This document shows, piece after piece, positions 1-64,000 of a stretch of 64,000 nucleotides of DNA. The DNA is from an uncultured Bacteroidales bacterium (GTDB lineage: Bacteria; Bacteroidota; Bacteroidia; Bacteroidales; FEN-979). The position numbers were made by a program, and so were the translations under genes. Location of the stretch: positions 1-64,000 of the forward strand of contig CAIQUS010000173.1 in NCBI GenBank assembly GCA_903875045.1, given 5' to 3'. Every line of letters begins with the position of its first letter. Position 1 is the stretch's first letter. The notes under the pieces were generated by a model that was given only the letters and a program-made list of their open reading frames with translations, had not been told where the DNA came from and did no database searches.

Positions 1-346
1 TGAAATAAATGATGTTATAAACAACTTATCAACATTTTATATATTATAAATTATTAATAATCAATCAATTTATAAAAGTTTCATTTTTGTTAATTGTTTT
101 GATTGTGTATAAATTGATGTATTAAATCAAGCGAATCGTTGTTGAAACTTAATGAAAAAAAGATGCTGAATTAACATTTAACCTTCCCTGGCAACCTGTT
201 TGATGTCAACATGTACTTTTTATCAATAGTTTGACACAAAATTAATCAGTTGTTAACAAATGGGTGTGAAAAAAATATAAAATTGATACAGAGGAAGATA
301 TTAAAATCAAAAATTTCATTTTGCTTCATAATGATTCGTTTATGTT
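1..346. other. AT-rich intergenic stretch at left edge with DnaA-box-like words
   Basis: No gene is seen here. The stretch is strikingly AT-rich. It holds one exact match to the general DnaA box TTATNCACA on the minus strand (104-112) and two weaker relatives, TTATCAACA (26-34) and TTATCAATA (220-228). This could be a long promoter region, or the edge of an origin or other protein-binding region. Only one exact box is present, so an origin is not established. Confidence 0.35.
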
Positions 347-354
347 TACATTTG
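320..354 (+). promoter_or_regulatory. Candidate Bacteroidota promoter of rpiB
   Basis: TACATTTG at 347-354 matches the -7 consensus TAnnTTTG, 18 bases before the rpiB ATG. A TTTG at 320-323 could be the -33 element, but the 23-base spacing is longer than the usual 19-21. Confidence 0.45.
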
Positions 355-372
355 TGAAAAAAAGTATTAACA

Positions 373-822
373 ATGATTGATTCTTTCAAACAAATTGCTA
401 TCGGAAGCGATCATGCCGGATTTGTTCTCAAGGAATATATCAAAAGTCATTTTGATCATTCTGAATACGTTTTTCATGACTTCGGAACTTTTTCTGAAGA
501 AGCCATGGATTATCCGGATACTGCTCATCCGCTGGCAAAAGCTGTTCAATCAGGGGAATACAAATTTGGAATTCTGATTTGCGGCAGTGGCAACGGTGTA
601 GCGATTGTAGCCAACAAATATACAGGAATAAGAGCAGCTATTTGCTGGAATGAAGAGATAACAAAACTCGCGCGCAGGCACAATGATGCCAACATTGTTG
701 TCCTTCCTTCACGGTTTATCAGTAATGAAGAGGCTGTGCGCTTTGTCGGGCTTTTTCTTGATACAGCCTTTGAAAACGGACGGCATCAGAGACGAGTCGA
801 TAAAATAATTGAAATTTTGTAA
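373..822 (+). CDS. rpiB: Ribose-5-phosphate isomerase B
   Basis: Interconverts ribose 5-phosphate and ribulose 5-phosphate in the cytoplasmic non-oxidative pentose phosphate pathway. The 149-residue length is normal for the RpiB/LacAB family. The N-terminal SDHAG motif carries the Asp-His pair that handles the sugar ring. CGSGNG in the middle contains the family's active-site cysteine, and RRHNDANI carries the later conserved His and Asn. The start is an ATG preceded by an A-rich stretch, as is usual in this phylum, with a good -7 element just upstream. The next gene begins 10 bases after the stop, so the two are probably cotranscribed. Confidence 0.93.
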   Translation: MIDSFKQIAIGSDHAGFVLKEYIKSHFDHSEYVFHDFGTFSEEAMDYPDTAHPLAKAVQSGEYKFGILICGSGNGVAIVANKYTGIRAAICWNEEITKLARRHNDANIVVLPSRFISNEEAVRFVGLFLDTAFENGRHQRRVDKIIEIL

Positions 823-832
823 GTTTTTTAAT

Positions 833-2209
833 ATGAATCATATTTATCAAAAGTTTTTAGAAGACGCTGAAAGTAAATCTTTTGACAAAGAGCACCGTAA
901 AAGATTGAATTATAATCTGGGTAAATATGATGCCCAGGTTGAAAAAGGAAAATATCAATATCAGAACCTTGAACTTGCAAAAAGGCGTGCTGCGAATATT
1001 AAACATAAGACCATTAACAACCTTGATAAATACCTGGTTGAGTTTGAAAATAATTTCAGCAAACGGGGAGGCAAGGTAATCTGGGCACCCAGTGAGAAAG
1101 ATGCGCACCGTGAAATTATGCATATTATAAAGAAGGCTAAAGCGCAGATCATCGTGAAACAGAAAACGATGGTATCGGAAGAATTGGAGCTAAATGAATT
1201 ATTTGAAAGAAATAAACGGGAAGTTTTTGAAACGGATCTAGGAGAATATATTGTCCAGCTGGCAGGCGAAAAGCCGTATCATATTGTAACACCGGCAATG
1301 CACAAATCAAAAGAAGATGTTGCCAAACTGTTCCATGAAAAATTTAATCTTCCTGCCGGTAGTAAGCCGGAACAAATAACACAGTTTGTACGCGAAAAAC
1401 TCAGAGGGGAATTTATCCGTGCCGATGTAGGAATTACCGGCGGAAATTTTCTGATTGCCGATGTTGGTGCTGTGTCACTTACTGAAAATGAAGGAAATGG
1501 TTTGTTATGTATGGCTTTTCCTAAAATTCATATTGTCGTTGTCGGAATTGAAAAGCTGATCCCTTCAATTGATGATCTGGATCTTTTTTTACCATTGCTG
1601 GCTCAACATGGAACAGGACAGCATATAACTGTTTATAATAATATTGTTTTCGGACCACAATCTGAATTTGAGCCTGACGGGCCTGAAGAAATGTATGTTG
1701 TTTTACTCGATAACCGGCGTACAGAGTTGTTAAAATTTAAGGAACAGCGTCGGGCTTTATCCTGTATCCGGTGTGGAGCCTGTCTGAACGGGTGCCCTGT
1801 TTATAAAAGTGTAGGAGGATATACCTATAAATCCACTTATTCAGGACCAATAGGTTCAGTGATATCACCACACTATCTGGGAATGAAGGAGTATAACCAC
1901 CTTAGTTTTGCCTCTTCGCTGTGTGGTAAATGCACAGAAGTTTGTCCGATAAAAATTCCGCTTCACGAATTGCTTCTTTACAACAGGCATGAAGCTGTAT
2001 CGAAAAAGTATGTTTCCTTCACCTGGCGGGCCATTGTTTCCGGCTGGAAAATGGTAATGCTTCACCGGTGGATGATCGATAAACCAAGTTCCGGCATGAA
2101 AAATAAAATGATAACCCGGTTTGGACGGAAAATGTGGGGACCACGCAGAACGCTTCCAAAAATTGCGCCGAAAAGTTTTAAAGATCAGTGGAAAGAGACA
2201 CACCCATAA
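833..2209 (+). CDS. lutB: LutB-like iron-sulfur protein (LUD domain plus two 4Fe-4S motifs)
   Basis: The N-terminal two thirds look like an LUD (lactate utilisation) domain. The C-terminal part has two ferredoxin-type clusters, CIRCGACLNGCP and CGKCTEVCP. This order and the 458-residue length match LutB/YkgF, the iron-sulfur subunit of the LutABC L-lactate oxidation system. An upstream TTG would overlap rpiB, so the ATG at 833 is preferred. LutA (CCG-domain) and LutC partners, normally adjacent, are not found on either side. The gene sits in tandem after rpiB and converges on the sigma/anti-sigma pair. The function is by family; the electron donor here is unknown. Confidence 0.82.
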   Translation: MNHIYQKFLEDAESKSFDKEHRKRLNYNLGKYDAQVEKGKYQYQNLELAKRRAANIKHKTINNLDKYLVEFENNFSKRGGKVIWAPSEKDAHREIMHIIKKAKAQIIVKQKTMVSEELELNELFERNKREVFETDLGEYIVQLAGEKPYHIVTPAMHKSKEDVAKLFHEKFNLPAGSKPEQITQFVREKLRGEFIRADVGITGGNFLIADVGAVSLTENEGNGLLCMAFPKIHIVVVGIEKLIPSIDDLDLFLPLLAQHGTGQHITVYNNIVFGPQSEFEPDGPEEMYVVLLDNRRTELLKFKEQRRALSCIRCGACLNGCPVYKSVGGYTYKSTYSGPIGSVISPHYLGMKEYNHLSFASSLCGKCTEVCPIKIPLHELLLYNRHEAVSKKYVSFTWRAIVSGWKMVMLHRWMIDKPSSGMKNKMITRFGRKMWGPRRTLPKIAPKSFKDQWKETHP

Positions 2210-2222
2210 ATACCGGGTATGG

Positions 2223-2642
2223 TTACAAAGAGGTGCGACGGCTAAAGAGTTGATCTATTAAAACCAGCATTCCGGCGGAAAAACTGATCAGCAACCCCCA
2301 CGAAACGAATTTGGAGGCAAATGAATTTTTAAGGATCGTAAACAATGTTCCTGAAAAGGTTATCAAATTGCTTATGAGATGATCCTTACCTGGAATCCAA
2401 TTAAAAATGGGCAGGTCGGAAGTGGCCATAACCACAAACAAAAATAAAGCAATGGCTGCATAAGGCAGGGCCGCTTTCAGATATAAATAAAATGGCTTTT
2501 TAACCTCGGGAACAACAGCAGATGTTTGTATTCCTGCCATGACACGGTCAACAAAGTCATCCGATGGGCTATCGAGCGGGGTGCGTTGAATTAATTCACG
2601 CAAAAAATCGTCGTTTATAATATCATCATTTTCCATCATCAT
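2223..2642 (-). CDS. Small two-helix membrane protein, putative anti-sigma factor
   Basis: A 139-residue protein with an acidic cytoplasmic N-terminus (about residues 1-45) followed by two predicted membrane helices, near residues 52-72 and 112-130. It starts 12 bases after the stop of an ECF sigma factor, in the same orientation, the classic position for the cognate anti-sigma. No zinc-binding HxxxCxxC signature is visible, so it is not a typical ZAS-type anti-sigma. The assignment rests on context and topology only. The start could be any of three consecutive ATG codons. Confidence 0.6.
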   Translation of the reverse strand: MMMENDDIINDDFLRELIQRTPLDSPSDDFVDRVMAGIQTSAVVPEVKKPFYLYLKAALPYAAIALFLFVVMATSDLPIFNWIPGKDHLISNLITFSGTLFTILKNSFASKFVSWGLLISFSAGMLVLIDQLFSRRTSL

Positions 2643-2654
2643 GCAAAATTAATA

Positions 2655-3230
2655 TTAATTCAAATGGGTTACAGCCTTATTCATCATCATGGTAAGTTCA
2701 TCATGCAGTTTTTTTCGTATACGGTGCAGCCGAACTTTGACATTAGACATGGACAATCCTGTAATGTTACTGATTTCTTCAATTGAATTATCTCCTTTGT
2801 AAAACAGGGTAATCAAAAGATTTTCATCGTTTGTGAGTCGTTCCAGAGCCTTCTCCATCATTATTTTTTGTTCTTCAGCATCAATCTCATCCATACCCAA
2901 TGCAATGTTATCTTCGGTATAGTTATCTATTACGTAACTATCCATGGGTACCTGTTCCAGTTTCTTTTTCCTGGTTTTGGAAATGGCAGCATTATAAACA
3001 ATACGATACAGCCAGGTTGAAAATTTGGATTTCCTTTCAAAGGTTTTTAATGCCTGGAAAACCTTCATAAAACAATCCTGGGCGACCTCCTCGGCATCCT
3101 CTCGGTTATTTAAAATTTTTAAAGCAATCGAAAAAACAAGGTTTTTATGTTTGGCAACCAGCAATGCATAAGCTGCAGCATCACCGCCAAGAACACGATC
3201 AATGTAATGGTTGTCGTCCTGATATTTCAT
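2655..3230 (-). CDS. ECF-type RNA polymerase sigma factor (sigma-70 family)
   Basis: Region 2 is recognisable in the stretch DAEEVAQDCFMKVFQAL followed by KFSTWLYRIVYNAAIS, where the core-binding and -10 recognition helices lie. Region 4 is the C-terminal helix-turn-helix with SIEEISNITGLSMSNVKVRL. The length of 191 residues is typical of ECF sigmas. Cotranscription with the small membrane protein downstream suggests membrane-coupled control. The divergent neighbour is a large secreted sialidase-fold protein, with a DUF6249 membrane protein beyond it; ECF loci in this phylum often include DUF6249 genes. Targets are unknown. Confidence 0.92.
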   Translation of the reverse strand: MKYQDDNHYIDRVLGGDAAAYALLVAKHKNLVFSIALKILNNREDAEEVAQDCFMKVFQALKTFERKSKFSTWLYRIVYNAAISKTRKKKLEQVPMDSYVIDNYTEDNIALGMDEIDAEEQKIMMEKALERLTNDENLLITLFYKGDNSIEEISNITGLSMSNVKVRLHRIRKKLHDELTMMMNKAVTHLN

Positions 3231-3276
3231 TGAAAATTTAGACGATATGTTTTACGTGAGGTTACATCACCCCATA

Positions 3277-3304
3277 CAAAGATAGTATCATTTTGGCTAT
3301 CAAA
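3277..3304 (-). promoter_or_regulatory. Candidate promoter of the ECF sigma operon
   Basis: On the minus strand, TATCTTTG (3277-3284) is an exact TAnnTTTG -7 element, 46 bases before the sigma factor ATG. A TTTG (3301-3304) lies 16 bases further upstream, closer than the usual 19-21, so the -33 half is uncertain. Confidence 0.45.
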
Positions 3305-3315
3305 GTAATAAATAA

Positions 3316-3347
3316 TTTGTCAGGCATCAGGTTTTGTTGTAAGTTTG
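3316..3347 (+). promoter_or_regulatory. Consensus Bacteroidota promoter of the secreted sialidase-fold gene
   Basis: TTTG at 3316-3319 and TAAGTTTG at 3340-3347 are separated by 20 bases, a textbook Bacteroidota promoter. The predicted transcript starts about 35 bases before the ATG at 3391. The divergent sigma operon promoter lies only about 30 bases away, so the two may compete or share regulators. Confidence 0.75.
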
Positions 3348-3390
3348 TAACTAATAAGCTAAATTAAATATTTACTAAATCCAAATCAAT

Positions 3391-6372
3391 ATGAAAAAAC
3401 TTACAATCTCAGGGTTGCTGTTTTTGTTAATAGCAGTAAATCAGTTATTTGCACAGCAACAGTTCGATAATCCCAATCTCGACCAGGTACCGCAGTATCT
3501 TCGTGAAAGAGCTTCGGTTACAACCGATGCACCACTTTCAACTGTTGTAACAATTGGTAACTGGGACAATTTTAGCCTTGGTGTTGATTTTGCAGAAAAT
3601 AACATGGCAGAAAATCCAAACCAGCCTACCTGGTATTTTACTGCGTATAACACCAATGCCCCGCATAATACACAAAACGGTATTGACTGGTTTGTAAACT
3701 CAGCCAATTTCGGTGCAAGCATGGCCGGCGACCCGATTGTTGCCTACGACAGCCTCGGGAATTTGTTTTACGAAAATATGTATGGAAACATTTCAGGGTG
3801 TAAAGTATTGGTTTCAACAAACAACGGAGTAACCTGGGGTCCCTCTGTTACGGCCATAGCCGGAAATGATAAAAACTGGCTTGCTTGCGATCAGACTTCA
3901 GGTCCATATGCCAATTATGTATATTCGACCATGACAAACAATGGAGCTGGTAATTTCACCCGCAGCATGGATCACGGGGCAACTTTCACTCCTACATTCG
4001 CTCCGAGTACACAATCTTTGCCTGGTATGATGGTAGCGGTAGGCCCTGAGGGCAATATTCAGGGTGGCGCTGTGTATGTTGTAACCAACAGCGGCGGTTC
4101 TTTCAACTCCAATTACACATTTTATCGTTCGAACGATGGCGGAGCAACCTTTTCTCAAAGGTCTTCCCAGCAATGGTCCAATACAGTTGGTTCACAGGTT
4201 GGGGGAAGAAATTCGGTTTCCAACATGCGTACACGCCCATACCCTATGATCGCAGCTGATAACAGTTACGGTGCAAATCGTGGTAAATTTTACTGTGTGT
4301 ATGCTTCCAATGACCCTCCGGGGGCAAACAGTAAATCTGACGTATGGTGCAGGTCTTCTTCTGATGGCGGTGCAACCTGGACTGCTGCTGTAAGGGTGAA
4401 CGATGATGCAAATACCCAGAATTTCCAGCAATGGCACCCAGCCATCTGGTGCGATAAAGAGACCGGAAAACTTTATGTCATGTGGATGGATACACGCGAT
4501 ACACCCACCAATGACAGCGCTTTTATTTATGCATCTTATTCCACCGACGGAGGTGTTACTTTTGTTGAAAATCAGCGCATTTCCAATAAAAAGATGAAAA
4601 TAGACTGTCCTACATGCGGTGGTGGCGGTACACCCAGGTACCAGGGCGATTACAATGGCGTTATTTCCAATAAAAAGGGATCCATGGTTGGATGGTGCGA
4701 TTTCCGGAATGGAAATTTTCAAAGCATGACAGGATATTTTCCGGATTTTGCCATGGCCATTGACCATGCAGCAGATACCTTGTATACCTCTGCCGACAAT
4801 GCCATATTCCAGGTATCCATCCCTGAAGTTAAATTGTATACGGATACGGTAATTTTGTCGGGTAGTATTTCCCCTGTTCCAACAGCCGGAACCATTACTT
4901 TTGAATTCCCTTCAGGAAATACCATCACAAGTTATCCCGCTACAAAACCTGTTAAAGTTGTTTTAGCAGGAAGTGTTCCCATCGGGACTTACACTGCATC
5001 ATTTTTTGCAACCGGCCCCAATGGAACACCCGCACATAAACGTACAGCCACCATAAAAGTGATGGTAGGCAATACGTTTTTGGTTACCGCCAGTGCTGCA
5101 CCGAACGTTATCTGTCAGGGCCTCATGACCCAGCTGAATGTAGTACCAACCGGAGGAACCGCTCCTTTTACCTATTCGTGGACCCCGGCTTCCAGTGTCA
5201 TCAGCCCTAACCAGGCTACTACCTTTGCAGAGCCCACTGTTACTACGATGTATCAGGTAGCAGTTACCGATAATTCGGGAAATACTGCCTACGACAGTGT
5301 GCTGGTTACTGTTAACCATTCACCGGCTGCACCGGGTCCCATCATTGGAAACCAAAACATTTGTGCCGGGGATACGGTTGACTACTCCATTGTTGAAGTT
5401 GCCGGCGGAACTGACTATAGCTGGAGTGTTGAACCCGCAGGCCCTGTCATTATTGGCAATGGCACTCCAAGTGTCAGCATAATATGGGGAACAGCTTCTG
5501 GGAACGTTCAGGTGATAGCAAGCAATGATTGCGGGCCAAATCCCATTCCTTCAATCCTGCCTGTTACAGTAAAAATACCCCCCACAACCTTAAATCCGGT
5601 AAGTGGACCCGATATGATTTGTAGCGGAACAAGTACGAAGTATTATACCTCTTCGCCTGTCAACCCGGTTTCCTATAGCTGGACCGTTCCTCCCGATGTG
5701 ACCATTCAGAGTGGCCAGGGTACCGATACACTGCGTGTAGTGTGGGGTGCCACCGCTGGTGACATAACTGTCATGGCCATGAATGATTGTGGAGAAACAC
5801 CGGTTGTTTTAAAATCGGTTGGTGTAAAAACCATTCCTGAACCTGCCGGAATAATTACCGGTGCAGATACCATTTGCCAGGGTACACAAAATCGTATTTT
5901 CAGCGTTCCCCCCATCACTGGTGCTACACAATATACCTGGACACTTCCGACCGGAGTCACAATTACCGCCGGAGCAGGTACCAGCCAGATTACACTTCAG
6001 TTTGGCGCTACATCACAATCAGGTAATATCACCGTTAAAGGAAGTAATGATTGTGGAAATGGCACAGAATCTGTAAAACCGGTTATTGTAAAAAATTGTA
6101 CCGGAATTGATTCCAGAATGTTGGAATCAACCATCAGCGTTTATCCCAATCCTGTGGGCAATGAACTGACTGTTAGCATCAATGGTAAGGAAAAACAAAT
6201 GATCCTTGCTTTTATTAATTCAAATGGACAAGTTGTATATTCAGAGAAGTTGATCAACCTTCCATCCGATTATAAGAAAAAGCTGGATATGTCAAAGTTT
6301 GCGAAAGGTACTTACATTATTAAATTGTCGAACAACGAGAGGGTTTATACAGAAAAGGTGATCGTTCAATAA
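3391..6372 (+). CDS. Secreted sialidase-fold (Asp-box) protein with PKD-like repeats and T9SS type A sorting domain
   Basis: A 993-residue exported protein. Residues 1-22 are a signal peptide ending in LFAQ. Residues 40-470 contain at least five Asp-box motifs (S-x-D/N-x-G-x-T-F/W), near residues 142, 191, 247, 323 and 383, as in BNR/sialidase-type beta-propellers. Residues 640-900 hold three tandem PKD-like modules of about 85 residues, each ending in NDCG, after an Ig-like segment. The last ~80 residues start YPNPVGNELTV and are a T9SS type A sorting domain for cell-surface delivery. Asp-boxes also occur in non-enzymatic propellers, and the sialidase catalytic Arg triad was not identified, so activity on sialic acid is not claimed. 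Confidence 0.8.
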   Translation: MKKLTISGLLFLLIAVNQLFAQQQFDNPNLDQVPQYLRERASVTTDAPLSTVVTIGNWDNFSLGVDFAENNMAENPNQPTWYFTAYNTNAPHNTQNGIDWFVNSANFGASMAGDPIVAYDSLGNLFYENMYGNISGCKVLVSTNNGVTWGPSVTAIAGNDKNWLACDQTSGPYANYVYSTMTNNGAGNFTRSMDHGATFTPTFAPSTQSLPGMMVAVGPEGNIQGGAVYVVTNSGGSFNSNYTFYRSNDGGATFSQRSSQQWSNTVGSQVGGRNSVSNMRTRPYPMIAADNSYGANRGKFYCVYASNDPPGANSKSDVWCRSSSDGGATWTAAVRVNDDANTQNFQQWHPAIWCDKETGKLYVMWMDTRDTPTNDSAFIYASYSTDGGVTFVENQRISNKKMKIDCPTCGGGGTPRYQGDYNGVISNKKGSMVGWCDFRNGNFQSMTGYFPDFAMAIDHAADTLYTSADNAIFQVSIPEVKLYTDTVILSGSISPVPTAGTITFEFPSGNTITSYPATKPVKVVLAGSVPIGTYTASFFATGPNGTPAHKRTATIKVMVGNTFLVTASAAPNVICQGLMTQLNVVPTGGTAPFTYSWTPASSVISPNQATTFAEPTVTTMYQVAVTDNSGNTAYDSVLVTVNHSPAAPGPIIGNQNICAGDTVDYSIVEVAGGTDYSWSVEPAGPVIIGNGTPSVSIIWGTASGNVQVIASNDCGPNPIPSILPVTVKIPPTTLNPVSGPDMICSGTSTKYYTSSPVNPVSYSWTVPPDVTIQSGQGTDTLRVVWGATAGDITVMAMNDCGETPVVLKSVGVKTIPEPAGIITGADTICQGTQNRIFSVPPITGATQYTWTLPTGVTITAGAGTSQITLQFGATSQSGNITVKGSNDCGNGTESVKPVIVKNCTGIDSRMLESTISVYPNPVGNELTVSINGKEKQMILAFINSNGQVVYSEKLINLPSDYKKKLDMSKFAKGTYIIKLSNNERVYTEKVIVQ

Positions 6373-6456
6373 CAAATTGACAAGAGACCTGTAACCAATA
6401 TATTGAAGCTGCGTCAAACGGATCGAAAACGGAAAACAAACCCTAAATCAACGGAA

Positions 6457-6786
6457 ATGACTACTGAATTTTTGATCCCGATCGCGTTCTTTGCCATGGT
6501 ATTCGGAATAGTATACCTGTTCGTACGGAAAAAAGAACGCCTGGCGCTTATTTCAAAAGGCGTCGATGCAAACATCTTCGAATCCTCAAAACAACCTTCT
6601 TCATTAAAATGGGGGCTGCTTTTTGTGGGAATTGGCACAGGAATCCTGCTTGGCAAAGTTCTGGCGGTTTATACAACCCTTGAAGAAGAGCCTGCATTTT
6701 TCTCAATGATCTGCCTCTTTGGCGGAATCGGACTTATCATTTATCATCTGATTGCAAATAAGTTTGAAGAACCAGCCAAAGCATAG
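6457..6786 (+). CDS. DUF6249 family small membrane protein
   Basis: A 109-residue protein with three predicted membrane helices (about residues 4-20, 50-70 and 80-97). A cytoplasmic segment follows the first helix and contains RKKERLALISKG, characteristic of DUF6249. An upstream TTG at 6403 would add 18 highly charged residues before the first helix, so the ATG at 6457 is preferred. In this phylum DUF6249 genes often sit close to ECF sigma factors, as here. Molecular role unknown. A strong intrinsic terminator follows. Confidence 0.7.
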   Translation: MTTEFLIPIAFFAMVFGIVYLFVRKKERLALISKGVDANIFESSKQPSSLKWGLLFVGIGTGILLGKVLAVYTTLEEEPAFFSMICLFGGIGLIIYHLIANKFEEPAKA

Positions 6787-6814
6787 CCTGTCGCAGTAAA
6801 TTCTGCTCATCACC

Positions 6815-6859
6815 AACTCCCCTGGTTAAACCGCAAGGCCATCAGGGGAGTTTTTTTTT
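6815..6859 (+). terminator. Intrinsic terminator after the DUF6249 gene
   Basis: A perfect 10-bp stem, AACTCCCCTG (6815-6824) pairing with CAGGGGAGTT (6843-6852), is followed by a run of T to 6859. The hairpin overlaps the last codons of the convergent thpR gene, so that gene's C-terminal residues are constrained by the terminator. Confidence 0.85.
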
Positions 6860-7413
6860 ATGAAGGGAAATTTTGCCAGGGAGATGTATTCAGGCCCTTC
6901 ACGCCGCAGAATACTTTCAAAAAGTACGATCTCTCCGATTTGAGCAGGGGAGGAAGAAATCTTTTTAAATTGTTCGATTGTCCGGTTGAAAATTATTTTA
7001 TCCCGGAGAAATTTTATTCGCCCAAGTGTAAGATGGGGTACCGGATTCTGACGATCAGGCTCAAAGCCGATATTTTTTAAGTCGGTTTGCAGGTTCTTCA
7101 TGAGCAGTGAAATCCGGGCATAAGGTTCAATTCCGGCCCAAATGACCTTTGGCGCATAAGAACTTCCGAAAATACCTGTCCCGGTTATCTGTAAATCAAT
7201 GGATGGTGTTGCCGAAGCCCGGCTATCCAGTACAGAACATATTTCATTGATTTTTCGTTCTTCGGTTTCACCAAAGAATTTCAGGGTGACATGAATGTTG
7301 TGCTCTTCCACCCATTTTATCTGCTCATGTTGCAATTTATCTTTCAACTCGCGGTATTCTGCGAGGAATTCTCTATCAGGGTCTATTTTTAAAGCAGCAA
7401 AAAGTCGTTTCAT
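6826..7413 (-). CDS. thpR: RNA 2',3'-cyclic phosphodiesterase (2H phosphoesterase, LigT/ThpR type)
   Basis: A 195-residue member of the 2H family, with its two HxTx motifs visible as HVTL (about residue 41, in HVTLKFFGET) and HLTL (about residue 128, in PHLTLGR). The N-terminus MKRLFAALKID is typical of ThpR. The enzyme opens 2',3'-cyclic phosphates on RNA to 2'-phosphates; RNA ligation has been reported only as a weak side reaction in vitro. The gene faces away from tRNA-Ala, which starts 32 bases upstream on the other strand. Its 3' end overlaps the terminator of the convergent DUF6249 gene. Confidence 0.88.
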   Translation of the reverse strand: MKRLFAALKIDPDREFLAEYRELKDKLQHEQIKWVEEHNIHVTLKFFGETEERKINEICSVLDSRASATPSIDLQITGTGIFGSSYAPKVIWAGIEPYARISLLMKNLQTDLKNIGFEPDRQNPVPHLTLGRIKFLRDKIIFNRTIEQFKKISSSPAQIGEIVLFESILRREGPEYISLAKFPFIKKNSPDGLAV

Positions 7414-7445
7414 ATCAAAAAAAATGTTAATTTCGCAACCGCTTT

Positions 7446-7519
7446 GGGGGATTAGCTCAGTTGGCTAGAGCGTTAGACTGGCAGTCTAAAGGTCAGGGGT
7501 TCGACTCCCCTATTCTCCA
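7446..7519 (+). tRNA. tRNA-Ala (anticodon GGC)
   Basis: A full cloverleaf is present: acceptor stem 7446-7452 with 7512-7518, D-stem GCTC/GAGC, anticodon stem TTAGA/TCTAA with loop CTGGCAG (anticodon GGC), and T-stem AGGGG/CCCCT. The third acceptor pair is a G-U wobble, the identity element recognised by alanyl-tRNA synthetase. The discriminator is A. CCA is not encoded. TAATTTCG (7428-7435), ten bases upstream, is a near-match to a -7 element. Confidence 0.96.
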
Positions 7520-7532
7520 CCCTCTGCATTTT

Positions 7533-7568
7533 AAAAGCCCTGTATTCATTGAGGATACGGGGCTTTTT
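7533..7568 (+). terminator. Terminator after tRNA-Ala
   Basis: The 13-bp stem (7533-7545 with 7555-7567, one G-T wobble) has an AAAAGCCC/GGGGCTTTT base and ends in TTTTT. It lies directly at the stop codon of the convergent CYTH gene and may serve both transcripts. Confidence 0.8.
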
Positions 7569-8049
7569 ATTTCCATGTTCGAAAAGGGTTCAGCGACAGA
7601 TAGGCATTATAATATCGCTTGTCGCCGGTAACCTCCGCCCCCAGCCAGTCTGGTTTGTCAAAATCCTCATCAGCGCTGCCAAGTTCGATCTCTGCCATCA
7701 GAAGACCTTTGTTTTCATTCAGAAATTCATCGACTTCCCACACATGGTTTCCTGCCGGTATCCTTGTCCGGATCTTTTCCACACGGCTTGCCGTATATTG
7801 CTGAATCAATTCCAGGGCATCTTCGGGTGGGATTGCATATTCAAACTCAGGGTGGGAATAGGTTTCAGACTTTCCTTTGATGGTCAGGAAACCTTTATTT
7901 CCGGCAACCCTTACACGAACTACTTTATCTTCATCAATACTCAGATATCCCTGGAGATACGGAGTCCCGTCAGGTTTTTCCATCCTTGACCATTTTTCCC
8001 TGTCAACCAGGAATTTGCGTTCTATTTCCAGGTTTTTAACCATCATCAT
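7567..8049 (-). CDS. CYTH-domain phosphohydrolase-like protein (triphosphate tunnel metalloenzyme)
   Basis: A 160-residue single-domain CYTH protein. The N-terminal EIERKF is the family's ExExK metal and triphosphate-binding motif. Further charged strands (VVRVRVAG, FLTIKGK, EFEYAIP, VEKIRTRI, WEVDEF, LLMAEIEL) supply the alternating Arg, Lys and Glu that line the tunnel. Bacterial members hydrolyse inorganic triphosphate or nucleoside triphosphates, and some are class IV adenylyl cyclases; the sequence alone does not separate these. The start is one of three successive ATG codons. It converges on tRNA-Ala. Confidence 0.85.
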   Translation of the reverse strand: MMMVKNLEIERKFLVDREKWSRMEKPDGTPYLQGYLSIDEDKVVRVRVAGNKGFLTIKGKSETYSHPEFEYAIPPEDALELIQQYTASRVEKIRTRIPAGNHVWEVDEFLNENKGLLMAEIELGSADEDFDKPDWLGAEVTGDKRYYNAYLSLNPFRTWK

Positions 8050-8113
8050 TCAATTTTTCCGAAATGTACAAATATTTACCAGAATGAATATGAAAAAATT
8101 GCAAGGCTCTCTG

Positions 8114-8132
8114 CGATGGGCTCCACCCATCG
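8114..8132. repeat. Short hairpin of dispersed-repeat type
   Basis: CGATGGG, a CTCCA loop and CCCATCG form a perfect 7-bp stem between the CYTH gene and the methylmalonyl-CoA epimerase gene. It is followed by TTAATATTTTACGCCCC. There is no T-run, so it is not a simple terminator. The form resembles short palindromic intergenic repeats. Related GC-rich words occur near 42.6-42.9 kb and 51.9-52.0 kb. Confidence 0.4.
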
Positions 8133-8229
8133 TTAATATTTTACGCCCCATTCGTGGTTGAGTTAGAATCGAATATTTAACCCCGAAACTTGAGTTATTT
8201 AAATAACACTGATGCTGAATCTTTGTAGG

Positions 8230-8260
8230 TTTGCAGTGTCATTAAATCTGCTTAACTTTG
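8230..8260 (+). promoter_or_regulatory. Consensus Bacteroidota promoter of methylmalonyl-CoA epimerase
   Basis: TTTG (8230-8233), a 19-base spacer and TAACTTTG (8253-8260) match the phylum consensus exactly. The ATG follows 27 bases downstream. Confidence 0.75.
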
Positions 8261-8287
8261 CTTTGGTAAGACAATAATACCCATATA

Positions 8288-8704
8288 ATGAAACCAACTC
8301 ATATCGAACATCTGGGAATTGCAGTAAAAAGCCTTGATGAAAGTATTCCCTTCTATGAAAATTTACTTGGGACAAAATGTTATAATATTGAGGAAATCAT
8401 AGACCAGAGAGTGAAAACAGCCTTTTTCAGGATCGGTGAAACTAAAATTGAATTGCTGGAATCAACCGATGCAGAAGGACCGATAGGCAAATTTATTGAG
8501 AAAAGGGGAGAAGGGATACATCACATTGCGTTTGCTGTTGACAATGCCACGGATGCCCTTGCACTGGCTAAAGCCTCCGGACTTTCTTTGATTGACAACG
8601 TGGCCCGAAAGGGAGCTGAGGGCATGAATATCGGGTTCCTTCACCCAAAATCGACCCATGGTGTACTTATGGAGGTTTGCAGCAAGCAGGAATCTGGCAC
8701 TTGA
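8288..8704 (+). CDS. mce: Methylmalonyl-CoA epimerase
   Basis: Interconverts (2R)- and (2S)-methylmalonyl-CoA, linking propionyl-CoA and succinyl-CoA; in Bacteroidota this belongs to the succinate-propionate route. A VOC-fold protein of 138 residues with two beta-alpha-beta-beta-beta repeats. Likely metal ligands are the His in IEHLGIAV, the Gln in DQRVKTAF, a His in GIHHIAFAV and the Glu in LMEVC, as in known epimerases. It has its own consensus promoter. The mutase and carboxylase genes of the pathway are not in the window. Confidence 0.92.
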   Translation: MKPTHIEHLGIAVKSLDESIPFYENLLGTKCYNIEEIIDQRVKTAFFRIGETKIELLESTDAEGPIGKFIEKRGEGIHHIAFAVDNATDALALAKASGLSLIDNVARKGAEGMNIGFLHPKSTHGVLMEVCSKQESGT

Positions 8705-8739
8705 TGCAGGATTATTACTTTGTTATCTGATGTAAAATT

Positions 8740-9390
8740 ATGTTGATAATTGGTATTGCCGGGGGATCCGGTTCAGGAAAATCGACGGTTGTTAAACAGG
8801 TCATCAAACATTTGCCGAAAGAAGCGGTTACCGTTATTCCGCAGGATGCCTATTATAAGGACAATGGTCATAAATCGGCCGAAGAACGGGCAAAAATTAA
8901 TTTCGACCACCCAACCTCCATCGAGTGGGGTCTCCTTATTGCACAACTTGAAACCCTGAAAACCGGAATTCCCATTGAAATGCCCATTTATTCTTATGTT
9001 ACCTGTGCAAGAGCCAGGGATACCATCACCGTTAATCCGGCACAGGTGATCATCGTTGAGGGAATCCTGATCCTGACAAACCCCCGGTTGCGAAAAAAAA
9101 TGGATATTAAAGTTTTTGTGGATGCCGATGGCGATGACCGGCTGATGCGCATCATCAGGCGGGATCTTGAGGAACGGGGCCGCTCGTTTCAGCAGGTACT
9201 TGACCATTACGACAGTTTTGTGAAACCAATGCACCTGCAATTTATTGAGCCAACCAAACGGTATGCCGATATCATTGTCCCACAGGGCGGGCAGAACAAA
9301 GTAGCCATCGACATTCTCTCCTCCCGGATTAAAACCCATATCAACCGGGATGTTCATGAAAATAAAAAGCACAAATCAGACAATAGATGA
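8740..9390 (+). CDS. udk: Uridine kinase
   Basis: Phosphorylates uridine and cytidine with ATP or GTP in pyrimidine salvage. The 216-residue protein has the P-loop GGSGSGKST near residue 8, the PQDAYYKD segment that helps bind nucleoside, FDHPTSIEW, and VIIVEGILIL, all hallmarks of the UMP kinase/uridine kinase family. The Arg-rich RIIRRDLEERGRS is the lid. It starts 35 bases after the epimerase stop and may be cotranscribed with it. Confidence 0.93.
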   Translation: MLIIGIAGGSGSGKSTVVKQVIKHLPKEAVTVIPQDAYYKDNGHKSAEERAKINFDHPTSIEWGLLIAQLETLKTGIPIEMPIYSYVTCARARDTITVNPAQVIIVEGILILTNPRLRKKMDIKVFVDADGDDRLMRIIRRDLEERGRSFQQVLDHYDSFVKPMHLQFIEPTKRYADIIVPQGGQNKVAIDILSSRIKTHINRDVHENKKHKSDNR

Positions 9391-9429
9391 AAATGCGGGC
9401 TATTTAATGGTTGTTGTAGTAAAAATTTG

Positions 9430-9437
9430 TAAGTTTG
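9430..9437 (+). promoter_or_regulatory. -7 element upstream of the ferritin-like gene
   Basis: TAAGTTTG at 9430-9437 matches TAnnTTTG, 22 bases before the ATG. No well-spaced -33 TTTG is seen. Confidence 0.45.
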
Positions 9438-9459
9438 AAAACTCAAATACCAATATAAC

Positions 9460-9963
9460 ATGGAAACACTGAAAGCACTCGAAATTCTTAAAATGGCCAT
9501 CCTGATGGAAAAAAGAGGCCATGCCTTTTATGCAAAAGTTGCTGAACAAACCCCTGACCCGGAGATAAAACATATTTTTCTCACCATGGCTGATGAGGAG
9601 ACCAAACATGTAAAATTTCTGGCTGAGCAATATATAGGGTTCGAAAAAAACCACACATTTTTGAAAGTTGATCTGCCAGATCTTGCGAATGAGGGATTTG
9701 CCACGTTGATTCTCACCGAGGATATGAAATCAAAAATCTCTTCTGCAGGATTTGAAGCAGCTGCCATCTCTGCCGCCATCGACTTTGAAAAAAGGGCTGT
9801 TGAAGTTTATTCAAGGCAGGCGGAAGTTTCAACCGATCCGAATGAAAAGGATTTGTATCGCTGGCTGGCAGAGTGGGAGGGAGGTCACCTGAAGATTCTC
9901 AGTGACATGGACAATGAACTGAAAGAAAAGATCTGGAATGACAACCAATTCTGGCCATTCTAG
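9460..9963 (+). CDS. Rubrerythrin/ferritin-like diiron protein without rubredoxin domain
   Basis: A 167-residue four-helix bundle. Diiron ligands are suggested by EKRGHAFY (helix 1), DEETKHVKF (ExxH, helix 2), DFEKRAVEVY (helix 3) and EWEGGHLKIL (ExxxH, helix 4). No CxxC rubredoxin module follows, so it belongs to the erythrin-type ferritin-like group rather than full-length rubrerythrin. Such proteins reduce peroxide or handle iron under microaerobic stress; the electron donor is unknown. It stands alone behind its own -7 element and converges on an ABC permease. Confidence 0.85.
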   Translation: METLKALEILKMAILMEKRGHAFYAKVAEQTPDPEIKHIFLTMADEETKHVKFLAEQYIGFEKNHTFLKVDLPDLANEGFATLILTEDMKSKISSAGFEAAAISAAIDFEKRAVEVYSRQAEVSTDPNEKDLYRWLAEWEGGHLKILSDMDNELKEKIWNDNQFWPF

Positions 9964-9964
9964 G

Positions 9965-11209
9965 CTACATTCCGGTACGCATAGCTTCCACCGGATCGAG
10001 CCTTGATGCTGAAAATGCCGGCAAAATACCCGAAATCAATCCGATAATTGCGGAAACACCTATTCCAAGAATAATATTTCCCTGAGTGAGCAACAGGGTA
10101 AAATCTGTGGTATAGGAGACAATAATAGTCAGGATCAGAATGATCAGAAGACCGAAGATTCCCCCTATCAGGGAAAGAAAAATGGCTTCAAACAGAAACT
10201 GCAGCAGGATAAAATAATTTTTAGCACCCAATGCTTTCTGAATGCCGATGATGTTGGTTCGTTCTTTTACGGACACAAACATAATGTTGGCGATGCCAAA
10301 CCCTCCAACCAGGAGGGAAAATCCGCCGATAATCCAGCCAACCATGGCGATAACGCCAAACAAACTTTCAAAGCCTTTCGATATAATATCGGTTTCATTG
10401 ATGGCGAAATTATCTTCTGCAGAAGGCTTCTGCTTCCTGATCGACCGCATCAGGCCGGTAAGTTCATCACGCAATTCGTCGTTTGAAACCATGGGGTTTG
10501 CTTTTACAACAATGGTTGCATCCATCTCCTTTAAATCCACCACCGTTTTAAAAAAGTTGACTGGCAGATAAACCACTTTGTCGTTAGAGTTGCCGAAAAA
10601 ATCTTCCCCTTCTTTGGTAATCACACCGATCACCTCAATGTTCCTGCCAAAAATCTTTATTTTTTTACCGATTGGATCTCCTTCCCTGAAAAGGTCTGTC
10701 GCCAGATCAGCGCCAATAATCGCAATATTTTTTCCGCTGGCCGATTCAGTCAGAGAAAAATACCGGCCTTCAGCCAGCTCAAATTTCCACACTTTGTCAA
10801 AATCTTGTGAAACACCCATCACACCTGTATTCTCAATGTAATTATTCTGGTATTTGACGGTTTTGTTCACCTGCGCCATAAATGCAACGGCCTCCGCAAG
10901 GTTGCTTCTTTTTTCAAGTTCACGCATGTCATCCAGAGAAGTCTCCGGTCGTTGCCAGTACTTCCACCATGGATAATCTCCTCCCATCGCCCAAGGCCAT
11001 TTCTGCACATAAAGCACGTTGCTGCCCAGAGAGGCAATGCTCTTCCGGATGGCATTTTCCATGGAATCAAAAACCGTAAAAACCGAAATAACACAAAAAA
11101 TGCCGATGGTAATCCCGAGAAGAGAGAGGATTGTTCGAACCTTGTTTACTATAATCGCCTGAAATGCAAAAATATAGCTTTCACGTATTAATCGTAAGAT
11201 CAGAATCAT
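9965..11209 (-). CDS. ABC transporter permease, MacB/FtsX type
   Basis: A 414-residue permease with an N-terminal membrane helix (residues 20-45), a periplasmic MacB-like core (about 50-270) and three C-terminal helices (about 285-405). The segment GIANIMFVSVKERTNIIG with KALGAK is the FtsX-family coupling region, and the protein ends SRLDPVEAMR as these permeases do. MacB-type systems use ATP binding outside the membrane to move lipoproteins, peptides or toxins between periplasm and exterior. No ATPase partner gene is adjacent, so its partner must be encoded elsewhere. Confidence 0.87.
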   Translation of the reverse strand: MILILRLIRESYIFAFQAIIVNKVRTILSLLGITIGIFCVISVFTVFDSMENAIRKSIASLGSNVLYVQKWPWAMGGDYPWWKYWQRPETSLDDMRELEKRSNLAEAVAFMAQVNKTVKYQNNYIENTGVMGVSQDFDKVWKFELAEGRYFSLTESASGKNIAIIGADLATDLFREGDPIGKKIKIFGRNIEVIGVITKEGEDFFGNSNDKVVYLPVNFFKTVVDLKEMDATIVVKANPMVSNDELRDELTGLMRSIRKQKPSAEDNFAINETDIISKGFESLFGVIAMVGWIIGGFSLLVGGFGIANIMFVSVKERTNIIGIQKALGAKNYFILLQFLFEAIFLSLIGGIFGLLIILILTIIVSYTTDFTLLLTQGNIILGIGVSAIIGLISGILPAFSASRLDPVEAMRTGM

Positions 11210-11250
11210 GGAAGTAGGGTTTCCTAATATAAACAGTAAAGATAGATATA

Positions 11251-11340
11251 TTTACGATTGGACGATTTACGATTTATGATTTTAGCCTAAACTTTCGGCT
11301 TCCCTGAATCGTAAATCGTAATTCTTAAATCGTAAATCGA
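11251..11340. repeat. Inverted pair of 7-bp tandem repeats (TTACGAT / ATCGTAA)
   Basis: Heptads of the type TTACGAT run through about 11251-11281. Their reverse complements ATCGTAA run through about 11307-11340, separated by a spacer containing ACTTTCGGCTT. Together they can form an imperfect cruciform. The array lies between the divergent permease and purH genes. The words resemble the GAATTAC units at 51811. Confidence 0.6.
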
Positions 11341-11434
11341 TTGTTTGGTCCGGTAATTTTTGGTAACATTGCAAAGGTTCCCAAAAACGCGATTTAGACG
11401 CTCTCTTGCAGATATTGTTACAAATATACGATAT

Positions 11435-12961
11435 ATGAATGATCAGATAAAGATTAAATCCGCGCTGATTTCCGTTTATTCCAAAGAAGGAATAGAGGAT
11501 CTGGCCCGAAACCTTGAATCATACAATATTCAAATCATCTCAACAGGCGGCACCTTTGATTTCCTGAGAAGTAAGGGAATCCAGGCCACTTCTATCGAAT
11601 CACTCACATCATACCCCTCCATTCTTGGGGGCCGGGTAAAAACACTCCATCCAAAAATATTTGGCGGGATTCTCTGGCGACGCGACCAGCTCGCAGATGT
11701 TGGTGATGTCGAAAAATATGAAATCCCCTCAGTCGACCTGGTCGTTGTTGACCTTTACCCCTTTGAAAAAACTGTTGCAACAACGAACAATGAAAATGAA
11801 ATCATTGAGAAAATTGATATCGGAGGTATCTCACTGATTCGGGCAGCTGCAAAAAATTATGCCCATGTGGTAGTGGTACCTTCATCCGGTTCATATCAGT
11901 TGCTTCTGGAGATTCTTTCAAAGAACAACGGTTACACAACGCTGAGCCAGCGCCGTTCCTTTGCCGCACAGGCTTTTAACATCTCATCGCACTATGATAC
12001 CGAAATTTTTAGTTACTTCAACCGTCAGGAAAATACTCCGGCATTCAAACAAAGTATTTTGTCCTCTTTTCCGATGAGATACGGTGAAAACCCGCACCAG
12101 AAAGGAACTTTTTATGGAGACCTTGATGGTGTTTTTTCTCAGTTGCACGGCAAAGAGTTATCTTACAACAACCTCGTAGATGTAGACGCGGCCATAAACC
12201 TGATGAGTGAATTTGCCAACCCGGCTTTCGCAATAATTAAACACACAAATCCTTGCGGCTTTGCCAGCCGCCCTTTACTCAAAGACGCCTATCTTGATGC
12301 CCTGGCTTGTGATCCCGTGTCAGCCTTTGGAGGGGTCATTATTGCCAATGGGACCATACAACCGGAAACAGCCGCAGAACTTAACAAATTGTTTTTTGAA
12401 ATTTTAATTGCCGACGGGTATGAAAATGATGCACTTAATCTCTTAAAATCAAAGAAAAATAGAATAATTTTGCAAAAAAATTCGTTCGCGTTCTCACAAA
12501 GGCAATTCAAGTCCGTCCTGAATGGGGTTCTTGAACAGGAAAAGGATCTGTTATCAGAGCAAGAAACAAATTTTCAATATGTTACAAATAAAAAGCCTAC
12601 ACCGGAAGAAGCGGAGGCGTTGGTTTTTGCCAATAAAATTGTTAAACATTTGAAATCGAATACGATCGTTCTGATTAAAAACAACCAGTTGATAGGCTGC
12701 GGGATGGGTCAGACTTCACGGGTGGATGCTTTACGCCAGGCAATTATCAAGGCAACTGCCTTCGGGTTTGATACAATTGGTTCAGTAATGGCATCAGATG
12801 CCTTTTTTCCCTTTGCCGATTGTGTGGAAATTGCGCATGAAGCCGGTATCTCTGCAGTGATTCAACCAGGTGGCTCGATCAGAGATGTTGATTCTGTAAA
12901 TTACTGCAACGAACACAATATGTCCATGGTATTTACCGGGATACGACACTTTAAACATTAA
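11435..12961 (+). CDS. purH: Bifunctional AICAR transformylase / IMP cyclohydrolase
   Basis: Catalyses the last two steps of de novo IMP synthesis. The N-terminal ~190 residues are the MGS-like cyclohydrolase domain, with ALISVYSKEG, ISTGGTFDFL and GGRVKTLHPK. The C-terminal domain is the transformylase, with RYGENPHQKG, LSYNNLVDVDAA, IKHTNPCG (catalytic Lys-His) and FADCVEIAHEAG. An upstream in-frame codon at 11360 would add 25 unrelated residues, so the ATG at 11435 (508 residues, normal length) is chosen. It ends 10 bases before mreB, forming a purH-mreBCD run. Confidence 0.95.
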   Translation: MNDQIKIKSALISVYSKEGIEDLARNLESYNIQIISTGGTFDFLRSKGIQATSIESLTSYPSILGGRVKTLHPKIFGGILWRRDQLADVGDVEKYEIPSVDLVVVDLYPFEKTVATTNNENEIIEKIDIGGISLIRAAAKNYAHVVVVPSSGSYQLLLEILSKNNGYTTLSQRRSFAAQAFNISSHYDTEIFSYFNRQENTPAFKQSILSSFPMRYGENPHQKGTFYGDLDGVFSQLHGKELSYNNLVDVDAAINLMSEFANPAFAIIKHTNPCGFASRPLLKDAYLDALACDPVSAFGGVIIANGTIQPETAAELNKLFFEILIADGYENDALNLLKSKKNRIILQKNSFAFSQRQFKSVLNGVLEQEKDLLSEQETNFQYVTNKKPTPEEAEALVFANKIVKHLKSNTIVLIKNNQLIGCGMGQTSRVDALRQAIIKATAFGFDTIGSVMASDAFFPFADCVEIAHEAGISAVIQPGGSIRDVDSVNYCNEHNMSMVFTGIRHFKH

Positions 12962-12971
12962 AATTGATAAC

Positions 12972-13985
12972 ATGGGATTGTTCACAAAAGAAATAGCCAT
13001 TGACTTAGGTACAGCCAATACCATCATTATATACAATGACAAAGTAGTTGTTGATGAGCCTTCTATCGTTGCCATTGAACGCAGTTCTGGCAAAATCATT
13101 GCGGTTGGCAAAAGAGCCCAGATGATGCACGGGAAAACGCACGAGAACATCAAAACAATACGTCCGCTGAGAGGCGGGGTTATTGCCGATTTTCAGGCAG
13201 CTGAACACATGATCAGAGCGATGATCAAGATGATAGATCTTCGGAAATCATGGTTTCCCCCCGCACTGAAAATGGTTATTTGTATCCCTTCCGGGATTAC
13301 AGAGGTGGAGGAACGGGCAGTAAAAGACTCGGCTGAACAGGCTGGCGCCAAAGAAGTAAGATTGATTCATGAACCCATGGCGGCTGCCATCGGTATCGGA
13401 ATCGATGTACTTGAACCAATCGGAAATATGGTCATCGATATTGGCGGGGGTACCAGCGAAATTGCCGTGATTGCATTGGGAGGGATTGTGAACAACAAAT
13501 CAATCCGCATTGCAGGTGATGAGTTCAATGCAGACATTGAGGAATACATGCGCAAACAGCATAATATCAATGTTGGTGAACGCACCGCTGAACGCATTAA
13601 GATCGAAGTTGGCGCTGCCATTGCCGATATTGACAATCCACCACCTGATTATGCTGTGCATGGGCGCGATTTGCTTACCGGGATCCCCAAGGAGGTGATC
13701 GTAAATTATGCTGAAATTGCCCATTGCCTGGATAAATCTGTGGCGAAAATAGAAGCAGCGGTATTGAATGCACTCGAAATGACCCCTCCGGAACTGGCTT
13801 CCGATATTTTCGAAACGGGCATTTATCTCACAGGAGGAGGAGCCTTGTTGCGTGGTCTTGACAAACGGATTCACCTGAAAACAAAACTGAAAGTGCACGT
13901 GGCCGAAGATCCATTGCGTGCCGTGGCACGTGGAACCGGAATCGCATTGAAAAACTTTGACAAATTCACGTTCCTCATCAAGTAA
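12972..13985 (+). CDS. mreB: Rod shape-determining protein MreB (bacterial actin)
   Basis: An ATP-dependent cytoskeletal filament protein that guides cell-wall elongation at the inner membrane. Actin-fold signatures are clear: phosphate 1 motif IAIDLGTANT near residue 9, phosphate 2 motif DIGGGTSE near residue 157, and the adenosine motif YLTGGGALLRGL near residue 281. At 337 residues it has normal length. The short hydrophobic N-terminus MGLFTKE is typical. It is first of the mreBCD cluster, 10 bases after purH. Pbp2 and RodA, often next in this phylum, are absent here. Confidence 0.97.
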   Translation: MGLFTKEIAIDLGTANTIIIYNDKVVVDEPSIVAIERSSGKIIAVGKRAQMMHGKTHENIKTIRPLRGGVIADFQAAEHMIRAMIKMIDLRKSWFPPALKMVICIPSGITEVEERAVKDSAEQAGAKEVRLIHEPMAAAIGIGIDVLEPIGNMVIDIGGGTSEIAVIALGGIVNNKSIRIAGDEFNADIEEYMRKQHNINVGERTAERIKIEVGAAIADIDNPPPDYAVHGRDLLTGIPKEVIVNYAEIAHCLDKSVAKIEAAVLNALEMTPPELASDIFETGIYLTGGGALLRGLDKRIHLKTKLKVHVAEDPLRAVARGTGIALKNFDKFTFLIK

Positions 13986-13993
13986 GAGGTACC

Positions 13994-14827
13994 ATGCGGA
14001 ATCTTTTTTTATTTTTCCGGGAGCACTATTTTTATTTTCTTTTCCTGCTGTTGGAAACCTTTTCACTGATTCTGCTTTTCAACTACAACGAATTCCAGGG
14101 AAGTTCACTTTACGCAGTGTCTAACTCTGTTTCCGGTTCTGTGAACAGCATGTTCAACGGGATTTCTGAATACTTTTCACTCAGAAAAACCAACCGGGTG
14201 CTTATTGAAGAAATGGCCAAACTCCATTCCCGTATCCCTGAAGCATTCTATATAACTGATCGTAATGTCTTTTATAAAAAAGACTCTGTTGTAAACCTTG
14301 AATATAAATATATCAGCGCCAAGGTAATAAGTAACTCAACCAACAAGCGGAACAACTTCCTGATGATCAATAAAGGTTCAGTACATGGTATACAGAATCA
14401 CATGGGTGTAATTATCGGGAACAAAATTGTTGGCCAGGTAGTGAGTGTATCACCGCATTTCAGCTGGATCATGTCCATGCTGAACAAAGACAGCAGGATT
14501 TCAGGAAAATTTAAAAAGAACAACCAGTTGGTAAATGTTGAATGGAATGGTGGCAGTTACCGGACAGGGCAGGTCAAAGAAATACCAAAACATATTGTGA
14601 TGGTTAAAGGCGATACCATCATCACAAGCGGAAATTCTGATATTTTTCCGGAAGGATTGATGATTGGAACAATCTCCGGATTTAAAAATGCCCAGGACGA
14701 AAATTTTAACAACGGAGAAATTCTTTTTTCCACAGATTTTAACAGTCTGGGATATATTGAAGTAGTTGTTGACATGATGCGGAAAGAAAAAGAAGAATTA
14801 AAAGCATCCTTTAAACCACAGCAATGA
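13994..14827 (+). CDS. mreC: Rod shape-determining protein MreC
   Basis: Periplasmic scaffold of the elongasome. The 277-residue protein has a membrane helix at about residues 10-30, a helical linker, and a beta-rich C-terminal domain containing NFLMINKGSVHGI and GDTIITSGNSDIFPEGLMIGTI, both typical of MreC. It lies 8 bases after mreB and overlaps mreD by 4 bases (ATGA), indicating translational coupling. Confidence 0.93.
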   Translation: MRNLFLFFREHYFYFLFLLLETFSLILLFNYNEFQGSSLYAVSNSVSGSVNSMFNGISEYFSLRKTNRVLIEEMAKLHSRIPEAFYITDRNVFYKKDSVVNLEYKYISAKVISNSTNKRNNFLMINKGSVHGIQNHMGVIIGNKIVGQVVSVSPHFSWIMSMLNKDSRISGKFKKNNQLVNVEWNGGSYRTGQVKEIPKHIVMVKGDTIITSGNSDIFPEGLMIGTISGFKNAQDENFNNGEILFSTDFNSLGYIEVVVDMMRKEKEELKASFKPQQ

Positions 14828-15339
14828 CCTCCAGAACCGTATTTTTCAACATCGTCCGGTTTTTCTTCCTGATTTTTTTTCAGGTGCTGATCCTGAACCA
14901 TATCAACCTAAGAAGTTATATCAACCCTTATTTTTACATCTATTTTATTCTCTTATTGCCGTTTGATACGCCTAAATGGATACTGCTCATTGTTTCTTTT
15001 ATATTGGGGCTGAGTGTCGACATCTTTACCAATACCATCGGACTGAATGCTGCTGCCTGTGTGATGATGGCCTTTGCGCGGCCATTTGTGATCTCCGCCA
15101 TCTCTTCGGGGCCGGAATCTCTCCTGGGTGATACGCCTTCACTGAGAAACCAGGGTGTGAAATGGTTTCTTTACTATTCGGTTATCCTGATCTTTATTCA
15201 ACATTTCACCTTTTTCTTTCTGGAGATATTCCGCTTCAGTGAGTTTATAGCCACCCTGGTACGGGTACTCCTGAGCAGTGCATTCACCCTGTTACTGGTA
15301 CTTATCAGCGAATATTTAATCTATCCCAGGGGAAAATAA
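14824..15339 (+). CDS. mreD: Rod shape-determining protein MreD
   Basis: A 171-residue integral membrane protein with about five helices, overlapping the mreC stop. LNHINLRSYINPYFYIYFILLLP and the following helices match Bacteroidota MreD. It completes the mreBCD set, whose products form the membrane part of the elongation machinery. The gene ends just before a hairpin and the oppositely oriented tRNA-Cys, so the usual pbp2-rodA continuation is broken. Confidence 0.88.
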   Translation: MTSRTVFFNIVRFFFLIFFQVLILNHINLRSYINPYFYIYFILLLPFDTPKWILLIVSFILGLSVDIFTNTIGLNAAACVMMAFARPFVISAISSGPESLLGDTPSLRNQGVKWFLYYSVILIFIQHFTFFFLEIFRFSEFIATLVRVLLSSAFTLLLVLISEYLIYPRGK

Positions 15340-15366
15340 AAAACCCGTTCCTTGAAGAAACGGGTT
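15336..15366 (-). terminator. Terminator of tRNA-Cys, possibly bidirectional with mreD
   Basis: AACCCGTTCCTT (15342-15353) pairs with AAGAAACGGGTT (15355-15366), with one mismatch. The T-rich tail is on the minus-strand side, directly after the tRNA-Cys 3' end, so the main direction is minus. The same hairpin may stop mreD transcripts. Confidence 0.7.
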
Positions 15367-15369
15367 GGG

Positions 15370-15440
15370 AGGTTTCGAGCGGAGTCGAACCGCTGTGGAC
15401 GGTTTTGCAGACCGCTGCCTAGCCACTCGGCCACGAAACC
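15370..15440 (-). tRNA. tRNA-Cys (anticodon GCA)
   Basis: Acceptor stem GGTTTCG/CGAAACC, D arm, anticodon loop CTGCAAA (anticodon GCA) on a GCGGT/ACCGT stem, and T-stem AGCGG/CCGCT. The discriminator base is U, the cysteine identity element. CCA is not encoded. The T-rich terminator follows immediately. Confidence 0.95.
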
Positions 15441-15489
15441 ATGGTAAATGGGCAGCAAAAGTACAAAAAGTTTTGAAATTACGACGATT

Positions 15490-15846
15490 TCATTTTTTCC
15501 AATGGGTTTTGAAGCTTACCTGCTGCATCTTTCCACCCATCGGCGGATTAACTTTCGCAATCTTCAAATCAATGCAGGTGATGGCCGGAAATTCACGGCA
15601 AATCGCATCCAGAATACGCCTGGCAACATGTTCAAGCAAATGGGATTTCTGTTCCATCTCTTTTTTTACGCAGGTATAAAGCCCGACATAATCTGCTGTA
15701 TCCCTTAGCTGATCCGACACCTCAGAAGCAGCTGTATCAACCTCGACCTGAAGGTCGAGGATAAACCTCGTGCCGATAATCTGTTCTTCCTTAAAACAGC
15801 CATGAAATGCAAAGAATTCCATACCCTCAAGCAGTATTGTACCCAT
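15490..15846 (-). CDS. folB: Dihydroneopterin aldolase
   Basis: Cleaves 7,8-dihydroneopterin to 6-hydroxymethyl-dihydropterin in folate synthesis. The 118-residue length is normal. ILLEGMEFFAFHGCFKEE is the conserved N-terminal strand with active-site region, LLEHVARRILDAI provides the pterin-binding Glu helix, and IAKVNPPMGG carries the catalytic Lys. The gene is unlinked to other folate genes and lies behind tRNA-Cys on the same strand. Confidence 0.92.
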   Translation of the reverse strand: MGTILLEGMEFFAFHGCFKEEQIIGTRFILDLQVEVDTAASEVSDQLRDTADYVGLYTCVKKEMEQKSHLLEHVARRILDAICREFPAITCIDLKIAKVNPPMGGKMQQVSFKTHWKK

Positions 15847-15979
15847 ATTTTGTTATTTTTAAACGGTGAAATTATCAAATTCCCGTGAACCGGGGCTAAG
15901 GTTTTTTAAATTGTAGTAAGTTTGCAGATCAATCTTCTGTTCTTGGCCTGTAAACCAACTCTCTTTTACTTTCATGCCG

Positions 15980-16014
15980 GGATTTGGAATTTGGAGCTTG
16001 GAATTTGGAATTTG
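15980..16014. repeat. 7-bp tandem repeat, GAATTTG units
   Basis: Five contiguous heptads (GGATTTG, GAATTTG, GAGCTTG, GAATTTG, GAATTTG) lie in the 216-base gap between divergent folB and glnS, about 50 bases before the glnS start. The rest of the gap shows only a -7-like TAAGTTTG at 15917-15924. Confidence 0.65.
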
Positions 16015-16062
16015 AAACTTTTCATCCCGTTTTAAATAGTAATATCATTTTATTCAGAATTT

Positions 16063-17829
16063 ATGGTTGAACAAACCCTTCCGGAAGAAGAGAAAAACAC
16101 CCGGTCACTCAATTTTATTGAAGAAATTATTGAACAGGATATCAGAACAGGTGTCAACGAAAGTCGTGTCCATACAAGATTTCCGCCCGAACCCAACGGT
16201 TATCTTCACATTGGTCATGCAAAATCGATATGCCTGAATTTTGGTCTTGGTAAAAAGTATAACGGAAAAACAAACCTCCGCTTCGATGATACAAACCCTG
16301 TAAAAGAGGATGTTGAATATGTCGATAGCATCATGGAAGATGTAAAATGGCTGGGATTTGATTGGGAAGACCGTCTTTTCTATGCTTCAGATTATTTTGA
16401 GCAACTTTTTGAATATGCTTTAATTTTGATCAGGAAAGGGAGCGCGTATGTTTGCGATATGACTGCCGAGGAGATGAGTGAAACCCGCGGTACCCCCACA
16501 CGGCCGGGAAAGGAAAGCATCTTCAGAAATCGGTCGGTTGAAGAAAATACGGATCTTTTTCATCGCATGCGTGCCGGAGAATTCGAAGATGGTTCCAGGG
16601 TTCTGAGGGCCAAGATCGATATGGCCTCGCCCAACATGCACATGCGCGACCCTGTGCTTTACCGCATTCTCCATGCACACCATCACCGCACCGGCAACCA
16701 GTGGTGCATTTACCCGATGTATGATTTCGCTCACGGACAGTCCGATTCCATCGAGCGGATCACTCATTCTATTTGTACCCTCGAATTTGAAGTTCACCGG
16801 CCATTGTATGATTGGTTTATTCACGAAATTGGCATCTATGCACCGCGACAAATTGAATTTGCCAGGCTGAATGTCACCTATACGGTGATGAGCAAACGAA
16901 AATTGCTCGAATTGGTGCGAGAGGGTTATGTTAATGGCTGGGACGATCCGCGGATGCCAACCATTTGCGGTTTGCGGCGCAGGGGGTTTACCCCGGAATC
17001 GATCAGGAATTTTGCCGACATCATCGGGGTTGCCAAGCGAGACAATGTGATCGATGTAAGCCTGCTCGAATATTGTATCCGCGAAGACCTCAACAAACGT
17101 GCTAACAGGCTTATGGCTGTTCTGAACCCGGTCAAGGTAATCATTGATAATTATCCGGATGATCTGGTAGAAGAGATGGAGGCTGTTAACAATCCCGAGG
17201 ATGAATCAAAGGGAAAACGAAAAATGCCATTCTCTAAAACGCTCTTCATTGAGCGGGAAGATTTCATGGAAGACCCGCCAAACAAGTTTTTCCGGCTTGC
17301 TCCGGGCCGCGAGGTACGATTGAAGGCTGCATACATCATCCGGTGCGAAAGTGTGGTGAAGGACCCCGAAACAGGCGAAATTACCGAAATTCATTGCACA
17401 TACGATCCGCAAACCAAAAGCGGCATGCCCGAAAGCAACCGGAAGGTAAAAGGAACGCTGCACTGGGTTTCTGAAAAACAGGCCGTAAAAGCCGAAATCA
17501 GACTTTACGACCGGCTCTTTACCAAAGAAAACCCCGACGATATCGAAGAGGGAAAAACCTATAAGGATTACCTGAACGCCGATTCATTGAAAATCATCAC
17601 CGCACTGATCGAACCGGCAGTTTCAGGTTCTGCGGTTTTGGATCCCGCTGATAAATCCGCGGGTTATGAAAAGGACGGGGTGTCCGGCAAATACCAGTTT
17701 GAACGAACAGGCTATTTTTCTGTTGATAAGGATTCAACTCCGCAACACCTTGTATTTAACCGGGTGGTCCGGCTGAAAGATTCATCGTCCAAAGGTGAAA
17801 AAGTTAAAGAAAACTTTACGTTTTTGTAA
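16063..17829 (+). CDS. glnS: Glutaminyl-tRNA synthetase
   Basis: Charges tRNA-Gln directly with glutamine. A class I enzyme of 588 residues: HIGH motif in [15 protein letters not shown] near residue 47, LRFDDTNP, and KMSKS motif as VMSKRKL near residue 276. A C-terminal anticodon-binding beta-barrel follows. The eubacterial GlnRS signature RFPPEPNG separates it from GluRS, which is encoded separately at 20.4 kb. The cognate tRNA-Gln follows 26 bases after the stop. Confidence 0.96.
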
Positions 17830-17846
17830 AAATTGTAGTAATTTTG
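17815..17846 (+). promoter_or_regulatory. Candidate tRNA-Gln promoter inside the glnS 3' end
   Basis: TAATTTTG (17839-17846) is an exact -7 match, ten bases before the tRNA. TTTA (17815-17818), 20 bases upstream within the last glnS codons, is a one-mismatch -33. The tRNA could be made from this promoter, by glnS read-through, or both. Confidence 0.5.
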
Positions 17847-17855
17847 CACTCAGAT

Positions 17856-17928
17856 TGTCCGATGGTGTAACTGGCAACACAAATGATTCTGGATCATTAG
17901 AGTCTAGGTTCGACCCCTAGTCGGACAA
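17856..17928 (+). tRNA. tRNA-Gln (anticodon CTG)
   Basis: Acceptor TGTCCGA/TCGGACA, D-stem GTGT/ACAC, anticodon stem AATGA/TCATT with loop TTCTGGA (anticodon CTG, reading CAG), and T-stem CTAGG/CCTAG. The weak U1-A72 pair is the known GlnRS identity feature. CCA is not encoded. It lies directly behind glnS. Confidence 0.95.
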
Positions 17929-17942
17929 CAATCAAATTCTGG

Positions 17943-17982
17943 AAACGACCGCAAACAGTACATTTGCGGTCGTTTGCTTTTT
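17943..17982 (+). terminator. Strong terminator after tRNA-Gln
   Basis: A perfect 13-bp stem (17943-17955 with 17963-17975, core ACGACCGC/GCGGTCGT) and 7-base loop, followed by TTTTT. Confidence 0.88.
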
Positions 17983-18195
17983 CCCGGGTGACCCTATAGG
18001 TGACCCTAAAACCTATTTTTGTCAGTTTTTGTGAAAGTAGTCATCCGGTTTGGTGCAATCGCATGGTACCAGTTCAGAGAATGGCAGGTGAGGGGATTTT
18101 AAGGCAATTTACAAAATAATTAGAAAACAGGTGGATATTTTCGAATAATGTTCAATTGAGCATGTTAATACCTTGATTATCCATGGTTCTCTAAA

Positions 18196-18344
18196 CTATT
18201 TCCCTAGCTTCTCCCAGCAATATCCCAGGTTCTCCCAACTATGTCCAAGCTTCTCCCAGCTATGTCCAAGCTTCTCCCTGCTATGTCCAAGCTTCTCCCT
18301 GCTATGTCCCAGGTTTTCCAAGCTACATCCAGGCACTGTCCAAG
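18196..18344. repeat. 21-bp tandem repeat, about seven units, in a gene-free gap
   Basis: Units of 21-22 bases begin at 18196, 18218, 18239, 18260, 18281, 18302 and 18323. Units 3-5 are nearly identical, start CTATGTCC and contain AAGCTTCTCCC; the outer units are degenerate. Both strands are open in one frame through the array, as expected for a period divisible by three, and the translations have no other coding signs. The surrounding gap 17983-18538 holds nothing else recognisable apart from two copies of GTGACCCTA near 17987-18007 and a -7-like TATTTTTG (18490-18497) before the next gene. Confidence 0.8.
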
Positions 18345-18538
18345 GGTTTTCCCTATTAGGACCCAATAAGCGTTAACTAAGCACCCTGCTTTGTCTATCC
18401 TTTCAGCAAAAATGTATTTTTGTCTCACCCTCATTACACATGAAATGTACAAGCATCATTATTTCCGATTAAGGTAAAATACATTTTTGTATTTTTGGCA
18501 CGGAGCAGAGTTCCATTTTCAGTAAGTTAACCAGCATT

Positions 18539-20359
18539 ATGCCCATGAAGGTCAATTCACCATCAGACCAGATAAACCGAAAAACAAAAACAAAAAGTAC
18601 TGGAAACGTCCGAAAACCTTCTGAGGCAGGAGTGAAAACCAAAGTACCGGTTGAGAGCAAATCACGTCATGTGTATATCGTGGCATTTGCTGTCGTGGCG
18701 TTCACGGCCCTGCTCTATCTTCATTCGCTTACAAATGGTTTTGTTGATTGGGATGACACCGACTACCTTCGCGATAACCTTGCCGTGCATCATCTCGGCT
18801 GGCAGCAATTGAAAACAATATTCAGCTCATTTTATAGCGGAAATTATCATCCTCTTACCACCTTGACCTATTCACTTGAATATGCTTTTTCTGGATATCA
18901 GTCTGCTGTGCTATATCATTTCAACAATCTCTGGTTGCACCTGGTCAACATTCTGCTGGTTTTCTGGTTTGTCAGGATGATCAGCGATAAAATATTGGTT
19001 GCTGCCATCGTAGCTTTGTTGTTCGGTATTCATCCCATGCATGTTGAATCTGTTGCCTGGATATCAGAGCGGAAAGATCTTCTGTATGGTGCTTTCTTTC
19101 TTGGCGGCATGATCAGCTATTGTTATTATCTGAGGGAAGAGGACGAAAAATTGAATGTAAACAGCAACAGAGTCCGTAGAAAGCGTCAATTCTATCTTTT
19201 CTCCCTCATTTTATTTTTGCTTTCACTTCTGTCAAAATCGGCTGCCGTAGTTTTACCCCTTGTATTGTTACTGCTTGATTTCTATACAAAAAGAAAGTTT
19301 TCAAAAAACCAGCTTTATGAGAAAATTCCTTTTTTTATCCTGGCCCTTTTATTTGGTTTTCTGGCTATCCTTTCGCAAGGTTCAGCCATTCATCGCGGAC
19401 TGGAACTTGAGATCACACCATTGAATAGGTTTTTAACTGTCAGCTTTGCTATTTTTAAATATATGGGAATGTTGTTCTTTCCTGCCGGATTATCTGCGTA
19501 CCATCCTTATCCTGTGATAGCGATGAATTTCCAGGGCCTGGTCATTTTTCTGACTTTGTTTTTTAACCTGTTCATCCTTGGAGCTGCCATTTATTTATTG
19601 AAATATTCACGGAACTGGCTTTTCGGCCTGCTTTTTTTCCTTGTCAACATGATACTTGTTTTACAAATCGTTCCTGTTGGTGGTGCATACTTTGCTGAAC
19701 GGTATACCTATATTTCGTATATCGGATTGTTTTTTATCATTGCCTGCCTTCTTGTGAAAATGTGGGAAAGCGCGCAAATATCTTTTTTCAGAAGGTTTGT
19801 TTTATATGCTGCTGTATTTTTGTTCACCCTGTTTTTATCGGTAACAACTGTTCACCGTATTAAAGTCTGGAAGGATTCATTAACGCTTTTTGATGATGTT
19901 GTTAATAAGTACCCATTGAATTATCTCGGTTATTACCTCAGAGGAGGAGCCCGGCAGGAAAATGACGGATCTGGTGCAATTTCAGATTACTCGAAGTCTA
20001 TTGAAATTAACCCGGTCAATCCCAAAGCGTTTAATAACCGTGGAAACATTTATTCCTCCATAAGGAAATATCAGGAAGCGCTGGGCGATTACAATGCTGC
20101 GCTTAAGTTCGACTCCACTCTTACCGAGGCATTGAATAACCGGGGTGCGATAAAGGCTATTCTGGGCAACCCTGATGGAGCACTTGCTGATATTGAAAAG
20201 GCACTTGTGTTGAAACCTGAATATACTGATGCTTACCGAAATCGTGGTTTGGTCAAATTGCAATTGAATGATCTGAAAGCTGCAAGGAATGATTGGAAAA
20301 AAGCATCCGAAATGGGAGATGACCTTTCAGAAAAACTGTTAAATCGGTACCCTGAATAA
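18539..20359 (+). CDS. TMTC-like membrane protein: GT-C glycosyltransferase fold plus TPR repeats
   Basis: A 606-residue protein with a charged cytoplasmic N-terminus (1-40), about ten membrane helices (45-440) and three C-terminal tetratricopeptide repeats (about 470-600). FVDWDDTDYLRDN after the first helix supplies the acidic pair typical of GT-C lipid-phosphosugar transferases. GNYHPLTTLTYSLEY and FGIHPMHVESVAWISERKD are shared with eukaryotic TMTC proteins and their bacterial relatives, which add O-mannose to exported proteins. Whether this one glycosylates proteins is inferred from the fold. It is monocistronic, converging on gltX with 3 bases between stops. Confidence 0.78.
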   Translation: MPMKVNSPSDQINRKTKTKSTGNVRKPSEAGVKTKVPVESKSRHVYIVAFAVVAFTALLYLHSLTNGFVDWDDTDYLRDNLAVHHLGWQQLKTIFSSFYSGNYHPLTTLTYSLEYAFSGYQSAVLYHFNNLWLHLVNILLVFWFVRMISDKILVAAIVALLFGIHPMHVESVAWISERKDLLYGAFFLGGMISYCYYLREEDEKLNVNSNRVRRKRQFYLFSLILFLLSLLSKSAAVVLPLVLLLLDFYTKRKFSKNQLYEKIPFFILALLFGFLAILSQGSAIHRGLELEITPLNRFLTVSFAIFKYMGMLFFPAGLSAYHPYPVIAMNFQGLVIFLTLFFNLFILGAAIYLLKYSRNWLFGLLFFLVNMILVLQIVPVGGAYFAERYTYISYIGLFFIIACLLVKMWESAQISFFRRFVLYAAVFLFTLFLSVTTVHRIKVWKDSLTLFDDVVNKYPLNYLGYYLRGGARQENDGSGAISDYSKSIEINPVNPKAFNNRGNIYSSIRKYQEALGDYNAALKFDSTLTEALNNRGAIKAILGNPDGALADIEKALVLKPEYTDAYRNRGLVKLQLNDLKAARNDWKKASEMGDDLSEKLLNRYPE

Positions 20360-20362
20360 AGA

Positions 20363-21937
20363 TTAGTTGGTTTTGTGATCTGGTAGGTTTAGCTTTTCCA
20401 GCCCGGTATGGATTCTTACCATAAACTCATCTTTACCCAGAACCTCTGCGAGGTCCATCATGCCTGGACCCTGGTTTGAACCGACCATCAAAAGCCGCAG
20501 TGGATTCATCAGCTGACCCATTTTAACACCTGCCTCTGAGATGAAATTTTGTACCATGGCGTGTAAAGATTCCTTATTGAAATCATCCATAAGGTTAACT
20601 GCCTGTGCAAAATCCCTGAGTAGCCCGGAAGTTCCCGGGAGCCAGATTTTTTGAAAAACCTGCGAATCGTATTTCTCCGGCCGTAGAAAAAAGAACCATG
20701 AGGTATTCCATAAATCAGGAATCAGGATTGCGCGTTCTTTGACAAGGTGCAACACTGTACGGAGGTATTCAGTAGTGGGATTTAAGGAATGCTTTTCCAG
20801 AAATGGTTTTAAAAGCAGCAAAAGATCATCTTCCGTTTTTTGCTGCATATATTGATGATTGAACCATTTTGCCTTTTCAGGATCAAATTTCGACCCGTGT
20901 TTTCCAACCCGCTCGAGAGAGAATTGCTGAATCAATTCTGCCATTGTAAATAACTCTTGTTCAGTACCGGGATTCCAGCCAAGGTGGACCATAATATTGA
21001 TAACGGCTTCGGGGAGGTAACCTGATTCACGGTATCCGGAAAAAATTTCATTGGTTTTCGGATCTTTCCATTCTGTTGGGAAAACCGGGAATCCCAATCT
21101 GTCACCATCTCGTTTGCTTAATTTTCCGTTCCCGTCTGGTTTCAGGATGAGGGGCAGATGAGCGAACTGAGGCTTGATATTTTCCCAGCCGAAGAAACGG
21201 TATAGCAAGACATGGAGTGGGGCAGAGGGCAACCATTCTTCACCGCGTATGACATGGGTGATTTTCATCAGGTAATCATCTACCACGTTGGCAAGGTGGT
21301 AAGTTGGAAGACCATCAGATTTAAATAAAACTTTATCATCGAGATTTGATGTAGATACGATAACCTCACCCCTGATCAGATCATGAACAATGACCTGTTC
21401 ATTTTCAGGAATTTTTACACGGATTACATAAGGGGTACCTGCAGCAATTAATTTCTTCCACTCCGCCTCCGGTAGCGCAATCGAGTTCTGCAAAGATTTC
21501 CTGGTTTGCTGGTCGTATTGAAATGTATTCGTATTGTTAACCTTTGCCTGATCACGAAGGTTGTTTAAATCGGCCTCTGTGTCGAAGGCATAATAGGCAT
21601 GACCACTTTCGAGAAGCCGTTGAATATATTCCTCGTAAATTCCGGAACGTTCTGATTGGCGGTAGGGGGCATGAGGGCCACCTTTTTGGGGACTTTCGTC
21701 GAAATCAAGGCCGCACCAGGCAAGTGATTTTACAATATAGTCTTCAGCTCCCGGAACAAACCTGTTCTGGTCAGTATCCTCAATCCTGAGAATAAGAGTT
21801 CCTTTATGTTTCCTGGCAAAAAGGAAATTATATAAAGCAGTACGTACACCACCAATGTGTAACGGACCGGTGGGACTTGGGGCAAACCTTACGCGAACTT
21901 GTTCCTGGATCATAAAATTCTGGTTAGAAGTCTGCAA
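20363..21937 (-). CDS. gltX: Glutamyl-tRNA synthetase
   Basis: Charges tRNA-Glu. Class I, 524 residues: HIGH motif in FAPSPTGPLHIGG near residue 18, RIEDTDQNR, and KMSKS as KLSKRDGD near residue 275, then the helical anticodon-binding domain. A second in-frame ATG eight codons in (MIQEQVRVRF) is an equally plausible start, since conserved sequence begins only at VRVRFAPSP. A discriminating GluRS is expected because glnS is present. Confidence 0.95.
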   Translation of the reverse strand: MQTSNQNFMIQEQVRVRFAPSPTGPLHIGGVRTALYNFLFARKHKGTLILRIEDTDQNRFVPGAEDYIVKSLAWCGLDFDESPQKGGPHAPYRQSERSGIYEEYIQRLLESGHAYYAFDTEADLNNLRDQAKVNNTNTFQYDQQTRKSLQNSIALPEAEWKKLIAAGTPYVIRVKIPENEQVIVHDLIRGEVIVSTSNLDDKVLFKSDGLPTYHLANVVDDYLMKITHVIRGEEWLPSAPLHVLLYRFFGWENIKPQFAHLPLILKPDGNGKLSKRDGDRLGFPVFPTEWKDPKTNEIFSGYRESGYLPEAVINIMVHLGWNPGTEQELFTMAELIQQFSLERVGKHGSKFDPEKAKWFNHQYMQQKTEDDLLLLLKPFLEKHSLNPTTEYLRTVLHLVKERAILIPDLWNTSWFFFLRPEKYDSQVFQKIWLPGTSGLLRDFAQAVNLMDDFNKESLHAMVQNFISEAGVKMGQLMNPLRLLMVGSNQGPGMMDLAEVLGKDEFMVRIHTGLEKLNLPDHKTN

Positions 21938-21984
21938 AATTAAGCTATTCTGGCTATAAGAAAGTCATGTACCTCTTATAATCG

Positions 21985-21992
21985 TATTTTTG
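21985..21992 (+). promoter_or_regulatory. -7 element before the DUF4175 operon
   Basis: TATTTTTG at 21985-21992 matches TAnnTTTG. It covers a possible TTG start at 21990, which argues that translation really begins at the ATG at 22047. Confidence 0.5.
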
Positions 21993-22046
21993 CAAATTGA
22001 TAATAAACATTTTTCCGATCCGTTAATCACACGATATAGAATTCAA

Positions 22047-25000
22047 ATGGCTGAAAACGAATTATTGTTAAATAAGCTTGATCATTTCATCCGGAAATAT
22101 TATAAGAACAAAGTCTTGAGAGGTTTGCTCTGGTCGTTTTCTTTGGTGGCAGCCTTTTACCTTTTTTTTATAGCGCTTGAATATTTTTTCCATTTTGAAA
22201 GGTCTATCCGGATGATGCTGTTTTTTACTTTTCTAATCCTGGTACTCTTTCTTTTATCAAGGCTGGTTCTTGTTCCGTTGTTGCAATTAATCAAGATTGG
22301 AAAGATCATTTCTCATGATCAGGCTGCAAGAATTATCGGGACTCATTTTTCAGAAATTCAGGATAAACTGCTTAACACACTTCAGTTGATTAAGCAACAA
22401 AAATCGGCCGTTGAAATATCTGAACTGGTTTCTGCAAGCATTCAGCAAAAAACTAACGCCTTGAAGCTTTTTCAATTCAATGTTGTCATTGATTTCCGCA
22501 AAAATCTTCGATATCTTAAATACGCCACAATTCCTGTCGCCATTATTTTATTTTTGGTGGCATTTTCTCCGGATATCATATCTGATCCAACCCGGAGGAT
22601 TATTCAATATGATCATACATTCACTCCGCCGTTGTTATTCAAAATAGAGATTGTGAATAAAAGCCTGACGGCCATTCAGCAGGAAGATTTTACTCTTCAG
22701 GTAAAAATTACCGGTAAGGAAATTCCAGCAGAAGTCTATGTAAAAACAAAAGATGGTCTTTATAAGATGGGCAGAACTAAAGGATTTAATTTTACATATC
22801 TCTTTAAATCTGTGCAGGGTAATATAGTTTTCCGGTTGGTTACCGGTGAGTACAAGTCGGAAGAGTTCGAACTGAAGGTTTTTCCAAAACCAACAATTCT
22901 CAATTTTGATGTTGTGGTATCTTTTCCGGAATACCTTAATAAACCTGACGAAAAATATGAAAATCAGGGTGATTTTACGATCCCTGAGGGATCAAATGTC
23001 AGATGGAATTTTTACACAAAAGATGTGACGGCTGTTAATTTCAGATGGGATAATGACTTGATCAGCCTTTCAAAAGTTAATGGGAATACGTTCACTCATT
23101 CTGTAAAGGTTTTGAAACCAGCTGTTTATAGTATCACCCCTGTCAATACAAACACCTATCTTGCTGATTCTTTAAAATACAGAGTAAATGTTATTAATGA
23201 TGGCTTTCCATCGATTTTTGTTACAGAAGCAGCTGATTCTTCTTTGATGACGAACCTCTTTTTCAAGGGCACAATCAAGGATGACTATGGATTTACCAGG
23301 TTAACCTTTAACTACCATGTTTTTTCGAAAGATGATACCATTCATGAGAACGCTATAAATGAGTTGATCCCAATTGACAAAATCGTTAATAACCAGGTTT
23401 TTTATTACGCCATTGATCTTTTGAAACTTTTGCCTGAACCAGGTCAGAATATTCAGTATTATTTTGAGGTTTGGGACAACGATGGTATACGAGGGCCAAA
23501 GTCAAAAAAATCGGAGTTGAAAACAATTTCAACCCCTACCCTGGAAGAAATAGCTCACAGGACAGAGAATAATGAAGATAAAATGAATCAGGATCTGGAA
23601 AAGAGCCTGGAGGATACAAAGGCGATTAAAAAAACCATGGAGGAACTGAACAGGAAGCTTGTAGATCAAACTTCGATATCCTGGCAGGAAAAGAAAAAAA
23701 TGGAAGAGTTAATAAAAGCCAATGAATCAATAGAAGAGAAAGTTGAGCAATTGAAGAAAAGAAACAATGAAAATATTCAGGCGGAAGAAAAATATCTCCA
23801 AACTAATGAAAGAATTATTGAGAAGCAAAAGCAACTGAATGAAATGATGGACGAGATGCTTTCGGAGGAGATTAAAAAGATGATCCAGGAGATGAAGGAC
23901 CTACTGAATAAGGTAGACAAAGAGAAACTGGGAAAGTTGTTAGATAAAATGAAAATATCTAACAAAGAACTTGAAACGCAACTTGATCGCAACCTTGCCT
24001 TGTTAAAACAAATTGAGTTCGAGAGAAAACTGGAATCAACTATCAAGGATTTGAGAAGTAATGCGGACACCCTGGATAAACTTGCCAGTGATACTGAAAA
24101 GCAAAAAAAGGGAAATGACAAGTTATTAGACAAGCAAAATGAGATTTCCAGAAAATCGGATAGTATTGCAAAACAAATCGCCGAATTAGACAAAGAGGGA
24201 AGTAAATTAGAAACTCCTGCCGAACTGGGAAATACGAAGAGTAAGCAAGACAGCATAAATAAAAATCTTAATGAAAGTGCAAAGAGCCTGAAAAGTAATA
24301 AGAACAAAGAAGCTTCCGGAAATCAAAAGAAAGCTGCAAAGGAAATGAGGGATCTTGCCAAACAAATGGAGGAATCTCAGGAAGAAAATGAAGAGGATCA
24401 AATGGCCGAAGATGCTTCAAATATCCGTATGATTCTTGAAAACCTGGTAAGGCTTTCTTTTGATCAGGAGGAGATGATTGTGAATACCCGGCAAATTACC
24501 CGCAGTGATCCAAAGTATGCTGATCTTGTTTCCAGACAAAAGGAATTCAGTGGCAAACTCAAAGTTGTACAGGATTCGCTGAATGCTATCGCCAAACGGC
24601 AAATAGCGATTAAACCGATTGTTACCAAGGAAATCGGAGCTATTAATATGAACATTGGGCTGGCGCTCGAAGCAATGGATACCAAAAACATTAACATGGC
24701 AGTTGCAAAGCAGCAATATGCCATGACTGCTATTAACAATCTTGCCTTGTTGTTAAATGAATCATTGCAGAAGATGAATGAACAAATGTCTTCAAGTATG
24801 AAATCTAAAGCCGGTAACAAATCATGCAATAAACCTTCCGGGAAAGGAAAAGGTAAGATGTCCTCAAAAAGCATGAAAGATTTGCAACAAAATATTGGCA
24901 AGCAACTTGAAAAGATGAAAGCCGGAATGGACGGTGCCAAAAAGGAAGGCAGGGGCAAAAAGGATGGTCAGCAGGGCATGAATAGAGAACTTGCAAAACT

Positions 25001-25403
25001 TGCAGCACAGCAGGAAGCACTAAGAAATGAAATGCAGAAGTATCAGGATGAAATGGGCACCAAAGGGGTAAAAGACCAGGGTTCGTTAAGCGAAGCTGCC
25101 CGGGACATGGAGCAGATAGAAAAGGATTTGATTAATAAAAGGATTACCCAGGAAACAATACTGAGACAGCAAAAGATAATGACAAGACTTCTTGAGTCGG
25201 AAAAGGCTGAGCAAATGAGGGACCAGGAAGAAAAAAGAGAATCAACAGAAGCAAAAACTCAAATTTATAGTAACCCTGCATTAAAATATCAGTATAACAC
25301 CAAAGTCAGAGCGAGTCAGGATAACATACAATTGCGATTGCCTACTGTGAATTCGTTCTATAAAAACAAAGTAAATAGTTACATTGTTAAAATCGAAAAC
25401 TGA
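22047..25403 (+). CDS. DUF4175 family large membrane-anchored coiled-coil protein
   Basis: About 1118 residues. Three hydrophobic segments lie near the N-terminus (about residues 30-50, 55-85 and 160-180). A beta-rich extracytoplasmic part (200-500) follows, then a very long Lys/Glu/Gln-rich coiled coil (about 510-1060) that contains the basic low-complexity stretch GKGKGKMSSKSMKDL. This layout is characteristic of DUF4175 proteins of Bacteroidota, whose function is unknown. A TTG 57 bases upstream is rejected because it overlaps a -7 element. It heads a run with a small ATPase and ybeY (1-base gap, then a 4-base overlap). Confidence 0.8.
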   Translation: MAENELLLNKLDHFIRKYYKNKVLRGLLWSFSLVAAFYLFFIALEYFFHFERSIRMMLFFTFLILVLFLLSRLVLVPLLQLIKIGKIISHDQAARIIGTHFSEIQDKLLNTLQLIKQQKSAVEISELVSASIQQKTNALKLFQFNVVIDFRKNLRYLKYATIPVAIILFLVAFSPDIISDPTRRIIQYDHTFTPPLLFKIEIVNKSLTAIQQEDFTLQVKITGKEIPAEVYVKTKDGLYKMGRTKGFNFTYLFKSVQGNIVFRLVTGEYKSEEFELKVFPKPTILNFDVVVSFPEYLNKPDEKYENQGDFTIPEGSNVRWNFYTKDVTAVNFRWDNDLISLSKVNGNTFTHSVKVLKPAVYSITPVNTNTYLADSLKYRVNVINDGFPSIFVTEAADSSLMTNLFFKGTIKDDYGFTRLTFNYHVFSKDDTIHENAINELIPIDKIVNNQVFYYAIDLLKLLPEPGQNIQYYFEVWDNDGIRGPKSKKSELKTISTPTLEEIAHRTENNEDKMNQDLEKSLEDTKAIKKTMEELNRKLVDQTSISWQEKKKMEELIKANESIEEKVEQLKKRNNENIQAEEKYLQTNERIIEKQKQLNEMMDEMLSEEIKKMIQEMKDLLNKVDKEKLGKLLDKMKISNKELETQLDRNLALLKQIEFERKLESTIKDLRSNADTLDKLASDTEKQKKGNDKLLDKQNEISRKSDSIAKQIAELDKEGSKLETPAELGNTKSKQDSINKNLNESAKSLKSNKNKEASGNQKKAAKEMRDLAKQMEESQEENEEDQMAEDASNIRMILENLVRLSFDQEEMIVNTRQITRSDPKYADLVSRQKEFSGKLKVVQDSLNAIAKRQIAIKPIVTKEIGAINMNIGLALEAMDTKNINMAVAKQQYAMTAINNLALLLNESLQKMNEQMSSSMKSKAGNKSCNKPSGKGKGKMSSKSMKDLQQNIGKQLEKMKAGMDGAKKEGRGKKDGQQGMNRELAKLAAQQEALRNEMQKYQDEMGTKGVKDQGSLSEAARDMEQIEKDLINKRITQETILRQQKIMTRLLESEKAEQMRDQEEKRESTEAKTQIYSNPALKYQYNTKVRASQDNIQLRLPTVNSFYKNKVNSYIVKIEN

Positions 25404-25404
25404 T

Positions 25405-25890
25405 ATGAAACGTGATTTCAGGGAGTTGGTTATTACAGGAACAAGGGAATTGGTCAAACTGGAAAGGTTTGTCGAGGAGATTTGTGATTATTACAACATC
25501 AGCAATGAATATTTTGGAAATATCCAACTGGCGACAAATGAAGCGGCAGCAATTTTGTTTTCTTTAAATGATTCTACAGAGAATGGATCTCTTGAAGTTA
25601 TTTTTGATCGGAAACCCAAAGGTCTCGTGTTTCGAATTAAGTTAGGAAGCAACGATGAAAGTATCATAGATTCGGAGGATTTACTTGAACGAGAAATCAG
25701 GAAGCATAAACTATCAAGGGATATTTTTATCATTAAATCATTAACCGATGAAATAACAATCTCGGTTAATGCACGAAGTATCGTGCTGGTTTTTTATGTA
25801 TCAAGTATGAATTACGAGAAATCTTTAAAAAGGATAAATGAGTTAAAGGAGTATTGGAATAAACAGAATGTTCTTATTCAGAAGAAATGA
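25405..25890 (+). CDS. Small GHKL-type ATP-binding protein, RsbW/anti-sigma-like
   Basis: A 161-residue single-domain histidine-kinase-like ATPase. The N-box is visible as IQLATNEAAAILFSL, close to the (A/T)NEA signature of RsbW/SpoIIAB serine kinases. The later G-boxes are poorly conserved, so ATP binding may be altered. It starts one base after the DUF4175 stop and its own stop overlaps the ybeY start (ATGA), so the three are translationally linked. Its partner protein is unknown. Confidence 0.68.
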   Translation: MKRDFRELVITGTRELVKLERFVEEICDYYNISNEYFGNIQLATNEAAAILFSLNDSTENGSLEVIFDRKPKGLVFRIKLGSNDESIIDSEDLLEREIRKHKLSRDIFIIKSLTDEITISVNARSIVLVFYVSSMNYEKSLKRINELKEYWNKQNVLIQKK

Positions 25891-26318
25891 GTCGTGGCAT
25901 TAGATTTTTCAAAGAGAACACCAAATACATTGTAAAGAATAAAGGAAATCTCAGGTCCTGGATTGCATTGGCTATTGCTGAGGAGTCAAAAAAAGCCGGT
26001 GAACTTAGTTTTATTTTGTGTGATGATAATTTTCTTGCTGAGTTGAATTTCGGTTTTTTAAAGCATAAACGGTTAACGGATATTCTTACCTTTCCCACAA
26101 GTGAAAAACCAGAAACGGTTAGTGGTGAAATTTATATTAGTCTTGAAAGAGTAAAAGAAAACGCTTGTTTCTACCATCAACCTCTGGAAGTGGAATTACA
26201 AAGAGTGATGATTCACGGAATTTTACATCTAATCGGATACGATGATAGATCCGTTGAAGAGAAAGAAATCATGAGGGCTAAAGAAAATTATTATCTGGAT
26301 AAACTGGTAAATCGTTAA
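25887..26318 (+). CDS. ybeY: Endoribonuclease YbeY
   Basis: A zinc-dependent RNase of 16S rRNA maturation and ribosome quality control; 143 residues. The metal site is HGILHLIGYDD: the first two His are present, and Asp stands where the classical HGxLHLxGYDH motif has its third His. Related Bacteroidota sequences also deviate at this position. FPTSEKPETVSGEIYIS contains the conserved GEIYIS strand. It overlaps the upstream ATPase stop by 4 bases. Confidence 0.92.
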   Translation: MSRGIRFFKENTKYIVKNKGNLRSWIALAIAEESKKAGELSFILCDDNFLAELNFGFLKHKRLTDILTFPTSEKPETVSGEIYISLERVKENACFYHQPLEVELQRVMIHGILHLIGYDDRSVEEKEIMRAKENYYLDKLVNR

Positions 26319-26462
26319 TAGCGTTTATAGGATATATGGCCAATTTTCTTGTTTTGCCTACCCTGTGTATGGTTACTTAAAAAGCTGTCATGCCAATCAT
26401 GTTAAGTAAGAAATCATCCCGACAGCTGTATGCCTAATCGTTTTATTTTAATTTTGGGTGTC

Positions 26463-26478
26463 TGTTTCACGTGGAACA
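26463..26478. promoter_or_regulatory. parS-like centromere site upstream of mnmG
   Basis: TGTTTCACGTGGAACA is a near-perfect 16-bp palindrome around CACGTG. Read on the other strand it equals TGTTCCACGTGAAACA, the Bacillus subtilis-type parS bound by ParB/Spo0J. It lies 12 bases before the mnmG ATG. The rest of the ybeY-mnmG gap (26319-26462) shows no gene. Confidence 0.85.
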
Positions 26479-26490
26479 TTAAATTTTCTG

Positions 26491-28359
26491 ATGAATAAAT
26501 ATGACATTGTAGTTGTTGGAGCCGGCCACGCAGGATGTGAAGCCGCCGCGGCCGCAGCAAATATGGGCTCTAAGGTTTTATTGATCACCATGAACATGAT
26601 GAACATGGCCCAGATGTCATGTAATCCTTCAATGGGTGGTATCGCCAAAGGTCAAATTGTTCGTGAAATTGATGCTTTAGGAGGGTATTCCGGAATTGTT
26701 ACTGATAAAACCATGATCCAGTTCCGGATGCTTAACAGATCCAAAGGACCTGCCATGTGGAGTCCCAGGGCACAAAATGACAGGGTGCTGTTTTCAATAG
26801 AGTGGAGGAATATGTTAGAAAAAACTGCAAATGTTGATTTCTGGCAAGATTCTGTTGTTGATATCCTGGTTAAACAGGGAAAAATTGTGGGGGTAAAAAC
26901 TGGTTTAGGTATTGATTTTAAATGTAAATCTATTATTCTTGCAAACGGCACTTTTTTAAATGGGTTAATCCACATTGGTGAAAAAAAGTTTTCCGGAGGA
27001 AGGATGGGGGATCGGGCATCGAGAAACCTGACTGAAAAATTGGTAGATTTTGGTTTTAAATCCAACAGGATGAAGACCGGCACACCGGTTAGGGTTGATG
27101 GCAGAACCCTGAATTTTAACAAAATGGTAGAACAACCGGGAGATGTTATTCCTGGTAAATTTTCATACATTAAAACGCCCGAATTGCGGGCTCAGCGAAG
27201 TTGCTGGCTTACCTATACAAGCAGTGAGGTCCATGAAATCCTGAGGACAGGATTTGATAAATCACCGATGTTTTCTGGTAGAATACTAGGCAGAGGACCA
27301 CGGTATTGTCCCTCTATTGAAGATAAAATTGATCGGTTTTCAACAAAAGAGCGTCATCAATTGTTCATTGAGCCTGAAGGGTGGGACACAGTTGAATTCT
27401 ATGTCAATGGATTTTCATCCTCCCTGCCGGAAGATATACAGTTCAAAGCGCTGAGAAAGGTGAAAGGTTTTGAAAAAGCAAAATTTTTCAGGCCGGGTTA
27501 TGCCATAGAATATGACTATTTTCCACCTGATCAATTGAATTTTTCATTGGAGACAAAGGTGGTTGAAAACCTATATTTTGCAGGGCAAATTAATGGTACG
27601 ACGGGATATGAAGAAGCAGCTGCGCAAGGTTTGATGGCTGGCATTAATGCTCATTTAAAAATACGGAATGAAAAGGAGTTCATTCTGAACAGGTCTGAAG
27701 CCTACATAGGGGTGTTAATAGATGATCTGATTACGAAAGGAACGGAAGAGCCTTACCGGATGTTCACCTCCAGAGCAGAATACCGTTTATTGTTGCGGCA
27801 GGATAATGCCGATCAACGTTTGACCAGGCTTTCAAATGAACTTGGCCTTGCTTCCAAACAACGACTCGATCTGGTGGTTGAAAAGTATGTTAAAGTGAAT
27901 AGTCTTGTTGATTATCTGAAATCAATTAGCTTGCAACCGGACGATATAAATGGTCTTTTATCAGAGAAAGATACACCGCCAATCGCACAAAAACAAAAAG
28001 CTGCGACCATTTTATTACGCCCTCAATTGTTTTTACCTGATATGATTGATCACATTGAATCCATTAAGAAGATGGCAGATGACAGCAATTGGCTTTATAG
28101 TGATATTATTGAAGAGGCTGAATTGATCATAAAGTATGAAAGTTATATTGATAAAGAGAAAGAATTAGTAGAGAAATTTTCAAAATTGGAAACGATGAGT
28201 TTGTCTGCTGATTTCGATTATTCAAAGTTGGTATCGTTGTCGCATGAAGCCAGAGAGAAGTTGGACCGCATCAAACCCCGGACTATTGGTCAAGCTTCGC
28301 GAATCAGCGGGGTCTCTCCGGCAGATATTGCGGTACTGATTGTTTACCTTGGTCGTTAA
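26491..28359 (+). CDS. mnmG: tRNA uridine-5-carboxymethylaminomethyl modification enzyme MnmG (GidA)
   Basis: An FAD enzyme that, with MnmE, installs the cmnm5 group on wobble uridine 34 of several tRNAs. 622 residues from the ATG at 26491; an in-frame extension to 26458 runs through the parS-like site and is rejected. The Rossmann motif VVVGAGHAGCEAA lies at the N-terminus, followed by CNPSMGGIAKG, then TGYEEAAAQGLMAG near residue 370 and the helical C-terminus with SRISGVSPADIAVL. In many bacteria mnmG sits near the chromosome origin, consistent with its flanking parS sites. Confidence 0.97.
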   Translation: MNKYDIVVVGAGHAGCEAAAAAANMGSKVLLITMNMMNMAQMSCNPSMGGIAKGQIVREIDALGGYSGIVTDKTMIQFRMLNRSKGPAMWSPRAQNDRVLFSIEWRNMLEKTANVDFWQDSVVDILVKQGKIVGVKTGLGIDFKCKSIILANGTFLNGLIHIGEKKFSGGRMGDRASRNLTEKLVDFGFKSNRMKTGTPVRVDGRTLNFNKMVEQPGDVIPGKFSYIKTPELRAQRSCWLTYTSSEVHEILRTGFDKSPMFSGRILGRGPRYCPSIEDKIDRFSTKERHQLFIEPEGWDTVEFYVNGFSSSLPEDIQFKALRKVKGFEKAKFFRPGYAIEYDYFPPDQLNFSLETKVVENLYFAGQINGTTGYEEAAAQGLMAGINAHLKIRNEKEFILNRSEAYIGVLIDDLITKGTEEPYRMFTSRAEYRLLLRQDNADQRLTRLSNELGLASKQRLDLVVEKYVKVNSLVDYLKSISLQPDDINGLLSEKDTPPIAQKQKAATILLRPQLFLPDMIDHIESIKKMADDSNWLYSDIIEEAELIIKYESYIDKEKELVEKFSKLETMSLSADFDYSKLVSLSHEAREKLDRIKPRTIGQASRISGVSPADIAVLIVYLGR

Positions 28360-28375
28360 TGTTCCACGTGAAACT
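28360..28375. promoter_or_regulatory. parS-like centromere site downstream of mnmG
   Basis: TGTTCCACGTGAAACT begins at the base after the mnmG stop and matches parS consensus TGTTCCACGTGAAACA at 15 of 16 positions. It is inverted relative to the upstream copy, so mnmG is bracketed by an inverted pair about 1.9 kb apart. It is 8 bases before the next ATG. Confidence 0.85.
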
Positions 28376-28383
28376 TATAAAGA

Positions 28384-29277
28384 ATGGCAGAGAAAATATC
28401 CCAATGTCCCGTATGTAAAGCCACTGATTTTTCTGGTTTTCTTGAAATCAATGACTATTTTTTAACGAAAGAAAACTTTGCGATTCAAAAATGCGATGGC
28501 TGTGGATTCAAATTTATCAATCCCAGGCCTTCCAAATCGGAGATTGACCGATATTATCAATCGGATGAGTATATTTCACACGATGCAAAAAGAGTAAACC
28601 TTATCAGTCGTATTTATAAATTAGCAAGAGTTTTTTCTATACAGAAAAAGTTTAAGGTAGTTAGTTCATATACAAAAACCGGAAAAATTCTTGATATTGG
28701 ATGCGGGACGGGAGAGTTTCTACGGTATTGCAAGTCGAAAGGCTTTGATGTGATGGGTGTGGAGCCGAACGATAAAGCCAGAGTGTATGCACAGCAGAGG
28801 AATAAAATCCAAACAACTGCCGTCCTTCCTGAATTGAAAGAATATCAAGGATCATTTAGTTGTATTACCTTATGGCATGTACTGGAACATGTGCACGACC
28901 TGAACGATACGATAGAAAAGATAAAAAGTCTTTTAAAACCGGAAGGTGTTTTAATAATAGCGGTGCCAAACTGCAATTCGTGGGATGCAAATAAATATGG
29001 CAAATTTTGGGCAGCCTACGATGTACCCAGGCATCTCTATCATTTTACCGAAACCACATTGAAGAGATTATTTTCAGAGCATGCATTTGTGGTCAGGAAT
29101 GTTCTCCCTCAGAAACTCGATGCATATTATGTTAGCATGTTGAGTGAAAAATACCTGACAGGAGGAAGTAATTATTTTAAGGCTTTGTTTTTTGGTTTCT
29201 GGTCAAATTTTCAAGCCAGGAAGACAGGTGTTGGGCATTCTAGCCAAATTTTCATCCTTTCAGTTAAAAAGGCTTAA
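28384..29277 (+). CDS. Class I SAM-dependent methyltransferase with N-terminal zinc ribbon
   Basis: 297 residues. The N-terminus has paired cysteines (CPVC near residue 8, CDGCG near residue 37) forming a likely zinc ribbon. The Rossmann methyltransferase domain follows: motif I ILDIGCGTGEF near residue 103, then VEPNDKA, and LWHVLEHVHDL near residue 165, as in the Methyltransf_23 group. Such proteins often methylate sugars, lipids or small molecules; the substrate is not evident. Its promoter region overlaps the second parS-like site. Confidence 0.82.
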   Translation: MAEKISQCPVCKATDFSGFLEINDYFLTKENFAIQKCDGCGFKFINPRPSKSEIDRYYQSDEYISHDAKRVNLISRIYKLARVFSIQKKFKVVSSYTKTGKILDIGCGTGEFLRYCKSKGFDVMGVEPNDKARVYAQQRNKIQTTAVLPELKEYQGSFSCITLWHVLEHVHDLNDTIEKIKSLLKPEGVLIIAVPNCNSWDANKYGKFWAAYDVPRHLYHFTETTLKRLFSEHAFVVRNVLPQKLDAYYVSMLSEKYLTGGSNYFKALFFGFWSNFQARKTGVGHSSQIFILSVKKA

Positions 29278-29301
29278 TTTTAGCCCCTGTATTGAACGCA
29301 A

Positions 29302-29324
29302 GAGGTGTTTTGATAAAACACCTC
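29302..29324. terminator. Perfect inverted repeat after the methyltransferase gene
   Basis: GAGGTGTTTT, a 3-base loop and AAAACACCTC form a 10-bp stem 25 bases after the methyltransferase stop. No clear T-run follows, so it could be a weak terminator, an mRNA-stabilising hairpin or a protein-binding site. Confidence 0.5.
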
Positions 29325-29395
29325 GCCAGGGCTTCGAAATGCGTTTATAGGCAGCCTGAATGGGTTCGCTCATTGTGTTGTAAATCTGTAACTTA

Positions 29396-32300
29396 GTGAA
29401 ATTACATCTAAAAGGGAGCAGTTTTTGGGGATTTTCCTGTTTTTTGCTGGCAATTTTGCTCTGTCTTTCAATTTACGGTGTGCGTCTTGTTTCTAATCAT
29501 AAAAATAGTCCTGAAAATATTTCATCAGCGTTTCAAAAAAAAATCGATGTGGCGGAATCAGAATTGATAAGCCGGATTGATTTATTGAGCAGAGATTTTT
29601 CCGCATCCACAACAAAAGCGATCCGGGCGAAAAGTGAGTATTCAGATAACGGGAGGGATGAAAGCAGTATTTCGCTTTTTGTGTATAAAGGGGACTCGCT
29701 GATTTTTTGGAATGACAACAAAGTTGTTCTTCCTGCCAACATGGAAAAATCACCGGTAAGGAATAATTTTGCTTTGCACCTTAAAAATGGATGGTATGTT
29801 TTCCATGCAAGAAAAAAAGATCCCTACAATTTTTTAGGATGTTACCTGATCAAATCAGAGTACCCTTTTCAGAATGAGTTTATCAAAAATCAATTTTCAT
29901 CCGGGTTTAATCTTCCGGGCACTGTTGCAGTTGAAGGGAGGAAGGGTTTTTATCCGGTTTACGCGGTCGACAAAACCTTCTTGTTCAGCCTGAATTTCGA
30001 CAAATTCAAGACAGAGTCGGATCCTTTTACCATTTTGATTTTTTTCTTATTTATCGGGGCATCCCTCTTTTTCATTTATTTTCTTTTCTACTTGTTTTTA
30101 CAAGTGACCTGGTTTAATAACAAGGATAACCTGAAGGTTGTTGCTTTTTGCCTGACACTGGTTTTATTACGGGTACTTCTGATTTATTTAAAGTTTCCTG
30201 CCGAAATGTTTCAGTCTGAACTATTCAGTCCGGCATGGTATTCCTCCTCCTCCTTTATGCCATCGATGGGGGATTTTATTTTGAATGCCATGCTCCTGCT
30301 CATCATATCACTGGTGGTTTACAAAAAGGCATCCATCCATCTCTTTCCCCGGGTAATGCATTGGTCAAAACATCTTGGCCTGAATACATTGTTATTGATT
30401 TTACTTCTTGGTTTCTTCCAACTTGTTGGATACCTGGTAGCCGATCTTGTACAAAATTCAGCGTTATCCTTGAATTTGCAGAATATTTCAGGATTAACAT
30501 TTGAGAGTGGATATGGCCTTTTCATCGTTGCGGCCTTGCTATTTTCCTTATGGCTGATTGCGGCAAAAGTATTCGATTTTGTTTTTTCAATACCAGGACA
30601 GTCCAGATGGTTTGCATTGTCGGCCATCCTGGCGGGATGTGTTTATACCCTGATTTGCACGTTAGCCGTTTCGCACACAAATCTCTCTGTTACCCTGTTT
30701 TTCGAAATATATGTCGCGGCCTGCTGGTATTTAACAAGAAAAGAGCAAAGAGCGTTATCGGTGCAGAACCTGTTATTTTTTCTCTGTTTTTTCTCTGTTT
30801 TTGCAACAGTTTTGCTGAACCGGTCCAATCGAATAAAAGAGATGGAAAAGTTGAACCTCATGGCAGGCAAATTGGTCATGCAGCGAAATCCTGTCACCGA
30901 GGTACTTTATGAACAGGCAGCGCGTAAACTTCATGCAGATTCGGTCGTTAATCAGTGGATTCTCCCAGTGGCCTTTGGAAAAAAATTCAGCCAGGATAGT
31001 ATGGTCAGCTATCTGAAATCTAAATATTTTAGCGATTATTGGAAGAAATACCAGATACAGATCACCTGTTGCGAGCCAATGAAAGAATTACGTATTCAGC
31101 CACAGGGGTATCTTGTCAATTGTAATAGCTATTTTCGGGGGATCATCAGCAACTATGGAAAGGCAACAATCCTCCCGAACCTGTTTTTTTTAGACTATGG
31201 TTCAGGCAAGGAATACTACATAGGGATTATTTCACAACATGATTTTGAAACCCGTTCCGAAGCGGAGCCGGCTATTTTTATCGAATTTAATTTAAGGAAT
31301 GCATCGCAGGATCCTGGTTATCCGGTTTTGCTGATGGAAAAAACCAGGATAGACCTTCCTGGTGTGTCAGATTATTCCTATGGGTTGTATCAAAGCGGAA
31401 AACTTATCCGGGCGGTTGGAACCAATAGTTATAAAATGGAATTGGAACAATACAAAGGTTTTTCTATTTCAAAACCGTCATTTTCTGAGGACGGGATGAT
31501 CTATTTTCAATACCAGGTCAGTGTCACGGATACATTGCTCATCAGTAAAAAGGAAGAGAATTTTCTGTCGTTGGCGACACCATTTTCTTACCTCTTTCTT
31601 TTGTTTTCCACTCTGGCCATCCTTATTGCCGGAGTAATTCATTTTCCGAAGAATTTAAAACCCTTTCCGGCGACTTTGCGAAACAGGCTCCATTTCTCAT
31701 TAATCGGAATCCTGGTTCTGACACTGGTTGCCATCGGCATTGTTCAGGTGATCAATATTATCCAGATTAATTCAAAAAAGAACATTGATAATTTACACGA
31801 CAGGGCAAATTCTGTTCTGGTTGAAGTGCAGCATAAATACGGGCAGTTGTCAACAATGCAGGAGGTTGGCAGGGATGATCTGGAAGATTTCCTGATCAAA
31901 TTATCAAATGTTTTCTTTACTGATATAAATATTTATGGTGTAAACGGAAGGCTGATCTCCTCGAGCCGGCCACAAATATTTGAAGAAGGTTTGTTATCAG
32001 AGCGTATGAATGCCAAAGCATACTACAAAATAGCGCTGGAAAAATTTTCAATTTTCATACACCATGAGTCAATAGGGAGCATGCAATTCAATTCGGCTTA
32101 CCTGCCTTTTTTTAATGAGCAGGATCAGTTGCTGGGATTTGTGAATCTTCCCTATTTTGCCAAGCAGGATGAGTCGAAGAAAGAGATTTCTACGTTTCTT
32201 GTTACCTTTCTCAATGTTTATATCCTGTTAATATTGTTTGGCGTATTTGTAACGGTTTTGATCTCGAATTATATAACCGCGCCATTGGCCATGCTTGCCG

Positions 32301-33136
32301 GAAAAATATCGCAATTCCGGCTTGGGATGATTAACGAGAAGATCAACTGGAAGACAAACGATGAAATTGGGCAATTGGTTTCCCAGTACAACCGGATGAT
32401 CGATGAATTGGGCAAGAGTGCAGAAATGCTTGCGCGGTCGGAACGGGAAAGTGCATGGAGGGAGATGGCAAGGCAGGTGGCGCACGAAATAAAAAACCCG
32501 CTTACCCCTATGAAATTAAGTGTGCAGTATCTCGAAAAAGCCTGGAAAGATAAAGCGCCCGATTGGGACCAGCGCCTTGCCCGTTTCACAAAAACCCTGG
32601 TTGAACAGATAGATGCACTATCTGTAATTGCCACCGATTTTTCCGATTTTGCAAAAATGCAAACGGTCGTATATGTCAAGATTAACCTGGAGGAGGTCAT
32701 CCGGTTTGTGTTATCTTTATATGAGGATACGACACGAATTCAATATGAGTTTAAAACTGAAGTTGCTGAACCTTCCATCCTTGGTGACAGGTCGCAGGTC
32801 ATCCGGATGTTTACCAACCTTTTAAATAATGCAGTGCAGGCCATTGATGTTCATCAGGAGGGGAAGATCCTGATCCATTTAACAAGGGAACTGCACCAGA
32901 TCATTGTAATTGTTGCGGATAACGGTTGTGGTATTCCTCCCGAACAGAAGGAGCGGATATTTCAGCCTGAATTTACGACTAAAACAGGAGGAATGGGGCT
33001 TGGCCTTGCCATTGTAAAGGGCATTGCAGAGGGCATGAACGGAACCATTTCATTTACATCAGAGGAACAAAAGGGAACGTCATTTATACTTAATTTTCCG
33101 GAATATGGGAAACAAATCTCAGTGCAGACAAAATAG
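29396..33136 (+). CDS. Very large membrane sensor histidine kinase with HAMP domain (NtrY-like layout)
   Basis: 1246 residues from a GTG start. It has an N-terminal helix, an extracytoplasmic segment (about 35-205), a cluster of helices (about 210-490), a second sensory segment, another helix near 750, then a helix near 945, HAMP (about 965-1015), the HisKA dimerisation helix with phospho-acceptor His1030 in VAHEIKNPLTP, and HATPase (NLLNNAVQAI, DNGCGIPPEQ, GMGLGLAIVKG). No receiver domain or response-regulator neighbour is present, so the partner is elsewhere. The next gene starts inside its last 32 bases. Confidence 0.85.
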   Translation: MKLHLKGSSFWGFSCFLLAILLCLSIYGVRLVSNHKNSPENISSAFQKKIDVAESELISRIDLLSRDFSASTTKAIRAKSEYSDNGRDESSISLFVYKGDSLIFWNDNKVVLPANMEKSPVRNNFALHLKNGWYVFHARKKDPYNFLGCYLIKSEYPFQNEFIKNQFSSGFNLPGTVAVEGRKGFYPVYAVDKTFLFSLNFDKFKTESDPFTILIFFLFIGASLFFIYFLFYLFLQVTWFNNKDNLKVVAFCLTLVLLRVLLIYLKFPAEMFQSELFSPAWYSSSSFMPSMGDFILNAMLLLIISLVVYKKASIHLFPRVMHWSKHLGLNTLLLILLLGFFQLVGYLVADLVQNSALSLNLQNISGLTFESGYGLFIVAALLFSLWLIAAKVFDFVFSIPGQSRWFALSAILAGCVYTLICTLAVSHTNLSVTLFFEIYVAACWYLTRKEQRALSVQNLLFFLCFFSVFATVLLNRSNRIKEMEKLNLMAGKLVMQRNPVTEVLYEQAARKLHADSVVNQWILPVAFGKKFSQDSMVSYLKSKYFSDYWKKYQIQITCCEPMKELRIQPQGYLVNCNSYFRGIISNYGKATILPNLFFLDYGSGKEYYIGIISQHDFETRSEAEPAIFIEFNLRNASQDPGYPVLLMEKTRIDLPGVSDYSYGLYQSGKLIRAVGTNSYKMELEQYKGFSISKPSFSEDGMIYFQYQVSVTDTLLISKKEENFLSLATPFSYLFLLFSTLAILIAGVIHFPKNLKPFPATLRNRLHFSLIGILVLTLVAIGIVQVINIIQINSKKNIDNLHDRANSVLVEVQHKYGQLSTMQEVGRDDLEDFLIKLSNVFFTDINIYGVNGRLISSSRPQIFEEGLLSERMNAKAYYKIALEKFSIFIHHESIGSMQFNSAYLPFFNEQDQLLGFVNLPYFAKQDESKKEISTFLVTFLNVYILLILFGVFVTVLISNYITAPLAMLAGKISQFRLGMINEKINWKTNDEIGQLVSQYNRMIDELGKSAEMLARSERESAWREMARQVAHEIKNPLTPMKLSVQYLEKAWKDKAPDWDQRLARFTKTLVEQIDALSVIATDFSDFAKMQTVVYVKINLEEVIRFVLSLYEDTTRIQYEFKTEVAEPSILGDRSQVIRMFTNLLNNAVQAIDVHQEGKILIHLTRELHQIIVIVADNGCGIPPEQKERIFQPEFTTKTGGMGLGLAIVKGIAEGMNGTISFTSEEQKGTSFILNFPEYGKQISVQTK

Positions 33137-33605
33137 AAGAGTTGGTTTATTGACATTATTTTTACTGGTAGTTATTTTTGTAGGATCAGGTTGCAGCAGG
33201 AAGGAAAGCATGGAATTATATCATCGGTTTCCTGATAAAACCTGGGCGAGATTCAATTTGCTCAGTTTTGAATTACCGGTAAAAGAGGCCAGATTGTACA
33301 ATATCTACCTGTTCGCACGGTTCTCAACCGATTACCAATACGAAACGCTTGATTTCAATATGGTTATGAATACAGAAGCAGGAGAGGAACGGATAAATGA
33401 ATATCAAATGGCAGTGAAATCGAAATCGGGTGCGTTTTGTATTGAATGCAGCAGGGATTCCTGTCAGGGAACGATATTATTGAAACGGGAAATCAATCTG
33501 GCCAAGCCGGGAATCCTGAAAATCGAAATAGAAAATCTGACGCCCCGTTTAACTACCGCAGGAATCATGGGCATTGGCATCAAATTGGTCCCTTCAGGAA
33601 AGTAG
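33105..33605 (+). CDS. gldH: GldH-like lipoprotein (gliding / T9SS-associated)
   Basis: A 166-residue lipoprotein with signal helix and lipobox VGSGC (Cys near residue 30). The mature start ELYHRFPDKTW and the phrases LYNIYLFARFSTDYQY and GIMGIGIKLV fit the GldH family, accessory lipoproteins of Bacteroidota gliding. It overlaps the kinase gene by 32 bases and therefore depends on its transcript, and converges with 12 bases of overlap on the riboflavin kinase gene. The family call is by pattern memory and is moderate. Confidence 0.62.
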   Translation: MGNKSQCRQNRRVGLLTLFLLVVIFVGSGCSRKESMELYHRFPDKTWARFNLLSFELPVKEARLYNIYLFARFSTDYQYETLDFNMVMNTEAGEERINEYQMAVKSKSGAFCIECSRDSCQGTILLKREINLAKPGILKIEIENLTPRLTTAGIMGIGIKLVPSGK

Positions 33606-33974
33606 ACGCAGAGCTTCTTGTTTATCAAGGTGAATTTGCGCAACCAATTGGTCGAGATTGTCGAATTTCTTTTCATCGCGGATCCGATGAAAAAAATAAA
33701 CGACCAGGGATTTTCCATAGAGGTCACCTGAAAAATCAAATAAATTAACTTCCACTGTTAATTTTTTGCCATCGATGGTAGGACGGATGCCGGCATTTGC
33801 CATGCCTTTATATACGATTTGTTCTGATTCTACTTTTACAGCGTAAACGCCATGGGCCAGTAAAAAAGGATTATTTTTTAGTAATTCAAGGTTGGCAGTA
33901 GGAAAACCAAGGGTTCGGCCAAGGTGGTTTCCTTCCACCACCTTCGCACGGATCCAATAAACTGAATGCATCAA
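33594..33974 (-). CDS. Stand-alone riboflavin kinase domain protein
   Basis: Only 126 residues, equal to the C-terminal riboflavin kinase half of bifunctional RibF. GNHLGRTLGFPTANL is the flavokinase ATP-binding signature, NAGIRPTI and VEVNLFDF follow, and the catalytic Glu lies in the latter. Its N-terminus is a complete start (VYWIRAKVVEGNHLG) and the sequence upstream is the end of another gene, so no FAD synthetase half was lost here by frameshift. It would make FMN but not FAD. It lies 20 bases after the last respiratory gene on the same strand and is probably cotranscribed. Confidence 0.85.
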   Translation of the reverse strand: MMHSVYWIRAKVVEGNHLGRTLGFPTANLELLKNNPFLLAHGVYAVKVESEQIVYKGMANAGIRPTIDGKKLTVEVNLFDFSGDLYGKSLVVYFFHRIRDEKKFDNLDQLVAQIHLDKQEALRLLS

Positions 33975-33994
33975 CTTGCTGGCCTTTCCTTTGG

Positions 33995-34894
33995 TTAAAA
34001 GAGGGGTTTATCCTTTTTACTGAGACGTTTGATCATTACGAGTTCATATACGGCATACATGTAATGGGCCCACACACCTGCGAGCATAACCAGAAGGGTG
34101 ATGATCATCCATAACGGGGCGATCGGTGTCCACAGCTCACGTGAGGGTACTTCTGCCTTATAATATTGCTTATGAACGCCCCAATTTATTACATTTTTTC
34201 CCTGAACAAATCCAAATTTATCGTGTTCTTCAATTTTTGCAATCACCACGAGATTTCCGAGGGTATCTCCAACAATTTCTTTTGGAAATTCAAGGGTTCC
34301 CGTTCCGGTTTCATCCAGAGAAATTTCACCTATTTTCAGCAAGCTGAAAAGCCGGGGAATATAGATTAAAACAGTTTCCTTTGGAATGGCCACATCTTCA
34401 CCTTTTTCGTTTTTCTGCGTGGCAGTTACTTTTAGTATACGAAGAGAGTCCTCAATGCTGAAGAACAACCTGATTTTCGCCGGTTTTGCACTGGAGGTTG
34501 CCTCCGCTGCCGGATATTTATCATTGCCTGTGAATTTTGCCATATAGGAGACCATTCCATCTTTATCTGTTGGCAAGAGCGCTGAGGGAAAACTTAATAA
34601 TGCGCTGCCTTCCTGATTGGTTTTCGCTGTGCCTAAGATAGTGGTAGTGGTGCCATTTGAAGCAGTAAATTCTACCACGGCATTTTCCAGCGCCAGCGTC
34701 ATATCTCCTCTTTTGATGGTAAGGGTTGCCGACAGATTGACCGAGTCGGTACTACACAAATAGTTCAAGGCCATGCGTGATTCAGCCGGCGCAGCAGCAG
34801 AATCCGTTTTTTCTTCCGCAAATGAATTCAACGGCTGAATGGCCATAAAGCTTATGGTGATCAGAAATATCAAAAACGCGACAACTCTTTTCAT
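33995..34894 (-). CDS. Exported membrane-anchored Ig-like protein of the respiratory operon (unrecognised family)
   Basis: 299 residues: signal peptide (1-26, ending SFAEE), two beta-rich Ig-like domains facing the periplasm (about 40-135 and 140-235), and one C-terminal membrane helix (about 255-280) with a short basic tail, VMIKRLSKKDK. No cysteines, heme motifs or catalytic residues stand out. It lies 30 bases downstream of the NrfD gene in the same operon, so an assembly, docking or structural role in that complex is the simplest inference. Confidence 0.6.
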   Translation of the reverse strand: MKRVVAFLIFLITISFMAIQPLNSFAEEKTDSAAAPAESRMALNYLCSTDSVNLSATLTIKRGDMTLALENAVVEFTASNGTTTTILGTAKTNQEGSALLSFPSALLPTDKDGMVSYMAKFTGNDKYPAAEATSSAKPAKIRLFFSIEDSLRILKVTATQKNEKGEDVAIPKETVLIYIPRLFSLLKIGEISLDETGTGTLEFPKEIVGDTLGNLVVIAKIEEHDKFGFVQGKNVINWGVHKQYYKAEVPSRELWTPIAPLWMIITLLVMLAGVWAHYMYAVYELVMIKRLSKKDKPLF

Positions 34895-34924
34895 AAGGAT
34901 AGATTGAGTAATTCCGGTGAAAAA

Positions 34925-36238
34925 TTAAACTAAAACATCTTCTTTTTTCTCTTCCCCCTGTGATCCGGATAGGGGGACGATGGTAATAAACTTGGATGCG
35001 ATGGTAAAAAGGAGGCAGAAAATGGCAACTCCTGCTGCCGTCAGGCTCCATTCGACCCAGGTTGCCGAATAATTAAGCCATTCGGGGCGTGCATCCTGAA
35101 TAGGCAGATAGGGTGATTCAAGTGTGGGTACCACAATGATATAGCGGTTGAGCCACAATGCAATAATCACTACCACAGAGGTTATCGTGATGTTGGAGAT
35201 GGTCCTGAATTTGGCAATGCCAACTACCAGCAATGGCAAAAGCACTCCTATGTAATTGGAGATGATGAACGGCCAATAGAATTCTTTAAAGAGCAACTGG
35301 ATCAAAAGTTCATCATTTTTTTCAGAACCATACCATTTCGTGAGGTAATCGCTAAAGGTAAAGTAACCAAAAAATGCTGCAAGTACCAGCATAATTAAGC
35401 CAACGGCCACAAAGTGCTTTTTCGTGATATATTCCTCAAGGTGGTAAACTTTCCGGAAAACCCACATACATACAATCAAAACGGCACTTCCAGAATAGAC
35501 GGCCGCAATGACGAAATAGGGGCCAAAAATAGTGCTGTGCCAGCCTGGTTGCAGGGTAACGCTGAAAATCCAGGCCAAAACAGAGTACACGATGATGGCG
35601 ATAGAAATGACCATGGCGGCCATGATGTCGGTGGCCCGGTTTAAACGTTGTTGTTGTTCAGGGGTGCCGGTGTATCCCAATGCCAGCACTTTGTATAATT
35701 TTTTTCTCCAGTTCGGAAGTTGCAGCAATTCATAGTCCCTGAGTGTTGCCAGGTCACGCAATAAAGAGAGGTACAAGAAGATAAAACATCCGAAAATATC
35801 GGTTGTAATGGCGATCACGTCCCAGGTGATTGGTGACTGGATTCTTCCGAACAGCACCAGGTAATGCAATTTATCAAGACGGCCAATGCAGAGGAGGATA
35901 AAGCAGGGTCCGATCAACAGCGCAATAATGGTGATGAATTCGGCCATGCGGATGATCGGCTTACGCCAGGCCGTTTTAAACAGGTGCAATGTACCTGATA
36001 TAAGCGCACCGGCATAACTGACCCCCATGAAAAAGATAAAATTCACGATATACACTCCCCATACCACGTTGTCGCGCATACCGGTAACTTCATGTCCCAG
36101 AAATACTTGCTGAAGGAAGGCATAAAACCCCAAACCGATAACGGCCAATAAAAATACAATCCAGACATATCCTTGTATAGAAGTCCGTTCGAGTTGGGGG
36201 GCAAAGTCCCTTAATGGATTTTTTTGTTGCAGTTCCAT
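34925..36238 (-). CDS. NrfD/PsrC-family membrane quinone-interacting subunit
   Basis: A 437-residue polytopic protein with about ten membrane helices. The NrfD signature is visible in VWGVYIVNFIFFMGVSYAGALISG and in the following helices. NrfD subunits exchange electrons between membrane quinones and a bound iron-sulfur protein without heme. The iron-sulfur partner is encoded 2 bases upstream. Length and helix count resemble the larger NrfD proteins of alternative complex III and Hme/Qrc-type complexes rather than small NrfD of nitrite reductase. Confidence 0.88.
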   Translation of the reverse strand: MELQQKNPLRDFAPQLERTSIQGYVWIVFLLAVIGLGFYAFLQQVFLGHEVTGMRDNVVWGVYIVNFIFFMGVSYAGALISGTLHLFKTAWRKPIIRMAEFITIIALLIGPCFILLCIGRLDKLHYLVLFGRIQSPITWDVIAITTDIFGCFIFLYLSLLRDLATLRDYELLQLPNWRKKLYKVLALGYTGTPEQQQRLNRATDIMAAMVISIAIIVYSVLAWIFSVTLQPGWHSTIFGPYFVIAAVYSGSAVLIVCMWVFRKVYHLEEYITKKHFVAVGLIMLVLAAFFGYFTFSDYLTKWYGSEKNDELLIQLLFKEFYWPFIISNYIGVLLPLLVVGIAKFRTISNITITSVVVIIALWLNRYIIVVPTLESPYLPIQDARPEWLNYSATWVEWSLTAAGVAIFCLLFTIASKFITIVPLSGSQGEEKKEDVLV

Positions 36239-36240
36239 GG

Positions 36241-37203
36241 TTACGGTTTATTTTTTTTACTGTAAGGTGTGTCCTTGTAACGATCTTTCACTGATTCTTC
36301 CAAATCGCCGAAGCCCCTGTCAACTTCAAACTGGCGATCGACGGGAGGTAAATAGTAAACACACGGGCGTGTTCCGAGTGTTTCAAGATAGCGGTAACCA
36401 GCCCGGTCGTGAATGAGTTTGCTGAATTGGTAGGTCTCCGTGCCATTGGTTACCGTGTCTTCGTCAACATCGCCAAAATAGATAACACCCATCGGGCATG
36501 CAGAAGCACAATACGGGATTTTGCCAACCCTGATCAGATCGGGACAAAAGTCACATTTTGAAACGGTGCCTTCTTTACCGGGGCTGCTGGCTTCGGGGGA
36601 ATAGGGCTCCTTGTCTTCATCAAATTCAGGGTAATGTTTCCAGGCAAATACACGCGTGGAATAGGGGCAACCGGTCATGCAAAATTTACATCCGATGCAT
36701 CGTTCATTGTCGATCAGCACAATGCCATCTGAGCGCTTATATGTTGCACCAACCGGACATACACTCACACACAGAGGGTTATCGCAATGGAAGCAGGGTT
36801 TTGGAAACCAGTACGGGGCTGTTTTTTCAGAGTCCTGAAGCAGGTATACCTTCATAAATTCCTGACTTTGGGGAAGGTGATGACCTTTTTGGCATGCCTC
36901 AACGCATTTGCGGGCGTTTTTGCATTTTCCAAGGTCGATGACCATCACAAATTTCCGGCCGGGAATTCCTTTATGAGACTCTTCACGTGAAACGCGGGGC
37001 AGTTTTAACAAACCCCGGTCCACCTCCATAATTTCGCCATCGGTCGTAAGAACTTTTACCTTTTCTCCGGTTTCGGCGGCGTTTGTGTCGACATAGGCAG
37101 CAAGGAGACCACTACCAATAGCCACCCCCGCACCGGCGATAAGACCTTTTTTAAGGAACTGACGACGTGAGTTTTTCTGGTCTTTATTCAATTCTTCTTC
37201 CAC
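36241..37203 (-). CDS. Tat-exported four-cluster ferredoxin-like subunit (DmsB/NrfC/HybA type)
   Basis: 320 residues. The Tat signal SRRQFLKKG near residue 12 precedes a hydrophobic stretch, so it is exported folded. Four cysteine groups follow: CKNARKCVEAC, CFHCDNPLCVSVC, CIGCKFCMTGC, and CDFC with CASAC. In the first group Ala stands where CxxC usually has its second Cys, suggesting a 3Fe-4S or altered cluster. It would pass electrons between NrfD and the periplasmic cytochromes. No molybdopterin or other catalytic subunit is in the operon. Confidence 0.88.
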   Translation of the reverse strand: MEEELNKDQKNSRRQFLKKGLIAGAGVAIGSGLLAAYVDTNAAETGEKVKVLTTDGEIMEVDRGLLKLPRVSREESHKGIPGRKFVMVIDLGKCKNARKCVEACQKGHHLPQSQEFMKVYLLQDSEKTAPYWFPKPCFHCDNPLCVSVCPVGATYKRSDGIVLIDNERCIGCKFCMTGCPYSTRVFAWKHYPEFDEDKEPYSPEASSPGKEGTVSKCDFCPDLIRVGKIPYCASACPMGVIYFGDVDEDTVTNGTETYQFSKLIHDRAGYRYLETLGTRPCVYYLPPVDRQFEVDRGFGDLEESVKDRYKDTPYSKKNKP

Positions 37204-37214
37204 GTTGATAGATT

Positions 37215-37838
37215 TTAGTGAGATTCATGGTAACCATTGATCATGCTTTTAAAGTTGCTTGTCGGGGTTTTTCCGATGGTGCAAAAATAGATATGTACAC
37301 ACATGATGATGCTGATTGCAAAGCCGGAACCAATATGCAGCAGATCGGTCAGATCAAGTCCGCTGAAGCCAAAGAAACTGTTCACAGTAATTTCCGGGTA
37401 AAGCAGTCCCCAGCCTGAAAGAATTACAAAAGGAACAAATCCATACATTAAAACCACATAAGTAACCTGCTGCAGAGGATTGAATTTGCTCTCTTCATTG
37501 ATAGGAAACGGAGCGTGTTCTTTTTTGAAAATGCCAATGGTGTAATATAAAAATTGCTTTGTAAGGCGAATGAAAAATCCTTTGACCGGAATGACATAAT
37601 AGGCGCCATTTGGGGTGAAGAGATTTCCGAGAAAAAATCCTGTATAGCTGAGGGTTAAGAGAATTCCCGCTATATTATGCAGCGTTACTGCGGCATTAAA
37701 TTTAACTACGGTACCCGGATTTGAAAACTGGATGCTCAAACCGGTGATGATTAAAACAAGACAGAGGAGGGCATTGGTCATGTGCCAGATCCTGATCCAG
37801 ACAGGATACAAATAGATTCGTTCAGATGAATGGTTCAT
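37215..37838 (-). CDS. Four-helix membrane cytochrome b subunit
   Basis: 207 residues with four predicted helices and candidate heme-ligand histidines in WIRIWHMTN (helix 1), VTLHNIAG (helix 2), LLHIGSG and CVHIYFC (helices 3-4), the pattern of diheme cytochrome b subunits of formate dehydrogenase and hydrogenase type. It lies 11 bases upstream of the Fe-S gene and 9 bases downstream of the seven-heme cytochrome gene. It gives the complex a second quinone site beside NrfD. Confidence 0.82.
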   Translation of the reverse strand: MNHSSERIYLYPVWIRIWHMTNALLCLVLIITGLSIQFSNPGTVVKFNAAVTLHNIAGILLTLSYTGFFLGNLFTPNGAYYVIPVKGFFIRLTKQFLYYTIGIFKKEHAPFPINEESKFNPLQQVTYVVLMYGFVPFVILSGWGLLYPEITVNSFFGFSGLDLTDLLHIGSGFAISIIMCVHIYFCTIGKTPTSNFKSMINGYHESH

Positions 37839-37847
37839 AGGATAACT

Positions 37848-38867
37848 TTATTTTTTTATACGGAGTGCCGCATGAATGATGATAACCAGGATTGTCATTG
37901 CAAAAATGACCAGACTAATGATATTCAGTGTGTTGCTTTTGTCCGGGCCGATGGATGTTGCGTCTCCCAAAAGAAGAGCCCTGAAAACTCCTTCCTTCTG
38001 AATGTTCTCACTTACCTGATACTTGTATAGGGATGCATAGAGTATTGAGTTTTTTGAATGGCAGGACTCACATTTCCTGACAGCCTGGCTTTTCATAACC
38101 ACATGATGAGCCACAACAAGCGTATCTTCATTTTTAGCATGGCATTCGATGCAGCGCACGTTGGTAAAGTGGGCGGCCTGGTTGGGCAACCACTCGTGTT
38201 TTTGCAAGAGATTGGGTTTCGCTTTTGTGGTGAGCAGCTGATAATTTTTCAAATCACCATGACAATTGAGACAAATCATGTTATCATAGGTAATTGTGGT
38301 AGCAAGGTTTTCATTGGTGCGGGCGTTGATTTTATAGGTATGTGCATTGTGGCACATCCAGCAGGTAAAATCTTCGCTATGTTTTTCGGAATGGACACTT
38401 GCCTGAAATTCCGTTTCAATTTGTTCAAATTTGAATTTGGCATATTTTTCGTCACCGCCGTGGCAGTCGATACAATTTGCCTTGGCTTCCATGCGAAGGT
38501 CACCTGCATGGGGAAAGGTGACATAATCTTCCGAATGACAATCGGTGCATTTGAATTCGCGATGATTTGAAACATAAAATACATCACGGTTCATGACCAG
38601 TTCGGCGAACATTTTTTTGGTAACTGTTTTTTTTGATTCAGGGTTTACGTAGGTATATTTTGACTGGCCGTGGCATTTGAGGCAGTTTTCATTTTCTGCG
38701 GCATTTTTAAATTTGGAAAGATCAACTTTGGAGGGTTTTTCTTCTTCGGGCTGTATTTTTTTTGCAGGGGCAGTGTCGGATGTTTTCACCAGTGTAAATG
38801 CGAGTGTAAAAAGCATCAGTAAAACCAGTACAACCCAGGCAGGCCGGATATTTGCTTTGTAAATCAT
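37848..38867 (-). CDS. Membrane-anchored seven-heme c-type cytochrome
   Basis: 339 residues with an N-terminal membrane anchor (about 10-28), a periplasmic domain with seven CxxCH motifs (CLKCH, CTDCH, CIDCH, CWMCH, CLNCH, CIECH, CESCH) and a C-terminal helix (about 315-335). Extra histidines such as those in VAHHVV and SVHSEKH are likely distal ligands. It is the first gene of the inner-membrane electron-transfer operon, after a strong terminator that separates it from the monoheme cytochrome upstream. It probably links the cytochrome b/Fe-S/NrfD unit to periplasmic carriers. Confidence 0.9.
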   Translation of the reverse strand: MIYKANIRPAWVVLVLLMLFTLAFTLVKTSDTAPAKKIQPEEEKPSKVDLSKFKNAAENENCLKCHGQSKYTYVNPESKKTVTKKMFAELVMNRDVFYVSNHREFKCTDCHSEDYVTFPHAGDLRMEAKANCIDCHGGDEKYAKFKFEQIETEFQASVHSEKHSEDFTCWMCHNAHTYKINARTNENLATTITYDNMICLNCHGDLKNYQLLTTKAKPNLLQKHEWLPNQAAHFTNVRCIECHAKNEDTLVVAHHVVMKSQAVRKCESCHSKNSILYASLYKYQVSENIQKEGVFRALLLGDATSIGPDKSNTLNIISLVIFAMTILVIIIHAALRIKK

Positions 38868-38906
38868 AATTTTTATTGTAGAGTGTTAAACGGGTTGACC
38901 GGAAAA

Positions 38907-38946
38907 AAAATGGGTGTTTCCGGTGATGACCGGATACACCCATTTT
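38907..38946 (-). terminator. Strong terminator between the two halves of the cytochrome region
   Basis: An 18-bp stem with one mismatch (38907-38924 with 38929-38946, loop GATG) whose T-run lies on the minus-strand 3' side. It ends transcription of the monoheme cytochrome unit before the seven-heme operon. Confidence 0.85.
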
Positions 38947-38973
38947 GTAAATCATTGTTGAATGAACATGCAA

Positions 38974-39393
38974 CTACTTTTTCATTGTGCGCATGAAAGC
39001 AACCAATGCCCAGCGATCGCCGGCTTCAGCAATTTTCTTTTCGTAAGCAGGCATTTCATCACGGCCTTTATCGGTGCGATAGAAAAGCTCGCCATCGGTA
39101 GAAGCCTGGAAGGCTGCAGAGGAGAAATCACCAGGAAAAGTTTTCAGTGATGCGCCCTTTGGACCATCGCCCAGCCCTTTGCTTCCATGGCATGATTTGC
39201 AATGTTTTGCCCAGAGGTCTTTGCCTGTAGCAACATCGGCTTTTGACGGTGATTTCATGGCTTTATCTTTATCTGGCACAGGCCATGGTTTTGCTTTTGC
39301 CTGAGACTGAGCCAGAGCGGCATTGCCGAACAGAAAAACTACAGCAATGACTGCAGCTACCATAATTGTTGCGAATTTTTGTGTTGTTTTCAT
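38974..39393 (-). CDS. Periplasmic monoheme class I cytochrome c
   Basis: 139 residues with a cleavable signal peptide (ALA-QS near residue 28), one CKSCH heme site near residue 65 and a Met axial ligand in DEMPAY. GSKGLGDGPKG and the C-terminal helix WALVAFMRTM are typical of the cytochrome_CBB3/class I fold. It is a likely soluble shuttle between the inner-membrane complex and outer-membrane partners. It lies 38 bases after the DUF5777 barrel gene. Confidence 0.92.
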   Translation of the reverse strand: MKTTQKFATIMVAAVIAVVFLFGNAALAQSQAKAKPWPVPDKDKAMKSPSKADVATGKDLWAKHCKSCHGSKGLGDGPKGASLKTFPGDFSSAAFQASTDGELFYRTDKGRDEMPAYEKKIAEAGDRWALVAFMRTMKK

Positions 39394-39431
39394 AATTAAT
39401 TTAGGTTAAGGTTAAACAAGATTTTAGTCAG

Positions 39432-40382
39432 TTAAAAACTCCATAAACGGGTAAGGTTGAAGCCAACAAGAATGAAGCCATTAAAAAAGTTATTGGTGTT
39501 ATGCATTACGACCTCTGAAGGTAAAATTCCCTGCGCGGCAGAAATATAAAGATGAAAGGCATGGGTACTTGTTGATACCTCCCAGCCCAATGAAAAGTTG
39601 GCATAAGGAGCTTTGTTCTTAGGAAACTCCATCCAATTGTATCCATCCCTGACAATAAAAGCGGGATCGTAATTTAAAACTATTGGCTGAGTGTAGGCAA
39701 GAACAATGGATGATTGAGGACTTACCTTGATGCGGCCAAGCAACGAAAAGGCTAAAGCATCATTTCTGGCGGAAGAGTCGGAAGTACGGTCAACCTTGTT
39801 GAAATGTGTATAGCTGATACCTAACTGAGCAGACAACATCCCATTGAACCTGCGGGCAAACATGAACTCATTGTAGTAAGCCAGACGATCAACAAATTTA
39901 TAATCGTCACCAAATTTGGTTTTGTTAGTGGCATTCAATGAGAGGTTGAAGTAATAGGCAATGGTGAGGGGGAAACCGCCTTTACGCTGATGCATGAAGG
40001 CATATTTCACCTGCAGGTCCTGGAGGCGGCTGTTTTTTGTTGTCCCCAGCCCGACAATCAGATTTTTGGTGATGCTGAAATTTAAACCCAAACGGATGTT
40101 GGAGGCACCCCAAAGCCCGCCGAGGTCTGACCAGCCATTCTGGATCGTACCGAACCGGTGCTGTAATACAAATTCGAGGGTTTTTGAAGGAGGAACTGCC
40201 ACTGTGATATTGTCCATACAAATGCCGCTTTCAAAAGCAGCTTTGGCCAGAGGTTTTTGTGTTACTTCCGGCTCGGCAGGAATCGAGTCCTGCGCTATAA
40301 TTGTTCCGAGTCCTGAGAACACGAATGCCAGGGCAAGGATTATTCTTTTCGTCGAAATAATAGAAGTGTGCATTGTTTTCAT
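39432..40382 (-). CDS. DUF5777-family outer-membrane beta-barrel protein
   Basis: About 316 residues with a signal peptide ending GTIIAQ. The rest is alternating amphipathic strands (LEFVLQHRFG, IRLGLNFSIT, NLIVGLG, FPLTIAYYFNLSLN, FNGMLSAQLGISYTHF) and ends in an aromatic residue (LTRLWSF), as outer-membrane barrels do. DUF5777 proteins are seen near cytochrome genes in this phylum. Several in-frame ATGs exist; starts upstream of 40382 lengthen the basic N-terminus, and the longest overlaps the preceding gene. A pore for a heme wire is an attractive but unproven role. Confidence 0.72.
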   Translation of the reverse strand: MKTMHTSIISTKRIILALAFVFSGLGTIIAQDSIPAEPEVTQKPLAKAAFESGICMDNITVAVPPSKTLEFVLQHRFGTIQNGWSDLGGLWGASNIRLGLNFSITKNLIVGLGTTKNSRLQDLQVKYAFMHQRKGGFPLTIAYYFNLSLNATNKTKFGDDYKFVDRLAYYNEFMFARRFNGMLSAQLGISYTHFNKVDRTSDSSARNDALAFSLLGRIKVSPQSSIVLAYTQPIVLNYDPAFIVRDGYNWMEFPKNKAPYANFSLGWEVSTSTHAFHLYISAAQGILPSEVVMHNTNNFFNGFILVGFNLTRLWSF

Positions 40383-40413
40383 TTTTTTAGTGAATACTTT
40401 TTTCATGCCGGAA

Positions 40414-40794
40414 TTAATTGTTCTTTGCGCCTTCATCGATCCAATATTTGAGGGTCGCGATATCGGTGGTGTTGGAATAAGTATTCATGCTTGCACCAGG
40501 GAGCATCTTTTTATATAAAACGCTTTCTGCAGAATTGAACTTAACAACCATATTGTTATCGAAAAGACTTTGGTACGATTTTCCAGTCCGCAGGTCGGGA
40601 ATCTGGGTTCCTGCATGACACATGACACAACTTTTACTGAAAATTGGCTGTACTTTAAGCGAAAAACTGGTTGAATCGCCCGGAGGAGGAGGAGGGGGAG
40701 GAGCATCCGGCTGAATGGTGGCATATTCACATGCTCCAAACAGAAAAATTCCCAACAGGACGGCCAATAGATTGATCAGTTTAATCTTTTGCAT
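40414..40794 (-). CDS. Single-heme cytochrome lipoprotein with polyproline linker
   Basis: 126 residues from the ATG at 40794; an upstream ATG at 40851 adds 19 residues before the signal helix. The lipobox LFGAC puts a lipid near residue 22, followed by an acidic and polyproline linker, then VQPIFSKSCVMCH (heme site) and a Met in KKMLPGASM as likely axial ligand. The C-terminal YWIDEGAKNN is common in this type of small heme domain. It is first of a three-gene unit with the barrel and monoheme cytochrome genes. Confidence 0.82.
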   Translation of the reverse strand: MQKIKLINLLAVLLGIFLFGACEYATIQPDAPPPPPPPGDSTSFSLKVQPIFSKSCVMCHAGTQIPDLRTGKSYQSLFDNNMVVKFNSAESVLYKKMLPGASMNTYSNTTDIATLKYWIDEGAKNN

Positions 40795-40848
40795 ATATTT
40801 TAAATTAGGGGTTATCAGGTAAAAATATGAATAAATATCATTAGTTAT

Positions 40849-40856
40849 CAAATTTA
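40849..40856 (-). promoter_or_regulatory. -7 element of the lipoprotein-barrel-cytochrome unit
   Basis: TAAATTTG on the minus strand matches TAnnTTTG, 55 bases before the ATG at 40794. It touches the terminator of the upstream gene, and no -33 TTTG is visible. Confidence 0.4.
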
Positions 40857-40894
40857 AAAAAAGGCTTCAAGGAGTAGATCCTTAAAGCCTTTTT
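40857..40894 (-). terminator. Terminator after the first six-heme lipoprotein gene
   Basis: AAGGCTTCAAGGA (40861-40873) pairs with TCCTTAAAGCCTT (40879-40891) with one mismatch, and the minus-strand tail is T-rich. Confidence 0.8.
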
Positions 40895-40910
40895 CGGGTG
40901 TCAGACCTGA

Positions 40911-42266
40911 TTACAAGCCTGCATCATTCAATGCTTTGACAGAATTGGTCAAAAGCGCTCTGGAATAAGAGGTGTTGTGGATGCCTAAGCTATACTCCCT
41001 TAAACAGAATTGGAAGTTGATGATGGCGCCCAACTGAACATTCAATAATTTGGGGAATTTTGGTTTGGCCATGTTGGTGGCACTTGTGTTATATGGATCC
41101 CTCCAATAACCGTCATCATTTGTTCCTGCACTATAAATATCCAGGTAACCATCAAAGTTGCCGGCGGAGACACCAGCCCAAAGGTTGGCTGCAGAGGCAT
41201 CGCTGTGAAGAATGTTATGTCCGCCGCCGCAAGCATTGATTTTTGTGGCTAAAGCGTCAAGCAAACCTTTGATTTCGGTACGTGTGGCTTTCCATTTTAC
41301 GCTGTTTGCATCAATAGGCGCATCAATATGGCAACCGGCTATGTTGCAACCAACGAAATTCCAGGTAGTACCTGAACCCAGTGGAGTTTCAATTGCATTT
41401 CTGACATTGAACGAATGTCCGCCGGCAACACCCGTCATCGGGCTGGCCATGTGGCAATCCTGACAGGTAGCTTTTGTGGTATGAGGAGAGTTGGTATAAG
41501 GAATGGTACCAGGAAATTCGATTGCACCCTGACCTGCATATAAAGCACCAACAGCACCGTAGTGAATGTGCATTCTGTAAGAGGGTTTCAAATACTTGTT
41601 TTTCGCACCGGCGGCACTGTCAAACATAACGGTCAACGGGCTGCTGATCAGAGAATCATAGTTGAGCAATCTGGCAGCAGGATCATTTCCGCATGTAAGC
41701 GGACGAGGCTGGTGACATTTTACGCATAAATTGCTTTTTCCACCACCCTGGGCAAGGTCGATGGTTTTCAATCCGCCTCTCATGGTCATTGGGACAGGAG
41801 CTACGTTGGTTAACGCAATATCCGAAGTTTCGTAGGTTGTGTGTAAACTGCTGTGGCAGGTAAAGCAACCGATTTCACCAATGGCGTTGGCTGCATTTGT
41901 GGCATAACCATTTACCCATTTATTGGTTGTGGTATTGAATGTAAAGGTTGCCGGGACGTTGTTTTCACAAACATACACATAAGCTTTTTGTTCGTGGCAA
42001 GGGCCGCATGCTGTATTTCCGGCTTCTTCGAATGCAGCAGCTCCCCATGAATGTTTCGACAACTGAAATTCAGTGGCAATGGCATCCACGACAGCTTTTT
42101 TATGGCAATTCTGGCAAGTTTCACTTGCATCTTTTCCATTGGTACCATCTTTACCAGCGGGGCCGGTAAGACCCTGGGGGCCTTCCTTGGTGCAGGAAGT
42201 GAAGATTAAACATGCAGCGGCGATCATCACTCCGGCTGCGTAAAAGAATTTTTGTACATTTTTCAT
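40911..42266 (-). CDS. Six-heme cytochrome lipoprotein with collagen-like stalk, copy 1
   Basis: 451 residues. A lipoprotein signal ends at Cys25 (FTSC). The mature start KEGPQGLTGPAGKDGTNGKD is six Gly-X-Y triplets, a collagen-like stalk. Heme sites follow: CQNCH, CGPCH, CFTCH, CVKCH, CQDCH and one unusual CNIAGCH (CX4CH). The C-terminal ~110 residues have no heme motif. A TTG 69 bases upstream is rejected because it lies in the -7 element. It shares layout and upstream DNA with copy 2 at 43.1-44.4 kb, so the two are paralogs. Its position, anchor and stalk suggest an outer-membrane or surface electron carrier. Confidence 0.88.
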   Translation of the reverse strand: MKNVQKFFYAAGVMIAAACLIFTSCTKEGPQGLTGPAGKDGTNGKDASETCQNCHKKAVVDAIATEFQLSKHSWGAAAFEEAGNTACGPCHEQKAYVYVCENNVPATFTFNTTTNKWVNGYATNAANAIGEIGCFTCHSSLHTTYETSDIALTNVAPVPMTMRGGLKTIDLAQGGGKSNLCVKCHQPRPLTCGNDPAARLLNYDSLISSPLTVMFDSAAGAKNKYLKPSYRMHIHYGAVGALYAGQGAIEFPGTIPYTNSPHTTKATCQDCHMASPMTGVAGGHSFNVRNAIETPLGSGTTWNFVGCNIAGCHIDAPIDANSVKWKATRTEIKGLLDALATKINACGGGHNILHSDASAANLWAGVSAGNFDGYLDIYSAGTNDDGYWRDPYNTSATNMAKPKFPKLLNVQLGAIINFQFCLREYSLGIHNTSYSRALLTNSVKALNDAGL

Positions 42267-42332
42267 ACGGTTACTTTTTTTGTTAATAAATACGTTTATG
42301 CAGCAGACAACTTGTGCAAATTGTTTCGGGAA

Positions 42333-42430
42333 CAAAAATATCGAAGATTATGATGACCGCTGTTAATAAGTCGGTGAGATTTGTTAATATAATAACTGAT
42401 ATATCTCAATTGTACATTGACAAATATCAA
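42333..42430 (-). promoter_or_regulatory. FNR-type promoter region of six-heme copy 1
   Basis: On the minus strand a -7 element TATTTTTG (42333-42340) has no good -33 partner. Upstream lie two FNR/CRP-like boxes: CTGATATATCTCAA on the plus strand at 42396-42409 (8 of 10 arm bases of TTGATNNNNATCAA) and TTGACAAATATCAA at 42417-42430 (9 of 10), offset by 21 bases. The inner box centre is 66 bases from the -7 centre, a class I activator distance. The same geometry is seen at copy 2. Confidence 0.75.
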
Positions 42431-42756
42431 CAGACACATTTGTATTACAGGTTGATCGTTGTTTTTAGCGTCAGATAATCGAATTTTGACTGAAAATATA
42501 AAGTTGCTGTGAAAACATTATCAGACAATTTTTTTGCACTTTTCGGGAAAACCGTAGAGACTGTTTAAATTTATTTTGTGCCTCCGGCACAGGTTTACGC
42601 AAAGAAATATAACCGAATAAGAATTCTAAACAGACGCTGAACCTTTATAAAAAGCAGCCTATCCCTTTGGGCCGGGGATAAAACCAAGCTAATCTATGAT
42701 TATTATTCTCCATCCGGATAAGCCAGAATTAACCGGCCCCGGAGGCCTGTTCCAGC

Positions 42757-42924
42757 TCGCTCCCTTGGTGCGAAATATTGGTAGGACGTTGATATTTGGG
42801 AACAATTCGCTCCGTAGGTGCGAAATTATTTCCCGGATTATAAAATCAAAAAAATTGCGCACCTATGGAGCGCTGAGATCGGGGGGGCATACGGACTACC
42901 AATATTCGGCTCCTACGGAGCAGG
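42757..42924. repeat. Large imperfect inverted repeat in a 700-base gene-free gap
   Basis: Outer arms GCTCCCTTGGTGCGAAATATTGGTAG (split over 42760-42785) and its counterpart near 42895-42924 enclose inner arms TCGCTCCGTAGGTGCG (42807-42822) and CGCACCTATGGAGCG (42858-42872). Nested pairing would give a long stem. An open frame crosses it but has no coding character. Related words (CCTCCGGCACAGG near 42580, CGCCGCAGGTGCGG near 51970) suggest a dispersed element. The rest of 42431-43049 shows nothing recognisable. Confidence 0.6.
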
Positions 42925-43049
42925 GAAGGATTATTGATAATATGTATTTCCACATAGGAAGGGTTTTGCCAAATTCAAGTACGCTTGGTACAAATGCGCT
43001 CAATCAAAGAATAGAATTCCTGCTTGACCGAAAGGGATAGTCAGTAAAA

Positions 43050-43093
43050 AAAAGAAATCCCGGGAAAACAATTGTTTTCCCGGGATTTCTTTT
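43050..43093. terminator. 44-bp perfect palindrome, bidirectional terminator
   Basis: A 22-bp arm with no loop, built around CCCGGG on each side and AACAATTGTT in the centre, flanked by A-run and T-run. It sits 21 bases after the stop of the copy 2 gene on the minus strand and would terminate transcripts from both sides. Confidence 0.85.
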
Positions 43094-43114
43094 GAACAAT
43101 TAAAACAGTTCAGT

Positions 43115-44413
43115 TTAGTTAGCAGTAACCCAATCGATAGAGTTTTGTAAAAGCTGGAGTGCGTAGCCAGGATTGTGAGCACCTTTTGATAATTCGCTGT
43201 TGATATAGGCATAGTTGTAAGCGGCACCTAATTCACCGTATTTCCATAAGCGGCCGATCCTGTTGGTATAATCGCTGTCTTTGGCATATTTAAGAATATT
43301 GTCATAAACCACCAGACCTGTTGTAGGGCTGACCGTATTCATGCTTGAACTGAGAGCAAAGAGATCGCCCGGGGTTTGGGTGGTAGGATAGAGTTTGCCA
43401 TTGAAATCGTGTGTGGCCACGGCACTATATGAAATAGCTCCTGTGGTGGAATTCACAGTTTTCTTAAAGATTTTTTTGGTGGTGAGAAGTTCAGCCAGTT
43501 CAATACGTTTGGCTTCAATCAGGGCCTGGACCGGAGTAATTTTATCCGAACCGTGGCAGGCCGTGCATGCCGCTTTGTTTACCCATAAAGTGTGGCCACC
43601 TTCGCCGGTTGCAGCATCAAATTCATTCATGTGGCAATCGGTGCAAGACATATCAGAATGTTTCCAGGTTCTGGTATAGGTTTTCCCTGCATATTCATAT
43701 CCATTGATGCCGGAAAAGAGGTTTGACTGGTTTCCATCATGAACGGAAAAACTTCTGCCAGCGCGATATTCAACAGTGGCATTGTCGTCGGTATTGGTAA
43801 ACGGGAAGTAGGGAAGCTGATCAAACGGTGCCTTGAGAACTTTGGGAACAAGGGTCGTATCAGAATAAACCAATGCGGTGGCTCCGCGAATCTGATGGCA
43901 TTGTACACATAAGTTGTTGATTTTGCCAAAATCGGTGGAGGTAAGATTTTTATTGTAATTTAAAAACACAGGGGAGGTGGTAGCCAAAACCTGGGAAACG
44001 GTGTCGCCCGTAAAGTCAAATCCATTGTGTGAATGGCAGGTTGTGCAGTTGATTCTGTTGGATGCCGGCATGTCATTTGCAACAACAAATAAGCCGCTAC
44101 CAAGAATTTGTTCAAATCCTTCGCTGACATGGCAACGAGCACAGAATTTGGTAAACCGGTTGCTTGTAGTGCCAAGATAATGTTTTGATAAGTGATACTC
44201 AGCAATTTTTGCGTCAAAATTGGCAACAGTATGGCAAACCAGGCAAGAACCATTTGCATCTTTACCGTTTAAACCATTTGTTCCATTTACTCCATTAATT
44301 CCGTTCACACCGGCGGGACCCTGGGGGCCTTCCTTGGAACAGGAAGAAAGCATTAAGCATGCCACCCCGACCATTAATCCGGCAGCGTAAAATAATTTTC
44401 TTACATTTTTCAT
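43115..44413 (-). CDS. Six-heme cytochrome lipoprotein with collagen-like stalk, copy 2
   Basis: 432 residues. Lipoprotein signal with Cys25 (LSSC), then about eight Gly-X-Y triplets (GPQ GPA GVN GIN GVN GTN GLN GKD), Asn-rich and two triplets longer than copy 1. Heme sites: CLVCH, CARCH, CTTCH, CVQCH, CTDCH and CTACH. A C-terminal region of about 130 residues lacks heme motifs. The signal peptides of both copies are nearly the same (MKNV-K-FYAAG-M), while heme-domain sequences have diverged, fitting an old duplication with a conserved or converted 5' region. Transcribed alone, ending at the palindromic terminator. Confidence 0.88.
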   Translation of the reverse strand: MKNVRKLFYAAGLMVGVACLMLSSCSKEGPQGPAGVNGINGVNGTNGLNGKDANGSCLVCHTVANFDAKIAEYHLSKHYLGTTSNRFTKFCARCHVSEGFEQILGSGLFVVANDMPASNRINCTTCHSHNGFDFTGDTVSQVLATTSPVFLNYNKNLTSTDFGKINNLCVQCHQIRGATALVYSDTTLVPKVLKAPFDQLPYFPFTNTDDNATVEYRAGRSFSVHDGNQSNLFSGINGYEYAGKTYTRTWKHSDMSCTDCHMNEFDAATGEGGHTLWVNKAACTACHGSDKITPVQALIEAKRIELAELLTTKKIFKKTVNSTTGAISYSAVATHDFNGKLYPTTQTPGDLFALSSSMNTVSPTTGLVVYDNILKYAKDSDYTNRIGRLWKYGELGAAYNYAYINSELSKGAHNPGYALQLLQNSIDWVTAN

Positions 44414-44479
44414 ACTCTTACAGTTTTTGTTAATAAATACGTTTATGCAGCAGACAACTTGTGCAAATTGTTTCGGGAA

Positions 44480-44577
44480 CAAAAATATTGAAGATAATGA
44501 AGGGCATTGTTAATAAGTCAGTGAGATTTGTTAATATAATAACTGACATATCTCAACACTTCGTTGATATATATCAA
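44480..44577 (-). promoter_or_regulatory. FNR-type promoter region of six-heme copy 2
   Basis: -7 element TATTTTTG on the minus strand (44480-44487), then boxes CTGACATATCTCAA (44543-44556, 7 of 10 arm bases) and TTGATATATATCAA (44564-44577, a perfect FNR consensus palindrome). The spacings, 66 bases from -7 to inner box and 21 bases between boxes, are identical to copy 1. The leader of about 60 bases is also the same as in copy 1. Confidence 0.82.
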
Positions 44578-44667
44578 TATTTCAACGATTTTTCCGCCTC
44601 AAGGGTGTTGTTTTACTGAATTATGCAAAGGGGATAAAAAAGGAGGGCTTTTATTGTGATAAGTTTA

Positions 44668-45363
44668 TCAGCCTGTTTCGCTGATCTGGCGAAGTTGTTT
44701 GATATTCAGGATCTCCAGCATGTTGGTATTGATGGTGAGGATTCCTTCTTCTTTAAACTCTTTTAAAATGCGGATAGCGCTCTCTTTTGACATCCCTGAA
44801 AGGTCTGCAAGGTCCTGGCGGGAAATGGTCATTTCAAAAGGATTCTGGCAGTATATTTTATCTGCCAGGTAAAAAATCACATCTGCGATACGGCCATGCA
44901 TCTGTTTCTGGGTGAGGCTGATCACCTGGTCGAAATTGAAAATGGACTGAAGCGATACGCGTTTGATAAATTCTTCGGCAAAATCGGGGTTTTCGCGGAT
45001 CAGTTTTTTAAACACGGTCACATCAACCAGGCAAGCTGTGCAATCCTGAACAGCTGCAGCGGAATAATAGTGGCGGTTATCGACATAAATTCCTGGGCCA
45101 AAGATGTAGTCGACGGGTTTAATCAAGGCCAGGATTAAATTTTTGCCATACCCTTCTATGTATATTTTAGCCAATCCGGAGGTAACGCAAACAAAATACG
45201 GAGAGGGGGTGCCCTGCTTAAAAATAATCTCCCCCGCCTTATAACTCACCTGAAACCTGCTGCTGTTGATCAGTTCGATTTCAAACGGGCTTAAATTTTT
45301 AAAGATGGAGGATTTGCAGTTACAATCGGCGCAATTGGACGAATGATGTAATTTGTTTACCAT
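44668..45363 (-). CDS. FNR/CRP-family transcriptional regulator
   Basis: 231 residues: cyclic-nucleotide-binding-type beta-roll (about 30-125), dimer helix, and a C-terminal winged helix-turn-helix (about 175-225) with ISRQDLADLSGMSKESAIR. The recognition helix keeps the Glu and Arg that contact GA in TTGAT-type boxes. Cysteines at 11, 14 and 16, plus 108 and 111, resemble the N-terminal and central cysteines that hold the oxygen-labile 4Fe-4S cluster of FNR, though the spacing differs. It lies directly upstream of the cytochrome region whose promoters carry FNR boxes, so it is the probable regulator. Confidence 0.88.
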   Translation of the reverse strand: MVNKLHHSSNCADCNCKSSIFKNLSPFEIELINSSRFQVSYKAGEIIFKQGTPSPYFVCVTSGLAKIYIEGYGKNLILALIKPVDYIFGPGIYVDNRHYYSAAAVQDCTACLVDVTVFKKLIRENPDFAEEFIKRVSLQSIFNFDQVISLTQKQMHGRIADVIFYLADKIYCQNPFEMTISRQDLADLSGMSKESAIRILKEFKEEGILTINTNMLEILNIKQLRQISETG

Positions 45364-45403
45364 CGGATATGGCTGATTGGGCCTGAATTTTTGGAATAGC
45401 AGA

Positions 45404-45477
45404 CAAAGATAGTACTTAATTGATATATAACAAATTTTGCGGCTCTATTTATCAATGTGTGAATTGAGAAATGTCAA
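45404..45477 (-). promoter_or_regulatory. Promoter of the FNR-type gene with overlapping FNR boxes
   Basis: On the minus strand, TTTG (45431-45434), 19 bases and TATCTTTG (45404-45411) form a consensus promoter. TTGATATATAACAA (45420-45433, 9 of 10 arm bases) covers the -33 element and part of the spacer, a repressing position. A weaker box, TTGAGAAATGTCAA (45464-45477, 8 of 10), lies further upstream beside the asd stop. Confidence 0.72.
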
Positions 45478-45478
45478 C

Positions 45479-46468
45479 CTAAATCAGATTATTTGTTGTC
45501 AGGTATTCTGCAATCTGCACGGCATTGGTAGCTGCGCCTTTGCGCAGGTTATCCGCGACAATAAAGAGGTTCAAAGAATTGGGCTGTGATTCATCGCGTC
45601 TGATCCGTCCAACAAACACTTCATCTTTGCCGGCAGCATGGAGGGGCATGGGGTAAATATTATTTTTAATATCATCGTGAATAACAATGCCGGGTGTATT
45701 GCTGAGAAGTTTTGTGATATCGTCAATGATAAAATCACGTTCGAATTCAAGATTGATGGCTTCAGAATGTCCGCCTAATACAGGAACCCTGACGATGGTG
45801 GCAGTGATCCGGATTGAATTGTCATTAAGGATTTTGTGGGTTTCATGTACAAGTTTCATCTCCTCGGAGGTATATCCGTTATCCAGAAATTCACCGCCGT
45901 GGGGGAAAAGGTTCAAGTCGATCGGGTAGGGATAAGCCATTTCGCCGACAATACCATTTCTTTCATTTTCAAGTTGTTTTACTGCTTTGGCCCCGGTACC
46001 GGTTACAGACTGATAGGTAGAGGCGACAATTCTTTTGATGCGATACGCAGCATGAAGTGGCGCTAAAACCAACACGAGCTGAATGGTGGAACAATTGGGG
46101 TTGGCAATAATTTTATGATTCCTGGTCAGGACAGCGGCATTTATTTCGGGAACGATCAGTGGAATTTCCGGGTTCATACGCCATGCTGAAGAGTTATCGA
46201 TAACGGTCACACCGGCAGCGGCATAGCGGGGTGCCCATTCCCGGGAAGTGGCGGCACCGGCAGAAAAGATAGCCATTTCGGGTTTCGCGGCAATGGCCTG
46301 TTCGTGGGTGTGAATAAAATAACGATGATGGTTGAATGTGAGCGGAAGACCGGCCGACCTGGCAGAAGCCACGGGGATAAAGGTTTCGGGATAGATTTTA
46401 TGTTCGTCCAGAACTTTGAGAATTTCCCGGCCAACAAGTCCGGTAGCACCGACAATAGCGAGTTTCAT
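45479..46468 (-). CDS. asd: Aspartate-semialdehyde dehydrogenase
   Basis: Reduces aspartyl phosphate to aspartate semialdehyde, the branch point for lysine/diaminopimelate, threonine and methionine. 329 residues from ATG 46468: the NADP-binding VGATGLVGREIL lies at the N-terminus, NPNCSTIQLV carries the active-site Cys near residue 128, and GGHSEAINLEF carries a conserved His. A longer frame to 46609 runs through an octamer repeat (Pro/His/Ala-rich) and past a -7 element TACCTTTG at 46486-46493, so it is rejected. With that promoter the leader is only about 11 bases. Confidence 0.95.
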   Translation of the reverse strand: MKLAIVGATGLVGREILKVLDEHKIYPETFIPVASARSAGLPLTFNHHRYFIHTHEQAIAAKPEMAIFSAGAATSREWAPRYAAAGVTVIDNSSAWRMNPEIPLIVPEINAAVLTRNHKIIANPNCSTIQLVLVLAPLHAAYRIKRIVASTYQSVTGTGAKAVKQLENERNGIVGEMAYPYPIDLNLFPHGGEFLDNGYTSEEMKLVHETHKILNDNSIRITATIVRVPVLGGHSEAINLEFERDFIIDDITKLLSNTPGIVIHDDIKNNIYPMPLHAAGKDEVFVGRIRRDESQPNSLNLFIVADNLRKGAATNAVQIAEYLTTNNLI

Positions 46469-46510
46469 CTGGGTGAGATTTTGGGCAAAGGTAGGGAAAA
46501 AGGTGGACGG

Positions 46511-46590
46511 GTGGGCGGGTGGGCGAGTGGGCAAGTGGGCGAGTGGGCGAGTGGGCGAGTGGGCGAGTGGGCGAGTGGGCGAGTGGGCGA
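46511..46590. repeat. 8-bp tandem repeat GTGGGCGA, ten units
   Basis: Ten contiguous octamers; eight are exact GTGGGCGA, one is GTGGGCGG (46511) and one GTGGGCAA (46527). The array fills the place where the asd -33 element should be and lies about 70 bases before the next gene on the plus strand. The same unit recurs at 51846-51893. Confidence 0.95.
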
Positions 46591-46657
46591 GTGGAAAAGT
46601 TATTAACATGGGTTTTACTTTTTGGGGAATTTCGGATTAAGGGGAAAATTGTGGCTT

Positions 46658-49309
46658 ATGAAAACGTATTATCCCACCATTGTTCGCATTGACTGCATTA
46701 ACTGCATTGATTGCATTGTTTACATTGTTTGCATTGCCTTCATCGTTTGCATTCCCCGGATCTCCAAGGCACAGGTCAGGGATGATTTTTCGGACGGGGA
46801 TTTCACTGAAAATCCGGCATGGACAGGAGATACCTCACGTTTTGAGATCAACGGTGCCGGACAGCTTCATTTGAATTCGACGGGCAGCGATACTTCTGTG
46901 ATGTTCACCCGGAACGGACGTTTGATGAATACGGAATGGAATTTCTGGATGAAACTTTCATTGAATACATCGGCCAATAATCATGCAAGGGTTTATCTGA
47001 CTGCTGATACGGACAACATAAGTACCATTGTGAAAGGCTACTTTTTGCAAGTTGGCGGAAGTGATGATTCTATTTTTATCATGAAACAAACCGGGATGAC
47101 CGAACAGACCGTTTACAGGTTTAACTCTTATAAAACGCTCCATTCCACCAACACGATCCGGTTTAAAATCACACGGGATGGTTCGGGAAACTGGGAGGCC
47201 CTGATTGATACAACGGGCGGGTACAACTATATTTCAGATGGAACATTTTATGAAGATTCCTTTACTGAGACCCAATGGTTTGGATTGATGTGCCGGTATA
47301 CTTTGAGCAATTCAACGAAATTTTATTTTGATGATTTTTATGTCGGGCCGGTTATGTATGATACGTTGCCGCCGGAGATTGTTGAAACGCAGGCAATGGA
47401 TGCGAGGGTTCTTCACATATCTTTTTCAGAGCCCATGCAGATACAAAGTGCTGAAGATGTGAAAAATTATAACCTTGCGTCAAACGGAATGATGCCTGAT
47501 TCGGTTTCCCGGGAATTGCTGCACCCGGAGCATGTTTTAATCTTTTTGCATGATACGATGGCAGATGGAACCACCGATTCAATACAGATACGAAATCTGG
47601 CGGATTTATCGGGGAACCTGATGCGGGACACTATTGTACAGATTTCCTGTTATCAGCCCAAAGCCTTTGATATCCTGATCCACGAAATCATGGCAGATCC
47701 TGATCCTCCTGCGGGGCTGCCGAACGGCGAGTTTGTGGAATTGTACAACCGCACTGCCTTTTCAATAAACCTTGAAGGATGGACCTTTAAATATGGAAGT
47801 TATTCAAAGGCATTCCCGGCCATCACGATTCCGGCCAGGGGCTATATACTCATCGTGAAGGAGACGGCTTATCTCAGTTTTGGGAAATGTGCTGTTTTAT
47901 TCACCTCATCCTCCTCTTTATCCAATGAAGGGACCACCCTCACCCTGAGAGGTCCACGGGGGCAGGTTATTCATACGGTTACGTACAGTCCTGACTGGTA
48001 TCGCGGCATTTTCAAGGAGGAGGGGGGCTGGTCGCTTGAAATGTCAGATCCGTTGAACCCCTGCGGTTGCATGGATAACTGGGAGCCCTCCAGGGATCCT
48101 TCAGGGGGTACTCCGGGAAGGGCCAATTCAACAGGAAAAGAGAATCCTGATGAGGTGGCGCCGTTTGTTATGCGTGCCTTTATAACAGATTCGCTGAGGC
48201 TGAAAGTAACATTTTCTGAGGCCATGGACAGTCTTACACTGCTTTCCCCGGGAAAATGGATCATCACTCCATCTGAAACACCGCCTGCCGGAATCATACC
48301 GGTTTCCCCGGAATTCAGTTCTATTGAATTGGTATTCAGGGAAGCCTTTATTAATGGTGTAACATATTCCCTCCGGATATCAGGGAATATGAGCGATTGT
48401 GCAGGAAACGATGCTGACACCTCCCGTTTGATCCGGTTTGCCATTCCGGATACTGTAAATACCTGCGATGTAGTGATCAATGAAATTTTATCCAATCCGG
48501 CAAGTGGAGGTTCCAGGTTTGTTGAATTGTACAACCGGTCGGAGAAAATCATCGATTTGCAAACGCTGGTCCTCTCGAACCGAGACACTGTCGCAGGATT
48601 TCCTGCCGATGCGATGCCACTGACTACCGGAGGATACCTGCTGTTTCCGGATGAGTATGTTGCGTTTACCTCAAGTCCGGCGGATATCATTGACAAATAT
48701 CACCCGGTGTTTCCTGAAAATATTGCCGGCATGACCGGATTCCCTGTTTTCGGGGATGATACAGGGACGGTCGTTCTCGCGCGGAAAGACAACATGGTGA
48801 TCATTGACAAGATGCAGTACAATCCCGGCATGCATTATCCCCTGCTGGTAACATCCGAAGGCGTTTCACTGGAAAGAACCAATCCCGGATTACCATCGGA
48901 TGACTTGAACAACTGGCATTCGGCAGCAGAAACAGCGTGGTTTGCGACACCCGGCTACCAGAATTCTCATTGGGTGGTTTCGGATGAAACCAGTCAGGAA
49001 GTTGTGGTTCAGCCGGATATATTTTCGCCCGACAATGATGGGCGCGATGATTTATTGATCGTTACCATCCGGGTGAATGAACCGGATTTTGCAGTGAATA
49101 TGGCCGTTTATGATTCAAGAGGACGGTTGACGAGGCAACTTGCGAATCATGTTCTGATTGGCAGTAAAGGTGTTTTTATGTGGGATGGGATGACGGTTTT
49201 GCGAACCAAAGCCCCAATGGGGATTTATGTGTTGCTGGTTGAACTTGTGCATCCGGTTGGGACCGTAAGGAAAATAAAAAGGGCGGTATTTGTCGGCGGG
49301 AAACTTTAG
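46658..49309 (+). CDS. Secreted lamin-tail-domain protein with gliding/T9SS type B-like C-terminus
   Basis: 883 residues from the ATG at 46658. The signal peptide (1-36, ending SKAQ) is encoded by a 9-bp repeat. VRDDFSDGDF starts a beta-sandwich domain. An SbsA-like Ig domain (about 230-335) precedes the first lamin-tail domain (FDILIHEIMADPDPP, about 338-460); another Ig domain and a second lamin-tail domain (CDVVINEILSNPASGG, from about 605) follow. The last ~90 residues, PDIFSPDNDGRDD onward, resemble the CHU_C/T9SS type B module. It is probably surface-exposed or released. Function beyond adhesion or scaffolding is not evident. Confidence 0.78.
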   Translation: MKTYYPTIVRIDCINCIDCIVYIVCIAFIVCIPRISKAQVRDDFSDGDFTENPAWTGDTSRFEINGAGQLHLNSTGSDTSVMFTRNGRLMNTEWNFWMKLSLNTSANNHARVYLTADTDNISTIVKGYFLQVGGSDDSIFIMKQTGMTEQTVYRFNSYKTLHSTNTIRFKITRDGSGNWEALIDTTGGYNYISDGTFYEDSFTETQWFGLMCRYTLSNSTKFYFDDFYVGPVMYDTLPPEIVETQAMDARVLHISFSEPMQIQSAEDVKNYNLASNGMMPDSVSRELLHPEHVLIFLHDTMADGTTDSIQIRNLADLSGNLMRDTIVQISCYQPKAFDILIHEIMADPDPPAGLPNGEFVELYNRTAFSINLEGWTFKYGSYSKAFPAITIPARGYILIVKETAYLSFGKCAVLFTSSSSLSNEGTTLTLRGPRGQVIHTVTYSPDWYRGIFKEEGGWSLEMSDPLNPCGCMDNWEPSRDPSGGTPGRANSTGKENPDEVAPFVMRAFITDSLRLKVTFSEAMDSLTLLSPGKWIITPSETPPAGIIPVSPEFSSIELVFREAFINGVTYSLRISGNMSDCAGNDADTSRLIRFAIPDTVNTCDVVINEILSNPASGGSRFVELYNRSEKIIDLQTLVLSNRDTVAGFPADAMPLTTGGYLLFPDEYVAFTSSPADIIDKYHPVFPENIAGMTGFPVFGDDTGTVVLARKDNMVIIDKMQYNPGMHYPLLVTSEGVSLERTNPGLPSDDLNNWHSAAETAWFATPGYQNSHWVVSDETSQEVVVQPDIFSPDNDGRDDLLIVTIRVNEPDFAVNMAVYDSRGRLTRQLANHVLIGSKGVFMWDGMTVLRTKAPMGIYVLLVELVHPVGTVRKIKRAVFVGGKL
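46678..46758 (+). repeat. 9-bp tandem repeat encoding a signal-peptide core
   Basis: Nine contiguous nonamers of consensus CATTGNNTG (46678, 46687, 46696, 46705, 46714, 46723, 46732, 46741 and 46750) lie inside the coding sequence of the lamin-tail protein. Each contributes three residues of type I-x-C, giving the hydrophobic core with IDCINCIDC. The repeat therefore makes up the membrane-spanning part of the export signal. Confidence 0.9.
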
Positions 49310-49318
49310 CCTTTGATT

Positions 49319-50008
49319 TTATATCATTGCCGTTGCAATGCATGCAATACTGATCTTCACATCCGGAATCACATTGAGGGCCTGAATACACGACTCAAGT
49401 GTTGCCCCCGTGGTAATCACATCGTCAACCAGGATCAGGTGTTTCCCCGTCCAATCCTGCGGTCGGCTTACATGAAAAATTTCTTTTACATTCTGATACC
49501 TGCTGAAGCGTGATTTTCTGGTTTGCGTGTCGGTGGCTTTCGAACGGGTGAGCAGATGTCTGTTTACCGGAATGTTCATTGGCCCGGCAAGCCCGATGGC
49601 AAATTGCTCACTCTGGTTATACCCCCGCTGCATATATTTTTTCTTGTGAAGCGGTACGGGAATGATGGCATCCGCTGAATTGAAACCTGGTGCATATTTT
49701 AAGGTCAGGCCATATTGTTCCCCAAGGAAAATACCAATGTCCTTCCTTCCCTTATATTTGAGCTGATGTACCAACCGCTGCACCTTACCCCCTTTGTTGA
49801 AATAAAGAAAGGCAGCCCCGGTCTCGATTTTCACCCGGCCCCAGAAAAGGTGTGTAACCGGATTTTCCAGATCATGGTGGTAATTGGTTTTCGGAAGATG
49901 AAACTCACAGGAGTGGCATATTCCCTCTTCATTTTTCCACAAACTGTTGCCGCAGGCGGCACAGATTCGCGGAAAAATCAGTGAAACGAAATCGCTGAGA
50001 TAGATCAT
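49319..50008 (-). CDS. comF: ComF-family phosphoribosyltransferase-like protein
   Basis: 229 residues with an N-terminal zinc ribbon (CAAC near residue 16, CHSC near residue 31) and a type I phosphoribosyltransferase domain. The PRPP-binding loop LVDDVITTGATL lies near residue 192, and IIPVPLHKKKYMQRGYNQS is typical of ComF. In naturally competent bacteria ComF helps bring DNA into the cytoplasm; in others its role is unclear. It converges on the lamin-tail gene with 9 bases between stops. Confidence 0.92.
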   Translation of the reverse strand: MIYLSDFVSLIFPRICAACGNSLWKNEEGICHSCEFHLPKTNYHHDLENPVTHLFWGRVKIETGAAFLYFNKGGKVQRLVHQLKYKGRKDIGIFLGEQYGLTLKYAPGFNSADAIIPVPLHKKKYMQRGYNQSEQFAIGLAGPMNIPVNRHLLTRSKATDTQTRKSRFSRYQNVKEIFHVSRPQDWTGKHLILVDDVITTGATLESCIQALNVIPDVKISIACIATAMI

Positions 50009-50104
50009 GGCTTTTATTTTAGCTTAATCGGGAAATTATAAAAAGGTAATACGTTTTACAGGGGTTATTTTTCAACAATCGATCAACATTCAAAAAAAAT
50101 CATG

Positions 50105-50112
50105 TAGGTTTG
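50105..50112 (+). promoter_or_regulatory. -7 element of the fused ABC ATPase gene
   Basis: TAGGTTTG matches TAnnTTTG, 19 bases before the ATG, implying a leader of about 13 bases. No clear -33 element. Confidence 0.45.
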
Positions 50113-50131
50113 ATTAAAATTTCCCCGGGGA

Positions 50132-51844
50132 ATGATATCTCTGCCTTTACTTGACATTCAGGATTTAGCCGTAAGTTTTACATCCGGTCACCAGGAACTT
50201 ACCGTTGTTGATCACATATCGTTCCGGTTGAATGAATCGGAAACCCTTGCCGTTGTGGGAGAATCGGGCTCGGGAAAAACAGTTTCAGCCCTGGCGGTGT
50301 TAAAATTGATCCCCACACCACCCGGAAACATATCAAGTGGAAAAATATTTTTCAGGAATCGCGAAGGGCATGTTCAGGATCTCCTGATGCTTGATGACCG
50401 GGCTATGCAGAAGATCAGGGGGCGATCGATTTCCATGATTTTCCAGGAGCCGATGACCTCGCTGAATCCGGTTTTTACCTGCGGTGACCAGGTGATGGAA
50501 AGTTTGAGAATCCATTTGGCCTATACTAAAAAGCAGGCACAGGTAAAAGTACTCGACTTGTTCAATGAGGTAATGCTTCCCCGGGCGGCGGATGTTTTCA
50601 AATCCTATCCCCATCAACTGTCGGGCGGACAAAAGCAACGTGTCATGATTGCCATGGCCATTGCATGCAACCCTGATGTTTTGATTGCCGATGAACCAAC
50701 CACGGCACTCGACGTGACTGTTCAGAAAACCATTCTCGACCTGATGAAAAGCCTGCAGGTAAACAGAAAGATGAGCATCCTGTTTATTACCCATGATTTG
50801 GGGATCGTGGCGGGTTTTGCCGACAGGGTTTTGGTGATGAACAAAGGAAAAATTGTGGAGGAAGGCAGGGTTGCCGACATTTTTCAAAAGCCGCAACATC
50901 CCTATACCCGTGGGTTGCTGGCGTGCCGTCCGCCACTCGATGTGCGGTTGAACCGCCTTCCAACCATTGAAAAATACATGGCTGATGAGCGCGTTGATTC
51001 GGAAGGAGTCATTACGCCGCAGCAACGTAAAACAGCACATGAGCATCTTTATGCATCCGAACCAATTTTGATTGTTGAGCAACTCAGCAAGCAATTCGGA
51101 TCGTTTTCTGCCCTCAGCAAAGCAAACTTCCTGGTTTATCCAGGTGAAACCCTTGGAATTGTTGGGGAGTCGGGAAGCGGAAAAACCACCCTGGCAAGGG
51201 TTGTACTTGAACTTATCCCGGCCACTGAGGGAAAAATCATCTACCAGGGGCAGGATATTACGAAGCTTACAGCCGGTAACCTTAAAAAATTGCGCAAGGA
51301 TCTTCAGATTATTTTCCAGGATCCATATTCATCTTTGAATCCCAGGCTTGCCATCGGCCCTGCCATTCTTGAACCGATGAAAATTCATGGTCTGCATGGA
51401 AACGAGTTAAACAGAAAAGCCAGGGTGATGGAGTTGCTTGAGAAGGTTGGACTGAAGCCGGAACATTACTACCGGTATCCGCATGAGTTTTCGGGTGGTC
51501 AGCGGCAGCGGATCTGCATTGCGCGGGCGCTGGCTGTTGAGCCACGGCTGATCATTTGCGATGAGTCGGTTTCGGCGCTCGATGTTTCCATTCAGGCGCA
51601 GGTGTTGAATTTACTGAATGATTTAAAAAAGGACTTTGGACTTACGTATATTTTTATTTCCCATGATCTGTCGGTTGTAAAATTTATGTCGGACAGGCTG
51701 ATCGTGATGAGAAACGGAAAAATTGAGGAGACGGGAGAGGCGGATGAGGTGTATGCGAATCCACAGTCGGAATATACGAGGATGTTGCTGGCGGCGATCC
51801 CGGGGGGGAAGAATTACGAATTACGAATTACGAATGACGAGTGA
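50132..51844 (+). CDS. Fused dual ATPase of an oligopeptide/dipeptide ABC transporter (DppD-DppF type)
   Basis: 570 residues carrying two complete ABC domains. First: Walker A GESGSGKT near residue 45, signature LSGGQKQR, Walker B VLIADEPTTALD. Second: Walker A GESGSGKTT near residue 348, signature FSGGQRQR, Walker B LIICDESVSALD. Both have the extended C-terminal region of peptide/nickel ATPases (FQKPQHPYTRGLL, VYANPQSEYTRMLL). The permease and binding-protein genes are not adjacent. The last residues, KNYELRITNDE, are encoded by a 7-bp tandem repeat and are unlikely to be ancestral. Confidence 0.92.
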   Translation: MISLPLLDIQDLAVSFTSGHQELTVVDHISFRLNESETLAVVGESGSGKTVSALAVLKLIPTPPGNISSGKIFFRNREGHVQDLLMLDDRAMQKIRGRSISMIFQEPMTSLNPVFTCGDQVMESLRIHLAYTKKQAQVKVLDLFNEVMLPRAADVFKSYPHQLSGGQKQRVMIAMAIACNPDVLIADEPTTALDVTVQKTILDLMKSLQVNRKMSILFITHDLGIVAGFADRVLVMNKGKIVEEGRVADIFQKPQHPYTRGLLACRPPLDVRLNRLPTIEKYMADERVDSEGVITPQQRKTAHEHLYASEPILIVEQLSKQFGSFSALSKANFLVYPGETLGIVGESGSGKTTLARVVLELIPATEGKIIYQGQDITKLTAGNLKKLRKDLQIIFQDPYSSLNPRLAIGPAILEPMKIHGLHGNELNRKARVMELLEKVGLKPEHYYRYPHEFSGGQRQRICIARALAVEPRLIICDESVSALDVSIQAQVLNLLNDLKKDFGLTYIFISHDLSVVKFMSDRLIVMRNGKIEETGEADEVYANPQSEYTRMLLAAIPGGKNYELRITNDE

Positions 51845-51893
51845 CGAGTGGGCGAGTGGGCAAGTGGGCGAGTGGGCGAGTGGGCAAGTGGGC
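51811..51893 (+). repeat. Composite tandem array: GAATTAC heptads grading into GAGTGGGC octamers
   Basis: In order: GAATTAC x3 (51811-51831), GAATGAC, GAGTGAC, then six octamers GAGTGGGC or AAGTGGGC (51846-51893). The stop codon of the ABC ATPase gene lies in the fifth unit. The remainder of the gap to rnr (51894-52031) holds CGCCGCAGGTGCGG-type repeat words near 51970 and no gene. Confidence 0.92.
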
Positions 51894-52031
51894 GGGAAAA
51901 GGGCATAACAGACAAAGCTCGATGGGAGCTGCATTCTGGTAGTATATTAGCAGTAAACCCGGTTTACCGCGCCGCAGGTGCGGAATTATCATAGGGTAAA
52001 ATCACCCAAAGACAATTTTATTATTGAACGT

Positions 52032-54188
52032 ATGGCAAAGAAAAAAGGTTTAAGCGGGAGTGAGAAGAACACGTTTGTAAAATCGGTGCTGGATGTTTTC
52101 CTGAACAACCCGTACAGCAGTTTCAACTACAAACAGGTGGCGGGGAGGCTTGGCATCAAGGACCGTGCTAGCAAGGACCTGATCAGCCTGATCATCGGGC
52201 AGTTGTTTAAAAAACAGGAACTTGCTTTGAGCAAGCGGGGTAAATACCAGATCAACCAGGAGAGTGAGCGGTACACCAAAGAGGTTGTTACGACAATTTC
52301 CGGGACTGTTGACATGAAACAGACAGGAAAGGCTTACGTGATCCCGGAGGATAAATCGGAAGATGTTTTCATTGCTGCCACCAATACAAACCATGCCCTG
52401 CATGGCGACAAAGTGAAGGTGTTTATTTTTCCCAGGAGGAAAGGGCATAAACTGGAAGGAGAGATTGCTGAGATCCTTCGGCGGAATAAAAAGCAATTTG
52501 TCGGTACGATTGAGACATCCAAAAATTTTGCTTTTTTAAAACCGGATAACGCCACCATGCCGGTAGATATATTCATTCCCATTTCAAAATTGAACGGGGC
52601 AAAAAACGGGCAAAAAGTTGTCGTTGTCATTACTGAATGGCCTGCCCAGTCGGCCAATCCGTTTGGCGAGGTCAAGGAGGTCCTTGGAAAACCGGGAGAT
52701 AACCGGGTGGAGATGCAATCGATTCTGGCGGAGATAGATTTTCCATTATCCTTTTCACCCCAGGCGGAGAAGGAAGCGGCTTCATTTCCTGATGCAATTC
52801 CTGAGACCGAGATCAGTAAGCGAAAGGATTTCCGGCAGATTTTCACCATCACCATCGACCCCGAGGATGCGAAGGATTTTGACGATGCCATTTCATTGAG
52901 GGCGATGGACAATGGCCACTGGGAAATAGGGGTACATATTGCCGATGTGTCATATTATGTGAAACCCGGAATGGCCATTGAAGAGGAGGCCATCGAGCGA
53001 GGAACATCGGTTTATATGGTGGGCCGGACCATTCCCATGCTTCCTGAACGGTTGTCGAATGGCTTGTGTTCGCTAAAGCAGGGGGAGGACCGTTTGTGCT
53101 TTTCGGCTGTATTTGAAATGGACGAAAAGGCAAAAATTTATTCAGAGTGGTTTGGGAAAACCGTCATCAAGTCGAACCGGCGGTTTTCGTATGAAGAGGT
53201 TCAGGCGATCATCGAATCGGGAACAGGTGAATTTGCACAGGAGATAGCCGTTCTGAACAAAGTGGCGTTAAAACTCCGTCAGGATCGTTTTCAGAAGGGT
53301 TCATTTAATTTTGAAACCCAGGAGGTACGGTTTAAACTGGATGACCTTGGCAGGCCGGTGAGCATTTATCTGAGGGAGATGAAAGATGCCAATAAACTGA
53401 TCGAAGACTTCATGCTGCTGGCCAACCGCAAAGTGGCTGAATATATCGGGAAAAAGAGGGAAAACCAAACGGTAAAGACCTTTGTTTACCGGGTTCATGA
53501 TACCCCCAATCCGGAGAAGCTGGAAAATTTCACACAATTTGTGGAAAGGCTTGGCTATAAACTGAAAATCAGTTCAAAAAAATCGCTGGCCGACTCATTT
53601 AACAAATTGTTCAGCGACATCAAGGGAACCGGAACCGAGACGATGATTGAAACCATTGCCATCCGTACGATGTCAAAGGCGTATTATTCGACCAATAACA
53701 TCGGCCATTATGGTCTGGCATTTCCATTTTATTCGCACTTTACTTCGCCCATTCGCCGTTATCCCGATCTGATGGTCCACCGGTTATTGTTCGATTACAT
53801 GAACCACGCTCCATCGGTTTCCAAAGAAGTTTACGAACCGATGTGTGAGCATGCTTCGGAGATGGAGCGCCGGGCGGTAGATGCCGAGCGGATGTCGGTG
53901 AAATACAAACAGGCTGAATATATGCTGGATAAAGTAGGACAGCAATTTGACGCCCTCATTTCCGGCGTGAGCAAGTGGGGTATTTTTGCTGAAATTATCG
54001 GAACAAAATGTGAGGGGATGATCCGGCTGCGCGACCTGGAAGATGATTACTATTATCTCGATGAGGAGAATTACCAGATCATCGGTCAGCGGCATGGTTA
54101 CCGGTTCAAACTTGGCGATAAACTCAAAATCAGGGTGAAGCGCATCGACCTGGCCCGCAAGCAAATGGATTATGATTGGGTCTCCTGA
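52032..54188 (+). CDS. rnr: Ribonuclease R
   Basis: A 3'-5' exoribonuclease of the RNase II family, able to degrade structured RNA. 718 residues: N-terminal helix-turn-helix-like and cold-shock domains (about 1-230), RNB catalytic core with metal-binding aspartates in TIDPEDAKDFDDAI (about 275-290), HFTSPIRRYPDLMVHR, and a C-terminal S1 domain (about 630-715, ISGVSKWGIFAEI). A frame extension to 51978 has no conservation, so ATG 52032 is used. Confidence 0.95.
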   Translation: MAKKKGLSGSEKNTFVKSVLDVFLNNPYSSFNYKQVAGRLGIKDRASKDLISLIIGQLFKKQELALSKRGKYQINQESERYTKEVVTTISGTVDMKQTGKAYVIPEDKSEDVFIAATNTNHALHGDKVKVFIFPRRKGHKLEGEIAEILRRNKKQFVGTIETSKNFAFLKPDNATMPVDIFIPISKLNGAKNGQKVVVVITEWPAQSANPFGEVKEVLGKPGDNRVEMQSILAEIDFPLSFSPQAEKEAASFPDAIPETEISKRKDFRQIFTITIDPEDAKDFDDAISLRAMDNGHWEIGVHIADVSYYVKPGMAIEEEAIERGTSVYMVGRTIPMLPERLSNGLCSLKQGEDRLCFSAVFEMDEKAKIYSEWFGKTVIKSNRRFSYEEVQAIIESGTGEFAQEIAVLNKVALKLRQDRFQKGSFNFETQEVRFKLDDLGRPVSIYLREMKDANKLIEDFMLLANRKVAEYIGKKRENQTVKTFVYRVHDTPNPEKLENFTQFVERLGYKLKISSKKSLADSFNKLFSDIKGTGTETMIETIAIRTMSKAYYSTNNIGHYGLAFPFYSHFTSPIRRYPDLMVHRLLFDYMNHAPSVSKEVYEPMCEHASEMERRAVDAERMSVKYKQAEYMLDKVGQQFDALISGVSKWGIFAEIIGTKCEGMIRLRDLEDDYYYLDEENYQIIGQRHGYRFKLGDKLKIRVKRIDLARKQMDYDWVS

Positions 54189-54220
54189 TTTTTCGTGTTC
54201 ATATAACAAAAAAGCAAACC

Positions 54221-55963
54221 ATGAAGAAATCCTGTTTTTTTATCGTTGTGTTTTTTGCATTTGGTTATACACTGTATTCTCAGGTTATTCCCGGGAGCAT
54301 TGTTGATGAACCGGTTAACCCATACCTGGCCACGCCGGTCGCCGGTCATGTGAAAACCGTTCCAGTGGTCATTCTGAGGTATTTACCAACAACAGATGGA
54401 ATGAACCTTGATGTTGCGAAAGCAACGGATTATTGGGATTTAGGCTACATTACCCTCACACAACTGAAAGCCAATATCGATAAATATCTTGCCGGTTTAA
54501 AGTTTTCCCTGGAGGAGGGTTCAAAATTCCATGGATATAAAGATCCTTCCGCGGTTCCATATTTGGGATATAAGGTATTGAAATTCTGGACGATATATGA
54601 TCAAATCCCGATCAGTAGTACCTTTCAGCTTGGTACCGCCGGCGGATATCCGGTATATGAACCTGATTTCATACATGTTTACAACGATTTCGGACTTCAG
54701 CAATATATTGAAGCAAACGGTGTAGAAGAGATCTGGATTTGGTTTGGACAATGTGCCATGCCGGGCTGGCCTTCCTATAATCCGGCGATTCATCTACCTC
54801 AAAATTACGTGGAATTTGTTGAATCTAACATGGCAAGTCCGGTAACAGGAGATATTTCCAACAGCCACAGGTTTCCAAATGATATTCCTATCGCTTCGAA
54901 AACAGCGGTGGTGTATTGTTATAATTTTCGGAGATCCCAGGCTGAAGCTGTTCACAACCATGGCCATCAGCTGGAATCGATTTATAAATATACTGCAGAG
55001 CAGCAGGATGGCAACTATAACCTCTTCGTTCATGATTTCAGCGGATGGGGGGAGAACTACTCCACGCCACCATTGGGCCGTGCCGGAGATTGTCACCATC
55101 CGCCCAATACGACAGCAGATTATGATTACCTGAACACAACGCTTGTTCAGAGTGACATTGAAGACTGGAAACCGGCTGTCGGACAAAAGAAATGGGTCAA
55201 TGTGAATACCTGGGGCAATTTGAGTTATGCCTGGCCTGCAGGCTATAATTTTCCACAATTAACAGAATCACAATGGTATATTTACTGGATGCAGAATATG
55301 CCCGGCTACTGTTCCGCAATTCCATATAATTCGAATTATATGACCAACTGGTGGCAATTCACCTCCGACTGGGATTCCTGTAACATAAACGATGTAGGAT
55401 TGTATGCTGCAGTTTTGTCAAATTTACAGGTCAGCAATACAACCATCGCCGCAGGTACCGATAAATGTTTCAATGCCGCTCAAACGATCACGGTGGCAGG
55501 TGACGGGACCACTGTAAAAGTTGAAGGCGGAGGTACAGCAACCTTCATTTCAGGTCAAAAAGTCCTGCTTAAACCTGTGACGAAGGTATTGAGCGGTGGA
55601 TATCTGCATGCATATATCACCACAACTTCCGCCTATTGCGGTTCCGCGTTTAAACCACTTGTCGAAAACCCTGAAAACAGCGCAGATGATCCCCAGCCTG
55701 CTGATCAGAATCTGAAAATAAACCGGATCAGAATCTATCCAAACCCGGCCAGTGATTTTATCATGATCGAATTTGATCAAACCAAAACCCCGGCAGAGGT
55801 ATTCGTAAGCATATACAATATGAGCGGGAAACCTGTTCATCAGCAATGGATGAGAGGTGAGGGTATCCGGCAACTTCCTCTTACAGGTGTGCCTGCCGGG
55901 ATTTATCTGGTACAAGTTCAATCGGAGGGGCAGCCGGAGATTGTAAAAGTGATGAAATACTGA
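54221..55963 (+). CDS. Secreted protein of unrecognised family with His-rich motifs and T9SS type A sorting domain
   Basis: 580 residues: signal peptide (1-21, ending LYSQ), a large N-terminal domain of about 400 residues, a small beta domain, and a T9SS sorting domain (YPNPASDFIMIEF to the end). The large domain contains EAVHNHGHQLES (His245, His247, His249, Glu252) and GDCHHPPN (Cys291, His292, His293), together with EEIWIWFGQ. These look like a metal-binding or catalytic site, possibly of an HxxGHxxE kind, but I cannot name the family. An upstream start would overlap rnr; the ATG at 54221 fits the signal peptide. Confidence 0.75.
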   Translation: MKKSCFFIVVFFAFGYTLYSQVIPGSIVDEPVNPYLATPVAGHVKTVPVVILRYLPTTDGMNLDVAKATDYWDLGYITLTQLKANIDKYLAGLKFSLEEGSKFHGYKDPSAVPYLGYKVLKFWTIYDQIPISSTFQLGTAGGYPVYEPDFIHVYNDFGLQQYIEANGVEEIWIWFGQCAMPGWPSYNPAIHLPQNYVEFVESNMASPVTGDISNSHRFPNDIPIASKTAVVYCYNFRRSQAEAVHNHGHQLESIYKYTAEQQDGNYNLFVHDFSGWGENYSTPPLGRAGDCHHPPNTTADYDYLNTTLVQSDIEDWKPAVGQKKWVNVNTWGNLSYAWPAGYNFPQLTESQWYIYWMQNMPGYCSAIPYNSNYMTNWWQFTSDWDSCNINDVGLYAAVLSNLQVSNTTIAAGTDKCFNAAQTITVAGDGTTVKVEGGGTATFISGQKVLLKPVTKVLSGGYLHAYITTTSAYCGSAFKPLVENPENSADDPQPADQNLKINRIRIYPNPASDFIMIEFDQTKTPAEVFVSIYNMSGKPVHQQWMRGEGIRQLPLTGVPAGIYLVQVQSEGQPEIVKVMKY

Positions 55964-56091
55964 TTGGCAACCATTGATATTACCCGGCATCATATCCGCA
56001 AAAAACCCGGGCTTGATCGAAAAGAAAGCCTCTCCGGCTATCTTATTCAGCTTTAACACCGCAATAAGAATTAGCCGAATTCGTGCAAATT

Positions 56092-57285
56092 TTAGTACAA
56101 AAAACCAAACATCCAGAGGGGAATAATATTGTCAGAGCCTATTTCAATAGTATCTTTTACCACATAAGAGTTCAGAATATCTTTTATCTGTTTGGTTTGC
56201 TTGTTTTTTCCTCCTATTTCGAAAGTGTATTTATCCGCTATCAGGAAATCAGCATTTTTCGATGCATTTATTTTGTACTTCACATTGACCTGATTGAAGA
56301 AGAATGTTTCTCTGATATTTCCAATATTTACATTTTCTTCACCTTGATTATACATCAGATTTGAATTATTGAGATAAATTTTTTCAGGTTTGTTCAGACT
56401 GTTTATTCCTTTGTCAGGCATATAAAGCAACTGCACCAATTGAGCATTATTTAGTAAACCGATATATGTTTTCATCGTGTTTAAACTTATTCCTGTCCGC
56501 GAACTCAAACCGTTCATATTGGGTTTAAAAGGAACTGAACTGCTGACAATTCTTAACAGTTTTTTCAGATAAATAATATTTGCAGTTTGAATAAATGCAA
56601 ATTGAGGAATGTCAACCTCCAACACTGTTAGTATTATTTCGCTGAGTTTTTGGTGAAAGGATGATAAACTTTCTTTGAAAAACGGGTAGTATCCATGTCT
56701 CAAATAATCTTCGAAAAAAGCGAGAGGTTTTATTTTTTGAATGATCCCAACCGATAACTGAATATGATTGTTCAGAATTTCATCCAGGCTTAATATTGGA
56801 AATTTGAGATTGGTTTGAAAATGCAAATATTCTCTGAACGATAGTCCTGGCATTTCGTACACCACTGCTCTACGGCTTAAATCAACTTTTGTTTGCCGGA
56901 GATGTAATAATGACGAACCTGTGAAAATTATTTTCAAATCAGATAGATCATCGTAAATATTCTTTATTTCTGTTGTCCAGTTTGCATATTTGTGTACTTC
57001 ATCAATCACCAATAACTTACCGCCTTTTTTATAAAATACATCGGCTAAGTCATAAAGCCTATTGTCAGAAAAGTATAAATTATCTAAACTAACATAAAGA
57101 ACGCTGCTGTCAGGAGCATAATTCTGTTTAATATATTGCAAAACTAAGGTCGTTTTTCCAACACCTCTGCTTCCTTTGATGCCTATAATTCTGTTAGACC
57201 AATCAATTTCATTGATAAATTCCCGCACAATTTCAGTTTGAACAAAGGCGTATTTTTCATAAAATTTTTGTACCAGCTTTTCCAT
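56092..57285 (-). CDS. AAA+ ATPase with DUF4143 domain
   Basis: 397 residues: Walker A GSRGVGKTTL near residue 38, Walker B LLVIDEVHKY near residue 93, sensor-like IIFTGSSLLHL, and a C-terminal DUF4143 region with a winged-helix segment (LSSRTGISLNTMKTYIGLL) and nuclease-fold-like strands. Such archaeal-type ATPases are scattered in Bacteroidota and spread laterally. The gene and its flanks are visibly richer in A and T than the neighbours, and a toxin-antitoxin remnant lies just upstream, which suggests acquired DNA. Confidence 0.85.
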   Translation of the reverse strand: MEKLVQKFYEKYAFVQTEIVREFINEIDWSNRIIGIKGSRGVGKTTLVLQYIKQNYAPDSSVLYVSLDNLYFSDNRLYDLADVFYKKGGKLLVIDEVHKYANWTTEIKNIYDDLSDLKIIFTGSSLLHLRQTKVDLSRRAVVYEMPGLSFREYLHFQTNLKFPILSLDEILNNHIQLSVGIIQKIKPLAFFEDYLRHGYYPFFKESLSSFHQKLSEIILTVLEVDIPQFAFIQTANIIYLKKLLRIVSSSVPFKPNMNGLSSRTGISLNTMKTYIGLLNNAQLVQLLYMPDKGINSLNKPEKIYLNNSNLMYNQGEENVNIGNIRETFFFNQVNVKYKINASKNADFLIADKYTFEIGGKNKQTKQIKDILNSYVVKDTIEIGSDNIIPLWMFGFLY

Positions 57286-57380
57286 TATCCCAGCTTTATT
57301 TATGCAAAGATAATATATTATTTGTAATATGTCAATCTGTTGACGTTATTTTAATATTATAATATAATCGCATTGACATT

Positions 57381-57630
57381 TCAAAATTCAAAAGGTGTTT
57401 TTACTTTATGCGCTTTTCTTATGTCAATAGTGTGTTCTACTATTTCATCAGACAAGCCAAAGACAATCGAATCATTCATGAAATCAGCAAGCAATCGGGT
57501 GGCTTCTTTTGCTGTCCCATTCGTTGCGACTTTGTTCAATATGGTTTTGTAAATCCTCAGCAATTTTAATTGGCAGCATTCCGGCATATTTTTCGGAAAG
57601 TTTTGTTTTTGTCGAAATGTTTTTTTTGTC
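57381..57630 (-). pseudogene. Degraded VapBC-like toxin-antitoxin remnant
   Basis: In one frame STKTKLSEKYAGMLP and IAEDLQNHIEQSRNEW resemble the N-terminal part of small VapB-like antitoxins. In another frame FMNDSIVFGLSDEIVEHTI followed by RKAHKVKTP resembles the last third of a VapC PIN-domain toxin, stopping before the final acidic residues. The middle of the locus is missing and the antitoxin appears to start at ATT rather than ATG. Both halves are short and in different frames, so this is read as a deletion remnant. The adjacent 57763-57900 shows no gene. Confidence 0.5.
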
Positions 57631-57900
57631 CACACTGAGAACATTTCCACTCAAGGCCCGACAATGTGATGACAAATTCCAACCTGATGAAATATTTCTG
57701 ATTGTTAAGTGTTTCACGATCCTTAGGTATTTATTGAATAAAGTGTAGTGAAACGGTATCATATTTTATTCACCTGCATGATAAACAAGTTCATAAACTT
57801 ATTTATCGCACAATAGGAAAAATTTATGTGTTGTGTAAAATATAACAGCGCATCATCAGGCAAATGATGACGTATATTGTACCTTTAAAAAAAGCCACAG

Positions 57901-58803
57901 ATGAAAAAAATCGCATTTTTCAGCATCATTCTTCTGATTTTCGGCAACACATTGGTTGCCCAGGTAGCCGTGAACACCGATGGCTCCATCCCCGACAATT
58001 CATCCATGCTGGATGTTAAATCGACCACCAGGGGCGCTTTGATCCCCAGAATGACCCAAACGCAGATTTCGCTTATCCTGAATCCGGTCAATGGACTGCT
58101 GGTGTTTTGTACGACCGACAACAAGTTTTACGCGTATCTTTCCAATAACTCAACGTGGAAGGAAATTTTATACGGTCCCGGGAGCATTGCACCATTTTCC
58201 TGCGGTTCTTCCCTCACCATAAACCATGTAGCAGGAAACGTAGCACCGGTTAATAAAACAGTCACGTATGGCACTGTGACCAATATTCCCGGGGAACCTG
58301 TAAAATGCTGGATTACCAGAAATCTTGGTGCCAGTCATCAGGCAACGGCTATTGAAGACACCTCGGAGGCCTCGGCAGGCTGGTACTGGCAGTTTAACCG
58401 CAAGCAGGGGTATAAAACTATTCAAACAAACGTTACCCCATTCTGGACGATAACCAACATCAGCGAAAACTCCGATTGGGTTGAGGGCAATGATCCCTGT
58501 AACATGGAACTTGGCGGGGGCTGGAGAATACCAACTATTACGGAATGGGAAAATGTGATCAACTCCGGAGGTTGGAATAATTGGAACGGCCCATGGAACT
58601 CAGGGTTGAAAATACACGCTGCAGGAAATATATACTGCACGGATGGTTTACTTTATTATCGGGGTTATTACGGTTTTTACTGGAGTGGTACGCAGAACTA
58701 TAACTCCTCAGGCATGTTTCTGTGGTTCTATAGTCTGAACCTTTACCCGAGCAACCTTCCCAAAGCGGACGGCTTCTCTATCCGTTGCCTCAGACAAAAT
58801 TAA
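57901..58803 (+). CDS. Secreted FISUMP-domain protein
   Basis: 300 residues. Signal peptide ends LVAQ (1-20). QVAVNTDGSIPDNSSMLDVKS-type sequence then gives the short N-terminal module widespread in secreted Bacteroidota proteins. The C-terminal ~170 residues, with CWITRNLGAS, GGGWRIPTITEWENV, YYGFYWSGTQ and final GFSIRCLRQN, match the Fibrobacter succinogenes major paralogous domain. Function unknown; no T9SS sorting domain is visible. Confidence 0.82.
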   Translation: MKKIAFFSIILLIFGNTLVAQVAVNTDGSIPDNSSMLDVKSTTRGALIPRMTQTQISLILNPVNGLLVFCTTDNKFYAYLSNNSTWKEILYGPGSIAPFSCGSSLTINHVAGNVAPVNKTVTYGTVTNIPGEPVKCWITRNLGASHQATAIEDTSEASAGWYWQFNRKQGYKTIQTNVTPFWTITNISENSDWVEGNDPCNMELGGGWRIPTITEWENVINSGGWNNWNGPWNSGLKIHAAGNIYCTDGLLYYRGYYGFYWSGTQNYNSSGMFLWFYSLNLYPSNLPKADGFSIRCLRQN

Positions 58804-58910
58804 CCGTTCAGGTCATTCCGGAAGTTGTTAAATGCGAAGCTTAACGGCCTGTTTGTTCGACAAATTTTCCTTCCCGCATTAAAATAATTTCAGGATTGGT
58901 CATCTGATTG

Positions 58911-58918
58911 TATATTTG
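58911..58918 (+). promoter_or_regulatory. -7 element very close to a start codon
   Basis: TATATTTG matches TAnnTTTG, with TTTC 19 bases upstream as a weak -33. The expected transcription start is only a few bases before the ATG at 58928 (or 58934), so the mRNA would be leaderless or nearly so. Confidence 0.5.
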
Positions 58919-58927
58919 TGCAAAAAT

Positions 58928-60388
58928 ATGGATATGGTAAAGCAACGAGCATTTTTTATCAACAGTGTCATTTTCATTTTTGTGCTGCAATGGATGGTTT
59001 TCCCTTTATCAGGGTTTGCACAGACCAGAGATATTACGATTACCATCCACCTCAGGGGAGTTTACGAAAGTAAGATAAGCCTGTTAGGCATGTCGGCGTC
59101 AAAAACCTATAAACCCATTGTGGAGGTGCCAGGGATAAAAGATGGCGGGTCAACCAAAATTGTTGTTCCCAAAGCGAACCTGCCTGGAGAATTTGTTTTA
59201 CGGTTCGACTACAAAGAAAATGAGTCAAGCACCCCTTACCCTTCTGAGAAAAGCATCTTTGTTTATGAGCAGGCTCTTGAACTGTGGGTAAGCCCGAAAT
59301 ATTGCAACAATGGCGACAGCACCTGGTTTCAGAAAGGGGAACTGGAAAATGCCACGTTTATTCAGTTTTCAAAGGAGAATGGCAAGCAAAAAGAAAAGCT
59401 GGGGCTGCTGCAGAATTTCCTGATGAATTATGACGACACTGAATCAGCGTTTTACCAGCAAGGCGTTAAAGAATATGAACAACGCCGGCAAAATTTCAAC
59501 CAATGGCTGAAAACCAGGACCCAACAGGATAAAAAGCTGTTTGTAAGCAACATGTACGGGTTTCAGTTTGTGCCGGAAATATCCCTGAAAGGCAGTGAAA
59601 CCGACCGCATCCGCAGCCTGATCAACCACTATTTCGACGGCATGGATTTTAAGGATCCCCTGCTGATAAAAACATCCAACATCAACAAATGGATGGACAA
59701 TTACGTCAATCTGTATGGCCAGTTATCTACAACTACTGCTTTACGTGATTCATTGTTCCCTGCCGCGGGAAGAAACGCCATTGAAAAGGCCAAAAACGGC
59801 GATCCGCTGATTTATGGCTGGATGGTTGATTATTTTTACAGAGGCTATGAATCAAATGGAATAGATGCCGGCATGAAAGTATTGGAGCCTTATCTGAATG
59901 ATCCCAAATGTCTTACATCCAAAAGGCAGGAGATAGAACGCCGGCTGAAAGGGATGGAAACCCTTGTGATTGGGAGCAAAGCACCCGATATTTCCATGAA
60001 AGATCCGGATGGCAATCCTTTTGAACTGTATAAAACCGAAACGCCATGCAAATACATCCTTCTCCTGTTCTGGTCGGCAGGATGCAGCCATTGTGTGGAA
60101 ACGGTAGATATGTTATACCCATGGCAACATCAGGCGGAAGTGCAGCAGAAGATCAAGGTTGTGGCGGTGAGCCTTGATGAAACCGAATCGGAGGTGAAAT
60201 TGTGGGAGCAGAAGATTTTAAAACTTGACGGGTGGAAACACCTTCATGCCAAAGAGGGCGTTCGCAGCAAAGAGGCGAGTGATTTTTATGTATTGGCAAC
60301 CCCGGTGATGGTTTTGCTTGATGCAAAAACCAAGGAAATCGTGGCATCGCCGAATACGGTGGAGGAGTTGAAGAAGGTAATAAAGTAG
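58928..60388 (+). CDS. Exported thioredoxin-like (TlpA/ResA-type) protein
   Basis: 486 residues with a signal peptide (ending SGFAQ, about residue 32), a long N-terminal domain without recognised motif (about 35-340), and a C-terminal thioredoxin fold (about 345-486) with GSKAPDISMKDPDGN, active-site WSAGCSHC and cis-Pro segment LATPVMVLLD. It probably reduces or isomerises disulfides in the periplasm or at the outer membrane. An upstream frame start at 58916 lies in the -7 element. It converges on the response regulator gene. Confidence 0.83.
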   Translation: MDMVKQRAFFINSVIFIFVLQWMVFPLSGFAQTRDITITIHLRGVYESKISLLGMSASKTYKPIVEVPGIKDGGSTKIVVPKANLPGEFVLRFDYKENESSTPYPSEKSIFVYEQALELWVSPKYCNNGDSTWFQKGELENATFIQFSKENGKQKEKLGLLQNFLMNYDDTESAFYQQGVKEYEQRRQNFNQWLKTRTQQDKKLFVSNMYGFQFVPEISLKGSETDRIRSLINHYFDGMDFKDPLLIKTSNINKWMDNYVNLYGQLSTTTALRDSLFPAAGRNAIEKAKNGDPLIYGWMVDYFYRGYESNGIDAGMKVLEPYLNDPKCLTSKRQEIERRLKGMETLVIGSKAPDISMKDPDGNPFELYKTETPCKYILLLFWSAGCSHCVETVDMLYPWQHQAEVQQKIKVVAVSLDETESEVKLWEQKILKLDGWKHLHAKEGVRSKEASDFYVLATPVMVLLDAKTKEIVASPNTVEELKKVIK

Positions 60389-60401
60389 GGCCAGCTTTTG
60401 T

Positions 60402-61130
60402 TCACGCCAGTTTCTTCCGCTCCACCAGGTCGAAAAAGGCCTTGTGGTAGGTTTCACTAACGGGAATATACTGATCCCCGATTTTTATCCGGTTCCGTTC
60501 GATCGATTCAATTTTATCCAGTGCAATAAAAAAGGATTTATGAACCCGGCAAAACTGTGGTTCATGTAAAACCTCTTCCAGTTTCCGGGCGTTCATCAGG
60601 GTCATGATCCTTCGTGTTTTTGTCACAATCCGCCAGTAATCGCCCATCCCTTCCACATAAAGAACATCGTTGTTTTCAATGCGCTCCATGCGGGTTTCGG
60701 TTTTCACAAAGAAAAAAGAAGGTTCCGCAGGTTTTGCCTTGCTGTTTTCCGGTTTGTCAGCGTCGGGGTCAATTTGCAATCGTTCGCATGCTTTGTTCAC
60801 ACCTTTGATGAACCTTTCAAAAGAGATGGGCTTCAGCATGTAATCGACCACATCAAGTTCAAAGCCCTGGATGGCGTATCGTTCATAGGCCGTTGTGAAA
60901 ATTACCGCAGGCCTGTGTTTCAGTGCATTCAGCAACTGGATCCCGGTCAATTCCTCCATTTGAATATCCAGGAAGATCAAATCAACTTTGTTTGACCGGA
61001 TAAATTCAATGGATTCAATGGCATTGTCGAACGTTCTCAGAAGGTTCAGGAAGGCTACTTTTGAACAGTAATCCTTGATGATGTCGAGTGCCAGGGGTTC
61101 GTCATCGATGGCGATACAGTTGATTTTCAT
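60402..61130 (-). CDS. LytTR-family response regulator
   Basis: 242 residues: receiver domain with acidic pair IAIDDEP near residue 9, phospho-acceptor Asp55 in LIFLDIQM and Lys near residue 105 (MLKPISF), then a LytTR DNA-binding domain (about 135-240) with FFVKTETRMERI, RVHKSFFIAL and the basic NRIKIGDQYIPVS. It overlaps the upstream histidine kinase stop by 4 bases, so the two are a coupled two-component system. Confidence 0.93.
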   Translation of the reverse strand: MKINCIAIDDEPLALDIIKDYCSKVAFLNLLRTFDNAIESIEFIRSNKVDLIFLDIQMEELTGIQLLNALKHRPAVIFTTAYERYAIQGFELDVVDYMLKPISFERFIKGVNKACERLQIDPDADKPENSKAKPAEPSFFFVKTETRMERIENNDVLYVEGMGDYWRIVTKTRRIMTLMNARKLEEVLHEPQFCRVHKSFFIALDKIESIERNRIKIGDQYIPVSETYHKAFFDLVERKKLA

Positions 61131-62155
61131 ATTCTCAGGGTTAAATGAACATTATATAAGTCGTCGGTTGTGCTGATTTCAAGCTGATGTTTGCCAGGGT
61201 AAAGCAGATTAAGCCTGCGCCGGATGTTGGTCAAACCGATTCCACCAATCTTGTCTTTATTGATCGTTCCCTGTTTCCTCACATGGTTGCTGACATCAAA
61301 CATAATTTGGTGCTCCCCGATGGACAGATTGATGCGGATTCCCGGAGTTGTTACCGTCCGGGTGCCGTGTTTAAAAGCGTTTTCGACGAATGGGATGAGC
61401 AGCATCGGTGCTATGGTCCGTCCCTCTACATTACCTGAAATATTCAACTCCACGAAATCTTTGTGCCTGATACGGAGTTTTTCCAGTTCAATAAAACTTT
61501 TAAGGTATTCGATCTCTTTTTCCAGCAGGACTTTATCGGTGGTTGCATCGTAAAGCATGTATCGCATGATCGACGACATTTTCATCACTGCTTCGGGTGC
61601 ATCTTCCGATTTTTTATAAACCAGCGAATAGATGTTGTTTAGTGTGTTGAACAAAAAATGCGGATTTATCTGCGACCGCAGCAATGCCAGTTCACCGGAT
61701 TGTTTTTCCAGTATCAGTTCGGTTTTCAGTTTCTGCGTATCAAACCATCCAATGGCCAGCTGGATCAGGAGGGCATAAATTCCATAAATGGTGACCAGGC
61801 GAACGGAGTTAAACCACCAGCCACGGTCGACGACTAACATTTCAGTGGACTTTATGTGATTATAGCCGATATATTTATAGAAAAGGTATTCAACTCCCAC
61901 CCGGAATGGGACGAGGATGATCATGACAGCAATCAGGGTGAGGGCTGGAAAAAGTTTGTTTTTTCTGGTGAAGAACAACCCATAAGTGAAGTAGAAAGCA
62001 TAAAACGTAATGAAACTGGTAAAAGGATAAATTGTTAATTCCGAAAACGGATCGTACGATTTTTCTCCTGACAACATGGCAATACCCAACAGGATCTGGT
62101 TGAACATGTATATCCAGAAGGCAACATGGATCAGGATTTTGTACTTTTTCTTCAT
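61127..62155 (-). CDS. LytS/YehU-type sensor histidine kinase
   Basis: 342 residues from ATG 62155; a longer frame to 62233 has a non-hydrophobic, unconserved extension. Four membrane helices fill the first ~150 residues. The His_kinase domain has LRSQINPHFLFNTLNNI with the phospho-acceptor His near residue 175, and the HATPase part has LIPFVENAFKHG (N-box) and GGIGLTNIRRRL (G-box). It pairs with the LytTR regulator directly downstream. No sensory domain beyond the membrane helices is seen. Confidence 0.92.
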   Translation of the reverse strand: MKKKYKILIHVAFWIYMFNQILLGIAMLSGEKSYDPFSELTIYPFTSFITFYAFYFTYGLFFTRKNKLFPALTLIAVMIILVPFRVGVEYLFYKYIGYNHIKSTEMLVVDRGWWFNSVRLVTIYGIYALLIQLAIGWFDTQKLKTELILEKQSGELALLRSQINPHFLFNTLNNIYSLVYKKSEDAPEAVMKMSSIMRYMLYDATTDKVLLEKEIEYLKSFIELEKLRIRHKDFVELNISGNVEGRTIAPMLLIPFVENAFKHGTRTVTTPGIRINLSIGEHQIMFDVSNHVRKQGTINKDKIGGIGLTNIRRRLNLLYPGKHQLEISTTDDLYNVHLTLRI

Positions 62156-62271
62156 TGGATGTTGTTGAAATCCAAATACAAAGTAACGACAGATGTTGTT
62201 AAAATCCAAATGAATTGAATACAAATCGACCATGCTGGGTGTTTGTCCGGTGATGGGTTGGTTTCTACCGA

Positions 62272-64000
62272 TCAGATGACGATGTTAATGATCTTCCCCG
62301 GTACGATGATTACTTTACGGGGTGGTTTACCCTGCAGCCATTTTTCAGATTCAGAGGCTTCCAATGCCGCTTTTTCAATTTCGGGAACCGTAAGATTGGT
62401 GGGTAACTCCATGGTAAAACGTGTCTTGCCATTAAAAGAAACCGGGTATTTGAACGTGTTTTCAACCAGGTAGCCGGGGTTGAATTGCGGAAAAACTGCC
62501 ACTGAAACACTACCCGTATGTCCAAGCAGATTCCATAATTCCTCGGCAATATGAGGGGCATAAGAAGCCATCAGCACAACCAGGTCACTGAGGATGGCGC
62601 GTTTGTGGCATTTCAGGTCGGTAAGTTCATTTACGCAGATCATAAAGGAACTAACGGCTGTGTTGAACGAAAGCCGTTCGATATCCTCCTGTATCTTTTT
62701 AATGGTTTTATGCAATACACGCAGTTCGGCTGCTTCGGCTGGTTCACCGGTCACGCGGAAATTATTCAGGTCGTCGTGGAACAACCGCCAGAACTTGCGG
62801 ATAAAGCGGAAAACCCCTTCGATGCCATTTGTATCCCATGGCTTCGACTGTTCCAGTGGTCCGAGGAACATTTCATAAAGCCGGAAAGTGTCGGCGCCGT
62901 ATTTTTCAATCAGATAATCCGGGTTGACCACATTGTAGAGCGATTTCGACATTTTCTCCACCGCATACCCGCAATGGTATTTGCCATCCTCCAGGATGAA
63001 CAGCGATCCGGCGAGATCGGGACGCCACCGGCAAAACGCCTCTGTATCGAGAATGTCGTTATCAACAATACTTACATCGACATGCATTTCGGTGGTTTCA
63101 TGCTGATCCTTCAGCCCGGCCGAAACAAAGGTATTTGTTCCTTTGATGCGGTAAGCCAGACTTGATCTTCCCTGGATCTTTCCCTGATTGATGAGCTTTT
63201 TATAAGGCTCCTCCTTTACCGACATGCCGATGTCGAACAGGAATTTGTTCCAGAAGCGGGAATAGATCAGGTGCCCGGTGGCATGTTCATCGCCGCCAAT
63301 GTAAAGATCGACATCCTGCCAGTAGTTCACAGCCTCCTTCGAGAAATACTCCCTGTCGTTGCGGGGATCCATGTAGCGGAGGTAGTAGCCGCTGGAGCCG
63401 GCAAATCCGGGCATGGTATTGGTTTCGAGCGGGTAGCCTTCTTTGGTCGTCCAGTTTTTCGCACGTGCCAGGGGTGGTTCGCCTGTTTCCGTTGGCAAGT
63501 ATGCGTCAACCGCGGGAAGCCGGAGAGGTAGTTCGCTCTCATCGAGCGTGCAGGCAATGCCATTTTTGAAATAAACCGGGAAGGGTTCGCCCCAGTAGCG
63601 CTGCCGGCTGAAAATTGCATCGCGGAGGCGGAAATTGACGGTGCCATTTCCAATACCCATTTCCTTCACACGATTGATCACAGCGCTGATAGCCGCTTTC
63701 ACCTGCAGTCCGTTGATAAAGCCGGAGTTGATCATCACACCATCCTTCGCATCATACGAACTTTGGGAAATATCGCCACCTGCCACCACTTCCACGATGG
63801 GAAGGCCGAAATGCTTTGCGAAATCGTAATCGCGGCTGTCGTGTGCCGGAACGGCCATGATGGCGCCCGTGCCATAACCAGCCAATACATAATCGGCCAC
63901 CCACACAGGGCTGGGTTTGCCATTGAAAGGGTTGAGGCAATATGCACCGGTAAATTCGCCGGTCACTTTTTTTACCTCGGACATGCGTTCACGCTCGGAG
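62272..64000 (-). CDS. leuS: Leucyl-tRNA synthetase, C-terminal part (cut by window edge)
   Basis: About 576 residues are present; the N-terminus with the HIGH motif is outside the window to the right. Visible parts are the end of the CP1 editing domain ([20 protein letters not shown], with the Asp that blocks leucine editing), [10 protein letters not shown], the KMSKS loop [14 protein letters not shown], the anticodon-binding helices and the C-terminal domain ending [23 protein letters not shown] is a conserved catalytic-core segment. The frame is open to the edge. Confidence 0.95.

Follow-up and report, generated by a model that had tools for sequence, protein, structure and literature searches.

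Few routes of extracellular electron transfer have, to our knowledge, been described in Bacteroidota. The window analysed here, a 64-kb stretch of DNA from an uncultured Bacteroidales bacterium, raises the question of whether one run of its genes encodes such a route, from the quinone pool to an acceptor outside the cell, and which proteins would carry the individual steps. On balance, we consider it probable that the run is a respiratory module for extracellular electron transfer, and that it is probably induced under anoxic conditions. This reading is built on gene content, gene order, conservation, heme motifs, profile similarity, and promoter boxes. All named genes share the minus strand and form one run that spans 45363 to 33995, as follows.

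44668-45363, minus strand: CRP/FNR-family regulator with N-terminal cysteines (C-X2-C-X-C); Pfam cNMP_binding 4.6e-14, HTH_Crp_2 4.7e-14
43115-44413, minus strand: mhcA, six-heme lipoprotein (six CX2CH; Pfam Cytochrome_C7 2e-8; family alignment); start codon shifted relative to the mechanical ORF start
44258-44329, minus strand: Gly-X-Y stretch of mhcA, 8 triplets; Pfam Collagen below cut-off
40911-42266, minus strand: mhcB, six-heme lipoprotein (five CX2CH and one CX4CH)
42129-42182, minus strand: Gly-X-Y stretch of mhcB, 6 triplets; Pfam Collagen below cut-off
40414-40794, minus strand: monoLP, monoheme lipoprotein (one CX2CH; NCBIfam LIC11213 lipoprotein 1.9e-8, below cut-off; homologues found)
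39432-40436, minus strand: DUF5777 outer-membrane beta-barrel (Pfam PF19089 2.7e-63); start codon uncertain
38974-39393, minus strand: monoheme cytochrome c (Pfam Cytochrome_CBB3 1.5e-11; one heme motif; signal peptide by eye)
37848-38867, minus strand: mhcM, seven-heme cytochrome (seven CX2CH; a hydrophobic segment at either terminus, by eye)
37215-37838, minus strand: b561-type cytochrome b (Pfam Ni_hydr_CYTB 8e-23; NCBIfam thiosulfate reductase cytochrome B 1.8e-54, below cut-off)
36241-37203, minus strand: Fe-S protein, DsrO-like (NCBIfam DsrO 9.2e-50, below cut-off)
34925-36238, minus strand: NrfD/DsrP-like membrane protein (Pfam NrfD 7.3e-30; NCBIfam DsrP 7.9e-24, below cut-off)
33995-34894, minus strand: Ig-like membrane protein (Pfam Big_3_5 below cut-off; C-terminal hydrophobic segment by eye)

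Every component named in the sequence-only reading is present, including the seven-heme membrane cytochrome and the two proteins with one heme motif each, the monoheme cytochrome and the one-heme lipoprotein; however, the range to which these had been assigned, 37848-45363, excludes the cytochrome b, Fe-S, NrfD, and Ig-like genes, and its portion from 44668 to 45363 is the regulator gene.

At the cytoplasmic membrane, quinol would be oxidised by the b561 cytochrome together with the heptaheme mhcM, and also by the Fe-S/NrfD pair. In mhcM, the seven heme histidines are accompanied by eight more invariant histidines, seven of which precede the C-terminal segment, and the b561 cytochrome also matches the formate dehydrogenase gamma subunit, below cut-off. 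Both halves described for CbcL, one of the CbcL/MtoC/MtrH quinol oxidases, are thus represented (PMC6295460, in excerpt), namely a multiheme c part (mhcM) and a HydC/FdnI-like b part (b561), here in two genes instead of one and with seven hemes instead of the nine of CbcL (PMC6295460). The quinol side therefore resembles a split CbcL, a likeness of described layout rather than of measured sequence identity. The twin-arginine signal of the Fe-S protein consists of an RR motif, with the Pfam TAT_signal match below cut-off, and the gene of the Ig-like protein accompanies the Fe-S/NrfD pair in gene order. A further possible quinol-side protein is encoded elsewhere in the same genome (C17:21388-22872) and is 53% identical to a homologue, L067, which matches PF03264 (5.2e-11), contains six CX2CH motifs and one CX3CH motif, and has three segments recognised by eye. 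By this layout, L067 is likened to ImcH, whose excerpted description gives three N-terminal transmembrane segments, a NapC/NirT-like part, and seven heme motifs (PMC6295460); proteins of this layout occur in this genome and in its relatives. Two 20-kb stretches of the contig that carries the ImcH-like gene (L163, L164) contain no other ORF with at least three CX2CH motifs.

From the quinol side, mhcM and the monoheme cytochrome would carry the electrons on to the outer membrane, where monoLP, which has a proline-rich linker behind its lipid cysteine, and the DUF5777 barrel would form the remainder of the outer-membrane part beside the six-heme lipoproteins. The barrel is predicted by AlphaFold2 to have 12 strands (pLDDT 81.6), and in a Foldseek comparison its model resembles small porins, with matches to NanC, OmpG, and other barrels. 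Estimated by hand from the usual barrel geometry, the width between backbones is about 21 Angstrom for 12 strands and about 45 for 26. The modelled barrel looks too narrow for a heme wire of the Mtr type, so that it may instead admit a soluble acceptor or a shuttle. The genome search gave no MtrB/PioB (PF11854) match at E<=0.001. In all 30 DUF5777 loci examined, monoheme proteins are present and no gene with at least three CX2CH motifs lies within the 1.5-kb flanks; we found no paper on DUF5777 in the open-licence literature. The path had been called complete from the quinone outward. A multiheme chain from quinol to the outer membrane, with a conserved core order, is supported; that the barrel, with 12 predicted strands and no MtrB/PioB kinship, completes a heme wire is not, and therefore a complete path is not demonstrated. 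The general plan is that of MtrCAB and OmbB-OmaB-OmcB, with a quinol oxidase, a periplasmic carrier, an outer-membrane barrel, and lipoprotein cytochromes, but these systems differ in their barrel from the present genome, where no MtrB/PioB was found and the barrel is predicted to have 12 strands. The run also differs from MtrCAB in containing no MtrA-like decaheme periplasmic cytochrome, its heme motifs numbering 6, 6, 1, 1, and 7.

The proposed end of the chain is formed by mhcA and mhcB, whose six motifs are invariant in a 34-row family alignment, in agreement with the two six-heme lipoproteins of the sequence-only reading. A profile of this family, compared with PDB sequences, matched best to 6i5b (OcwA, a reductase of extracellular electron transfer; E 2e-7), followed by NrfA (1oah, 1.4e-5, and weaker), so that by profile the six-heme domain belongs to the OcwA/NrfA superfamily; mhcA alone reached an E of just 0.18 at best against the same sequences. 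A Foldseek search with the six-heme model gave weak NrfA matches (best E 0.048), and OcwA was not among the matches. According to the excerpted source, OcwA is an NrfA-related terminal reductase of the cell surface (PMC6703420), and in Thermincola potens OcwA (6i5b) the final heme pair and the last HN-containing helix align with the family profile. OcwA differs in its nine hemes and Gram-positive host from the proteins described here, which combine six hemes with a lipobox and a collagen-like tether. The likeness to NrfA lies in heme pairs and a C-terminal helix in the profile matches; in contrast, mhcA and mhcB have six hemes rather than five, a lipobox, and no CXXCK heme, since all six motifs end in histidine in 34 of 34 aligned rows. 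A CXXCK motif is likewise absent from the run, and NrfA itself was thereby ruled out for both proteins. A search of the genome for the NrfA family (PF02335) found nothing at E<=0.001, and in hmmscan mhcA received a PF02335 score below cut-off. The earlier statement that a terminal reductase catalytic subunit is missing agrees with these two absences, but the superfamily of the six-heme proteins is itself one of reductases. Membership of MtrC/OmcA was also rejected (Pfam Mtrc-MtrF II-IV 30.3 for mhcA, with a cut-off of 30, and 22.4 for mhcB); the NCBIfam decaheme models that mhcA matches lie far below cut-off.

Directly after the lipid anchor, as had been noticed, 8 (mhcA) and 6 (mhcB) Gly-X-Y triplets follow the lipobox cysteine. 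A script found a lipobox in 77 relatives, all 77 of which have at least three triplets (exactly three in six relatives), and one other relative has none; this family-wide occurrence rules out a chance run. Across the whole genome, the two stretches are the only places matched by Pfam Collagen at E<=1, both below cut-off, and in a single-chain structure model the region is disordered (pLDDT <50). It may act as a tether keeping the heme domain off the membrane. The pairing of collagen-like and multiheme parts had been called unfamiliar, and indeed no paper pairing both terms, nor one combining Gly-X-Y with c-type cytochrome and collagen, was found in the open-licence literature. Of two papers in which the words collagen and multiheme both occur, one names a collagen-binding domain and nothing more, and the other describes PgcA of Geobacter sulfurreducens (PMC5732950). 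PgcA is comparable as a multiheme cytochrome that is predicted to be a surface lipoprotein and whose proline-rich repeats are likened to collagen by the authors (PMC5732950); compared by its excerpted description, it is triheme and carries these repeats rather than Gly-X-Y (PMC5732950), and its circular dichroism is there reported to indicate nothing unusual in structure (PMC5732950).

The outward orientation proposed for the lipoproteins is not supported, as they fit one export signal of Bacteroidetes only in part. The signal C-X-K-(D/E)2-X is, in the excerpted source, optimal in Capnocytophaga, with other species deviating (PMC5080379). Measured against this Capnocytophaga optimum, C-X-K-[DE] occurs in 50 of 77 relatives and the two acidic residues in 0 of 77. 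Since C-X-K-[DE] is found in some of the monoheme lipoproteins as well, we set the signal aside as evidence of exposure. As for MtrCAB-type outer-surface multiheme lipoproteins, lipobox and six hemes are present and the export signal is half matched.

The core gene order recurs at homologous loci. The core monoLP-barrel-mhcM-cytochrome b was found in 42 of 78 loci overall and in 37 of the 48 with at least 4.5 kb on either side, the full core being missing from the other 11. mhcB is the more widely conserved of the two six-heme proteins, and among the relatives' loci mhcA either joins or replaces it. Among 119 genomes of the order, mhcB occurs in 26 and mhcM in 22, with 19 shared (p 1.7e-13), and an ImcH-like protein in 17, 16 of them shared with mhcB (p 3e-12); 7 of the 26 mhcB genomes have no mhcM match and 10 no ImcH-like match. 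In three loci (L124-L126, two Ignavibacteria-labelled and one Bacteroidota), a protein of the six-heme family adjoins a probable larger barrel of 410-432 aa, called in L126 from a below-cut-off Pfam match, and a 14-heme cytochrome. Together with the conserved-order chain from quinol to outer membrane and the kinship to OcwA, the ImcH-like co-occurrence and these neighbours partly support export.

Oxygen control is suggested by the promoters, which carry perfect TTGA-N6-TCAA boxes, a sequence we take to be an FNR/CRP-type box.

45464-45477, no strand assigned: perfect box upstream of the regulator gene
44564-44577, no strand assigned: perfect box preceding mhcA; a second site, with one mismatch, lies 21 bp off, at 44543
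42417-42430, no strand assigned: perfect box preceding mhcB; a second site, with one mismatch, lies 21 bp off, at 42396

The 64 kb contain four perfect matches, and the fourth, at 56602, lies inside an ORF. Near the start, a perfect box is found in 43 of 79 family genes (36 have none) versus 10 of 504 other ORFs. An N-terminal C-X2-C is present in 44 of the 48 regulator homologues listed (hand count), and one of the four exceptions is a fragment. The leader fold is weak, with no compensatory pair, and an Rfam scan of 33000-46000 returned 6 matches, all below gathering.

In the export reading, mhcA and mhcB, in each of which a short collagen-like tether bears a heme domain of the OcwA/NrfA superfamily, would be the terminal reductases at the outer membrane, and the acceptor would be extracellular: Fe(III), humics, flavin shuttles, an electrode, or another cell. 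A possible though rather less probable arrangement is that an oxyanion or a redox shuttle diffuses through the barrel and that the six-heme lipoproteins, anchored in the inner leaflet, reduce a small soluble acceptor. The NrfA-superfamily domain, the porin-like 12-strand barrel, and quinone-side subunits resembling DsrO/DsrP and thiosulfate reductase (all below cut-off) fit this arrangement, and OcwA is itself described as reducing nitrite, slowly (PMC6703420). The Ext cluster of Geobacter likewise holds a porin-like barrel, ExtI, among cytochromes (PMC5877670, PMC6148476), with 12 transmembrane segments predicted in one excerpted paper and 21 in the other; ExtI is implicated in selenite/tellurite reduction (PMC5877670), a link which, like the rhodanese-like lipoprotein in place of a cytochrome, sets that cluster apart from the present run (PMC5877670, PMC6148476). 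A soluble acceptor nevertheless agrees poorly with the lack of a CXXCK heme, with the ImcH-like co-occurrence, which indicates extracellular electron transfer, and with the exchange of mhcA and mhcB, which recalls how outer-surface components are described as varying among relatives of Geobacter (PMC6148476).

Should the same chain bring electrons inward to the quinone pool, with Fe(II) outside the cell or a partner cell as the donor, the ImcH-like gene of this genome, so called by layout, would be out of place, as ImcH homologues are reported in the excerpted source only from Fe(III)-reducing bacteria; we regard this direction as very unlikely. Hardly likely at all is a mainly non-respiratory role at the outer membrane, in which the system would detoxify nitrogen oxides or balance redox state and be controlled by a CRP/FNR regulator that senses NO or O2: the N-terminal cysteines of the regulator and the NrfA-superfamily domain suit it, but such a role should not need two quinone-side units, and the CXXCK heme is again absent. 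The uncharacterised Bacteroidetes_1 cluster of an anode biofilm, with six multiheme genes and one barrel, has also been proposed for extracellular electron transfer (PMC8258643); compared by description, it differs in composition, and the excerpted text mentions no collagen-like tether (PMC8258643).

We regard as quite unlikely, yet worth stating, that Bacteroidota possess a separate electron exit, in which monoLP and the 12-strand DUF5777 barrel would form a minimal two-gene porin-cytochrome or a gated shuttle channel, feeding OcwA-like six-heme reductases that would form trimers by way of a collagen triple helix and be swappable like cassettes behind one FNR-controlled leader. The operon would make it testable whether electron export by a 12-strand barrel is possible at all and, being conserved, FNR-boxed, and equipped with its own outer-membrane parts, it is a potential marker of the ability for extracellular electron transfer in Bacteroidota.

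The source genome is a draft of 5.96 Mb in 253 contigs, of which the window covers C173:1-64000. The gene run lies on the - strand in the following order, with mhcA, mhcB, mhcM and monoLP as working names coined for the present analysis:

upstream of mhcA, - strand, CRP/FNR regulator
43115-44413, - strand, six-heme lipoprotein mhcA
40911-42266, - strand, six-heme lipoprotein mhcB
40414-40794, - strand, monoheme lipoprotein monoLP
39432-40436, - strand, DUF5777 barrel
between barrel and mhcM, - strand, monoheme cytochrome c
37848-38867, - strand, heptaheme membrane cytochrome mhcM
37215-37838, - strand, b561 cytochrome
downstream of the b561 gene, - strand, Fe-S protein, NrfD and Ig-like membrane protein, in this order

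Judged from the sequence, the signal-peptide ATG lies at 44413 in mhcA and at 42266 in mhcB, and the mechanical ORFs begin 23 codons earlier. The 779-bp gap between the two genes (42336-43114) contains a motif with five occurrences on four contigs of the genome (at most one mismatch), possibly a small repeat element.

Gene order in relatives, which the sequence-only reading had named as a check on its candidate electron-export conduit, shows a conserved core. A scan of genome contigs, seeded by short mhcB peptide patterns and thus favouring near relatives, confirmed 83 places, of which the best 80, representing 78 loci, were retained; their titles name metagenome-assembled genomes labelled Bacteroidales, Prolixibacteraceae, Lentimicrobium and the like, and in a few cases Ignavibacteriae or Kapabacteria. 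The full core (monoLP, barrel, mhcM and cytochrome b) is present in 42 of the 78 loci, always co-stranded and in this order, and in 37 of the 48 loci flanked on each side by 4.5 kb or more; it is missing from 11 of the 48, including one Ignavibacteriae- and one Kapabacteria-titled locus. In the 37, the best mhcA/B gene lies upstream on the same strand (22), downstream (6) or on the opposite strand (9). At least two of the FeS, NrfD and Ig-like genes occur in 15/78 loci (similarity above 30 bits). A gene of 490-510 aa carrying six CX2CH, defined by length and motif count only, is found in 20/78.

Relatives of mhcA/B were found in 54 of 100 related genomes (E<=0.001, own genome included) and in 17/18 of the same genus, close orthologues of mhcA (E<=3.9e-180) being scarcer (7/100 including the own genome; 4/18 in the genus). 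Because mhcA occupies the usual mhcB position at locus L032, in a genome with no second family match, and both genes are present at L031 and L034, the outer cytochromes look exchangeable; Geobacter is described, in the part of PMC6148476 consulted, as having variable outer and constant periplasmic components. An anode-biofilm Bacteroidetes cluster comprises six multiheme genes and one barrel, according to an excerpt of PMC8258643. Of 119 genomes sampled from the order, 26 have mhcB (E<=1e-10); it is shared by 19 of the 22 with mhcM (E<=1e-20; p 1.7e-13), 16 of the 17 with an ImcH-like gene (E<=1e-20; p 3e-12) and 25 of the 49 with DUF5777 (E<=0.001; p 4e-11), the one-sided Fisher p values treating as independent trials genomes that are related by descent. 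A hand count puts a DUF5777 match on the same contig, within 15 kb, in 21 of these 26 genomes (one partial, at a contig end).

On the quinone side, seven heme motifs and eight further histidines (H102, H120, H159, H176, H224, H233, H254 and, in the C-terminal segment, H332) are invariant in 28 aligned mhcM proteins, which would be consistent with a wire whose seven hemes are all bis-His. Together with the b561 cytochrome, mhcM matches the two-part layout of the quinol oxidase CbcL, and the approximately 500-aa gene of relatives that of ImcH, both likened by the layout given in part of PMC6295460. The genome's own ImcH-like gene lies at C17:21388-22872, and two 20-kb stretches of that contig yielded no further multiheme ORF (three or more CX2CH). 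At the Kapabacteria-titled L127 (14885-17095), b561 and an ImcH-like multiheme part of the NapC type form a single fusion protein of 737 aa. Downstream of the core at L067 (14839-17718) lies a cytochrome of 960 aa with 19 motifs, whose C-terminal part resembles b561 below the Pfam cut-off, and ORFs resembling it are present in other relatives. A ResB/CcsA fusion gene for cytochrome c assembly lies near the mhcB homologue of L063 (232-3306), and other loci have ORFs of comparable length at this position.

The collagen-like stretch joined to a multiheme domain, unfamiliar to the sequence-only reading, proved to be family-wide. A lipobox was detected by script in 77 of 84 distinct family proteins of the mhcB-type loci (L051-L128), and all 77 carry at least three Gly-X-Y triplets ahead of the first heme (median 7, range 3-18; exactly three in six), with six heme motifs in 76 and four in one. 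Of the remaining seven (L113, L115, L117, L119, L121, L123, L124), L115, L119 and L121 start at a contig end, and L124 has six triplets and a cysteine overlooked by the lipobox rule. L117 and L123, in which no lipobox was found, carry the same heme domain in larger proteins behind a different N-terminal domain and 13 and 21 triplets, respectively; the sole counter-example, L113, shares this alternative N-terminal domain and has zero triplets and fewer heme motifs. In the truncated L119, a larger protein, the heme domain follows 28 triplets. Pfam Collagen (E<=1) matches only mhcA and mhcB in the own genome, both below cut-off. Proline is confined to the first triplets of the tether, and the region is disordered in a single-chain model (residues 19-87, pLDDT <50). 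The tether may be a flexible or a triple-helical spacer; since six members have just three triplets, a stable triple helix is unlikely as its general function. No paper in open-licence PMC was found to combine a collagen-like or Gly-X-Y stretch with a multiheme or c-type cytochrome; the closest conceptual parallel is PgcA, a multiheme cytochrome predicted to be a surface lipoprotein and rich in proline repeats, as described in part of PMC5732950.

Across the 34 family members aligned, all six heme motifs are invariant, the sixth being CX4CH or CX2CH, as are four extra histidines (H71, H234, H283, H429; numbering of the first sequence). Two further histidines, one close to motif three and one ahead of motif five, are displaced by a few residues among subgroups, as judged by eye. 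These six would allow bis-His ligation of all six hemes; alternatively, one heme may be open. The family profile matched 6i5b best among PDB sequences (E 2e-7), identified as OcwA in part of PMC6703420, followed by NrfA entries. Foldseek with the predicted mhcB model (pLDDT 71.5, pTM 0.75) returned six matches, none at E<=0.001 (best NrfA, E 0.048). The profile match, weakly backed by structure comparison, thus points to the OcwA/NrfA superfamily.

Three of the four perfect TTGA-N6-TCAA sites in the 64 kb lie immediately upstream of the regulator, mhcA and mhcB. Since sites with one mismatch are at chance level in the window (58 observed versus 60.9 expected), perfect sites alone count; across L051-L128 these occur at 43/79 family genes versus 10/504 other ORFs >150 aa (-350 bp to +100 bp of the ORF start). 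We take box and regulator to be of the FNR type, and such a regulator probably controls the respiratory set. Of the 48 regulators listed, 44 carry an N-terminal C-X2-C, but additional cysteines vary; an Fe-S or oxygen sensor is a plausible role. The 5' leaders of mhcA and mhcB are nearly identical (1.00 in two 30-base blocks, -70 to -11); their coding blocks from +20 onward range from 0.27 to 0.83. Within the genome, a 25-base part is confined to these two sites (<=3 mismatches), and no supported fold was found for the leader. In the shared leader (44414-44490, 42267-42343), a 20-base block with one variable base is identical in 14/14 aligned leaders, chosen by eye for resemblance to it; the leaders of remoter relatives, L056 and L059 among them, do not show it.

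The barrel matches DUF5777 at 2.7e-63, and its model (pLDDT 81.6) has 12 strands of at least eight residues, with NanC, OmpG and other barrels leading the Foldseek matches. A second, higher-scoring DUF5777 gene (G000:C175:75434-76174, L157) adjoins a monoheme gene and one that we take to be YceI-like. None of the 30 loci with the best DUF5777 matches (L129-L158), a group with such monoheme and YceI-like neighbours, has a neighbour within 1.5 kb with more than two CX2CH, so the pairing of barrel and monoheme protein exists outside multiheme chains too. Of 44 distinct monoLP homologues, 38 keep the heme motif as CX2CH and 6 as CX4CH; the copies at L048 and L049 have neither.

The barrel is unlike Mtr-type conduits, and a genome search found no MtrB/PioB. 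By our estimate, 12 strands should be too few to house a cytochrome in the MtrB-MtrA manner, which makes the crossing of the outer membrane by electrons the weak point of the conduit reading; strand counts call for caution because predictions for ExtI, of a proposed Geobacter conduit cluster, disagree (12 segments in one paper, 21 in another; excerpts of PMC5877670 and PMC6148476). A porin in a Geobacter cytochrome cluster has been implicated in oxyanion reduction, according to part of PMC5877670, and the main rival explanation is that the present gene set reduces a soluble acceptor, which we regard as unlikely, if still to be reckoned with. What the window encodes is a conserved respiratory gene set that terminates in six-heme lipoproteins of the outer membrane, members of the OcwA/NrfA superfamily with collagen-like tethers, and its likeliest use, in our judgement by somewhat better than an even chance, is extracellular electron transfer.
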